DNA from: Siphonodentalium dalli
Lineage: Eukaryota > Mollusca > Scaphopoda > Gadilida > Siphonodentaliidae
DNA: 64,000 nt
Assembly (NCBI GenBank): GCA_032622095.1
Contig: CP136064.1
Coordinates: forward strand, 133,865,129 to 133,929,128
Direction: 5' to 3'
The position numbers and the translations under genes were made by a program. The notes under the pieces were generated by a model that saw only the letters and a program-made list of their open reading frames with translations, was not told the DNA's origin and did not search any database. Numbering within the stretch: position 1 is the stretch's first letter; every line of letters begins with the position of its first letter. This document shows, piece after piece, positions 1-64,000 of this stretch.

Positions 1-2214
1 TATTTTTACATAAAATGTTAGATTAATATCTTCTCGACATCATTGTAACATTTTATTGACCATAATCAAGATGAAAATATGTTTTTTTTCGCTGATGGGA
101 CGGAAGCGAAATTGCAGAACGGGATGGGACGGTATTAGATAGGATGGGACGGTATTAGAAAACGCAGAACAGCTAAGATAGACCCCTAAACTTGCTGTTT
201 AGCAATAATACAGCATGTAGCAGCACCAAAATGGCTCTATATGGTCATCAGTGCAGCATTTTATTGGTGATCCCATTTTATTGACCATAATCAAGATGAA
301 AACATGTTTTTTTTCGCTGATGGGACGGAAGCGAAATTGCAGAACGAAAATGTAAACAAGCACCAAATCACCCCATGCATTCACATTTCCCCGTCCCGCG
401 GCGATATTTTTACATAAAATGTTAGATTAATATCTTCTCGACATCATTGTAACATTTTATTGACCATAATCAAGATGAAAACATGATTTTTTTCGCTGAT
501 GGGACGGAAGCGAAATTGCAGAACGGGATGGGACGGTATTAGATAGGATGGGACGGTATTAGAAAACGCAGAACAGCTAAGATAGACCCCTAAACTTGCT
601 GTTTAGCAATAATACAGCATGTAGCAGCACCAAAATGGCTCTATATGGTCATCAGTGCAGCATTTTATTGGTGATCCCATTTTATTGACCATAATCAAGA
701 TGAAAACAACTTTTTTCGTCAATGGGACGGAAGCGAAATTGCAGAACGAAAATGTAAACAAACACCAAATCACCCCATGCATTCACATTTCCCCGTCCCG
801 CGGCGATATTTGTACATAAAATGTTAGATTAACATCTTCTCGACATCATTGTAACATTTTATTGACCATAATCAAGATGAAAACATGTTTTTTTTCGCTG
901 ATGGGACGGAAGCGAAATTGCAGAATGGGATGGGACGGTATTAGATAGGATGGGACGGTATTAGAAAACACAGAACAGCTAAGATAGACCCCTAAACTTG
1001 CTGTTTAGCAATAATACAGCATGTAGCAGCACCAAAATGGCTCTATATGGTCATCAGTGCAGCATTTTATTGGTGATCCCATTTTATTGACCATAATCAA
1101 GATGAAAACATGTTTTTTTTCGCTGATGGGACGGAAGCGAAATTGCAGAACGAAAATGTAAACAAACACCAAATCACCCCATGCATTCACATTTCCCCGT
1201 CCCGCGGCGATATTTTTACATAAAATGTTAGATTAATATCTTCTCGACATCATTGTAACATTTTATTGACCATAATCAAGATGAAAACATGTTTTTTTTC
1301 GCTGATGGGACGGAAGCGAAATTGCAGAACGGGATGGGACGGTATTAGATAGGATGGGACGGTATTAGAAAACGCAGAACAGCTAAGATAGACCCCTAAA
1401 CTTGCTGTTTAGCAATAATACAGCATGTAGCAGCACCAAAATGGCTCTATATGGTCATCAGTGCAGCATTTTATTGGTGATCCCATTTTATTGACCATAA
1501 TCAAGATGAAAACATGTTTTTTTTCGCTGATGGGACGGAAGCGAAATTGCAGAACGAAAATGTAAACAAACACCAAATCACCCCATGCATTCACATTTCC
1601 CCGTCCCGCGGCGATATTTTTACATAAAATGTTAGATTAATATCTTCTCGACATCATTGTAACATTTTATTGACCATAATCAAGATGAAAACATGATTTT
1701 TTTCGCTGATGGGACGGAAGCGAAATTGCAGAACGGGATGGGACGGTATTAGATAGGATGGGACGGTATTAGAAAACGCAGAACAGCTAAGATAGACCCC
1801 TAAACTTGCTGTTTAGCAATAATACAGCATGTAGCAGCACCAAAATGGCTCTATATGGTCATCAGTGCAGCATTTTATTGGTGATCCCATTTTATTGACC
1901 ATAATCAAGATGAAAACAACTTTTTTCGTCAATGGGACGGAAGCGAAATTGCAGAACGAAAATGTAAACAAACACCAAATCACCCCATGCATTCACATTT
2001 CCCCGTCCCGCGGCGATATTTTTACATAAAATGTTAGATTAATATCTTCTCGACATCATTGTAACATTTTAATGACCATAATCAAGATGAAAACATGTTT
2101 TTTTTCGCTGATGGGACGGAAGCGAAATTGCAGAACGGGATGGGACGGTATTAGATAGGATGGGACGGTATTAGAAAACGCAGAACAGCTAAGATAGACC
2201 CCTAAACTTGCTGT

Positions 2215-5200
2215 TTAGCAATAATACAGCATGTAGCAGCACCAAAATGGCTCTATATGGTCATCAGTGCAGCATTGTATTGGTGATCCCATTTTATTGA
2301 CCATAATCAAGATGAAAACATGTTTTTTTTCGCTGATGGGACGGAAGCGAAGTTGCAGAACGAAAATGTAAACAAACACCAAATCACCCCATGCATTCAC
2401 ATTTCCCCGTCCCGCGGCGATATTTGTACATAAAATGTTAGATTAACATCTTCTCGACATCATTGTAACATTTTATTGACCATAATCAAGATGAAAACAT
2501 GTTTTTTTTCGCTGATGGGACGGAAGCGAAATTGCAGAATGGGATGGGACGGTATTAGATAGGATGGGACGGTATTAGAAAACACAGAACAGCTAAGATA
2601 GACCCCTAAACTTGCTGTTTAGCAATAATACAGCATGTAGCAGCACCAAAATGGCTCTATATGGTCATCAGTGCAGCATTTTATTGGTGATCCCATTTTA
2701 TTGACCATAATCAAGATGAAAACATGTTTTTTTTCGCTGATGGGACGGAAGCGAAATTGCAGAACGAAAATGTAAACAAACACCAAATCACCCCATGCAT
2801 TCACATTTCCCCGTCCCGCGGCGATATTTTTACATAAAATGTTAGATTAATATCTTCTCGACATCATTGTAACATTTTATTGACCATAATCAAGATGAAA
2901 ACATGTTTTTTTTCGCTGATGGGACGGAAGCGAAATTGCAGAACGGGATGGGACGGTATTAGATAGGATGGGACGGTATTAGAAAACGCAGAACAGCTAA
3001 GATAGACCCCTAAACTTGCTGTTTAGCAATAATACAGCATGTAGCAGCACCAAAATGGCTCTATATGGTCATCAGTGCAGCATTTTATTGGTGATCCCAT
3101 TTTATTGACCATAATCAAGATGAAAACATGTTTTTTTTCGCTGATGGGACGGAAGCGAAATTGCAGAACGAAAATGTAAACAAACACCAAATCACCCCAT
3201 GCATTCACATTTCCCCGTCCCGCGGCGATATTTTTACATAAAATGTTAGATTAATATCTTCTCGACATCATTGTAACATTTTATTGACCATAATCAAGAT
3301 GAAAACATGTTTTTTTTCGCTGATGGGACGGAAGCGAAATTGCAGAATGGGATGGGACGGTATTAGATAGGATGGGACGGTATTAGAAAACACAGAACAG
3401 CTAAGATAGACCCCTAAACTTGCTGTTTAGCAATAATACAGCATGTAGCAGCACCAAAATGGCTCTATATGGTCATCAGTGCAGCATTTTATTGGTGATC
3501 CCATTTTATTGACCATAATCAAGATGAAAACATGTTTTTTTTCGCTGATGGGACGGAAGCGAAATTGCAGAACGAAAATGTAAACAAACACCAAATCACC
3601 CCATGCATTCACATTTCCCCGTCCCGCGGCGATATTTTTACATAAAATGTTAGATTAATATCTTCTCGACATCATTGTAACATTTTATTGACCATAATCA
3701 AGATGAAAACATGTTTTTTTTCGCTGATGGGACGGAAGCGAAATTGCAGAACGGGATGGGACGGTATTAGATAGGATGGGACGGTATTAGAAAACGCAGA
3801 ACAGCTAAGATAGACCCCTAAACTTGCTGTTTAGCAATAATACAGCATGTAGCAGCACCAAAATGGCTCTATATGGTCATCAGTGCAGCATTTTATTGGT
3901 GATCCCATTTTATTGACCATAATCAAGATGAAAACATGTTTTTTTTCGCTGATGGGACGGAAGCGAAATTGCAGAACGAAAATGTAAACAAACACCAAAT
4001 CACCCCATGCATTCACATTTCCCCGTCCCGCGGCGATATTTTTACATAAAATGTTAGATTAATATCTTCTCGACATCATTGTAACATTTTATTGACCATA
4101 ATCAAGATGAAAACATGATTTTTTTCGCTGATGGGACGGAAGCGAAATTGCAGAACGGGATGGGACGGTATTAGATAGGATGGGACGGTATTAGAAAACG
4201 CAGAACAGCTAAGATAGACCCCTAAACTTGCTGTTTAGCAATAATACAGCATGTAGCAGCACCAAAATGGCTCTATATGGTCATCAGTGCAGCATTTTAT
4301 TGGTGATCCCATTTTATTGACCATAATCAAGATGAAAACAACTTTTTTCGTCAATGGGACGGAAGCGAAATTGCAGAACGAAAATGTAAACAAACACCAA
4401 ATCACCCCATGCATTCACATTTCCCCGTCCCGCGGCGATATTTTTACATAAAATGTTAGATTAATATCTTCTCGACATCATTGTAACATTTTATTGACCA
4501 TAATCAAGATGAAAACATGTTTTTTTTCGCTGATGGGACGGAAGCGAAATTGCAGAACGGGATGGGACGGTATTAGATAGGATGGGACGGTATTAGAAAA
4601 CGCAGAACAGCTAAGATAGACCCCTAAACTTGCTGTTTAGCAATAATACAGCATGTAGCAGCACCAAAATGGCTCTATATGGTCATCAGTGCAGCATTTT
4701 ATTGGTGATCCCATTTTATTGACCATAATCAAGATGAAAACATGTTTTTTTTCGCTGATGGGACGGAAGCGAAATTGCAGAACGAAAATGTAAACAAGCA
4801 CCAAATCACCCCATGCATTCACATTTCCCCGTCCCGCGGCGATATTTTTACATAAAATGTTAGATTAATATCTTCTCGACATCATTGTAACATTTTATTG
4901 ACCATAATCAAGATGAAAACATGATTTTTTTCGCTGATGGGACGGAAGCGAAATTGCAGAACGGGATGGGACGGTATTAGATAGGATGGGACGGTATTAG
5001 AAAACGCAGAACAGCTAAGATAGACCCCTAAACTTGCTGTTTAGCAATAATACAGCATGTAGCAGCACCAAAATGGCTCTATATGGTCATCAGTGCAGCA
5101 TTTTATTGGTGATCCCATTTTATTGACCATAATCAAGATGAAAACAACTTTTTTCGTCAATGGGACGGAAGCGAAATTGCAGAACGAAAATGTAAACAAA

Positions 5201-7056
5201 CACCAAATCACCCCATGCATTCACATTTCCCCGTCCCGCGGCGATATTTTTACATAAAATGTTAGATTAATATCTTCTCGACATCATTGTAACATTTTAA
5301 TGACCATAATCAAGATGAAAACATGTTTTTTTTCGCTGATGGGACGGAAGCGAAATTGCAGAACGGGATGGGACGGTATTAGATAGGATGGGACGGTATT
5401 AGAAAACGCAGAACAGCTAAGATAGACCCCTAAACTTGCTGTTTAGCAATAATACAGCATGTAGCAGCACCAAAATGGCTCTATATGGTCATCAGTGCAG
5501 CATTGTATTGGTGATCCCATTTTATTGACCATAATCAAGATGAAAACATGTTTTTTTTCGCTGATGGGACGGAAGCGAAATTGCAGAACGAAAATGTAAA
5601 CAAACACCAAATCACCCCATGCATTCACATTTCCCCGTCCCGCGGCGATATTTGTACATAAAATGTTAGATTAACATCTTCTCGACATCATTGTAACATT
5701 TTATTGACCATAATCAAGATGAAAACATGTTTTTTTTCGCTGATGGGACGGAAGCGAAATTGCAGAATGGGATGGGACGGTATTAGATAGGATGGGACGG
5801 TATTAGAAAACACAGAACAGCTAAGATAGACCCCTAAACTTGCTGTTTAGCAATAATACAGCATGTAGCAGCACCAAAATGGCTCTATATGGTCATCAGT
5901 GCAGCATTTTATTGGTGATCCCATTTTATTGACCATAATCAAGATGAAAACATGTTTTTTTTCGCTGATGGGACGGAAGCGAAATTGCAGAACGAAAATG
6001 TAAACAAACACCAAATCACCCCATGCATTCACATTTCCCCGTCCCGCGGCGATATTTTTACATAAAATGTTAGATTAATATCTTCTCGACATTATTGTAA
6101 CATTTTATTGACCATAATCAAGATGAAAACATGTTTTTTTTCGCTGATGGGACGGAAGCGAAATTGCAGAACGGGATGGGACGGTATTAGATAGGATGGG
6201 ACGGTATTAGAAAACGCAGAACAGCTAAGATAGACCCCTAAACTTGCTGTTTAGCAATAATACAGCATGTAGCAGCACCAAAATGGCTCTATATGGTCAT
6301 CAGTGCAGCATTTTATTGGTGATCCCATTTTATTGACCATAATCAAGATGAAAACATGTTTTTTTTCGCTGATGGGACGGAAGCGAAATTGCAGAACGAA
6401 AATGTAAACAAACACCAAATCACCCCATGCATTCACATTTCCCCGTCCCGCGGCGATATTTTTACATAAAATGTTAGATTAATATCTTCTCGACATCATT
6501 GTAACATTTTATTGACCATAATCAAGATGAAAACATGATTTTTTTCGCTGATGGGACGGAAGCGAAATTGCAGAACGGGATGGGACGGTATTAGATAGGA
6601 TGGGACGGTATTAGAAAACGCAGAACAGCTAAGATAGACCCCTAAACTTGCTGTTTAGCAATAATACAGCATGTAGCAGCACCAAAATGGCTCTATATGG
6701 TCATCAGTGCAGCATTTTATTGGTGATCCCATTTTATTGACCATAATCAAGATGAAAACAACTTTTTTCGTCAATGGGACGGAAGCGAAATTGCAGAACG
6801 AAAATGTAAACAAACACCAAATCACCCCATGCATTCACATTTCCCCGTCCCGCGGCGATATTTTTACATAAAATGTTAGATTAATATCTTCTCGACATCA
6901 TTGTAACATTTTAATGACCATAATCAAGATGAAAACATGTTTTTTTTCGCTGATGGGACGGAAGCGAAATTGCAGAACGGGATGGGACGGTATTAGATAG
7001 GATGGGACGGTATTAGAAAACGCAGAACAGCTAAGATAGACCCCTAAACTTGCTGT
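2215..7056 (+). repeat. 12-monomer higher-order block, copy 1
   Basis: Monomer order is C-A-A-A-A-B-A1-B-C'-A-A-B, 4,842 bp. The same order and length recur at 9,075-13,916 (offset 6,860). The copies are almost identical; a visible difference is CGACATTATTG near 6,090 here versus CGACATCATTG in the other copy. Confidence 0.88.
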
Positions 7057-9074
7057 TTAGCAATAATACAGCATGTAGCAGCACCAAAATGGCTCTATAT
7101 GGTCATCAGTGCAGCATTGTATTGGTGATCCCATTTTATTGACCATAATCAAGATGAAAACATGTTTTTTTTCGCTGATGGGACGGAAGCGAAGTTGCAG
7201 AACGAAAATGTAAACAAACACCAAATCACCCCATGCATTCACATTTCCCCGTCCCGCGGCGATATTTGTACATAAAATGTTAGATTAACATCTTCTCGAC
7301 ATCATTGTAACATTTTATTGACCATAATCAAGATGAAAACATGTTTTTTTTCGCTGATGGGACGGAAGCGAAATTGCAGAATGGGATGGGACGGTATTAG
7401 ATAGGATGGGACGGTATTAGAAAACACAGAACAGCTAAGATAGACCCCTAAACTTGCTGTTTAGCAATAATACAGCATGTAGCAGCACCAAAATGGCTCT
7501 ATATGGTCATCAGTGCAGCATTTTATTGGTGATCCCATTTTATTGACCATAATCAAGATGAAAACATGTTTTTTTTCGCTGATGGGACGGAAGCGAAATT
7601 GCAGAACGAAAATGTAAACAAACACCAAATCACCCCATGCATTCACATTTCCCCGTCCCGCGGCGATATTTTTACATAAAATGTTAGATTAATATCTTCT
7701 CGACATCATTGTAACATTTTATTGACCATAATCAAGATGAAAACATGTTTTTTTTCGCTGATGGGACGGAAGCGAAATTGCAGAACGGGATGGGACGGTA
7801 TTAGATAGGATGGGACGGTATTAGAAAACGCAGAACAGCTAAGATAGACCCCTAAACTTGCTGTTTAGCAATAATACAGCATGTAGCAGCACCAAAATGG
7901 CTCTATATGGTCATCAGTGCAGCATTTTATTGGTGATCCCATTTTATTGACCATAATCAAGATGAAAACATGTTTTTTTTCGCTGATGGGACGGAAGCGA
8001 AATTGCAGAACGAAAATGTAAACAAACACCAAATCACCCCATGCATTCACATTTCCCCGTCCCGCGGCGATATTTTTACATAAAATGTTAGATTAATATC
8101 TTCTCGACATCATTGTAACATTTTATTGACCATAATCAAGATGAAAACATGTTTTTTTTCGCTGATGGGACGGAAGCGAAATTGCAGAACGGGATGGGAC
8201 GGTATTAGATAGGATGGGACGGTATTAGAAAACGCGGAACAGCTAAGATAGACCCCTAAACTTGCTGTTTAGCAATAATACAGCATGTAGCAGCACCAAA
8301 ATGGCTCTATATGGTCATCAGTGCAGCATTTTATTGGTGATCCCATTTTATTGACCATAATCAAGATGAAAACATGTTTTTTTTCGCTGATGGGACGGAA
8401 GCGAAATTGCAGAACGAAAATGTAAACAAACACCAAATCACCCCATGCATTCACATTTCCCCGTCCCGCGGCGATATTTTTACATAAAATGTTAGATTAA
8501 TATCTTCTCGACATCATTGTAACATTTTATTGACCATAATCAAGATGAAAACATGATTTTTTTCGCTGATGGGACGGAAGCGAAATTGCAGAACGGGATG
8601 GGACGGTATTAGATAGGATGGGACGGTGTTAGAAAACGCAGAACAGCTAAGATAGACCCCTAAACTTGCTGTTTAGCAATAATACAGCATGTAGCAGCAC
8701 CAAAATGGCTCTATATGGTCATCAGTGCAGCATTTTATTGGTGATCCCATTTTATTGACCATAATCAAGATGAAAACAACTTTTTTCGTCAATGGGACGG
8801 AAGCGAAATTGCAGAACGAAAATGTAAACAAACACCAAATCACCCCATGCATTCACATTTCCCCGTCCCGCGGCGATATTTTTACATAAAATGTTAGATT
8901 AATATCTTCTCGACATCATTGTAACATTTTAATGACCATAATCAAGATGAAAACATGTTTTTTTTCGCTGATGGGACGGAAGCGAAATTGCAGAACGGGA
9001 TGGGACGGTATTAGATAGGATGGGACGGTATTAGAAAACGCAGAACAGCTAAGATAGACCCCTAAACTTGCTGT

Positions 9075-12000
9075 TTAGCAATAATACAGCATGTAGCAGC
9101 ACCAAAATGGCTCTATATGGTCATCAGTGCAGCATTGTATTGGTGATCCCATTTTATTGACCATAATCAAGATGAAAACATGTTTTTTTTCGCTGATGGG
9201 ACGGAAGCGAAGTTGCAGAACGAAAATGTAAACAAACACCAAATCACCCCATGCATTCACATTTCCCCGTCCCGCGGCGATATTTGTACATAAAATGTTA
9301 GATTAACATCTTCTCGACATCATTGTAACATTTTATTGACCATAATCAAGATGAAAACATGTTTTTTTTCGCTGATGGGACGGAAGCGAAATTGCAGAAT
9401 GGGATGGGACGGTATTAGATAGGATGGGACGGTATTAGAAAACACAGAACAGCTAAGATAGACCCCTAAACTTGCTGTTTAGCAATAATACAGCATGTAG
9501 CAGCACCAAAATGGCTCTATATGGTCATCAGTGCAGCATTTTATTGGTGATCCCATTTTATTGACCATAATCAAGATGAAAACATGTTTTTTTTCGCTGA
9601 TGGGACGGAAGCGAAATTGCAGAACGAAAATGTAAACAAACACCAAATCACCCCATGCATTCACATTTCCCCGTCCCGCGGCGATATTTTTACATAAAAT
9701 GTTAGATTAATATCTTCTCGACATCATTGTAACATTTTATTGACCATAATCAAGATGAAAACATGTTTTTTTTCGCTGATGGGACGGAAGCGAAATTGCA
9801 GAACGGGATGGGACGGTATTAGATAGGATGGGACGGTATTAGAAAACGCAGAACAGCTAAGATAGACCCCTAAACTTGCTGTTTAGCAATAATACAGCAT
9901 GTAGCAGCACCAAAATGGCTCTATATGGTCATCAGTGCAGCATTTTATTGGTGATCCCATTTTATTGACCATAATCAAGATGAAAACATGTTTTTTTTCG
10001 CTGATGGGACGGAAGCGAAATTGCAGAACGAAAATGTAAACAAACACCAAATCACCCCATGCATTCACATTTCCCCGTCCCGCGGCGATATTTTTACATA
10101 AAATGTTAGATTAATATCTTCTCGACATCATTGTAACATTTTATTGACCATAATCAAGATGAAAACATGTTTTTTTTCGCTGATGGGACGGAAGCGAAAT
10201 TGCAGAATGGGATGGGACGGTATTAGATAGGATGGGACGGTATTAGAAAACACAGAACAGCTAAGATAGACCCCTAAACTTGCTGTTTAGCAATAATACA
10301 GCATGTAGCAGCACCAAAATGGCTCTATATGGTCATCAGTGCAGCATTTTATTGGTGATCCCATTTTATTGACCATAATCAAGATGAAAACATGTTTTTT
10401 TTCGCTGATGGGACGGAAGCGAAATTGCAGAACGAAAATGTAAACAAACACCAAATCACCCCATGCATTCACATTTCCCCGTCCCGCGGCGATATTTTTA
10501 CATAAAATGTTAGATTAATATCTTCTCGACATCATTGTAACATTTTATTGACCATAATCAAGATGAAAACATGTTTTTTTTCGCTGATGGGACGGAAGCG
10601 AAATTGCAGAACGGGATGGGACGGTATTAGATAGGATGGGACGGTATTAGAAAACGCAGAACAGCTAAGATAGACCCCTAAACTTGCTGTTTAGCAATAA
10701 TACAGCATGTAGCAGCACCAAAATGGCTCTATATGGTCATCAGTGCAGCATTTTATTGGTGATCCCATTTTATTGACCATAATCAAGATGAAAACATGTT
10801 TTTTTTCGCTGATGGGACGGAAGCGAAATTGCAGAACGAAAATGTAAACAAACACCAAATCACCCCATGCATTCACATTTCCCCGTCCCGCGGCGATATT
10901 TTTACATAAAATGTTAGATTAATATCTTCTCGACATCATTGTAACATTTTATTGACCATAATCAAGATGAAAACATGATTTTTTTCGCTGATGGGACGGA
11001 AGCGAAATTGCAGAACGGGATGGGACGGTATTAGATAGGATGGGACGGTATTAGAAAACGCAGAACAGCTAAGATAGACCCCTAAACTTGCTGTTTAGCA
11101 ATAATACAGCATGTAGCAGCACCAAAATGGCTCTATATGGTCATCAGTGCAGCATTTTATTGGTGATCCCATTTTATTGACCATAATCAAGATGAAAACA
11201 ACTTTTTTCGTCAATGGGACGGAAGCGAAATTGCAGAACGAAAATGTAAACAAACACCAAATCACCCCATGCATTCACATTTCCCCGTCCCGCGGCGATA
11301 TTTTTACATAAAATGTTAGATTAATATCTTCTCGACATCATTGTAACATTTTATTGACCATAATCAAGATGAAAACATGTTTTTTTTCGCTGATGGGACG
11401 GAAGCGAAATTGCAGAACGGGATGGGACGGTATTAGATAGGATGGGACGGTATTAGAAAACGCAGAACAGCTAAGATAGACCCCTAAACTTGCTGTTTAG
11501 CAATAATACAGCATGTAGCAGCACCAAAATGGCTCTATATGGTCATCAGTGCAGCATTTTATTGGTGATCCCATTTTATTGACCATAATCAAGATGAAAA
11601 CATGTTTTTTTTCGCTGATGGGACGGAAGCGAAATTGCAGAACGAAAATGTAAACAAGCACCAAATCACCCCATGCATTCACATTTCCCCGTCCCGCGGC
11701 GATATTTTTACATAAAATGTTAGATTAATATCTTCTCGACATCATTGTAACATTTTATTGACCATAATCAAGATGAAAACATGATTTTTTTCGCTGATGG
11801 GACGGAAGCGAAATTGCAGAACGGGATGGGACGGTATTAGATAGGATGGGACGGTATTAGAAAACGCAGAACAGCTAAGATATACCCCTAAACTTGCTGT
11901 TTAGCAATAATACAGCATGTAGCAGCACCAAAATGGCTCTATATGGTCATCAGTGCAGCATTTTATTGGTGATCCCATTTTATTGACCATAATCAAGATG

Positions 12001-13916
12001 AAAACAACTTTTTTCGTCAATGGGACGGAAGCGAAATTGCAGAACGAAAATGTAAACAAACACCAAATCACCCCATGCATTCACATTTCCCCGTCCCGCG
12101 GCGATATTTTTACATAAAATGTTAGATTAATATCTTCTCGACATCATTGTAACATTTTAATGACCATAATCAAGATGAAAACATGTTTTTTTTCGCTGAT
12201 GGGACGGAAGCGAAATTGCAGAACGGGATGGGACGGTATTAGATAGGATGGGACGGTATTAGAAAACGCAGAACAGCTAAGATAGACCCCTAAACTTGCT
12301 GTTTAGCAATAATACAGCATGTAGCAGCACCAAAATGGCTCTATATGGTCATCAGTGCAGCATTGTATTGGTGATCCCATTTTATTGACCATAATCAAGA
12401 TGAAAACATGTTTTTTTTCGCTGATGGGACGGAAGCGAAATTGCAGAACGAAAATGTAAACAAACACCAAATCACCCCATGCATTCACATTTCCCCGTCC
12501 CGCGGCGATATTTGTACATAAAATGTTAGATTAACATCTTCTCGACATCATTGTAACATTTTATTGACCATAATCAAGATGAAAACATGTTTTTTTTCGC
12601 TGATGGGACGGAAGCGAAATTGCAGAATGGGATGGGACGGTATTAGATAGGATGGGACGGTATTAGAAAACACAGAACAGCTAAGATAGACCCCTAAACT
12701 TGCTGTTTAGCAATAATACAGCATGTAGCAGCACCAAAATGGCTCTATATGGTCATCAGTGCAGCATTTTATTGGTGATCCCATTTTATTGACCATAATC
12801 AAGATGAAAACATGTTTTTTTTCGCTGATGGGACGGAAGCGAAATTGCAGAACGAAAATGTAAACAAACACCAAATCACCCCATGCATTCACATTTCCCC
12901 GTCCCGCGGCGATATTTTTACATAAAATGTTAGATTAATATCTTCTCGACATCATTGTAACATTTTATTGACCATAATCAAGATGAAAACATGTTTTTTT
13001 TCGCTGATGGGACGGAAGCGAAATTGCAGAACGGGATGGGACGGTATTAGATAGGATGGGACGGTATTAGAAAACGCAGAACAGCTAAGATAGACCCCTA
13101 AACTTGCTGTTTAGCAATAATACAGCATGTAGCAGCACCAAAATGGCTCTATATGGTCATCAGTGCAGCATTTTATTGGTGATCCCATTTTATTGACCAT
13201 AATCAAGATGAAAACATGTTTTTTTTCGCTGATGGGACGGAAGCGAAATTGCAGAACGAAAATGTAAACAAACACCAAATCACCCCATGCATTCACATTT
13301 CCCCGTCCCGCGGCGATATTTTTACATAAAATGTTAGATTAATATCTTCTCGACATCATTGTAACATTTTATTGACCATAATCAAGATGAAAACATGATT
13401 TTTTTCGCTGATGGGACGGAAGCGAAATTGCAGAACGGGATGGGACGGTATTAGATAGGATGGGACGGTATTAGAAAACGCAGAACAGCTAAGATAGACC
13501 CCTAAACTTGCTGTTTAGCAATAATACAGCATGTAGCAGCACCAAAATGGCTCTATATGGTCATCAGTGCAGCATTTTATTGGTGATCCCATTTTATTGA
13601 CCATAATCAAGATGAAAACAACTTTTTTCGTCAATGGGACGGAAGCGAAATTGCAGAACGAAAATGTAAACAAACACCAAATCACCCCATGCATTCACAT
13701 TTCCCCGTCCCGCGGCGATATTTTTACATAAAATGTTAGATTAATATCTTCTCGACATCATTGTAACATTTTATTGACCATAATCAAGATGAAAACATGT
13801 TTTTTTTCGCTGATGGGACGGAAGCGAAATTGCAGAACGGGATGGGACGGTATTAGATAGGATGGGACGGTATTAGAAAACGCAGAACAGCTAAGATAGA
13901 CCCCTAAACTTGCTGT
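9075..13916 (+). repeat. 12-monomer higher-order block, copy 2
   Basis: Same monomer order and exactly the same length (4,842 bp) as 2,215-7,056. A private variant is TATACCCC near 11,881 for the usual TAGACCCC. The agreement of twelve ordered variant monomers shows a block-sized duplication, not independent monomer amplification. Confidence 0.88.
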
Positions 13917-14141
13917 TTAGCAATAATACAGCATGTAGCAGCACCAAAATGGCTCTATATGGTCATCAGTGCAGCATTTTATTGGTGATCCCATTTTATT
14001 GACCATAATCAAGATGAAAACATGTTTTTTTTCGCTGATGGGACGGAAGCGAAATTGCAGAACGGGATGGGACGGTATTAGATAGGATGGGACGGTATTA
14101 GAAAACGCAGAACAGCTAAGATAGACCCCTAAACTTGCTGT
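13917..14141 (+). repeat. Half-deleted satellite monomer (225 bp)
   Basis: This unit is 225 bp instead of 404. After GAAATTGCAGAACG it runs straight into GGGATGGGACGG, which normally follows the second internal copy of the 73-bp shared segment. The lost 179 bp is exactly the spacing between the two internal copies in a normal monomer. This is the expected product of recombination between them. Confidence 0.92.
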
Positions 14142-16158
14142 TTAGCAATAATACAGCATGTAGCAGCACCAAAATGGCTCTATATGGTCATCAGTGCAGC
14201 ATTTTATTGGTGATCCCATTTTATTGACCATAATCAAGATGAAAACAACTTTTTTCGTCAATGGGACGGAAGCGAAATTGCAGAACGAAAATGTAAACAA
14301 ACACCAAATCACCCCATGCATTCACATTTCCCCGTCCCGCGGCGATATTTTTACATAAAATGTTAGATTAATATCTTCTCGACATCATTGTAACATTTTA
14401 ATGACCATAATCAAGATGAAAACATGTTTTTTTTCGCTGATGGGACGGAAGCGAAATTGCAGAACGGGATGGGACGGTATTAGATAGGATGGGACGGTAT
14501 TAGAAAACGCAGAACAGCTAAGATAGACCCCTAAACTTGCTGTTTAGCAATAATACAGCATGTAGCAGCACCAAAATGGCTCTATATGGTCATCAGTGCA
14601 GCATTGTATTGGTGATCCCATTTTATTGACCATAATCAAGATGAAAACATGTTTTTTTTCGCTGATGGGACGGAAGCGAAATTGCAGAACGAAAATGTAA
14701 ACAAACACCAAATCACCCCATGCATTCACATTTCCCCGTCCCGCGGCGATATTTGTACATAAAATGTTAGATTAACATCTTCTCGACATCATTGTAACAT
14801 TTTATTGACCATAATCAAGATGAAAACATGTTTTTTTTCGCTGATGGGACGGAAGCGAAATTGCAGAATGGGATGGGACGGTATTAGATAGGATGGGACG
14901 GTATTAGAAAACACAGAACAGCTAAGATAGACCCCTAAACTTGCTGTTTAGCAATAATACAGCATGTAGCAGCACCAAAATGGCTCTATATGGTCATCAG
15001 TGCAGCATTTTATTGGTGATCCCATTTTATTGACCATAATCAAGATGAAAACATGTTTTTTTTCGCTGATGGGACGGAAGCGAAATTGCAGAACGAAAAT
15101 GTAAACAAACACCAAATCACCCCATGCATTCACATTTCCCCGTCCCGCGGCGATATTTTTACATAAAATGTTAGATTAATATCTTCTCGACATTATTGTA
15201 ACATTTTATTGACCATAATCAAGATGAAAACATGTTTTTTTTCGCTGATGGGACGGAAGCGAAATTGCAGAACGGGATGGGACGGTATTAGATAGGATGG
15301 GACGGTATTAGAAAACGCAGAACAGCTAAGATAGACCCCTAAACTTGCTGTTTAGCAATAATACAGCATGTAGCAGCACCAAAATGGCTCTATATGGTCA
15401 TCAGTGCAGCATTTTATTGGTGATCCCATTTTATTGACCATAATCAAGATGAAAACATGTTTTTTTTCGCTGATGGGACGGAAGCGAAATTGCAGAACGA
15501 AAATGTAAACAAACACCAAATCACCCCATGCATTCACATTTCCCCGTCCCGCGGCGATATTTTTACATAAAATGTTAGATTAATATCTTCTCGACATCAT
15601 TGTAACATTTTATTGACCATAATCAAGATGAAAACATGATTTTTTTCGCTGATGGGACGGAAGCGAAATTGCAGAACGGGATGGGACGGTATTAGATAGG
15701 ATGGGACGGTATTAGAAAACGCAGAACAGCTAAGATAGACCCCTAAACTTGCTGTTTAGCAATAATACAGCATGTAGCAGCACCAAAATGGCTCTATATG
15801 GTCATCAGTGCAGCATTTTATTGGTGATCCCATTTTATTGACCATAATCAAGATGAAAACAACTTTTTTCGTCAATGGGACGGAAGCGAAATTGCAGAAC
15901 GAAAATGTAAACAAACACCAAATCACCCCATGCATTCACATTTCCCCGTCCCGCGGCGATATTTTTACATAAAATGTTAGATTAATATCTTCTCGACATC
16001 ATTGTAACATTTTATTGACCATAATCAAGATGAAAACATGTTTTTTTTTCGCTGATGGGACGGAAGCGAAATTGCAGAACGGGATGGGACGGTATTAGAT
16101 AGGATGGGACGGTATTAGAAAACGCAGAACAGCTAAGATAGACCCCTAAACTTGCTGT

Positions 16159-17366
16159 TTAGCAATAATACAGCATGTAGCAGCACCAAAATGGCTCTAT
16201 ATGGTCATCAGTGCAGCATTTTATTGGTGATCCCATTTTATTGACCATAATCAAGATGAAAACATGTTTTTTTTCGCTGATGGGACGGAAGCGAAATTGC
16301 AGAACGAAAATGTAAACAAGCACCAAATCACCCCATGCATTCACATTTACCCGTCCCGCGGCGATATTTTTACATAAAATGTTAGATTAATATCTTCTCG
16401 ACATCATTGTAACATTTTATTGACCATAATCAAGATGAAAACATGATTTTTTTCGCTGATGGGACGGAAGCGAAATTGCAGAACGGGATGGGACGGTATT
16501 AGATAGGATGGGACGGTATTAGAAAACGCAGAACAGCTAAGATAGACCCCTAAACTTGCTGTTTAGCAATAATACAGCATGTAGCAGCACCAAAATGGCT
16601 CTATATGGTCATCAGTGCAGCATTTTATTGGTGATCCCATTTTATTGACCATAATCAAGATGAAAACAACTTTTTTCGTCAATGGGACGGAAGCGAAATT
16701 GCAGAACGAAAATGTAAACAAACACCAAATCACCCCATGCATTCACATTTCCCCGTCCCGCGGCGATATTTGTACATAAAATGTTAGATTAACATCTTCT
16801 CGACATCATTGTAACATTTTATTGACCATAATCAAGATGTAAACATGTTTTTTTTCGCTGATGGAACGGAAGCGAAATTGCAGAACGGGATGGGACGGTA
16901 TTAGATAGGATGGGACGGTATTAGAAAACGCAGAACAGCTAAGATAGACCCCTAAACTTGCTGTTTAGCAATAATACAGCATGTAGCAGCACCAAAATGG
17001 CTCTATATGGTCATCAGTGCAGCATTTTATTGGTGATCCCATTTTATTGACCATAATCAAGATGAAAACAACTTTTTTCGTCAATGGGACGGAAGCGAAA
17101 TTGCAGAACGAAAATGTAAACAAACACCAAATCACCCCATGCATTCACATCTCCCCGTCCCGCGGCGATATTTTTACATAAAATGTTAGATTAATATCTT
17201 CTCGACATCATTGTAACATTTTAATGACCATAATCAAGATGAAAACATGTTTTTTTTCGCTGATGGGACGGAAGCGAAATTGCAGAACGGGATGGGACGG
17301 TATTAGATAGGATGGGACGGTATTAGAAAACGCAGAACAGCTAAGATAGACCCCTAAACTTGCTGT
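16159..17366 (+). repeat. 1,208-bp three-monomer unit (A1-B-B), copy 1
   Basis: It shares four private variants with the next 1,208 bp: CACATTTACCCG (16,346 region), CAAGATGTAAACATG (16,838), GATGGAACGG (16,861) and CACATCTCCCCG (17,150). It was duplicated in tandem as a unit. Confidence 0.92.
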
Positions 17367-18574
17367 TTAGCAATAATACAGCATGTAGCAGCACCAAAAT
17401 GGCTCTATATGGTCATCAGTGCAGCATTTTATTGGTGATCCCATTTTATTGACCATAATCAAGATGAAAACATGTTTTTTTTCGCTGATGGGACGGAAGC
17501 GAAATTGCAGAACGAAAATGTAAACAAGCACCAAATCACCCCATGCATTCACATTTACCCGTCCCGCGGCGATATTTTTACATAAAATGTTAGATTAATA
17601 TCTTCTCGACATCATTGTAACATTTTATTGACCATAATCAAGATGAAAACATGATTTTTTTCGCTGATGGGACGGAAGCGAAATTGCAGAACGGGATGGG
17701 ACGGTATTAGATAGGATGGGACGGTATTAGAAAACGCAGAACAGCTAAGATAGACCCCTAAACTTGCTGTTTAGCAATAATACAGCATGTAGCAGCACCA
17801 AAATGGCTCTATATGGTCATCAGTGCAGCATTTTATTGGTGATCCCATTTTATTGACCATAATCAAGATGAAAACAACTTTTTTCGTCAATGGGACGGAA
17901 GCGAAATTGCAGAACGAAAATGTAAACAAACACCAAATCACCCCATGCATTCACATTTCCCCGTCCCGCGGCGATATTTGTACATAAAATGTTAGATTAA
18001 CATCTTCTCGACATCATTGTAACATTTTATTGACCATAATCAAGATGTAAACATGTTTTTTTTCGCTGATGGAACGGAAGCGAAATTGCAGAACGGGATG
18101 GGACGGTATTAGATAGGATGGGACGGTATTAGAAAACGCAGAACAGCTAAGATAGACCCCTAAACTTGCTGTTTAGCAATAATACAGCATGTAGCAGCAC
18201 CAAAATGGCTCTATATGGTCATCAGTGCAGCATTTTATTGGTGATCCCATTTTATTGACCATAATCAAGATGAAAACAACTTTTTTCGTCAATGGGACGG
18301 AAGCGAAATTGCAGAACGAAAATGTAAACAAACACCAAATCACCCCATGCATTCACATCTCCCCGTCCCGCGGCGATATTTTTACATAAAATGTTAGATT
18401 AATATCTTCTCGACATCATTGTAACATTTTAATGACCATAATCAAGATGAAAACATGTTTTTTTTCGCTGATGGGACGGAAGCGAAATTGCAGAACGGGA
18501 TGGGACGGTATTAGATAGGATGGGACGGTATTAGAAAACGCAGAACAGCTAAGATAGACCCCTAAACTTGCTGT
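17367..18574 (+). repeat. 1,208-bp three-monomer unit (A1-B-B), copy 2
   Basis: Carries the same four private variants as the preceding unit, at 17,554, 18,046, 18,069 and 18,358, so it is a recent tandem duplicate of it. Confidence 0.92.
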
Positions 18575-20592
18575 TTAGCAATAATACAGCATGTAGCAGC
18601 ACCAAAATGGCTCTATATGGTCATCAGTGCAGCATTGTATTGGTGATCCCATTTTATTGACCATAATCAAGATGAAAACATGTTTTTTTTCGCTGATGGG
18701 ACGGAAGCGAAATTGCAGAACGAAAATGTAAACAAACACCAAATCACCCCATGCATTCACATTTCCCCGTCCCGCGGCGATATTTGTACATAAAATGTTA
18801 GATTAACATCTTCTCGACATCATTGTAACATTTTATTGACCATAATCAAGATGAAAACATGTTTTTTTTCGCTGATGGGACGGAAGCGAAATTGCAGAAT
18901 GGGATGGGACGGTATTAGATAGGATGGGACGGTATTAGAAAACACAGAACAGCTAAGATAGACCCCTAAACTTGCTGTTTAGCAATAATACAGCATGTAG
19001 CAGCACCAAAATGGCTCTATATGGTCATCAGTGCAGCATTTTATTGGTGATCCCATTTTATTGACCATAATCAAGATGAAAACATGTTTTTTTTCGCTGA
19101 TGGGACGGAAGCGAAATTGCAGAACGAAAATGTAAACAAACACCAAATCACCCCATGCATTCACATTTCCCCGTCCCGCGGCGATATTTTTACATAAAAT
19201 GTTAGATTAATATCTTCTCGACATCATTGTAACATTTTATTGACCATAATCAAGATGAAAACATGTTTTTTTTCGCTGATGGGACGGAAGCGAAATTGCA
19301 GAACGGGATGGGACGGTATTAGATAGGATGGGACGGTATTAGAAAACGCAGAACAGCTAAGATAGACCCCTAAACTTGCTGTTTAGCAATAATACAGCAT
19401 GTAGCAGCACCAAAATGGCTCTATATGGTCATCAGTGCAGCATTTTATTGGTGATCCCATTTTATTGACCATAATCAAGATGAAAACATGTTTTTTTTCG
19501 CTGATGGGACGGAAGCGAAATTGCAGAACGAAAATGTAAACAAACACCAAATCACCCCATGCATTCACATTTCCCCGTCCCGCGGCGATATTTTTACATA
19601 AAATGTTAGATTAATATCTTCTCGACATCATTGTAACATTTTATTGACCATAATCAAGATGAAAACATGATTTTTTTCGCTGATGGGACGGAAGCGAAAT
19701 TGCAGAACGGGATGGGACGGTATTAGATAGGATGGGACGGTATTAGAAAACGCAGAACAGCTAAGATAGACCCCTAAACTTGCTGTTTAGCAATAATACA
19801 GCATGTAGCAGCACCAAAATGGCTCTATATGGTCATCAGTGCAGCATTTTATTGGTGATCCCATTTTATTGACCATAATCAAGATGAAAACAACTTTTTT
19901 CGTCAATGGGACGGAAGCGAAATTGCAGAACGAAAATGTGAACAAACACCAAATCACCCCATGCATTCACATTTCCCCGTCCCGCGGCGATATTTTTACA
20001 TAAAATGTTAGATTAATATCTTCTCGACATCATTGTAACATTTTATTGACCATAATCAAGATGAAAACATGTTTTTTTTCGCTGATGGGACGGAAGCGAA
20101 ATTGCAGAACGGGATGGGACGGTATTAGATAGGATGGGACGGTATTAGAAAACGCAGAACAGCTAAGATAGACCCCTAAACTTGCTGTTTAGCAATAATA
20201 CAGCATGTAGCAGCACCAAAATGGCTCTATATGGTCATCAGTGCAGCATTTTATTGGTGATCCCATTTTATTGACCATAATCAAGATGAAAACATGTTTT
20301 TTTTCGCTGATGGGACGGAAGCGAAATTGCAGAACGAAAATGTAAACAAGCACCAAATCACCCCATGCATTCACATTTCCCCGTCCCGCGGCGATATTTT
20401 TACATAAAATGTTAGATTAATATCTTCTCGACATCATTGTAACATTTTATTGACCATAATCAAGATGAAAACATGATTTTTTTCGCTGATGGGACGGAAG
20501 CGAAATTGCAGAACGGGATGGGACGGTATTAGATAGGATGGGACGGTATTAGAAAACGCAGAACAGCTAAGATAGACCCCTAAACTTGCTGT

Positions 20593-20996
20593 TTAGCAAT
20601 AATACAGCATGTAGCAGCACCAAAATGGCTCTATATGGTCATCAGTGCAGCATTTTATTGGTGATCCCATTTTATTGACCATAATCAAGATGAAAACATG
20701 TTTTTTTTCGTCAATGGGACGGAAGCGAAATTGCAGAACGAAAATGTAAACAAACACCAAATCACCCCATGCATTCACATTTCCCCGTCCCGCGGCGATA
20801 TTTTTACATAAAATGTTAGATTAATATCTTCTCGACATCATTGTAACATTTTATTGACCATAATCAAGATGAAAACATGTTTTTTTTCGCTGATGGGACG
20901 GAAGCGAAATTGCAGAACGGGATGGGACGGTATTAGATAGGATGGGACGGTATTAGAAAACGCAGAACAGCTAAGATAGACCCCTAAACTTGCTGT
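20593..20996 (+). repeat. A/B recombinant satellite monomer
   Basis: This monomer has the type A stretch ACATG plus eight T, followed directly by the type B stretch CGTCAATGGG. No other monomer combines them. It looks like crossover or gene conversion between types within about 10 bp. Confidence 0.85.
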
Positions 20997-21802
20997 TTAG
21001 CAATAATACAGCATGTAGCAGCACCAAAATGGCTCTATATGGTCATCAGTGCAGCATTTTATTGGTGATCCCATTTTATTGACCATAATCAAGATGAAAA
21101 CATGTTTTTTTTCGCTGATGGGACGGAAGCGAAATTGCAGAACGAAAATGTAAACAAACACCAAATCACCCCATGCATTCACATTTCCCCGTCCCGCGGC
21201 GATATTTTTACATAAAATGTTAGATTAATATCTTCTCGACATCATTGTAACATTTTATTGACCATAATCAAGATGAAAACATGATTTTTTTCGCTGATGG
21301 GACGGAAGCGAAATTGCAGAACGGGATGGGACGGTATTAGATAGGATGGGACGGTATTAGAAAACGCAGAACAGCTAAGATAGACCCCTAAACTTGCTGT
21401 TTAGCAATAATACAGCATGTAGCAGCACCAAAATGGCTCTATATGGTCATCAGTGCAGCATTTTATTGGTGATCCCATTTTATTGACCATAATCAAGATG
21501 AAAACAACTTTTTTCGTCAATGGGACGGAAGCGAAATTGCAGAACGAAAATGTAAACAAACACCAAATCACCCCATGCATTCACATTTCCCCGTCCCGCG
21601 GCGATATTTTTACATAAAATGTTAGATTAATATCTTCTCGACATCATTGTAACATTTTATTGACCATAATCAAGATGAAAACATGTTTTTTTTCGCTGAT
21701 GGGACGGAAGCGAAATTGCAGAACGGGATGGGACGGTATTAGATAGGATGGGACGGTATTAGAAAACGCAGAACAGCTAAGATAGACCCCTAAACTTGCT
21801 GT

Positions 21803-24222
21803 TTAGCAATAATACAGCATGTAGCAGCACCAAAATGGCTCTATATGGTCATCAGTGCAGCATTTTATTGGTGATCCCATTTTATTGACCATAATCAAGA
21901 TGAAAACATGTTTTTTTTCGCTGATGGGACGGAAGCGAAATTGCAGAACGAAAATGTAAACAAGCACCAAATCACCCCATGCATTCACATTTCCCCGTCC
22001 CGCGGCGATATTTTTACATAAAATGTTAGATTAATATCTTCTCGACATCATTGTAACATTTTATTGACCATAATCAAGATGAAAACATGATTTTTTTCGC
22101 TGATGGGACGGAAGCGAAATTGCAGAACGGGATGGGACGGTATTAGATAGGATGGGACGGTATTAGAAAACGCAGAACAGCTAAGATAGACCCCTAAACT
22201 TGCTGTTTAGCAATAATACAGCATGTAGCAGCACCAAAATGGCTCTATATGGTCATCAGTGCAGCATTTTATTGGTGATCCCATTTTATTGACCATAATC
22301 AAGATGAAAACAACTTTTTTCGTCAATGGGACGGAAGCGAAATTGCAGAACGAAAATGTAAACAAACACCAAATCACCCCATGCATTCACATTTCCCCGT
22401 CCCGCGGCGATATTTGTACATAAAATGTTAGATTAACATCTTCTCGACATCATTGTAACATTTTATTGACCATAATCAAGATGAAAACATGTTTTTTTTT
22501 TCGCTGATGGGACGGAAGCGAAATTGCAGAACGGGATGGGACGGTATTAGATAGGATGGGACGGTATTAGAAAACGCAGAACAGCTAAGATAGACCCCTA
22601 AACTTGCTGTTTAGCAATAATACAGCATGTAGCAGCACCAAAATGGCTCTATATGGTCATCAGTGCAGCATTTTATTGGTGATCCCATTTTATTGACCAT
22701 AATCAAGATGAAAACAACTTTTTTCGTCAATGGGACGGAAGCGAAATTGCAGAACGAAAATGTAAACAAACACCAAATCACCCCATGCATTCACATTTCC
22801 TCGTCCCGCGGCGATATTTTTACATAAAATGTTAGATTAATATCTTCTCGACATCATTGTAACATTTTAATGACCATAATCAAGATGAAAACATGTTTTC
22901 TTTCGCTGATGGGACGGAAGCGAAATTGCAGAACGGGATGGGACGGTATTAGATAGGATGGGACGGTATTAGAAAACGCAGAACAGCTAAGATAGACCCC
23001 TAAACTTGCTGTTTAGCAATAATACAGCATGTAGCAGCACCAAAATGGCTCTATATGGTCATCAGTGCAGCATTGTATTGGTGATCCCATTTTATTGACC
23101 ATAATCAAGATGAAAACATGTTTTTTTTCGCTGATGGGACGGAAGCGAAATTGCAGAACGAAAATGTAAACAAACACCAAATCACCCCATGCATTCACAT
23201 TTCCCCGTCCCGCGGCGATATTTGTACATAAAATGTTAGATTAACATCTTCTCGACATCATTGTAACATTTTATTGACCATAATCAAGATGAAAACATGA
23301 TTTTTTTCGCTGATGGGACGGAAGCGAAATTGCAGAATGGGATGGGACGGTATTAGATAGGATGGGACGGTATTAGAAAACACAGAACAGCTAAGATAGA
23401 CCCCTAAACTTGCTGTTTAGCAATAATACAGCATGTAGCAGCACCAAAATGGCTCTATATGGTCATCAGTGCAGCATTTTATTGGTGATCCCATTTTATT
23501 GACCATAATCAAGATGAAAACATGTTTTTTTTCGCTGTTGGGACGGAAGCGAAATTGCAGAACGAAAATGTAAACAAACACCAAATCACCCCATGCATTC
23601 ACATTTCCCCGTCCCGCGGCGATATTTTTACATAAAATGTTAGATTAATATCTTCTCGACATCATTGTAACATTTTATTGACCATAATCAAGATGAAAAC
23701 ATGATTTTTTTCGCTGATGGGACGGAAGCGAAATTGCAGAACGGGATGGGACGGTATTAGATAGGATGGGACGGTATTAGAAAACGCAGAACAGCTAAGA
23801 TAGACCCCTAAACTTGCTGTTTAGCAATAATACAGCATGTAGCAGCACCAAAATGGCTCTATATGGTCATCAGTGCAGCATTTTATTGGTGATCCCATTT
23901 TATTGACCATAATCAAGATGAAAACAACTTTTTTCGTCAATGGGACGGAAGCGAAATTGCAGAACGAAAATGTAAACAAACACCAAATCACCCCATGCAT
24001 TCACATTTCCCCGTCCCGCGGCGATATTTTTACATAAAATGTTAGATTAATATCTTCTCGACATCATTGTAACATTTTATTGACCATAATCAAGATGAAA
24101 ACATGTTTTTTTTCGCTGATGGGACGGAAGCGAAATTGCAGAACGGGATGGGACGGTATTAGATAGGATGGGACGGTATTAGAAAACGCAGAACAGCTAA
24201 GATAGACCCCTAAACTTGCTGT
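21803..24222 (+). repeat. 2,420-bp six-monomer unit, copy 1
   Basis: Order A1-B-B-C'-A-B. It shares CATTTCCTCGTCCC (22,801) and an extended T run (22,491-22,501) with the next six monomers. Confidence 0.85.
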
Positions 24223-26643
24223 TTAGCAATAATACAGCATGTAGCAGCACCAAAATGGCTCTATATGGTCATCAGTGCAGCATTTTATTGGTGATCCCAT
24301 TTTATTGACCATAATCAAGATGAAAACATGTTTTTTTTCGCTGATGGGACGGAAGCGAAATTGCAGAACGAAAATGTAAACAAGCACCAAATCACCCCAT
24401 GCATTCACATTTCCCCGTCCCGCGGCGATATTTTTACATAAAATGTTAGATTAATATCTTCTCGACATCATTGTAACATTTTATTGACCATAATCAAGAT
24501 GAAAACATGATTTTTTTCGCTGATGGGACGGAAGCGAAATTGCAGAACGGGATGGGACGGTATTAGATAGGATGGGACGGTATTAGAAAACGCAGAACAG
24601 CTAAGATAGACCCCTAAACTTGCTGTTTAGCAATAATACAGCATGTAGCAGCACCAAAAATGGCTCTATATGGTCATCAGTGCAGCATTTTATTGGTGAT
24701 CCCATTTTATTGACCATAATCAAGATGAAAACAACTTTTTTCGTCAATGGGACGGAAGCGAAATTGCAGAACGAAAATGTAAACAAACACCAAATCACCC
24801 CATGCATTCACATTTCCCCGTCCCGCGGCGATATTTGTACATAAAATGTTAGATTAACATCTTCTCGACATCATTGTAACATTTTATTGACCATAATCAA
24901 GATGAAAACATGTTTTTTTTTCGCTGATGGGACGGAAGCGAAATTGCAGAACGGGATGGGACGGTATTAGATAGGATGGGACGGTATTAGAAAACGCAGA
25001 ACAGCTAAGATAGACCCCTAAACTTGCTGTTTAGCAATAATACAGCATGTAGCAGCACCAAAATGGCTCTATATGGTCATCAGTGCAGCATTTTATTGGT
25101 GATCCCATTTTATTGACCATAATCAAGATGAAAACAACTTTTTTCGTCAATGGGACGGAAGCGAAATTGCAGAACGAAAATGTAAACAAACACCAAATCA
25201 CCCCATGCATTCACATTTCCTCGTCCCGCGGCGATATTTTTACATAAAATGTTAGATTAATATCTTCTCGACATCATTGTAACATTTTAATGACCATAAT
25301 CAAGATGAAAACATGTTTTTTTTCGCTGATGGGACGGAAGCGAAATTGCAGAACGGGATGGGACGGTATTAGATAGGATGGGACGGTATTAGAAAACGCA
25401 GAACAGCTAAGATAGACCCCTAAACTTGCTGTTTAGCAATAATACAGCATGTAGCAGCACCAAAATGGCTCTATATGGTCATCAGTGCAGCATTGTATTG
25501 GTGATCCCATTTTATTGACCATAATCAAGATGAAAACATGTTTTTTTTCGCTGATGGGACGGAAGCGAAATTGCAGAACGAAAATGTAAACAAACACCAA
25601 ATCACCCCATGCATTCACATTTCCCCGTCCCGCGGCGATATTTGTACATAAAATGTTAGATTAACATCTTCTCGACATCATTGTAACATTTTATTGACCA
25701 TAATCAAGATGAAAACATGTTTTTTTTCGCTGATGGGACGGAAGCGAAATTGCAGAATGGGATGGGACGGTATTAGATAGGATGGGACGGTATTAGAAAA
25801 CACAGAACAGCTAAGATAGACCCCTAAATTTGCTGTTTAGCAATAATACAGCATGTAGCAGCACCAAAATGGCTCTATATGGTCATCAGTGCAGCATTTT
25901 ATTGGTGATCCCATTTTATTGACCATAATCAAGATGAAAACATGTTTTTTTTCGCTGATGGGACGGAAGCGAAATTGCAGAACGAAAATGTAAACAAACA
26001 CCAAATCACCCCATGCATTCACATTTCCCCGTCCCGCGGCGATATTTTTACATAAAATGTTAGATTAATATCTTCTCGACATCATTGTAACATTTTATTG
26101 ACCATAATCAAGATGAAAACATGTTTTTTTTCGCTGATGGGACGGAAGCGAAATTGCAGAACGGGATGGGACGGTATTAGATAGGATGGGACGGTATTAG
26201 AAAACGCAGAACAGCTAAGATAGACCCCTAAACTTGCTGTTTAGCAATAATACAGCATGTAGCAGCACCAAAATGGCTCTATATGGTCATCAGTGCAGCA
26301 TTTTATTGGTGATCCCATTTTATTGACCATAATCAAGATGAAAACATGTTTTTTTTCGCTGATGGGACGGAAGCGAAATTGCAGAACGAAAATGTAAACA
26401 AACACCAAATCACCCCATGCATTCACATTTCCCCGTCCCGCGGCGATATTTTTACATAAAATGTTAGATTAATATCTTCTCGACATCATTGTAACATTTT
26501 ATTGACCATAATCAAGATGAAAACATGATTTTTTTCGCTGATGGGACGGAAGCGAAATTGCAGAACGGGATGGGACGGTATTAGATAGGATGGGACGGTA
26601 TTAGAAAACGCAGAACAGCTAAGATAGACCCCTAAACTTGCTG
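24223..26643 (+). repeat. 2,421-bp six-monomer unit, copy 2
   Basis: Tandem duplicate of the preceding block through A1-B-B-C'. It carries the same CATTTCCTCGTCCC (25,221) and an extended T run (24,911). An extra A near 24,657 is private to this copy. Confidence 0.82.
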
Positions 26644-29282
26644 TTTAGCAATAATACAGCATGTAGCAGCACCAAAATGGCTCTATATGGTCATCAGTGC
26701 AGCATTTTATTGGTGATCCCATTTTATTGACCATAATCAAGATGAAAACAACTTTTTTCGTCAATGGGACGGAAGCGAAATTGCAGAACGAAAATGTAAA
26801 CAAACACCAAATCACCCCATGCATTCACATTTCCCCGTCCCGCGGCGATATTTTTACATAAAATGTTAGATTAATATCTTCTCGACATCATTGTAACATT
26901 TTATTGACCATAATCAAGATGAAAACATGTTTTTTTTCGCTGATGGGACGGAAGCGAAATTGCAGAACGGGATGGGACGGTATTAGATAGGATGGGACGG
27001 TATTAGAAAACGCAGAACAGCTAAGATAGACCCCTAAACTTGCTGTTTAGCAATAATACAGCATGTAGCAGCACCAAAATGGCTCTATATGGTCATCAGT
27101 GCAGCATTTTATTGGTGATCCCATTTTATTGACCATAATCAAGATGAAAACATGTTTTTTTTCGCTGATGGGACGGAAGCGAAATTGCAGAACGAAAATG
27201 TAAACAAGCACCAAATCACCCCATGCATTCACATTTCCCCGTCCCGCGGCGATATTTTTACATAAAATGTTAGATTAATATCTTCTCGACATCATTGTAA
27301 CATTTTATTGACCATAATCAAGATGAAAACATGATTTTTTTCGCTGATGGGACGGAAGCGAAATTGCAGAACGGGATGGGACGGTATTAGATAGGATGGG
27401 ACGGTATTAGAAAACGCAGAACAGCTAAGATAGACCCCTAAACTTGCTGTTTAGCAATAATACAGCATGTAGCAGCACCAAAATGGCTCTATATGGTCAT
27501 CAGTGCAGCATTTTATTGGTGATCCCATTTTATTGACCATAATCAAGATGAAAACAACTTTTTTCGTCAATGGGACGGAAGCGAAATTGCAGAACGAAAA
27601 TGTAAACAAACACCAAATCACCCCATGCATTCACATTTCCCCGTCCCGCGGCGATATTTTTACATAAAATGTTAGATTAATATCTTCTCGACATCATTGT
27701 AACATTTTATTGACCATAATCAAGATGAAAACATGTTTTTTTTCGCTGATGGGACGGAAGCGAAATTGCAGAACGGGATGGGACGGTATTAGATAGGATG
27801 GGACGGTATTAGAAAACGCAGAACAGCTAAGATAGACCCCTAAACTTGCTGTTTAGCAATAATACAGCATGTAGCAGCACCAAAATGGCTCTATATGGTC
27901 ATCAGTGCAGCATTTTATTGGTGATCCCATTTTATTGACCATAATCAAGATGAAAACATGTTTTTTTTCGCTGATGGGACGGAAGCGAAATTGCAGAACG
28001 AAAATGTAAACAAACACCAAATCACCCCATGCATTCACATTTCCCCGTCCCGCGGCGATATTTTTACATAAAATGTTAGATTAATATCTTCTCGACATCA
28101 TTGTAACATTTTATTGACCATAATCAAGATGAAAACATGATTTTTTTCGCTGATGGGACGGAAGCGAAATTGCAGAACGGGATGGGACGGTATTAGATAG
28201 GATGGGACGGTATTAGAAAACGCAGAACAGCTAAGATAGACCCCTAAACTTGCTGTTTAGCAATAATACAGCATGTAGCAGCACCAAAATGGCTCTATAT
28301 GGTCATCAGTGCAGCATTTTATTGGTGATCCCATTTTATTGACCATAATCAAGATGAAAACAACTTTTTTCGTCAATGGGACGGAAGCGAAATTGCAGAA
28401 CGAAAATGTAAACAAACACCAAATCACCCCATGCATTCACATTTCCCCGTCCCGCGGCGATATTTTTACATAAAATGTTAGATTAATATCTTCTCGACAT
28501 CATTGTAACATTTTATTGACCATAATCAAGATGAAAACATGTTTTTTTTCGCTGATGGGACGGAAGCGAAATTGCAGAACGGGATGGGACGGTATTAGAT
28601 AGGATGGGACGGTATTAGAAAACGCAGAACAGCTAAGATAGACCCCTAAACTTGCTGTTTAGCAATAATACAGCATGTAGCAGCACCAAAATGGCTCTAT
28701 ATGGTCATCAGTGCAGCATTTTATTGGTGATCCCATTTTATTGACCATAATCAAGATGAAAACATGTTTTTTTTCGCTGATGGGACGGAAGCGAAATTGC
28801 AGAACGAAAATGTAAACAAGCACCAAATCACCCCATGCATTCACATTTCCCCGTCCCGCGGCGATATTTTTACATAAAATGTTAGATTAATATCTTCTCG
28901 ACATCATTGTAACATTTTATTGACCATAATCAAGATGAAAACATGATTTTTTTCGCTGATGGGACGGAAGCGAAATTGCAGAACGGGATGGGACGGTATT
29001 AGATAGGATGGGACGGTATTAGAAAACGCAGAACAGCTAAGATAGACCCCTAAACTTGCTGTTTAGCAATAATACAGCATGTAGCAGCACCAAAATGGCT
29101 CTATATGGTCATCAGTGCAGCATTTTATTGGTGATCCCATTTTATTGACCATAATCAAGATGAAAACAACTTTTTTCGTCAATGGGACGGAAGCGAAATT
29201 GCAGAACGAAAATGTAAACAAACACCAAATCACCCCATGCATTCACATTTCCCCGTCCCGCGGCGATATTTTTACATAAAAT

Positions 29283-30170
29283 GTTAGATTAACATCTTTT
29301 CTACAACACTGAAGCATTTTAATGACCATAATCAAGATTAAAACATGTTTTTTTTCGCTGATGGGACGAAACCTTTGGAAATTGCAGAACGGGATGGGAC
29401 GTTATTATATAGGATGGGACGGTATTAGAAACCGCAGAACAGCTAAGATAGACCCCTAAACTTGCTGTTTAGCAATAATACAGCATGTATAGCAGCACCA
29501 AAATGGCTCTATATGGTCATCAGTGCAGCATTTTATTGGTGATCCCATTTTATTGACCATAATCAAGATGAAAACAACTTTTTTCGTCGATGGGACGGAA
29601 GCGAAATTGCAGAACGAAAATGTAAACAAACACCAAATCACCCCATGCATTCACATTTCCCCGTCCCGCGGCGATATTTTTACATAAAATGTTAGATTAA
29701 CATCTTCTCGACATCATTGTAACATTTTAATGACCATAATCAAGATTAAAACACGTTTTTTTTCGCTGATGGGACGAAACCTTTGGAAATTGCAGAACGG
29801 GATGGGACGGTATTAGATAGGATGGGACGGTATTAGAAAACGCAGAACAGCTAAGATAGACCCCTAAACTTGCTGTTTATCAATAATACAGCATGTAGCA
29901 GCACCAAAATGGCTCTGTATGGTCATCAGTGCAGCATTTTATTGGTGATCCCATTTTATTGACCATAATTGGGATGGGACGGTATTAGAAAACGCAGAAC
30001 AGCTAACATCTTTTCGACGTCATGACCATTAAAGATTAAAACAACTTTTTTCGCTGATGGGATAGCAGCGGCAAAACGCAGAACAACCTTTGGAAATTGC
30101 AGAACTAGATGGGACGGTATTAGATGGGATGGGACGGTATTAGATGGGTTGAGACGGTGTTAAAGAACTC
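29283..30170 (+). repeat. Degenerate edge of the satellite array
   Basis: The last two or three units accumulate indels and substitutions: TCTACAACACTGAAGC near 29,300, CGAAACCTTTGG replacing CGGAAGCG, and a shortened unit at 29,960-30,110. The array stops at 30,170 after TTAAAGAACTC. Array edges escape homogenisation, so this pattern fits a true array boundary. Confidence 0.9.
29722..30170 (+). repeat. Left arm of inverted repeat at the array edge
   Basis: The reverse complement lies at 33,675-34,122. Over the inner ~390 bp I see only two differences (GACGGTGTT versus GACTGTGTT; GCAGCGGC versus GCAGCTGC). The array-edge quirks (GCTCTGTATGG, TTTATCAATAATA) are shared by both arms. Confidence 0.92.
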
Positions 30171-30480
30171 GGTACCGTATATATAGCATGTTATGCAAAC
30201 AAACTCTATGACACTTGATGCTCGCGAGTACATCGTGTCACCGTAGTTAGCATCACACCTGTCGAAACAATATTCGAATACAATGTAAAATAATTGAGGT
30301 GTTGTCCCAGGATTTTACAGCTTTTTTAATATACCGACACAGAAGAATGTCAGTAGATGATGAGATGAATGTATGGATATCCCGCCATATGTCAGTTTTT
30401 ATTAGAGAATGCATTAAAACAATAGCACAAGCTTCGGACAACACAGCAGCTACACAATATATATATATTTCAACCGTTGT
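30171..30480. other. Unique spacer sequence, no gene seen
   Basis: Sequence begins abruptly after the array edge. It contains a short AT dinucleotide run near 30,459. Short open frames exist on both strands over the same bases, but none resembles a protein family. Confidence 0.6.
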
Positions 30481-30900
30481 TTGAACGGGTGATTGTTGCC
30501 GACAAAGGTTAATGTAATTAAAGACATATGAACAATAAAATGTTGAATAAAATCCTACAATGTTATCGAGAATATATTAATGTAACATTAATTTTTGTAC
30601 CGTAATATCGTCATGTGACGGCGAAATATTAATGCATTTGTTGTCTACATGCATGTTCGTTCTGCAATGTTGTCACGGCTGTTCTGCGTTTTACCGTGTC
30701 TGTCCCATCGACGAAACAATTTGTTTCAAACTTGATTATGGATGAATAAAATGTTGCACGGATGTCGAGAATATATTATCTAACATTGTGTTTTGCCACT
30801 GCTGTCCCATCAGCGAATAAAAACATGTTTTAATCTTGATTATGGTCATTAAAATGTTACAATGATGTCGAGAATATATTAATCTAACAATTTATGCCGA
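30481..30900 (-). repeat. Decayed satellite-related repeats, reverse orientation
   Basis: Recognisable fragments such as TTAATCTTGATTATGGTCAT, AATGTCGAGAATAT-like segments and CCCATCAGCGAA match the satellite in reverse orientation but with many changes. They are much older than the left array. Confidence 0.75.
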
Positions 30901-31620
30901 AATATCCGAGGGGGGGGGCGGAAATAAACTGCGGGACACAACGTACCGGGGGGGGTACATAGGCGTAAAAAAATTACACATAAATTTTGTCCTTATTCAT
31001 TTACGGGGGGGGGGGGGGTTGTCGGAAAAAATTTGCATGTAATTTTTTCCAAATATGTATTTTCAGACTCACAACTTAAATTTTCTCTAATTTTATAGAA
31101 TATGGATTAACCTTAATATCAAAATCATATATACATGAGTAGTACAATCTACATAAAATAATTTTGGATAACCACTGTCTTGGTTTACATGTGATATTGA
31201 CCCCATTAACCCTCTTAATAATGCCGACTATGTCAGTGTCTACCAGTCGAATGCAGAATTCTACCCTGCGATCGCTCATCTGGCAAATGTTTACTGCAGA
31301 ACTATCCCATGTATTAAACAATTTCTCCTCCAATGGTATCAGAAAACATAATAATAATAATAATCTAAACTAAGTTACCAAGCACCTTCTCGTGAATTGT
31401 ATGCTCCGGTGTTTTTTTCGGTTTCCGGTAAAACCGAGTTGTTGTCCGGCTGGGGAGATTCGATTTTTCTGGGGGGGGGGGGGGGGCAATGGTCAGTGAA
31501 AAAAACTGCAGGGGGGTACCCAAACCGAAGAGAACAGTTTTTTCCACCCTGCAATGTGTCTGCAGTTTTTTCCGCCCCCCCCCCCCCCCCTTGAAATGTC
31601 GTCATGTAAAGTCGAAATAT
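30901..31620. other. Spacer with G and C homopolymer tracts
   Basis: Runs of G occur at 30,910-30,918 (9), 30,948-30,955 (8), 31,005-31,018 (14) and 31,471-31,486 (16), with a run of 16 C at 31,575-31,590. The rest is unique. An open frame on the minus strand at 31,076-31,333 matches no family I recognise and is probably fortuitous. Confidence 0.8.
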
Positions 31621-31825
31621 ATATGAATTTGTTGTTTACATGTTCATTCGACTTTCTACCACGGCTAGTACCGTCCCATGTATACCGTCTTATCCCATCT
31701 AATAACGTCCCAAACCGTTCTGCAATATCCTAAGGTTGTTCTGTGTTTTGCCGCTTCTGTCCCATCGATGAAAAAAGTTGATTTAATCTGAGTATGGTCA
31801 TTAAAATTCTACAATGATGTCGAGA
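31621..31825 (-). repeat. Decayed satellite-related repeats
   Basis: Degraded reverse-orientation units with CCATCTAATAACGTCCC, TTCTGTCCCATCGATG and ATGATGTCGAGAA. The segment ends where a poly-T stretch starts the next insertion. Confidence 0.7.
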
Positions 31826-31917
31826 ATTTTTTTTCATTTATTGGAGATTTGGGAATGACCCGGGATGATTTGGAAGGGGCGGAACCCCTCCCCTACAACC
31901 CAATTTTAGGTGAGGGT
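31826..31917 (-). mobile_element. 3' tail of a retrotransposon-like insertion
   Basis: On the minus strand this reads GGGTTGTAGGGGAGGGG, then TTCCGCCCC, and ends AATAAATG plus a run of A, as expected of a polyadenylated retroposed 3' end. GGGG-TTCCG-CCCC can form a small hairpin. A related segment lacking the A run lies at 35,630-35,690. It is separated from the reverse transcriptase fragment by a piece of satellite, so the two are not clearly one element. Confidence 0.55.
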
Positions 31918-31989
31918 GTCGAGTTTGATGCAAAAATATCACCGTGGGACGGGGAAATACGAATGCGGTGAACGATGTTTGTGTTTATT
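31918..31989 (-). repeat. Satellite-derived fragment between two retroelement pieces
   Basis: GCAAAAATATCACCGTGGGA, then CGGGGAAATACGAATG, is a diverged piece of the satellite. It abuts the end of the reverse transcriptase homology, so an open frame across the join reads satellite as protein. Confidence 0.75.
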
Positions 31990-32508
31990 GGTCGGATAAA
32001 TGTATAATGTATTTTTTCAAGCGTTACTCTGCATAGCTTGTATCTGTGTTTACGTACTAGATTTACTCGACTCCATGCTTTGTCAAGCATAGATCTGATG
32101 TGGATACCCCAAGAGCCCATGTTGTCGAAAGTAAGTCCCAGATGTTTATGGCTGTCAACCTCAACAATTGTCGCGGTTCCCATGGTCAAATGTGGATGAT
32201 ATACTGGTGTTTCTTTCCTGGAGATTAAGAGAGATTCCGTTTTCAGGGGATTGAATTTTACAAGCCATTCTGATGCCCAACACATGAGAGTTTCGAGGTC
32301 ATCGTTGATTAGTTTTGCGGCCATGGTGGGGTCTTCGATGGTAAGAAATAGAGAAGTGTCATCAGCAAATAGACAAATGTTGCACCGTATATTTTCGGTT
32401 ATATCATTAATATAAATTAAAAACAGAAGTGGGCCTAATACTGAGCCTTGCGGCACACCTGCTGTTACATCTTGTAGTTCCGAACGTGTGCCGTCTATGA
32501 CAACCTGT
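31990..32508 (-). pseudogene. Non-LTR retrotransposon reverse transcriptase fragment (Jockey/CR1-like)
   Basis: The minus strand encodes about 173 residues of the palm-to-thumb region of a non-LTR reverse transcriptase. Visible motifs, in order: AGVPQGSVLGPLLFLIYIND (fingers/palm), LFADDTSLF with the catalytic Asp pair, then WLVKFNPLKTESL and HLGLTFD of the palm/thumb boundary, followed by KAWSRVNLVRK and FIRP. A full enzyme would add an N-terminal endonuclease and several hundred more residues; here both ends are missing. The frame is open from 32,508 with no initiator, so it is an internal fragment. After FIRP the frame runs into satellite sequence and stops at 31,893. Such enzymes copy element RNA at the nicked target; this piece cannot. 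Jockey versus CR1 assignment is uncertain. Confidence 0.88.
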
Positions 32509-33060
32509 TTTGATCTTGATTATGGTCAATAAAATGCTAAAATGATGCCGAGAAGATGTTGATCTAACATTTTATGCAAAAATATCACCGTGGGACGGGG
32601 AAATATGAATGTGATGAATGATGTTTTGGAGTAAGCAATATTTAATTACGAACAGAACATGTAATACAAGACTAAAAGCCTTTTATCAAATGAGGTTGTT
32701 GTTTACCATTTCGTTCTGCAATTTCCTAAGCTGTTTCAACTTCCGTCCCATTAGCGAAACAAATTGTTTTAATCTTGATTATGGTCAATAAAATGCTACA
32801 CATATGTCGAGAAAATGTTATTCTAATATTATGTACAGAAATATCGTCATGGGACGGCGGCAAAATATGAATGCATTTATGGTCTACATGTTCGTTCTGC
32901 CACTACCGCGGCCGTTCTGCGTTTTACCCATCGACGAAACAAGTTCTTTTAAACTAGATTAAAATGCTACACTGATGTCGTGAATATATAAATCTAACAT
33001 ATGTCAAGAATAGTCGTCATAGGACGGCGAAATATGAATGAATTTGTTGTTTTGTAATTA
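32509..33060 (-). repeat. Decayed satellite-related repeats
   Basis: Several reverse-orientation units with CTTGATTATGGTCAATAAAA, GTCGAGAA, GGGACGG and GTTCTGC landmarks and numerous indels. Confidence 0.78.
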
Positions 33061-33424
33061 TAATAAAGAGCGTTTCTTAGTTTATATTATATAACCCATG
33101 AGAGATGTGTTTGCCATTAACCACATGTTGCTGGTTCGAACAGCGTTCAAATACATGAATAGTAGAATACTCTACACCATTCGTACGTGCATAACACAAA
33201 CAGCGAGTAATTCTCACTGAGACGATATCATCACCCTAAAGAGTCTGTGTCATCTGCCACCAGTTATGCAAACACAAGCTTAGTGCCAACGTAAACTCAA
33301 GCTCAGTGCCGACGTGAACAGAGTGTGAACAACTGAACGCCGTGTCAAACATTTTTGATATTGGTTTCTCCTTGTACGTTCATTAATAGTGAATTCTTAT
33401 AGTACTCGCATGTGATATTTGGAT
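33061..33424. other. Unique spacer, no gene seen
   Basis: No repeat landmark or credible coding sequence. A short local duplication (AAACACAAGCTTAGTGCC / AACTCAAGCTCAGTGCC) lies near 33,270-33,320. Confidence 0.55.
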
Positions 33425-33674
33425 TTACCACACAATTTGTAAGTAAAAACTGATTTTGTTATGTTCGTTCTGAGTTTTACCATAGCTCTTCTGTCCCATA
33501 TCGATGACGCAAGCTGTCCCGTCGGCGCGACGAGTTGTTTTGTGCCACACAAATGTCGAGAAAATGTAACATTTTAACATGTCACAATGGGACGGGGAAA
33601 TGTAAATGCATTGAAGGATTTTGTTGTTTCCAAAGGTTGTTCTGCGTTTTTGTCCTGTCCCATCTTTCTGTTCT
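33425..33674 (-). repeat. Decayed satellite-related repeats abutting the right arm
   Basis: Fragments ATGTCGAGAAAATGTAAC, CACAATGGGACGGGGAAATG and GGTTGTTCTGCGTTT are satellite-derived but diverged. An open frame across this stretch is repeat translation. Confidence 0.7.
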
Positions 33675-34122
33675 GAGTTCTTTAACACAGTCTCAACCCA
33701 TCTAATACCGTCCCATCCCATCTAATACCGTCCCATCTAGTTCTGCAATTTCCAAAGGTTGTTCTGCGTTTTGCAGCTGCTATCCCATCAGCGAAAAAAG
33801 TTGTTTTAATCTTTAATGGTCATGACGTCGAAAAGATGTTAGCTGTTCTGCGTTTTCTAATACCGTCCCATCCCAATTATGGTCAATAAAATGGGATCAC
33901 CAATAAAATGCTGCACTGATGACCATACAGAGCCATTTTGGTGCTGCTACATGCTGTATTATTGATAAACAGCAAGTTTAGGGGTCTATCTTAGCTGTTC
34001 TGCGTTTTCTAATACCGTCCCATCCTATCTAATACCGTCCCATCCCGTTCTGCAATTTCCAAAGGTTTCGTCCCATCAGCGAAAAAAAACATGTTTTAAT
34101 CTTGATTATGGTCATTAAAATG
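33675..34122 (-). repeat. Right arm of inverted repeat
   Basis: Reverse complement of 29,722-30,170, starting GAGTTCTTTAACAC. Inside this boundary the two sides are unrelated (GGTACCGTATATA on the left, AGAACAGAAAGATGG read from the right). The spacer between arms is 3,504 bp. Confidence 0.92.
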
Positions 34123-35619
34123 CTTCAGTGTTGTCGAAAAGATGTTAATCTAACATTTTATGTAAAAATATCGCCGCGGGACGGGGAAATGTGAATGCAT
34201 GGGGTGATTTGGTGTTTGTTTACATTTTCGTTCTGCAATTTCGCTTCCGTCCCATCGACGAAAAAAGTTGTTTTCATCTTGATTATGGTCAATAAAATGG
34301 GATCACCAATAAAATGCTGCACTGATGACCATATAGAGCCATTTTGGTGCTGCTACATGCTGTATTATTGCTAAACAGCAAGTTTAGGGGTCTATCTTAG
34401 CTGTTCTGCGTTTTCTAATACCGTCCCATCCTATCTAATACCGTCCCATCCCGTTCTGCAATTTCGCTTCCGTCCCATCAGCGAAAAAAAACATGTTTTC
34501 ATCTTGATAATGGTCAATAAAATGTTACAATGATGTCGAGAAGATGTTAATCTAACATTTTATGTAAAAATATCGCCGCGGGACGGGGAAATGTGAATGC
34601 ATGGGGTGATTTGGTGTTTGTTTACATTTTCGTTCTGCAATTTCGCTTCCGTCCCATCAGCGAAAAAAAACATGTTTTCATCTTGATTATGGTCAATAAA
34701 ATGGGATCACCAATAAAATGCTGCACTGATGACCATATAGAGCCATTTTGGTGCTGCTACATGCTGTATTATTGCTAAACGGCAAGTTTAGGGGTCTATC
34801 TTAGCTGTTCTGCGTTTTCTAATACCGTCCCATCCTATCTAATACCGTCCCATCCCGTTCTGCAATTTCGCTTCCGTCCCATCAGCGAAAAAAAACATGT
34901 TTTCATCTTGATTATGGTCATTAAAATGTTACAATGATGTCGAGAAGATGTTAATCTAACATTTTATGTAAAAATATCGCCGCGGGATGGTGAAATGTGA
35001 ATGCATGGGGTGATTTGGTGTTTGTTTACATTTTCGTTCTGCAATTTCGCTTCCGTCCCATCGACGAAAAAAGTTGTTTTCATCTTGATTATGGTCAATA
35101 AAATGCAACAGTGATGTCGAAAAGATGTTAATCTAACATTTTATGCAAAAATATCGCCGCGGGACGGGGAAATATGAATGCATGGGGTGAGTTGGTGTTT
35201 GTTTACATTTTCGTTCTGCAATTTCCTACGGTTGTTCTGCGCTTTAATACCGTTCCGTCCCATCAGCGAATAAAAACATGTTTTAATCTTGATTATGGTC
35301 ATTAAAATGCTACAATGATGTCGAGAAGATGTTAATCTAACATTTTATGTAAAAATATCGCCGCGGGACGGGGAAATGTGAATGCATGGGATGATTTGGT
35401 GTTTGTTTACATTTTCGTTCTGCAATTTCGCTTCCGTCCCATCGACGAAAAAAGTTGTTTTCATCTTGATTATGGTCAATAAAATGCTACAGTGATGTCG
35501 AAAAGATGTTAATCTAACATTTTATGCAAACATATCGCCGCGGGACGGGGAAATATGAATGCATGGGGTGATTTGGTGTTTGTTTACATTTTCGTTCTGC
35601 AATTTCGCTTCCGTCCCAT

Positions 35620-35957
35620 TACTATGGGGGGTTTGGGAAACTTTCCCGGGAAGATTTGAAAGGGGCGGAACCCCTCTCCTACAACCCACTGTTGAATTTA
35701 ATTTGGAACATGTAATGGTGTTACATTAACATGAGATTGGTGAGGGTGAAATGAAAATGATCTATTTTTTTTTTGATTTCTTGGCCTTCTTTTTGGTTCT
35801 ATGTTCGGATGATGTTGCTTGTTGTTGTTGTTGAGCTTCCAGTATTTCCAGTATTTCCTCCCTTGCTTTCGCCCGTATGTCTCTATCTTTTTCTCTTTGA
35901 ACATCCCTTTCTTTTTGTTCTTGATCATGCTGTTGTTGCCATATCGCATGTTCTGCC
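35620..35957 (-). mobile_element. Small insertion with GGGGCGGAACCCC tail
   Basis: Satellite sequence is interrupted between CTTCCGTCCCA and ATTAAAATGCTTCAG. The inserted ~338 bp starts with a segment resembling 31,845-31,890 (AGGGGCGGAACCCCTC and TCCTACAACCCA). Read on the minus strand, it carries a protein C-terminus followed by this tail, as a 5'-truncated retroposed copy would. I see no target duplication or A tail, so the class is open. Confidence 0.55.
35762..35956 (-). pseudogene. Charged coiled-coil protein C-terminal fragment, unknown function
   Basis: About 64 residues on the minus strand. The fragment begins right at the insertion junction, so its N-terminus is lost; the apparent start codon is created by flanking satellite bases. 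The composition is strongly coding-like: a Gln/Asp/Glu/Lys/Arg-rich heptad-like stretch (QEQKERDVQREKDRDIRAKA), REEILEILEAQ, a run of five Gln, then a basic tail ending in lysines before the stop. Similar tails occur in transposon-encoded DNA-binding or accessory proteins, but I do not recognise the family. An overlapping minus-strand frame at 35,698-35,949 is its shadow. Confidence 0.45.
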
Positions 35958-36669
35958 ATTAAAATGCTTCAGTGTTGTCGAAAAGATGTTAATCTAACAT
36001 TTTATGTAAAAATATCGCCGCGGGACGGGGAAATGTGAATGCATGGGGTGATTTGGTGTTTGTTTACATTTTCGTTCTGCAATTTCGCTTCCGTCCCATC
36101 GACGAAAAAAGTTGTTTTCATCTTGATTATGGTCAATAAAATGGGATCACCAATAAAATGCTGCACTGATGACCATATAGAGCCATTTTGGTGCTGCTAC
36201 ATGCTGTATTATTGCTAAACAGCAAGTTTATGGGTCTATCTTAGCTAAATTGGTGTTTGTTTACATTTTCGTTCTGCAATTTCCTACGGTTGTTCTGCGC
36301 TTTAATACCGTTCCGTCCCATCAGCGAATAAAAACATGTTTTAATCTTGATTATGGTCATTAAAATGCTACAATGATGTCGAGAAGATGTTAATCTAACA
36401 TTTTATGTAAAAATATCGCCGCGGGACGGGGAAATGTGAATGCATGGGATGATTTGGTGTTTGTTTACATTTTCGTTCTGCAATTTCGCTTCCGTCCCAT
36501 CGACGAAAAAAGTTGTTTTCATCTTGATTATGGTCAATAAAATGCTACAGTGATGTCGAAAAGATGTTAATCTAACATTTTATGCAAAAATATCGCCGCG
36601 GGACGGGGAAATATGAATGCATGGGGTGATTTGGTGTTTGTTTACATTTTCGTTCTGCAATTTCCTACG

Positions 36670-36680
36670 GTTGTTCTGCG
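36670..36680. other. Target site duplication, left (GTTGTTCTGCG)
   Basis: Identical 11 bp at 40,320-40,330. The undisturbed satellite unit nearby reads the same motif once, continuing into CTTTAATACC. Confidence 0.82.
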
Positions 36681-36756
36681 GTTCTACTATACGCAGCAAG
36701 TCCCTGGATATGCAGCAAGTCCCCGGTAAATGCAGCAAGTCCCTCACACCTAGGGT
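36681..36756 (+). repeat. Left terminal inverted repeat of the Mutator-like element
   Basis: Contains three GCAGCAAGTCC(C/T)-type subrepeats and ends CACACCTAGGGT. Pairs with 40,222-40,319. Confidence 0.85.
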
Positions 36757-36941
36757 AGATTACGGCGGTTTAGTTATGCGTGTTTACACAACGACATGTT
36801 TAATCAGTGGAGGTGCTGATTACAAAGGGCTTTAATCACAGGGCTTTAATTTGATCGTAATACTGATAGATTATTGAAGGGAATTGGACTGAATTGTGGG
36901 GCTGAATCATTGAAAGAAAAAATTAACAGTTGGATTTTTTT

Positions 36942-37528
36942 TTAGATGTTTTTAATGGTAAATGCAAACAAGTAACATGAGAATAGTAGAATAGCAACAA
37001 AAGAAAAATAGAGCACAGTTTTATAAATATATATATATAGCAGTGAGCTGAAAGAAAAGTTTATTAGAATAAATTTTATATATATGTGGCCCGTAAGGAA
37101 AGGGAAAAACCAAGGTATTGAGACATTCGTTTGGGAAGATTTTATTGAATAAAAAAATATTTGGATACATGTATTAAAATTGTTTTCTTTATCTCTATGT
37201 TGTTTAATTTCACTCTCCGGTCCTGGGAACTTTGCTTTGTGGGATTGTGGTTGTCTTTGCCGTTCGTTTTCTCTTTCGTTGTCCTGGTTTTTTTCCCGCA
37301 CTGACTGCTGTAAGTACCATCCTCTGGCCATCTGAACATTGTTCTCAGCATCTTTTCGTGTACTGGCTTGATCTCTCTTAAAAATCTGTTAAAATGCTTG
37401 TCCCTTACTTCTGATGATTTTGAATTCCAAATTTCCGGGCGAACATAGAATTTTGCGAACTCCTTGGTTAATGTAAACTGTCCGAATCCAAATAAACTAT
37501 AGAAGACGTTCGGACCGAACTTCAATCG
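36942..37528 (-). pseudogene. Possible transposon protein C-terminal relic
   Basis: The minus strand from 37,528 down to 37,142 is open for about 128 residues. It contains GFGQFTLTKEFAKFYVRPEI, then a charged stretch with RDKHFNRFLREIKPVHEKML and MFRWPEDGTY, and a Lys/Arg-rich tail. The first ~65 residues look protein-like; the rest could be read-through. An in-frame stop lies just upstream (TGA at 37,534). I cannot join it in frame to the PHD-like fragment upstream using the visible GT and AG sites, so it is probably decayed. Its position inside the Mutator-like element suggests an element-encoded protein. Family not recognised. Confidence 0.35.
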
Positions 37529-37613
37529 CTGTCATGTCATTCCTACTGGATGACTCGTGCAGTCTGGAATAATAACAAATAAACGCTAATTATTAACATA
37601 GACTAACCATAGA

Positions 37614-37850
37614 CTAACTAGCAAATAATACTAACCTATTTAATGCTTTTGACACATCATATTCACCGTTGCTGTCGAAAGAACACGATTTGCAGTAAAA
37701 CGTGATGTAACTCAAGTCTGCTGACCACATGTTGAACACTTGCTTCGTCATCGGAACACATTGGTAATGTGTCCATTTTTTACAGCCAGTACATTCGATG
37801 CAATCTTTAAAACATCGAATACCACACACGCCACAAGGGTATAACGAGGA
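37614..37850 (-). pseudogene. PHD-finger-like zinc-binding fragment
   Basis: The minus-strand frame reads YPCGVCGIRCFKDCIECTGC, then KKWTHYQCV, and later FYCKSC. Spacing Cys-X2-Cys, Cys-X2-Cys, His-X2-Cys and Cys-X2-Cys is that of a C4HC3 PHD finger, a small zinc module that binds histone tails or peptides and is frequent in proteins of invertebrate transposons. An in-frame stop lies just upstream at 37,851-37,853, so the start is missing. AG|GTTAGT at 37,636 would serve as a splice donor, after which the frame soon stops. It sits inside the TIR element. Most likely a relic of an element-encoded protein. Confidence 0.5.
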
Positions 37851-37980
37851 TCAGTAAGACGCATTGTATAAATTCTAAGATTGGTTATGATTTCTGAAAT
37901 CTTAGTTGCAGCTTATATACATTTGATTAAATACACAACATGCCATCTCAGACGTGAGCTGAATCTTGAAATAACACTGA

Positions 37981-39840
37981 GGCGTTATTTCGCTAAAATC
38001 CGATTTGGATTCTGGATTCAGATTACAGATTTGTCCCCGTACGACTTGGTTCGGCAAAAGAACAGACCACAAATTTCCAGAATCAGTAAACGAACAGACC
38101 GTAATCCTAATTTCGTGGGAATCCGATAGGGATTCGGATTCCGATTACGGACTCAAATGTTCGTAATGTAAACAAACCGAGATTTCGCCACCTCAGAGTT
38201 TAAAAACACAATAAAACATAAGAATCCGTCTCTTGTGTACAAATTATTGCAGAATATAAACGATCTATATCAAAGAATTTTAAATGCGGAGACAAATTTG
38301 TTTTATTGAATGTAAACTGGGAGAATATTACTGAAATTAGCCAAATAATAACGCTATTGATAGTAACGCTGGGGGAGCACTTCGGTTGATGGCGAAGAAA
38401 TTGCAATTCATTGTTGATTGTCACTTTCATATGTCCATTTCATAATTCCATCCTTAAAATACCGCCCGAACGCATGTCGATTTCGAATTCGGCGGATACG
38501 TCACCATTGACCGAGTTCATATGCACCTGCATGGATATGTCTTCTGCTGTGTTCGTTATTATAATGTTTCTTCTTATTCAAGAAATAGTAGGATTATATG
38601 GTATCGATGGATTATCAGATACACGTATGTACTATCATCTAGTCTTAATGTTATAGCAATTTCATGTTTAACATGTTTTGTTTCGTTAAATGCAGTCGTT
38701 AATGCAAAATTTTGCACAATAGTCTCTGTATAGACAACAGACACATGTTCTAGGGACGTGGCTAGAAGTTTCCTCAAATTTACGGTCAACTGCACCCCCC
38801 CCCCCCCCCTTGAACCAAACATCAATCTCACAGGTTCGCAGAATTCAATTTGCTCCCCTTGGAAATATCCAATCTGACAAACACTAAGATTGGAAAATTA
38901 CCAACTTTTACTGGTTGAAAAAAATCAAACAATGAGAACAATGCCAACCTATATATGGTGTCAAATTAATGTCCAACTAATGTTGTGTCATGCATGAAAT
39001 TTCCGACTGCTGGAATGTACCAAAGTTTAGTTTAGATATATTTATTTCAAATATATGTCAAATTTAGATAACACATTATATATAACACATACAAAGGAAT
39101 TGGGGGACAAGTACTGACTCACTTAAGGGTACCCCCTCTCCCAAATGTTATTACACTGAAAAAAAAAAAAATTAGTAATGGCAAAGCAACGTACATGACT
39201 ACCAAAACAAGTTGAACATATATACAGATCACTGGACACCCCCTCTCCCGAGTTAGTCATAAGTTTGTATATGTATTTATTTAAAATCGGGTTTGTTTGT
39301 TTGTTGCGTTTGTTGGCTTGTACGTATCATTATTTGAAACAGTTAGTCAAAATAATCCTGATTTTCCTCACGTATGAATGACTGCACAGCTTAGCAAATT
39401 GTACCAAAAATCGGGGTGGGGGTCGAGACACACAAGCAACCCCTGTCGTCACGTCCCTGTTCAACTGACAAGTTTCGTGTGTTCTTCACAACATCTTTGG
39501 AATTTGATTCAGGAGGCCTAGAGCTGTCATGTTTAGATATGCTTGCCAACATCAATAAACACACTTTAACTTGAAAAAAAAGATGCGATTAAGTCGGATT
39601 GGCAGCAAATTATGTGCCGTGTATATACACATAGACGAAAAGCATGATTTCACAACAAACATGCACTTTATAAATATAAGATACAAATGATACTTTTGTC
39701 AAATACATGAGCCATGTTTGACGCTGGGAGAGATTTTCGGAGACCACGTGGATTTCAAAATCTGACCTAGAATCCGAAATTAGCTCCGCCCCCCGTAATC
39801 GGCTTTGGATTCTCAATCCGGATTTTAGCGAAATTACGGC
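37981..39840. mobile_element. Possible nested TIR element
   Basis: GGCGTTATTTCGCTAAAATC at 37,981 is mirrored at 39,819-39,840 (read inward GCCGTAATTTCGCTAAAATC), a shared core of 16 perfect bases, with further GATTC/GATTACGG-rich subterminal sequence. I see no target duplication, so an old inversion is also possible. A run of 15 C sits at 38,795-38,809. No credible gene inside. Confidence 0.4.
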
Positions 39841-40221
39841 TCTGGTTGATAATTATTCAGTCTGGTTAAGAAAACAAACAAATCTTCAAATGAGCTTCAA
39901 AGGAGAAACTCCCAGAAAGTTCGTTTGTCCTACAAAAACAAACACATGTTCAGTGATTTACGCAGTGAAAACAGGAATATTAAAAAAAATATATAAATCA
40001 TATTAATTAAATTATATTAAATAGTAAGTAGAATAAAAGAAATAGCAACTTAATAAAACTTAGAAAAACTATTTTATTTTATATATAAAAATCTACAAAT
40101 ACACATCTTAAATAATTATAAAGGGATAAAGATTTCCAATCAATTCTAATCAACTGCCACAGATCATAAATCAAATGGATAATAAAACACTGATTAAACT
40201 CATCAACAACTCCACTAATCC

Positions 40222-40319
40222 ACCCTAGGTGTGAGGGACTTGCTGCATTTACCAGGGACTTGCTGCGTTTACCAGGGACTTGCTGCATATCCAGGGACTT
40301 GCTGCGTATAGTAGGACCC
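40222..40319 (-). repeat. Right terminal inverted repeat of the Mutator-like element
   Basis: Reverse complement of the left end but with a fourth GGGACTTGCTGC subrepeat, so the two ends differ in subrepeat number. Confidence 0.85.
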
Positions 40320-40330
40320 GTTGTTCTGCG
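40320..40330. other. Target site duplication, right (GTTGTTCTGCG)
   Basis: Matches 36,670-36,680; followed by CTTTAATACCGTTCCGTCCC of the interrupted satellite unit. Confidence 0.82.
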
Positions 40331-40434
40331 CTTTAATACCGTTCCGTCCCATCAGCGAATAAAAACATGTTTTAATCTTGATTATGGTCATTAAAATGCT
40401 ACAATGATGTCGAGAAGATGTTAATCTAATTTTG
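40331..40434 (-). repeat. Remainder of interrupted satellite unit; right end of the repeat block
   Basis: Continues the unit broken at 36,680 (CTTTAATACCGTTCCGTCCC, CTTGATTATGGTCATTAAAA) and ends at about 40,434, where unrelated sequence starts. Confidence 0.85.
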
Positions 40435-40647
40435 CGAAATATTCAACTCCGAAGGTGTATTTAACAAGAGTTCCTCCATTGTAAATGGCACATACATGCG
40501 GCAACGCCAACGTGACGTACATAACATAATCAATATGTAAAGCGGTGGTGGCATTAACACCTGTAAAACAAAGTAAGCACCAAGAACAATATATGTGCAT
40601 TGATTACCCTATGACTGTTACATTCCGATCATTGCGACACAGAAGAT

Positions 40648-40800
40648 GTTACTTTCGATTTGCTAGTTAATACATATTCCGGCACAATTATCGCGTGTTT
40701 TCTGGTTTCCGCTTTCGAGAAATCGGCGAGGTTTGCCGAACAATGACGAGGGAATACGAATATACTACAACAACAATGGCGGCACTTCCGTTTTTCGTGA
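40648..40800 (+). repeat. 153-bp direct repeat, copy 1
   Basis: GTTACTTTCGATTTGCTAGT through CCGTTTTTCGTGA; essentially identical to 41,600-41,752 (offset 952). The surrounding 40,435-41,851 has no gene I can support. Confidence 0.9.
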
Positions 40801-41599
40801 ATTGACGATATTTGCAAGGAAATGGTTTACTTGTTTAAGCTAATTCCGTAGTCGCGAATTCCTAATTACAAAAAAATAAAATGAAGTCGGAGGAAATTTT
40901 TGAAAAACGATAAAATGGAATTTGGCGGCAGGTTTTGAGTAGGGGCGGGCGAAAGTCTAATTTGTTGGACTACCATTGCTTGTGCTTCATTTTTTTGTCC
41001 TGTCATTTACATATTATGTTATAAACGTTTTGTTGCATGTTTTGATATTCAATAAACTATGAAAATTATCAAATTCTCCTAGCTAACGCATCCATGCCCA
41101 CTCACCTATAGTGATGAATCGAGAAATCTGATAATCCTCTTATTTTCATCGGGTCCGGATTTCTGTAGAACTAATGAATATTTAATGAGAAATTGTTCTA
41201 CTAGGAAAAAATTAAGTTCTACCAGGCACATACCACTCCTACTGCATGGGTACATACAGACTCATGTTATGTCAGGCTTATAATTTTCAGTGTGGATGCG
41301 GTGAGAGGTGGATAAACTATAATAATGGAATTTTGAGCTTTGGGTCGATTTCAAAAGTGTCAGAATTATTTTTAATCCGACATTTTATTACTATGTCCTT
41401 TTCTGTCAGTTCAGAATATGTGTGGTACCGGTTCACGCACGACAACATGTCTGTGCTATAGTTGACAGGCGCCATGATGTTTCTATTCTGATTCATATGA
41501 ACGCATTTGTGAAGTTTAATAGCTAAAACTCAGGATCTATCCGCACACGGAAGTGTTTCCGCCATATTCAATTGCCATGCGCAATCGGCAAAATTTCCG

Positions 41600-41752
41600 G
41601 TTACTTTCGATTTGCTAGTTAATACATATTCCGGCACAATTATCGCGTGTTTTCTGGTTTCCGCTTTCGAGAAATCGGCGAGGTTTGCCGAACAATGACG
41701 AGGGAATACGAATATACTACAACAACAATGGCGGCACTTCCGTTTTTCGTGA
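41600..41752 (+). repeat. 153-bp direct repeat, copy 2
   Basis: Near-identical to 40,648-40,800. Flanks differ immediately outside, so it is either a local duplication or two ends of a lost element. Confidence 0.9.
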
Positions 41753-41851
41753 CATTATCATGGTTCAAACACGACCGAACTCTGAAAGTATAGTCTTCAG
41801 GAACGGAAAATTACACCAAATTGACAAAGTCATTTTCACAAAAGTTATGAC

Positions 41852-41859
41852 ATCAAAAT
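41852..41859. other. hAT target site duplication, left (ATCAAAAT)
   Basis: Perfect match to 42,755-42,762. Confidence 0.88.
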
Positions 41860-42754
41860 TAGGCTTGCCACGATTATTCGATTAATCGACTAACCTTCGG
41901 CAGGTGTGGTTGTCGAGGGTATTTACTTTCGTCGACTAATCGCCCGAGGGTGGGGTGGTATGGTTGTGTAACTTGTGTATTAAAGCAGTACTGATTTATG
42001 TCATGCCTGGAAGTAACTGTTAACTGCGTATGCAGCACAATTCCGTTGCGGCGTCCTCTGCTACTGTGCTAGATACATTTCCGAAACGGTTGGCGGTTAC
42101 GTATATAATATAAACTATTAATTTGTTTCATTATTTCTACAATTCTTTATTGAAAATGTCCAGGTTATACACGGCAGTAATTGTGACTGCATCCCCGTCC
42201 CCACAGGGTCCCCCACAAAAGCTCAAATATATCCCACTGTCTACCTACCGGTATGTCCTCGTTAACTTCATTGTAACTTTGTAAGTGCACACCTTTCGCC
42301 ACAATTTTACCGATTAATGTGATGCACGTGACCTGCCGAAATACGTAGTGGCGGCTTGGGAGTCGCGATCGAGATTAGCTTTACTTCATGCAATTTTGCA
42401 CAGTTACTGTCACGTCGTGTATGCAGTTTGCTCTAACTTTGCCAGAAACATCGGCAATATGGGCACTTGGCAGTATTTAATAATAAGGGCCTGTTAACAA
42501 CTACATCGGGACGAATGAGACTATAAGGGCATGAGTATTCCTTGTTCTATACGAAATAAAACAGTGTAAAACACGGAGCATCGACAGTTTATAACTGTCT
42601 TCAAAATGGATGTAAAGAAGTCATCTTAATTTCGCATTTATCAATTGTTTACCTGGATGTAATACAGGGCGCATATATTACCGATTAATCGACTAACCGT
42701 CGATTATAGCTGCCGATTAGTCGATTATGAAAACTCATAGTCGTAGCAACCCTA
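41860..42754. mobile_element. Non-autonomous hAT-type element (895 bp)
   Basis: Starts TAGGCTTGCCACGATTA and ends, read inward on the other strand, TAGGGTTGCTACGACTA. Both ends are followed by TCGATTAATCGACTAA-like sequence. The element is flanked by perfect 8-bp duplications ATCAAAAT at 41,852-41,859 and 42,755-42,762. An 8-bp duplication with TAG-start TIRs of this kind is the hAT signature. No transposase frame is present, so it would need a partner in trans. Confidence 0.88.
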
Positions 42755-42762
42755 ATCAAAAT
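42755..42762. other. hAT target site duplication, right (ATCAAAAT)
   Basis: Perfect match to 41,852-41,859. Confidence 0.88.
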
Positions 42763-43712
42763 ACACATTTTCGTCTCCCCGCGTGGTTCGACACTACAAC
42801 GTCGTCATTATAGTGAAAACGAAGGACTATTCACTATGGTTACACATCTTTATATGGTCCAACATGGTCACAATAGATATACAATAGACAGTAAGTCAAC
42901 ATGGCTGCTGGTTTGCTAGGATTCCGTTCTTGGTCTGAAGAGAGAGCCTTCTTCATCCGGGTAATCGAGAACATGACGTCACGATCGGTGCTCCGATTCA
43001 TACTTCGGCAATGTCCGGATATCGGCGATCACTACAATATTTAGCATATATGTACAACCCAACTAATAGAGCTATAAATATGACTTGTACGTTAAATACC
43101 GTAACGAATCAACACAGATATATATCTATTGGCCTATCATATATGTAAAGATAAGTTTATTGACAATCAAGTCGCCTTCACAGGTAGAGTAATAAAACAG
43201 ACAAACAATTAGTAAACAAATAGATGGACAGGACATATGAGAAAGTATTGATTGAAAGTTGATTGGTGAAATAAAGTGATAAAAACTTGCCTAATCTTCA
43301 TGTCCAACAGTCATCAGATATAGAATATGGCATTAATGGCCCTACAATAACAAATAGATTTTGTGATCCGTTAGTTAGTGAATTCAGTAACTCAGTTTAT
43401 AATTTATTGCGCAATAATATCATTATAATTCAATATGATGAATATCGTGCATCCAATGCCATCCATCAATTCGATCGATTTATCTCGATATGCGGAGCGC
43501 GCACTCTCTTTTCTTGTGCTTTTACTCAATGATGTTAAATTTTATGATTTAGTCTTGTGTCATTTCAAGTAGATTTAATCTTGATTTTTAATTTAGATCC
43601 ATTGTTTTCGAAAAACGTGTTATCAACCCGGAAGTCAGTGTTCGTGTTAGTTAATGTCATCCCAACAAAGCGCCGGTAGATGTCGAGGGGCGGAGCTTAA
43701 TCTTAAATTAAG
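42763..43712. other. No gene seen
   Basis: Unique AT-rich sequence without repeats or convincing coding potential. The last ~150 bases before 43,713 are less AT-rich and could be a 5' leader of the following frame. Confidence 0.5.
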
Positions 43713-44120
43713 ATGGCCGCAGCTGTTATCAGACGTCTATTGGAACAAGACGGCTGTCAATCAAGACTATCGCTGCTGCTGCTGCTGTTGTTGTCTGTCT
43801 GCACTGTGCCGGTCTCTTCTTCGTTCCGTAGACGTTTGATCACTTCTTCAGAAAGCTGGCTGTTGTTAACCTGGGTGGACATATATGTAATTTGCCTCAT
43901 ATACCACAAAGGAGCACGGCGGGTTAGTGTGATTGACAGCTCAAAAGAGCATTGCGCAAATGCCCTAAGGAAAAACACAAAGGCGCATGGGCGTGGTTTA
44001 CTCCTTTCACGCACCGAAGTCGTGCGGAAATGGATTACATGTTGTCACAAACAGGCATGGGCGTGGTCTTCTAAGACGCGTGTTGGTAATTATGATCACA
44101 TCGTGCGTGAATCGGATTAA
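43713..44120 (+). CDS. Possible first exon with signal-like leader (hypothetical)
   Basis: ATG in a good animal context (AAG before, GCC after) opens 135 residues. The beginning, MAAAVIRRLLEQDGCQSRL, is followed by a run of seven leucines and SVCTVPVSSS, which resembles a signal peptide or signal anchor with cleavage near residue 35. The leucine run is encoded by a CTG repeat and could be low-complexity chance. After about residue 45 the composition looks random; a possible splice donor (GG|GTTAGT near 43,922) would end an exon within the frame. No family is recognised and no second exon is visible. A minus-strand frame over the same bases is weaker. Confidence 0.2.
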   Translation: MAAAVIRRLLEQDGCQSRLSLLLLLLLSVCTVPVSSSFRRRLITSSESWLLLTWVDIYVICLIYHKGARRVSVIDSSKEHCANALRKNTKAHGRGLLLSRTEVVRKWITCCHKQAWAWSSKTRVGNYDHIVRESD

Positions 44121-45039
44121 GACCAGACAAATGGGCAGTGCCTAACTAAACATTTGCGCATGTGCCTAATAACACATTAACGCATGCCATAAAAACATTA
44201 TTCAATGCGCAAATGTCGGTGCTGTAATAAGATTATGCTACATTCGCGCATGCCATATATATTCATATATTGAGTAATAATTAACGAACTGCAACATTTT
44301 TGTCCCATCACCATTTATTCGGGCTTTGGCTTTGGACCGACAAGTTAAACTTGGCTGGGTTAGACATATGTTTGTCATTAATTAGTTTTTTTTTTTAAAC
44401 TTGATACTATTTTTTTTCAAGTTGTCATCATATTTTTTTTTTTTTTTTTTTTTAGTATATACGAACATCAATGAAAACAATTACATACATCAAATGCACA
44501 ATCTTATTATAATAGCGCCGACAATTCACTTTTATACAAAGTATTATCAAAGAAAATGATTTCTGTATTTAATTTAATTGTTCTAGGTTTACGTATATGT
44601 ATGACTAAATGATATCACATTGAAACATTATTCAATGCGCAAATGTCGGTGCTATATAATAAGATTGTTATACGAGAACAAAACATGTAGAATATATTAT
44701 CATAATCTGTTCAGTTATTTTGTTGAAGTCTCTGCTTTGCCGCGATTTCTAATAGCCAGAAAAACCGAAGCATGAATGATCAAATTGTCTGGCGCCATGT
44801 ATGTTAACTGGGTCTGTATATGGGGCCATTCTCAGGTAACCGGGACCAAAGCAACAACAAAAAATCGAAAAATTAATTTTCGTAAACAGTTGTCAACATT
44901 ATTTATTTGTGAAGTTGGGTATCCATTGTACATTTAACAGAAGTGGTTAACATATGGATGATATATTCCTATAAAATATGACTCCATGAAGATGGTACCC
45001 GCATTTTCAGTGTATATATATTTGCCACATTTATGGCCA
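44121..45039. other. No gene; short direct repeats and poly-T
   Basis: A 31-bp direct repeat (AAACATTATTCAATGCGCAA and following bases) sits at 44,193-44,223 and 44,623-44,653. A run of 21 T lies at 44,433-44,453. Confidence 0.7.
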
Positions 45040-46170
45040 TATATCCACTCAAGATATACATATACACTGCAACCATAACCATAGAGTAACTCCCGGTATG
45101 CATATACACATCGCCAATGGTCATACAGCCCTTGTATATATACAAATGTCCCGCACACATGGCCATTCACACACTCCAGGCTTGAATATACTCCCCACTC
45201 AAGACAATTCAGCACTCGTAGCATACCCATACACAACATTTGTGGTCATACAATCACTCCTTGTTTACCAACTTCACCTCACCATTGGCCATACGATCAC
45301 TCCCTTTGTACATATTGACCACACCCATATATCCAATAAATATATACAATGTACACATACACACCCCACCAATGCCTATCATAGAATCACTCCAGGTATA
45401 CATCGACACCTCACCATTGACCCTACATACCTTCTAGATATAGCAATACCGCGCATAGTACCTCACCATTGGCCATACAGTCACTCGTGTATACATTTTC
45501 TTCGCACCCATGACCATATACCCACTCAAGATATACATATATACACCCCACTCATGACCATAAGGTCAATCCATGTATACATATACACCTCACCAATGAA
45601 TATACCAATATCACGCACGACCATTCGTACACTCCAGATTTACATATATACATCGCCCATGACAATTCAGCCACTCGATGTATACTCAATCACCCCATTC
45701 ATGATCATACAGCTATTCTCTGTATACATATACATCCACCAATGATAATACAGCCACGGCAGAGATGATTATACATCACATATACAACCATGACCACAAG
45801 GACACTCCATGTATACTCCAGGTATGCATATATACTTCAACAATCATTACCGTACTGTCATGCCATGTACACCTATACACATTGCACATAAGCATATATA
45901 AAATCACTGCCTATTTATTCATACACCTACAGTCCCACACGTGATCATACAGCCATCATATGTATAAATATACACCTTTCCTTGACAATAGTCACTCATG
46001 TATATCCCATGTATATCCCACACATGACCATACAGTCACTCTATATATACATAAACAACACACAGATGAACATACTGCTATTATCAGTATACACATAAAC
46101 CACTTCAATAACCATACAAATAATCCTTGTATAGCTATTCACCTCACACATGACCATACAGTCACCCCTT
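45040..46170 (+). repeat. Degenerate ~42-bp minisatellite
   Basis: Recurring theme CCATGTATACATATACACCT, then CACCCATGACCATACAGTCA. Spacing between successive CATGACCATACAG-like landmarks is about 41-45 bp, with many indels; roughly 27 copies. It keeps a long open frame on the plus strand (45,098-45,745) rich in His, Ile, Thr and Tyr that simply translates the repeat. Confidence 0.85.
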
Positions 46171-47481
46171 GTATACCTATATAGTAGCAAAATTCCATAT
46201 TACAGTGCATCATTTAAAATGAATTTGTCATGCCCAGAAGGTACAGGGACAACGAGAATGAAACATGTAGTAGTCAGTAGATTAAGAAACATGGTTAATC
46301 ACTAAGTGTTACAATTTTTTTGCTAACTCTTTGGAACAGAGAATACTGCTCTGGATATATGTAAAAAATACTTTTTTTTATCAAATGTGGTTGCCATTTT
46401 GGAAGCCATCTTGAGTAATTTTGTATAAAAATACATTAGTGTGACGCATTTATTAAGACATATCAAGAACAATAAACATCTTTTATACCAAAGATAGTTC
46501 CATTTACTTGAATAAATGTCCAAACCAGAATAGTAATTTTTTGCCGATATTGATTTGTGTCAAACTTGTGATAAAAAATCCAATAATTCTCGTAATGTCA
46601 GTGGTTACATTAGTAGCACTTAACCAATGTGCATCAGAAATGTTAACATAAGACAGCATAGCCAATTGTATTCGCCAATCACAACTTGTAAGCGATTACA
46701 TGGCATGATGGGGAAATATTTACCATTTTCCAGGTTTTGGCTGCCATTTTCAGACAAAGTGACAATTTTTGTTCCATTGAGTTCAAATATTCATAAGTAA
46801 TTGTATGCCTCGCTTAGTTCGCACAGTTCTGTCAATTTCTTGTTAAAATATGACTAGAATCCTAACGGTAATTTTTCGTGAAATTTCATACCGAGTTCTC
46901 TATAATCGAATTATTGGGGGATTGGAAGGGACTAGGATCACACGAATGGTATATTTCATTGCTCTAATGATAACTTAACACACACAATACCAAATAAAGT
47001 CACATTTCCGAACCAGTTCCATAAAGCAAAACCTGATCTAGAAGATATTTAGTGAAAAAACGTCAAATTTACTCTTTCAGCTGCCATTTTGATGGCCATC
47101 TTGGACGGGGAGTTCCAATTTTACCCTAAAAATGTGGCATTATATCTGTCAGAGTCATACTTACTGAATATGCCTAATTTTAAATCGCATATTTCATGGT
47201 AAGATTAATTGCGACATTTAATAAATTATATAATCACGAAACGCTCTTTAAATAAGGAAAACCCATTAAAAGGGGGGTTAAAGTGATATTTCAGCGTGGC
47301 CCCATATCTCATTTAAATTTTAGTATTTACAGTATACTATGCCCAAATATTTATAATCTGTTGAGTGACCCCACAGTCGTTTACTTTGTTAGTAATAATT
47401 TGAAGGATTACTTGTTTAAACGCAATTGTTATCAAAATATTTTATGTATTTTTTATAATTTCTATTTATATGTAATACCAT
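46171..47481. other. No gene seen
   Basis: Unique AT-rich DNA. The segment just upstream of 47,482 resembles the region preceding the 3' ends of the Helentron-like elements (TTAGTAATAATTTGAAGGAT), so part of it may be the body of a truncated element. Confidence 0.5.
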
Positions 47482-47521
47482 AATCTTGGTGGCGTTACCA
47501 TTTCTGACTATGGTTTTCTTG
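47482..47521 (+). mobile_element. 3' end of a Helentron-like element (5' end not found)
   Basis: Carries ATCTTGGTGGCGTTACC and ends CTATGGTTTTCTTG followed by T, the same 3' end as at 50,340, 56,997, 57,256 (reverse) and 62,860. No matching ATTACGCCACC start lies upstream in the window. Confidence 0.7.
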
Positions 47522-47937
47522 TGAGGCATGCGGGTGTGTGGATATCCGCAGCATCAATAGAACTGTCAGCGCCTGCGGGTTTGCCAATACAGGGATCACG
47601 TTACCGCAGAGTCACACAATGCTCCTTTGTCGGCTTAACTACGGCAAACCCGCCTTTGTGTTAATCCCGCTAAATTACATACCTCGGGTGGATCGGACAT
47701 GTGTTGTGATAACACACTGTGATAATGAACCATTTGCATCAAACGTTTGTTTTGAAAGCACCCCTTTTAATTAGTCTTCACTTACTTTAAGTGCCGTTCA
47801 GTTGTCAAAACATCGTGTCATTCTTTATCTCAGTCCACGCATTGACATAATTAATGAATAAACACATGTTTTGTTGATCAAAATCGTTAATAATATATCA
47901 TCAAAGAACATAAAAGAACATAATCACTATTAACAAT

Positions 47938-48025
47938 TTCGGGACAACCCGCCTTCATTTATCGGGACAACCCGCCCCCAAAATAGCATATAGGGGCGGG
48001 TTGTCTCGGGGGCGGGTAGTCCCGT
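47938..48025. repeat. GC-rich inverted repeat (GGGACAACCCGCC motif)
   Basis: CGGGACAACCCGCC occurs twice at 47,940-47,980, and its complement GGGCGGGTTGTC, then GGGCGGGTAGTCCCG, follows at 47,995-48,023. The segment can fold into a strong stem in otherwise AT-rich DNA. Confidence 0.75.
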
Positions 48026-48361
48026 TCCCATAAAGGATGAATCATGTACCTTTATCCAGATTAACTGGATTAACGTACTTGGATGAATATAGAATGCTAC
48101 CATATGGCTTCTAGAAATTGTGTTTATATTGTATATTATATATCGAATAAATTATACTATATTACGCCACCGTAGTGTGGTGTTTCTAGCTTTTGGTTTT
48201 TTGATATCGCATGGTCGATCGATAATTCACTGGGTGATTGTACATTCGGCAAACCTCGTCAGATTCCGTCACCGTTTCATCGTACCGATAATTACGAGAG
48301 TACAACTAAGATTGGCACATGTGTTTACGTCACCGGTGTAATTGTGGGGACATGCTTCTAT

Positions 48362-48425
48362 TATGAAGGTTTGCTATCCCGAAGGTCCGCTATTCCGAAG
48401 GTTCTCTATTCCGAAGGTTTTTGTT
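48362..48425 (+). repeat. TTCCGAAGG short tandem repeat, cluster 1
   Basis: Three to four copies of (T/C)CCGAAGGT plus about 8 bp, inside H1. Confidence 0.8.
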
Positions 48426-48849
48426 ATTTTTAGGTTAATTCTATATTTTAAAGTATTGAGACTAATTTGAGAGGGTTCATTTTCACAAAGATTCTGTATA
48501 TGGAGTGTGCGCTCACATCCGAACTGATCATGCGCGCACACCGATACAGATACAGGAGGAAATAACTTAACTTATAACATTAAATGTGATTTTGTTTTGT
48601 TTTCGCTGGTTTTCTTGAGATTTTATGTCATTACGTGGGCCCATACCTTTGAATTCTTGGCATATACTATGAATGTTGTGGTATATATGGACCCTCCCGC
48701 ATTGGGACATGACATAGGTTCAGTTGACTTAAGTGGTGTTCTGTGTGTGCTCCAATTTGGAGTTCAATATTTTAAGGGCCAAGTTTAGAATTTTATGGGT
48801 CCATACCTTTGAACTCTGGGCATATAATATGAATATTGGGGGGCATGTC

Positions 48850-48966
48850 TCTATTCCGAAGGTTCACTATCCCGAAGGTCCACTATTCCGAAATTTCTCT
48901 GAATGTTCGCTATTCCGAAGGTTCACCAATCCGAAGGTTCGTTATTCCGAAGGTTCTGTGTTCCAA
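48850..48966 (+). repeat. TTCCGAAGG short tandem repeat, cluster 2
   Basis: About seven ~17-bp units of ATTCCGAAGGTTC(A/G)CT type; the inverted counterpart lies at 63,785-63,905. Confidence 0.85.
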
Positions 48967-49589
48967 AGATTTTTTTTATTTTAAGGTTAATTCTATATTC
49001 TAAAGTAACGAGAGGGTTCATTATCACGAAGATTCTTTTTATGAAGGAAATAACGTAAAACATTAAATGTGATTTTGTTTTGTTTTCGAGGGTTTTCTTG
49101 AGTTTAATGTCATTACGTATGACCTTATTTCTCATTACATATTCACGCCAAGGAGCCCACACAATTGCTATGTTACGATGCGATTTAATGTGATTATGTG
49201 TGACCTAATATCTCAATAATCTGAGGCAAGAGTACGCCTGCTAAAGGCGAATTATAACAGTTGGGGGTATAACGCTCAATAAATACTGGAGGCTATAACA
49301 AACTGCGCAGTATAATATCGCTGAATGGACGAGTATGAGATGAGCCTAAATGCAATTGTGACTTTGTTTAAAGGCCCACTTAATTTTGGAGTCATTAATT
49401 TTTTATAGTATATACGGTTTTAATAACAATTTATGCCATAAAATTTGAATAAACTACTATAATTCATCACCATTTGAAAGGCAGAATACTTCTATCTCCT
49501 AGTTTGAAACACCTTCAAAATACCGCGTCGTATATCTAGCAATTAGCAACCAACATGTCCTCCTCGGCTTTCCATAGAATTGAACGTAA

Positions 49590-50110
49590 TTTGATACTTA
49601 TGGGTATTTGTGTCCGGGAAGTGTTTTGAACGGGTCAAATCGTGACCCCGACCTGACCTTGACCATTAAAACTGTCAATGCAAGGTCAATTTGGGTAAAA
49701 CGGACAAATTTCGGCGAAATTTGATACCAAGGGATACTTTGGTCCGAGGAGAGTTTTGAACGGGTCAAATCGTGACATCGGCCTGACCTTGACCTTCAAT
49801 ATGGCCAATCAAATGTCAACTCGGATAAAACGGATAGATTTCGACGAAATTTGATACCTATGGGTACTTTTGTCGGGGGTGGGGTGTGTTTTGGACGGGT
49901 CAAATCATGACTCTGACTTTACCTTGACCTTCAAAATTGTTAATTAAAGGTCAAGTTGGGTAAAACGGACGGATTTCGACGAAATTTGATACCTATGGGT
50001 AGTTTTCTACGGGTGGGGGTGTTTTGGACTGGACAAATCATGACCCTGACCTGACCTTGACTTTCGAAATAGTCAATTGAAGGTCAAATCGCACCTTTCA
50101 CCGGAAAGCA
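49590..50110 (+). repeat. Four ~130-bp tandem repeats with GACCTTGACC core
   Basis: TTGATACC(T/A)A(T/A)GGGTAC-type landmarks recur at about 49,590, 49,720, 49,851 and 49,987. Each unit contains GGGTCAAATC, TGACCTTGACC and TAAAACGGA. They are internal repeats of H1. Confidence 0.9.
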
Positions 50111-50340
50111 GATGGGAAACAGCCCGGGTGAAGTCGGGCCTATCAGCTTGTGTAATAAAGAAGACAGTTTGATGAAAGTAATGTATGCCACGAGAAACGG
50201 GAAAACTTGAAATATGGAAGTACGCAAATTTCCCGCATAAAATTTGAAAGCTAGTTTATAGAATAATTGTATTATTATTTATATTTATGGCTAATAATAC
50301 GATCTTGGTGGCGTTACCATTTCTGACTATGGTTTTCTTG

Positions 50341-52869
50341 TTTATATAATGTCTTTGGTTTATCATTTAACGGACTGTGGTGATGACACTACACGTCTAC
50401 ATCATTAGTTTTGAAGAGAAGTCATTTCGGCCAATTTGGCCGGTTACTTCATGTGACTTTTTCATCTGACGTGTGTGTCGGATAATTGATCTGGAGGATT
50501 TATGTAAATGTTAGCCCAAACTACATTTCCAAGTAACGATGGTTTTGTTGTTTATTTTGAGGAATAATACCGCGTTAGATGAATTCAGCCCAAATATGTT
50601 AACAGTTGTCGTGTCAAACATTCGGCAGTAGGTTAGCGTTATTTAGTATTTGTGGATGTCCTTTAACATGGGGAAAATAGACTACTGCGCTTGAACGAGC
50701 ATGTGAATTTGTCGTTTTTAATGTACAGCAACTTGATAATCAATAACAGAGGCATTCTCTGTCAAATAAGGTCGCTCTATTTACGGTATTAATTGCGGAA
50801 CTTTCTAAAGTAAACTACGCGTAAACGGATACATACGGTAAATTATAGAATGTGCCGGAATCGGCCTAATCGCCCCATGGCCAACTCGCCCAGTCGACGT
50901 TTGTCAATTCGGTACCTACTATAACATGTACCCGAGTCCGATTCGGAATAAAAGATGTATACGGGTGTTATATAGCGTTTGGTCCGTTGTTTCTCAATGA
51001 ATATTATTGAAATTTGGTGTATATGTCCGGGCTGGGACATGGAATACAACAACGTTTGAATTGTTTTTAAATTTACAAATTTGTTGATTTTATTCAATTG
51101 TTTTTCGTTCTGAAAACACACTATAAAGTGTATATAATATAATAACGAACACGAGACATACATAATTTATAAACTGTTAACAAAAGATATCAAATTCAAT
51201 ACATGACAAAGATGACTCAGTGGACTTTATAAAGTGAACATAAAAACATTGAGGTAAGAATCTTTTTAAGGAATGCAACTTTATTTAATGATAATAAACA
51301 CATAAATTAAAATAACAAACATGAGACATACATGATTTATAAACTGTTAACAAAAGATATCAAACTCAATACATGACAAAGATGACTCAGTGAAGTTTAT
51401 AAAGTGAACATAAAAATATTAAGGTAAGAATCTTTTTAAGCATTACTAAACCGTTTAGCACAGACCACAGTCCACTTCACTCATCCGATCATCACCAAAC
51501 TTCATATTTATCTTGATATTGATCTATCAGATGAGAGCTATCAAATATTTTTTTAATTTCATAGGAAAAAATGGTCGCCAGCGGCCATATTGCATTTACG
51601 TTATATTTTATCGCGTCATGTCGATATCTAGTATTACTTAGAAATTTCACCTTTCCAGATTCATAATTGCTCCATTGACTGTAACAGATGAAATTATTCC
51701 CCTCTTCGGATAGAGTGTCACTGAAACTTTATTTTGTCAGACTGTCTGTATAATCACTGATTATATATGGCAATAATCTGTAATAAGATGTAGCACTATT
51801 TTATTTTATATTTACATGCAGTGCTGTTTTTATACATCAATTCTAATCCCCCTAGATCATCATGTGATCGATCATACATCGCGCGAGGACCTGGTTGAAT
51901 TAAGGGGGGTTTTATGGATCACTTCTGTCCTCAAGCTAGATTATACTTATGACATTTAATGGCATGTTGCTAACGTGGAGGGTTAGATATGCTTGAGAAA
52001 CCACCACTCTTTAATTCACACCAAGTTCTCAGCTGTCATGTTCGGATATTAGAACCCATAGCCATGATATATGGTTTATTTTGTGTATACTAGTAATATA
52101 GTTATTTTCAGTACCTTTATATACCAGTACTGTGTATAACAATGCATATAAATTAATCCATGTATACATGTATATTGATTCAACGGATTCAGTGGTTTTG
52201 TCCATCAGTCTATCAAATTTGCGGGGAAAACATGGCCACAAGCAGTACACCCTGCTAAATTTCGAATTTGAATCAATTGGCGCACCCTGCAGCCAGCTTT
52301 TATTGGAGAACTTTTTCTTATGTGGATATTTTGGGTCACCGCTAGATGTGAGCCATATTTTGTTCTCAAACTGTCCTTGTGAAGACATCACTGCCAGCGG
52401 TGATCTTCAATTTTACTATTTTTATGGCTAAATAATTTGGTTGATCCTACAGACGACACCCTTGTCCGATCGTCATCAGATTCCACAATTATCTTCTGGA
52501 TAACCAGGGTGAGAGTAATCTAATTTTCCCGAATTTCGTTAAAAAACATTACCACAGGCAGCAATTTGGTATCTTACTCTTTGATCCTCTTTTGCATGAC
52601 TGAATTGTTTAGCAACTGTACAGACATATCCCTCATCTGGTTTTTATATACATGTATATCTCTTCATGCGGATAGCCAGTATTACGTAGGTACTTCAACT
52701 TTCTGCATTCCTGTCATCATTTGAAATATAAAAATTTACCTGATACATGCACCCTTCAAAATTTGTTTCGTCGTATCTATTTTAATGACCCGTATGGTAA
52801 TATTGATACAGATATATTTGTCAAACATTTCTTTGTACAATATACAGGTATTTAGTTTGTAACTAAATC
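50341..52869. other. No gene; a 130-bp local tandem duplication
   Basis: 51,141-51,270 is repeated at 51,311-51,440 (offset 170) with about ten differences (shared ACAAAGATGACTCAGTG). Open frames at 50,843-51,163 and 52,029-52,391 (minus) are AT-rich, overlap opposite-strand frames and match no family. Confidence 0.65.
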
Positions 52870-52889
52870 TAGAAATATATAATAGTAGC

Positions 52890-53470
52890 TCGTGGACCCC
52901 ACTTCGTCCGGGATGTTCCCCTCTGATTTTCGGAGAAATGCGCGATTTAACCTTGAATTGACTATTTTAAAGGTGAAGGTCATGTCGGGGTCACGATTTG
53001 ACCCGTCCAAAACACTCCCCGGACAAAAGTCACGACAAAAGTACCCGTCGAAATCCGCCCGGCTTTACCCGATTTGACCTTGAATTGACAAGTTTGAATG
53101 TCAAGATCAGGTCAGGGTCATAATTTGACCCACCCGAAACACTCCTGGGACAAAAGTAACAGTAGGTATTATATTTCGTTGAAATACTTCGTTTTACCAG
53201 ATTTGACCTTGAATTGATCTTTTTGAATGTCAAAGTCAGGTCGGGATCAAGATTTGACCCGTCCAAATAGTCCAGAAACATGCCTACATCAGCACGTTCG
53301 AGAACATGGTCCCACGTGAAATTGGACCCGTCAATATTGCTCCCGGGATCGAAATAGTCCTACACACAAATTTTTAGTCGGATCGGTCAATGTCCAGAAA
53401 CATGCCTATGAGCGAGGTCAAGTTGACACGTTAAATACCAAATCCGAGTCGGATCAGTCGAGCAGTGTTA
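52890..53470 (-). repeat. Diverged GACCTTGACC-type tandem repeats
   Basis: Three or more older ~120-130-bp units related to those of H1, in reverse orientation (TTTGACCTTGAATTGAC at about 53,080 and 53,200). They are preceded by CTTCGTCCGGGATGTTCCCC, which parallels CTTCACCCGGGCTGTTTCCC at 57,463 in H2. A CACATACATACA-type stretch follows near 53,490-53,525. An open frame at 53,030-53,281 (minus) is repeat translation. Confidence 0.75.
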
Positions 53471-55437
53471 GAGTCTATAACACATACACACATGCATTCA
53501 TGCATACACACATACATACAGACAGGTGTTCCAAAATGTATAATCGATAGCTACAACAATTCTATGGTAGGTATAGTTCACGGCCGACCTGATGCATGCA
53601 TCTTAGTTTTCTTGTTATTACGCCACCTAGTGTGGTGTTTCTAGCATTTGGTTTTTTTATATCGCATGGAGTACAGGGCGAATGTATTCTTGGAGATAGT
53701 TTGTACCTTACTCAATCGTACCGATATAATCACGTAGATGCCGAAATTGTAAAGTTAACGCCAGCGGTGTATAATACGTTTATGAAAATATGATAAATCC
53801 TATCGATAGAGTCAGGACAGGCTCAAATTGTAAACTTAAAGTCACCGGTGTAATAATATGTTGTTGAAAATATAAATAATCTGATAGCCTGAAAATATTG
53901 TATAACCTATTGGGAGCCCATAATAAATGGGAATAACCTATTGGGAGCCCCTGCATGTAGTGAACTGAATTGTGGGTATTTTATGGAGATTGTTTGTACC
54001 TTACTGAATCGTACCGATATAATCACGTAGATGCCGAAGTTGTAAAGTTAACGCCACTGGTGTATAATATGTTTATGATAAATCGTATCGATAGAGTGAG
54101 GACAGGCTCAAATTGTAAACTTAAAGTCGAAAATATAAATAATCTGATAGCCTGAAAATATTGTATAACCTGTTGGGAGCCCCTGGTGTAGTGAACTGAA
54201 TTATGGGTAATTTTAATTGGAGTGCGCATGTCTGTTTTTTTTGTAGTAACGGCCATCTTTTATTTTCTGTAATTATGGTAAGAGTTTATGGTTTAATTTA
54301 TTTATTATTTAAGTTTGTTTCAATTTTTGAATGGTTTTATGTTAACCCGATAATTTGTATTTTGTAAAGAATAAAATTGTTTGAAGAAAAATGGCGAATT
54401 TCCAAGTTCTGAGTGTCAGCTCGATAGTGAGACTGAGGCTGTGACGGTGTGAGTGACTGAGAGTCTCAAGTTAGTTTATTTACAGTTGTGTTCCGAGTAT
54501 TTTTTGTAGTCAAATATTAATGAAATACGCTTTGTTTATATATACTAATTTGCTTATTTATAGAAACGTGTAATATTAATTTGAAAGTTATTTCGATAGA
54601 CTATTTGTTTTTAGTTGAAGATAAAACAAATTTGGAAAACAAATATTATAACCCATTGAGAGCCTCGTGAAGTGTATTGTGGGTATTTTAATATAATTGC
54701 GCATGCGCAGTCTATATGCGTTCTTTTGGGGAAATTCGCTATTTTGGTTAAGTGAAACAATGGTATGAGTTCAATGTTTGTTTGTATATAAGAAAGTATA
54801 TTGAATTTTGGAGGCCGACAATTGTATCTATTTGAAGATTAAAAGTTGCTTGTGTGTATTTAGCTGTGCATGGTTCGTTAATTAGGCCAGCCTATTGTCA
54901 TATTAGAACGTCTCCAATAACATACAACCTCTCTGCAGTTAACATTGTGAATTTGGCAACAGTCCAAGCAGGCCCTCTAATGGAGCACTGTGAATTTGGC
55001 AACAGTCCAAGACACGTGGGGTATAATAACTGAACACCTGTGGCCAACTTGATCTCCAGAATGTTTTTAAGTGGAAGGGACAGTGTAGTGGGGTGGGGTG
55101 GAAGTTAGATTTTGAGTGTGTATGATTCACAACTTTTGTAAAAAAAAGTTAATGCACATGTAGTTGGAAATTTCATACATTATTACACTACAACATAAAG
55201 GTTAAAATACATGGTTACCATTGCCTGGTATCCCAACTAGTAATTATTGTCCCCATTATGATGGGGACGGGGATCGAATGATGGAGGTATTTTGAGGGGG
55301 TGGGAGTCACAACTGTTATAAAGAATTTTAACAGTTGGAAATTTCATACATGATTACACTAACTTTTTGTCCCCATTTATTTTACTGCTGTCTTGTTTGT
55401 TACTGTATTCCTGATATGGAAATAATAAAGAGCATTT

Positions 55438-56997
55438 ATTACGCCACCTGTGGTGTATCTAGCTGCTGAGATTTTGATATTGCGTGGTGGACAGGGCGAA
55501 TGCATTGTGGGGCTTTTATTTATAGAGTTGGAAATTCCGTTTATTTAAAAGTCGGAACTACGCGACCAGTAGGCCAAGTCCAGTAAAACGGTTCGTTATA
55601 GGTGCTGGTTGTTATTGTTATTTTAACGGAATTCTGAGTTGGTCATTCGCGAAACCAATATATTTTATATTCTATAATTAAAACCGTGGGTATATAATAT
55701 ATGATCCTCTTTATGGATATTGTAGGAAGGTAAATTTAGCTAAAGCGGTGGGATATCTTGCAAGACAACACATTTCGGTTTGCGCTATAACCGCTCAATG
55801 TTTTAAGGTGTTACACAACGTCTGATAAAAAGAGTTCTATCTGGAATATTCACACTATTTTTTCAGAGAACATGCATAGAGTAAACATAGTCCTATCGGA
55901 CTATCGTAAAGTAGTTCCGTTTAATTCGGGATTAATTAACCCTCAGACTGCCGAAACTGCCGACAATAAATTCGCTTGTTCGTGTCCCCCGAAAATCAAA
56001 CTTGCCTGTTTAGAGGTCCCATTTTCGTGGCTAATGGTGATAGAATCACAATTTTTCAGTCAAGTTCATGGATAAATTACATTACACTTAATCGGCTTAT
56101 GTCCGCGGCCATAAACCTGCGTTTTGATAACAATTTATTTGAGACAAACTGTTGCGCGGGTATCAGTCGGCGCTTATCGGTTGAAGTTATTATGATCGTG
56201 CAGCCTGCGCGTGCAACAAGTGTTCAAATACAACAGAAGAAAAAAATACTATGTCAAATAAATAACGTGATCAATGGACAGACAAGTTTCATTTCCGTGG
56301 GACACGAAAAAGCGAATTTAATGTCGTCAGTTTCGGCAGTCTGAGGGGTTTAATTAATCTCCTTTACGATATCCCGATAGGACTATATTTACACTATGTT
56401 CTCTGAAAAAAAATGGTGTGAATATTCCCGATAGAACTATTTTTATCAGACGTTTTGTAACACATTAAAACATTGAGCAGTTAGCGCAATTTTCTGGAAT
56501 TTCGGACTATTTCGTCTATAAAAATACGATGAGCAACTGAAAATGTTTTTCAACATTCTGGAAGGGGTAGATGTCCAGGTATATATGTTTAAAATTTCAC
56601 GCATAAACTATGACAGATAACAAAGTTATAATTAGTTTTATAGGCCCACCATAAATCCCCTATAATAAACGCATGCCTCCGTAAGCACATGGCTTTGCTG
56701 TGGATGCTTTCGTTCCCAGCATGCATCATTCTCGCTATCTGTAAAATGTCTATGAACAATGGCTGTGCCACGCACTCTTAGCTTTGATCCGCATTTAGAA
56801 GCATTCTGGTGTGGCGAATGAGAAACCTGCAGTAATTTATAAGCCGTAGTTCATTGTAATAATTTGAAGAATTACTTATCTTAACGGAATTCTGAGGCGG
56901 TCCATTCATGTAACCAATATATTTTATATTATGATTTATATTTATGGCTAATAATATGATCTTGGTGGCGTTACCATTTCTGACTATGGTTTTCTTG
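55438..56997 (+). mobile_element. Inner element E2 of J1
   Basis: Has its own 5' end ATTACGCCACCTGTGGTGTA and uses the 3' end at 56,997. It is 1,560 bp long and preceded by T. It contains the foldback arms at 55,782-56,487. Confidence 0.55.
55782..56487. repeat. Foldback inverted repeat in J1
   Basis: Arms of about 190-200 bp (55,782-55,989 and 56,297-56,487) are imperfect complements; both read CTCAATGTTTTAA and AACGTCTGATAAAAA inward and CAGACTGCCGAAACTG further in. The loop is ~300 bp. A 122-codon open frame (55,976-56,344) covers the loop. Compared with J2 it shows three replacement and one silent change, so there is no sign of protein selection. Confidence 0.85.
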
Positions 56998-57255
56998 TGT
57001 ATGGTAGCGAAGGTGCGTGTTTATTCATGAGTACCTATATTGTTGACATTGAGGCTCGCGTTGATAATTAGCAAGCCAGTCCGGATACAGGTATTGCACA
57101 ACACCCTGGTGACATGTTGAAATCGAAAACGGGCCCTGCACTCGCCTTCTACGAAGTATTCTGATCCCAACGCCCAGACAACGACTGAGGGGAGTTAAAC
57201 AAAGTCAAAACAACACAGTAATCATTGTGTAATTAACAAAGAGACAGAGTATATA
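56998..57255. other. Short gap between J1 and H2, nothing recognised
   Basis: About 258 bp of unique sequence between the 3' ends of two elements facing each other. Confidence 0.6.
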
Positions 57256-57486
57256 CAAGAAAACCATAGTCAGAAATGGTAACGCCACCAAGATCGTATT
57301 ATTAGCCATAAATATAAATAATAATACAATTATTCTATAAACTAGCTTTCAAATTTTATGCGGGAAATTTGCGTACTTCCATATTTCAAGTTTTCCCGTT
57401 TCTCGTGGCATACATTACTTTCATCAAACTGTCTTCTTTATTACACAAGCTGATAGGCCCGACTTCACCCGGGCTGTTTCCCATCT

Positions 57487-58010
57487 GCTTTCCGGTGAAA
57501 GGTGCGATTTGACCTTCAATTGACTATTTCGAAAGTCAAGGTCAGTTCAGGGTCATGATTTGTCCAGTCCAAAACACCCCCACCCGTAGAAAACTACCCA
57601 TAGGTATCAAATTTCGTCGAAATCCGTCCGTTTTACCCAACTTGACCTTTAATTAACAATTTTGAAGGTCAAGGTAAGGTCAGAGTCATGATTTGACCCG
57701 TCCAAAACACCCCCCCCCCCGACAAAAGTACCCATAGGTATCAAATTTCGTCGAAATCTATCCGTTTTATCCGAGTTGACCTTTGATTGGCCATATTGAA
57801 GGTCAAGGTCAGGCCGAGGTCACGATTTGACCCGTTCAAAACTCTCCTCGGACCAAAGTATCCCTAGGTATCAAATTTCGCCGAAATTTGTCCGTTTTAC
57901 CCAAATTGACCTTGCATTGACAGTTTTAATGGTCAAGGTCAGGTCGGGGTCACGATTTGACCCGTTCAAAACACTTCCCGGACACAAATACCCATAAGTA
58001 TCAAATTACG
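57487..58010 (-). repeat. Tandem ~130-bp GACCTTGACC repeats of H2
   Basis: Reverse complement of 49,590-50,110, same unit number, with small length changes in a C run near 57,709. Confidence 0.88.
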
Positions 58011-58567
58011 TTCAATTCTATGGAAAGCCGAGGAGGACATGTTGGTTGCTAATTGCTAGATATACGACGCGGTATTTTGAAGGTGTTTCAAACTAGGAGA
58101 TAGAAGTATTCTGCCTTTCAAATGGTGATGAATTATAGTAGTTTATTCAAATTTTATGGCATAAATTGTTATTAAAACCGTATATACTATAAAAAATTAA
58201 TGACTCGAAAATTAAGTGGGCCTTTAAACAAAGTCACAATTGCATTTAGGCTCATCTCATACTCGTCCATTCAGCGATATTCTACTGCGCAGTTTGTTAT
58301 AGCCTCCAGTATTTATTGAGCGTTATACCCCCAACTGTTATAATTCGCCTTTAGCAGGCGTACTCTTGCCTCAGATTATTGAGATATTAGGTCACACATA
58401 ATCACATTAAATCGCATCGTAACATAGCAATTGTGTGGGCTCCTTGTCGTGAATATGTAATGAGAAATAAGGTCATACGTAATGACATTAAACTCAAGAA
58501 AACCCTCGAAAACAAAACAAAATCACATTTAATGTTTTACGTTATTTCCTTCATAAAAAGAATCTTC

Positions 58568-58576
58568 GTGATAATG
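58568..58576. other. Target site duplication, left (GTGATAATG)
   Basis: Identical 9 bp at 63,724-63,732. The uninterrupted H1 shows the site once (CATTATCAC on the plus strand at 49,019-49,027). Confidence 0.93.
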
Positions 58577-58615
58577 GGGTACCTCGAAACAGTGCGCGGA
58601 ACTGCGCGGTACAAA
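58577..58615 (+). repeat. Left TIR of the 5.1-kb element
   Basis: Shares CCTCGAAACAGTGCGCGGAA and GCGCGGTACAAA with the right end; shorter by an internal ~20 bp. Confidence 0.88.
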
Positions 58616-59968
58616 CAAAACAGTTATTATGCACGGGGAGTTGATTTAAAACATGCATATTAATGAAATATAGTAGTAGAAGGTCTTCAGTTACGAATTT
58701 GCAAGATCATTTTAACGTTTTATTAGAGAGAGTGAGTGGTAGAATCTACCGCGCACTGTTTCGAGAAAAGTTTACTGCGCTATATCTTCCGCGCATTGTT
58801 TCGAGAAAAGCTTAAGTACTGCGCAGTTGTTACCAGAAAACTTAATGCGCGATGTCGGATTAATAGCCACAGTTACGTGATAAATTATATATTATAAAAC
58901 AATTTTCTAAAACTCCCATCAGCTTTTATCCGGCAGACTTAATTGTCAAAATGAATTTACCGGTGCCATGATATATGGCACCTCTGTGCATATATGACAC
59001 CTCTTATTACGCCACCTAGTGTGGTGTTACTTGCATTTGTTTTTTTTATATCACATGGAGTACAGGGCGAATGTATTCTTGGAGATTGTTTGTACCTTAC
59101 TCAATCGTACCGATATAATCACGTAGATGCCGAAATTGTAAAGTTAACGCCAGCGGTGTATAATACGTTTATGAAAATATGATAAATCCTATCGATAGAG
59201 TCAGGACAGGCTCAAATTGTAAACTTAAAGTCACCGGTGTAATAATATGTTGTTGAAAATATAAATAATCTGATAGCCTGAAAATATTGTATAACCTATT
59301 GGGAGCCCATAATAAATGGGAATAACCTATTGGGAGCCCCTGCTGTATTTTATGGAGATTGTTTGTACCTTACTGAATCGTACCGATATAATCACGTAGA
59401 TGCCGAAGTTGTAAAGTTAACGCCACTGGTGTATAATATGTTTATGATAAATCGTATCGATAGAGTGAGGACAGGCTCAAATTGTAAACTTAAAGTCGAA
59501 AATATAAATAATCTGATAGCCTGAAAACATTGTATAACCTGTTGGGAGCCCCTGGTCTAGTGAACTGAATTATGGGTAATTTTAATTGGAGTGCGCATGT
59601 CTGTTTTTTTTGTAGTAACGGCCATCTTTTATTTTCTGCATGCGCAGTCTATATGCGTTCTTTTGGGGAAATTCGCTATTTTGGTTAAGTGAAACAATGG
59701 TATGAGTTCAATGTTTGTTTGTATATAAGAAAGTATATTGAATTTTGGAGGCCGACAATTGTATCTATTTGAAGATTAAAAGTTGCTTGTGTGTATTTAG
59801 CTGTGCATGGTTCGTTAATTAGGCCAGCCTATTGTCATATTAGAACGTCTCCAATAACATACAACCTCTCTGCAGTTAACATTGTGAATTTGGCAACAGT
59901 CCAAGCAGGCCCTCTAATGGAGCACTGTGAATTTGGCAACAGTCCAAGACACGTGGGGTATATATAGA

Positions 59969-60108
59969 ATACACACGTAGTGTTTCTGAATACCAAATTT
60001 ACACCACGAGTGGGATTGATGGTTTACCACACGAGCTTTAGCGAGTGTGGTAAATCATCAATCCCACGAGTGGTGTAAATTTGGTATTCAGAAACACTAC
60101 GTGTGTAT
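59969..60108. repeat. 140-bp near-perfect hairpin
   Basis: Arms of about 63 bp start ATACACACGTAGTGTTTCTG and pair with the reverse at 60,046-60,108. Only one mismatch is seen (GATGGTTTA versus GATGATTTA). The loop is ~13 nt. Confidence 0.95.
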
Positions 60109-60112
60109 TTTG

Positions 60113-60887
60113 TTTATACCATGACCGGTACAGGAGCAACAACTGCTATGAAATCGAAATAAACCCACTTAAATTAAGATGATTCTGTCGCACCATTCAC
60201 AATCATCCCCGTTGTGTTCCCCACACTTGGCCGTACATCGAAGTACACTATCACAGCTGATCAGGCGTATTGATACATTGAATTAGGTCAACATTCAATT
60301 GTACGAATATGGTATCATTGTAGCCAATTCACAATAAACTGTAATCATGATGAAACCGCCATAAATAAACAACATGAATATATATATGGGAATACGAATT
60401 TAATGAATATAAATATAACACATTGCGGGAACTTTTTTTTCTCCGCCGTACAGTGAACAGGAAACCACGAAAGTCATTTTGAAATCCACCGTTTGTTGTT
60501 CGAGTTTTTTACGTCTATTTCTTGAAATATATGTTCAATTTGTTGATCTGGATGTGATTTCCACGGAAATAACTGTTCGTTTTTATCGCATTAGTGAGTA
60601 TAATATTCAATTGAATCGAAAGTATCAAATTGTTTTCATCGCGAGGCGCTACATTTTAAAAATAGAGTGATTTTGATCGAGGTCATGGAAGGTTAATGAA
60701 AGGTCAACTCGGATGTAGTTCTACTATGGGTATAAACTTTAACCATTGAAATGCCATTAAAACGTGTTACCCACAGTAGAAACGTGTTACCCACGGTCGG
60801 ACTCCTGTTCACACACAGTAGGGTGTACAGCACAAATATATTATATAGCATGTTTGTACACAGTACAATAGGGAGTCATGGTATAAA
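60113..60887. mobile_element. Insertion in J2 with 13-bp inverted ends
   Basis: TTTATACCATGAC at 60,113-60,125 is the exact complement of GTCATGGTATAAA at 60,875-60,887. Together with the hairpin it fills the gap absent from J1 (which reads GGGGTATAATAACTG at 55,020-55,034). No clean target duplication. A 63-codon frame inside (60,479-60,670) matches nothing recognised. Confidence 0.55.
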
Positions 60888-61644
60888 ATAACTGAACACC
60901 TGTGGCCAACTTGATCTCCAGAATGTTTTTAAGTGGAAGGGACAGTGTAGTGGGGTGGGGGTGGAAGTTAGATTTTGAGTGTGTATGATTCACAACTTTT
61001 GTAAAAAAAAGTTAATGCACATGTAGTTGGAAATTTCATACATTATTACACTACAACATAAAGGTTAAAATACATGGTTACCATTGCCTGGTATCCCAAC
61101 TAGTAATTATTGTCCCCATTATGATGGGGACGGGGATCGAATGATGGAGGTATTTTGAGGGGGTGGGAGTCACAACTGTTATAAAGAATTTTAACAGTTG
61201 GAAATTTCATACATGATTACACTAACTTTTTGTCCCCATTTATTTTACTGCTGTCTTGTTTGTTACTGTATTCCTGATATGGAAATAATAAAGAGCATTT
61301 ATTACGCCACCTGTGGTGTATCTAGCTGCTGAGATTTTGATATTGCGTGGTGGACAGGGCGAATGCATTGTGGGGCTTTTATTTATAGAGTTGGAAATTC
61401 CGTTTATTTAAAAGTCGGAACTACGCGACCAGTAGGCCAAGTCCAGTAAAACGGTTCGTTATAGGTGCTGGTTGTTATTGTTATTTTAACGGAATTCTGA
61501 GTTGGTCATTCGCGAAACCAATATATTTTATATTCTATAATTAAAACCGTGGGTATATAATATATGATCCTCTTTATGGATATTGTAGGAAGGTAAATTT
61601 AGCTAAAGCGGTGGGATATCTTGCAAGACAACACATTTCGGTTT

Positions 61645-62350
61645 GCGCTATAACTGCTCAATGTTTTAAGGTGTTACACAACGTCTGATAAAAAGAGTTC
61701 TATCGGGAATATTCACACTATTTTTTCAGAGAACATGCATAGAGTAAACATAGTCCTATCGGACTATCGTAAAGTAGTTCCGTTTAATTCGGGATTAATT
61801 AACCCTCAGACTGCCGAAACTGCCGACAATAAATTCGCTTGTTCGTGTCCGCCGAAAATCAAACTTGCCTGTTTAGAGGTCCCATTTTCGTGGCTAATGG
61901 TGATAGAATCACAATTTTTCAGTCAAATTCATGGATAAATTACATTACACTTAATCGGCTTATGTCCGCGGCCATAAACCTGCGTTTTGATAACAATTTA
62001 TTTGAGACAAACTGTTGCGCGGGTATCAGTCGGCGCTTATCGGTTGAAGTTATTATGATCGTGCAGCCTGCGCGTGCAACAAGTGTTCAAATACAACAGA
62101 AGAAAAAAATACTATGTCAAATAAATAACGTCATCAATGGACAGACAAGTTTCATTTCCGCGGGACACGAAAAAGCGAATTTAATGTCGTCAGTTTCGGC
62201 AGTCTGAGGGGTTTAATTAATCTCCTTTACGATATCCCGATAGGACTATATTTACACTATGTTCTCTGAAAAAAAATGGTGTGAATATTCCCGATAGAAC
62301 TATTTTTATCAGACGTTTTGTAACACATTAAAACATTGAGCAGTTAGCGC
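61645..62350. repeat. Foldback inverted repeat in J2
   Basis: Counterpart of 55,782-56,487 (offset 5,863), with the same arms and loop. Confidence 0.85.
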
Positions 62351-62860
62351 AATTTTCTGGAATTTCGGACTATTTCGTCTATAAAAATACGATGAGCAAC
62401 TGAAAATGTTTTTCAACATTCTGGAAGGGGTAGATGTCCAGGTATATATGTTTAAAATTTCACGCATTAACTATGACAGATAACAAAGTTATAATTAGTT
62501 TTATAGGCCCACCATAAATCCCCTATAATAAACGCATGCCCCCGTAAGCACATGGCTTTGCTGTGGATGCTTTCGTTCCCAGCATGCATCATTCTCGCTA
62601 TCTGTAAAATGTCTATGAACAATGGCTGTGCCACGCACTCTTAGCTTTGATCCGCATTTAGAAGCATTCTGGTGTGGCGAATGAGAAACCTGCAGTAATT
62701 TATAAGCCGTAGTTCATTGTAATAATTTGAAGAATTACTTATCTTAACGGAATTCTGAGGCGGTCCATTCATGTAACCAATATATTTTATATTATGATTT
62801 ATATTTATGGCTAATAATACGATCTTGGTGGCGTTACCATTTCTGACTATGGTTTTCTTG

Positions 62861-63664
62861 TCTCTCTCTGTTGATCAGTTATTATGTCAAGTAGTCTGTC
62901 CCTCAAGTCAGGTAATTTCAATACATCAGTCTCTATTTTTATCACATTGTTTAAACCTGCACAGTTATTATTAGTCAGTTTCGATGCATAACTTTTGTGC
63001 TTCATGTGAAGAAATTGATATAGTTACAAATTGAATTATTAATCTTTCATTTTCTTTTGGTGAGGACGCAATTAGATAATATTATATAAAGCGTAATCCT
63101 ATATGCTTTTTCTGGTGTCTAAAAGATCTATTTGGCCAATTACCCAAACCGATGCACATAGCCTCAAATCGATTAAAATTTAGAAAATTATTGAATATGT
63201 AGTTTCTTACCACCCAAGGACTCCTTAATCAACTGTACATTATCACCATATGCACTTAATTTTGTTTTCTTTTGTTAATCACGTGAATATTTTTTGTAAT
63301 TTATATTTGGTTGAGTCGGACTTATATAGGTCTTCGGACCTGTTGTCTGGCTCTTTGCATATTTTATTTGCAATAAACCTATTTATACAAAAAAAGTTTC
63401 GATTTAAAAAAAAATTCCTCATATGTTTCCAAATTTATAATTTATTGTTAAAATTCCGTTCGACGTGGAAAATAATCGATCAACGATTTTGGTGGTTTTT
63501 AAATTTAAGGCGTGAGTCTAGAGTGAATACCAGGAAAGTGGCTTCCCCGGGCTTTGTTAGATTGCGTGATGGGTGTGTCAAAAAGAGAGAGAGAGTTTGG
63601 TTTTGGAGTAATTACGTTTATTCCCAAATACGATTAAAGGTACTCAATCCGATAAAACTGTTTC
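62861..63664. other. Right interior of the 5.1-kb element, no gene seen
   Basis: AT-rich sequence. The open frame at 63,250-63,828 runs through the TIR and into H2 and so cannot be an intact ancestral gene. Confidence 0.65.
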
Positions 63665-63723
63665 ATTTGTACCGCGCACTTCCGCGTAGTTCTGCGCAGT
63701 TCCGCGCACTGTTTCGAGGTGCC
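63665..63723 (-). repeat. Right TIR of the 5.1-kb element
   Basis: Inverted counterpart of 58,577-58,615, with an extra GCGCAGAACTACGCGGAA-like stretch. Confidence 0.88.
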
Positions 63724-63732
63724 GTGATAATG
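63724..63732. other. Target site duplication, right (GTGATAATG)
   Basis: Matches 58,568-58,576; H2 sequence resumes here with AACCCTCTCG. Confidence 0.93.
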
Positions 63733-63784
63733 AACCCTCTCGTTACTTTAGAATATAGAATTAACCTTAAAATAAAAAAAATCT

Positions 63785-63905
63785 TTGGAACACAGAACCT
63801 TCGGAATAACGAACCTTCGGATTGGTGAACCTTCGGAATAGCGAACATTCAGAGAAATTTCGGAATAGTGGACCTTCGGGATAGTGAACCTTCGGAATAG
63901 AGACA
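63785..63905 (-). repeat. TTCCGAAGG repeat of H2
   Basis: Reverse complement of 48,850-48,966 in H1; unit CCTTCGGAATAG. Confidence 0.85.
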
Positions 63906-64000
63906 TGCCCCCCCAATATTCATATTATATGCCCAGAGTTCAAAGGTATGGACCCATAAAATTCTAAACTTGGCCCTTAAAATATTGAACTCCAAATTGG

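Follow-up and report, generated by a model that had tools for sequence, protein, structure and literature searches.

The window analysed here is the whole stretch of 64,000 nucleotides taken from the scaphopod Siphonodentalium dalli (contig CP136064.1, positions 133,865,129 to 133,929,128), and its right-hand part holds a cluster of interspersed elements that share their ends. Their features are the following, in window coordinates.

47488 to 47521, plus strand: 3' end D, a solo end whose body has diverged (over the last 60 bp it agrees with each of the other four 3' ends at 52-53 positions)
48161 to 50340, plus strand: element A, a complete HINE-like element of 2180 bp, with both ends present and tandem repeats
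48161 to 48183, plus strand: 5' end of A, ATT and then a predicted 5' hairpin made of the subterminal repeat ACGCCAC and the complementary GTGGTGT
50307 to 50340, plus strand: 3' end of A, with the GGTGGCGT repeat, the ACCAT/ATGGT hairpin and the terminus TTTTCTTG
53606 to 53616, plus strand: GTTTTCTTG followed by TT, nine bases of the family 3' terminus abutting the 5' end of J1
53617 to 56997, plus strand: composite J1, 3381 bp, opening with the 5' end of B; it contains a further 5' end, that of C, at 55438 and has a single 3' end
55438 to 56997, plus strand: element C in J1, with its own 5' end after a T; its 3' end is that of the composite
57256 to 58576, minus strand: element A', 3' part, matching A up to 58576, where a nested TIR transposon cuts it
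59006 to 62860, plus strand: composite J2, the J1 composite again at a different site, with the same layout
61301 to 62860, plus strand: element C in J2, with its own 5' end, aligned to the C of J1
63733 to 64000, minus strand: element A', continuation past the nested transposon, matching A, with its 5' end outside the window

All the ends that the initial annotation had located in this region were recovered at their positions, each with a T outside. On the 5' side, ATTACGCCACC occurs exactly at 48161, 53617, 55438, 59006 and 61301, and a T precedes it each time; the last of these is the twin that had been announced for 55438, since J1 and J2 represent the same composite in two copies. If one mismatch is tolerated, the same string has six matches in the window, and shuffled sequences gave a mean of 0.97 and a largest value of 5, none of 100 reaching six. 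The pattern TATTACGCCACC, searched with up to two substitutions, has nine matches in the window, namely the five 5' ends already named, 38181, and minus-strand 63718, 44218 and 43183. In turn, TGTGGTGT is found exactly after all five 5' ends and nowhere else in the window. A long element running from a 5' end at 38182 to the 3' end at 47521 was considered and dropped: this candidate end has one mismatch, is preceded by a G and is not followed by TGTGGTGT. On the 3' side, a 34-nt end with the terminus TTTTCTTG is identical at 47521, 50340, 56997, 62860 and, in reverse, 57256; it is followed by a T, and no additional site could be found in the window with up to 10 substitutions. The 5' ends thus share 11 identical bp in 5 of 5 cases and the 3' ends 12 identical bp in 5 of 5, and the last 60 bp of the 3' ends have 52 to 60 of 60 bases in common in all 10 pairs. 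PMC4067079 assigns elements to one family when at least 11 bp of their subTIR are identical, and to one subfamily when identity over the last 60 bp is 80% or more; by this rule the five 3' ends form one group.

Three elements, A, J1 and J2, have both ends. The interior of A contains 16-bp minisatellites and a 130-bp tandem repeat present in about 3.8 copies (49584-50087), which bears out the internal tandem repeats expected of such elements. The reverse 3' end at 57256 is that of A', a second copy of A on the other strand: positions 49019-50340 of A and 58576-57256 of A' are 99.2% identical over 1322 columns, and positions 48752-49028 of A and 64000-63723 of A' are 99.6% identical over 278 columns, 9-bp duplication included. 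The transposon nested in A' (58577-63723) is a TIR transposon flanked on both sides by the 9-bp duplication GTGATAATG, and this target site is present only once, as its reverse complement, in the uninterrupted A.

The different bodies that had been proposed to lie under the same ends are also observed. Indeed, A and the B plus C composites are unlike inside and share their end modules. The 5' modules are alike over 54-77 bp, with 94% identity between A and the B of J1, 87% between A and the B of J2, 78% between A and C, and 77% between the B of J1 and C, and A and J2 reach 97% identity over their last 74 bp. Beyond these modules, no BLAST match (E 1e-3) relates A to J1 or J2, except that the match at the 5' end of C extends about 40 bp leftward. 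The proposal holds in part for D. No 5' end could be recognised in the window for its 3' end at 47521, and in comparison with C it agrees at 34 of 34 terminal bases and at 74 of 96 bases upstream, a terminal agreement with a chance of 1.4e-4 at the upstream rate; the control for the upstream comparison is a soft one, the best of 200 unrelated 96-bp pieces reaching 0.76 (mean 0.62) with the same lenient aligner.

Near their termini, the elements carry an inverted repeat whose placement is asymmetric, as the initial annotation had it. Its exact core of 8 bp, ACGCCACC/GGTGGCGT, is offset by 3 nt from the 5' terminus and by 26 nt from the 3' one, and it can be lengthened to 9 of 10 bp with one mismatch. 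The 3' partner had been placed 22 bases internally, a figure which is right for GGTGGCGTTACC and which has to be replaced by 26 nt for the exact core. Among 20,000 random pairs, 122 gave an inverted match of 8 bp when the first 15 bases were compared with the last 40. The very termini are unmatched, with only 6 of 20 terminal bases in agreement. A hairpin of 7 pairs, one of them G-T, is predicted in all three types of 5' end (A, B and C) with a loop of varying length; its stems are ACGCCAC/GTGGTGT in A and B and TACGCCA/TGGTGTA in C, where the pairs are displaced by one base. These hairpins are weak, with predicted energies of -3.4 to -4.7 kcal/mol and z scores of -2.1, -3.4 and -2.2 over the three types. 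At the 3' side, all five ends carry the 5-bp hairpin ACCAT/ATGGT at a distance of 7 nt from the terminus, and its predicted fold is weak (about -2 kcal/mol, z of -2.1, centroid unpaired, 10 of 200 shuffles folding equally well). Paired changes are absent from the stems, which leaves nothing to be counted as covariation.

The flanks give a view of the insertion site. A T lies outside all ten ends, which amounts to 9 of 9 junctions once they are reduced to independent ones (the 5' junctions of A, J1, J2 and, counted once, C; the 3' junctions of D, A, A', J1 and J2). With T at its regional frequency of 0.33, the corresponding P is about 4e-5, and it rises to about 1e-3 because the flanks are T-rich (17 T among the 36 bases of the next four positions). 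The left flanks end in CTAT, TGTT, TCTT and ATTT, so that a single T on each side is all that is constant. At the ends as mapped, the direct repeat between the flanks is one T at most in each of the three complete elements. A longer duplication at empty sites had been named beforehand as a refuting observation, and the flanks of these three show none above 1 nt. Allowing the ends to shift by up to 3 nt yields flank matches 4-5 nt long (TATAT, TTGT, CTCT), with a word and an offset that differ for each element. A duplication would have been visible here, because the TIR transposon nested in this DNA has one of 9 bp. Judged from the flanks, insertion at TT as proposed is possible, given the T on each side and the duplication of at most 1 nt in 3 of 3 elements, with the qualification that one T only is constant on each side.

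Each of the composites J1 and J2 combines two 5' ends with a single 3' end, and in neither of them could a 3' end belonging to B be seen upstream of C. J2 is without the part corresponding to 54270-54700 of J1 and contains roughly 0.9 kb of inserted sequence (59963-60883). Otherwise the two are very close: 1551 of 1560 aligned bases are the same in C, and with gaps ignored the agreement is 411 of 411 in the piece preceding C, 325 of 325 in the middle of B and 626 of 633 in the left of B (95.9% identity for the latter with gaps counted). This similarity, together with a distance of only 2 kb, could be accounted for by a segmental duplication of one composite instead of two insertions. In a lenient global alignment of 200 bp, the left outer flanks are also alike at 126 of 170 positions (0.74), a value near the top, though within the range, of the control made of 200 unrelated and shorter pieces of 96 bp (mean 0.62, maximum 0.76). 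Against such a duplication, the BLAST identity stops 2 nt before the 5' end, at TT, and 1 nt after the 3' end, at T; the right outer flanks are alike at only 100 of 177 positions; and J2 lies inside the TIR transposon, which J1 does not. We therefore regard a segmental duplication as highly improbable, and the composite appears to have travelled as a single unit, in keeping with what rolling-circle read-through predicts.

The coding content was examined through stop-to-stop ORFs of at least 70 aa between 29 and 64 kb (n=74), 40 of which were scanned against Pfam. The 18 ORFs overlapping A (5), J1 (6) and J2 (7), the longest of 124 aa, matched no Pfam family at the cut-off, so that the element bodies look non-coding, as is expected of HINEs. 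Weak matches below the cut-off are present among the scanned ORFs, and the sole match above it in these 40 of 74 ORFs is a piece of reverse transcriptase at 31893-32519, outside the elements; no Rep, helicase or DDE partner was found in this set. Pattern searches gave no match to the 3' end in viral and prokaryote contigs and none to the 5' end in viral contigs, which says little because the collections are viral and prokaryote ones. The window contains no Rfam match at the gathering score and no tRNA (bacterial-code search). As for the literature searched, its main text contained neither the longer end strings nor the satellite and repeat strings, and the ATTACGCCACC string only in an unrelated context.

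Taken together, these observations lead us to consider the elements as a non-autonomous rolling-circle family of the Helentron/Helitron2 type (HINEs), with a probability of roughly 85%. The HINE-like anatomy that had been suggested is indeed found, with subterminal inverted repeats, a nested 5' hairpin, a 3' hairpin, a T on both sides and, in A, tandem repeats. What speaks against the assignment is an inverted repeat shorter (8 exact bp, 9 of 10) than the published 11-15 bp and nearer to the 3' end, a single constant T per side, the weakness of the hairpins and the lack of a Rep or helicase among the 40 of 74 ORFs scanned. The elements look like a new HINE-like family, the kind itself being already known and the likeness being one of described layout. 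The mover is most likely a rolling-circle enzyme encoded elsewhere. This enzyme would come from an autonomous element carrying a HUH Rep and a helicase, and perhaps a Helentron endonuclease. It would nick beside the T at the 5' hairpin and peel off one strand, and this peeling would halt at the 3' hairpin and TTTTCTTG; the strand, or a circle derived from it, would then go in between two Ts. In J1 and J2, B would have lost its own 3' end, so that replication starting from B would pass through C and halt at the 3' end of C, the pair moving jointly. In PMC4778049, experiments with a reconstructed canonical Helitron back the role of the 3' hairpin as a terminator, the bypass to a downstream ending and the formation of joined-end circles. 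By analogy, J1 and J2 are consistent with a bypass of the terminator to the next 3' end downstream.

Within this reading, the family could be narrowed to the Helitron2 branch, with a partner devoid of the Helentron endonuclease; this is a subset of the Helentron/Helitron2 statement, and we hold it to be possible, if rather doubtful. In Helitron2 elements, too, the inverted repeats are asymmetric and each end carries a hairpin, and the two groups are told apart by the endonuclease and by the target (PMC5148889). According to the same source, the reported target is TTTT then T or C for Helitron2 and TT for Helentrons, whereas here a T on either side is the constant part, which argues against the narrower assignment. 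In their ends and in their movement, elements of the Helitron2 branch would be nearly indistinguishable from Helentrons.

Outside the rolling-circle elements, non-autonomous derivatives of a cut-and-paste (DDE) transposon, in which the inverted repeat would be subterminal at one end by chance, are very unlikely. Deletion derivatives with shared ends are common among DDE transposons, and this, like the presence of an inverted repeat near both ends, would suit them. However, a DDE TIR transposon was rejected on the match of the termini in 6 of 20 bases only and on a flank duplication of 1 nt at most in 3 of 3 elements, 4-5 nt being reached only with the ends moved, compared with the 9 nt of the nested TIR transposon. 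A tyrosine-recombinase element of the Crypton type, or another inserter leaving no long duplication, is scarcely plausible: it would fit a small or absent duplication and asymmetric ends, but the subterminal repeats, the nested 5' hairpin and the 3' hairpin close to the terminus correspond to the layout published for HINEs, and Cryptons are not known to carry these repeats and hairpins. Finally, a canonical Helitron (Helitron1: 5'-TC, 3'-CTRR, inserted between A and T) was discarded on the 5'-ATTACG, the CTTG-3' and the T on both sides.

Returning to the Helentron/Helitron2 family, the left flank of J1 deserves a separate comment. There, the nine bases of the family 3' terminus (GTTTTCTTG and TT) directly abut the 5' end. 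A match of this length ending no more than 3 nt from the junction was obtained once in 50,000 random flanks, a figure to be read with the fact that the footprint idea was formed post hoc, after viewing the sequence, and that four flanks were examined, the other three having none. Of the nine occurrences of GTTTTCTTG in the window, the 3' ends account for five. Tentatively, this flank may record a joined-end intermediate of Helentron movement, either a circle or a head-to-tail arrangement, which we think unlikely on the whole; the 3' end of the circle, or of the preceding copy in a tandem, would then have been carried in on the left of J1. Joined ends are reported for the reconstructed bat Helitron and for Fusarium elements in PMC4778049 and PMC5148889, respectively. 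An old neighbouring element of which the other parts have gone would equally explain the GTTTTCTTG on the left of J1. Two of the occurrences of GTTTTCTTG lie inside A, at 48609 and 49092; as candidates for decayed junctions they are poor ones, being followed only by ATTACG, not by the full 5' end.

This family is a compact one, in which one pair of ends is found on several unlike bodies. Its two-headed composite, with two 5' ends and one 3' end, is apparently mobile as a unit, which is what a rolling-circle process that starts at the 5' end and stops at the 3' end predicts. If the footprint were what we tentatively propose, natural copies in this shared-end family would preserve traces of the joined-end step.

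Among the known systems, several of the closest descriptions come from bivalves, for which PMC10294476 reports a relatively high rolling-circle content. Eleven Cg_HINEs of the oyster Crassostrea gigas are described in PMC7492417; their subTIRs usually measure 11-12 bp and are joined by a complementary IR, a palindrome stands on the 3' side, and tandem repeats occupy the centre. Our elements resemble them in the complementary IR situated 1-12 nt from the 5' subTIR, in the 3' subTIR followed by a palindrome, in the right module of about 60 bp and in the tandem repeats between the modules. They also resemble them in the apparent insertion at TT or T-rich sites, where no duplication was found, and in that no autonomous partner could be linked to the Cg_HINEs either. 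The subTIR differs, being of 11-12 bp in the oyster versus 8 exact bp (9 of 10) here, in a comparison made by description and not by sequence. In Pearl, DTC84 and MgE, other bivalve elements of the same source, tandem repeats between conserved flanks are again similar by description; Pearl has been re-classed there as a non-autonomous Helentron, and DTC84 and MgE are termed comparable in architecture. With HINE-Mo and DINE-1, as presented in PMC4067079, the likeness lies in the subterminal inverted repeats, which are 2-4 nt from the 5' end in those systems, in a 3' palindrome of 5-10 bp, in the T on both sides and in the apparently unmodified target; for DINE-1, it extends to the IR nested in the 5' subTIR. 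The palindrome of HINEs is described as lying about 8-35 bp from the 3' terminus, so that the 7 nt measured here is at the edge of the range. The mite HINE of that source differs, by description, in its subTIR of 12-15 bp located 38-60 nt from the 3' end, versus 8 bp at 26 nt here, and in having at least two Ts on each side, versus one constant T. Finally, the FoHeli elements of Fusarium oxysporum, which are Helitron2 (PMC5148889), share the asymmetric terminal inverted repeats, of which the one on the 3' side is located some 20-40 bp internally, and for FoHeli1 and FoHeli2 the hairpin at both ends; joined ends are reported for FoHeli as well. Unlike the present elements, FoHeli is autonomous, and it has other termini and another target, given as TNAT and A in the text or TNAT and T in the figure legend.

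In the right part of the window a TIR transposon is inserted in A', the reverse-strand second copy of the complete HINE-like element A. This transposon is accompanied by a 9-bp duplication, GTGATAATG, and it holds within it J2, one of the two copies of a composite made of the 5' end of B, a second 5' end (that of the element C) and one 3' end, so that J2 is located within a transposon that is itself within A'. The transposon and three further features of the window are as follows:

31893-32519, (-): reverse transcriptase fragment with an open frame (RVT_1 in Pfam, E 1.5e-12)
40648-40800 and 41600-41752: exact direct repeat of 153 bp, starts about 950 bp apart
44990-45745: open frame of 251 aa that covers a degenerate repeat and has a high content of His, Ile and Thr, without a match in Pfam
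58577-63723: the TIR transposon nested in A', about 5.1 kb long, with a 30-bp terminal repeat (one mismatch)

J2 carries an insertion of about 0.9 kb (59963-60883) that is missing from the other copy, J1, and the left side of this insertion consists of a palindrome (59957-60120, about 164 bp, 89%). In J1, the body of C contains a long inverted repeat (55780-56009 against 56278-56489, 81% alike, spanning 55780-56489), and the same repeat is found in the C body of J2. The 5' end of J1 is directly preceded (53606-53616) by nine bases of the family 3' terminus and TT.

Sequences related to A are also found outside the elements with recognisable ends: at 52878-53267 there are about three reversed copies of its 130-bp tandem repeat, with 74-84% identity to A depending on the stretch. 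In the interior of A, two copies of an inner repeat (48609 and 49092) present GTTTTCTTG followed about 11-13 nt on by ATTACG, the motif that starts the family 5' end; these pairs are possibly decayed end sequences, or they arose by chance.

Almost half of the window (1-29969) is occupied by a satellite array with a unit of about 404 bp (97-98% matches), many units of which contain the 20-bp inner repeat GGATGGGACGGTATTAGATA; copies of this satellite in reverse orientation lie downstream of the array, at 33876-36664.
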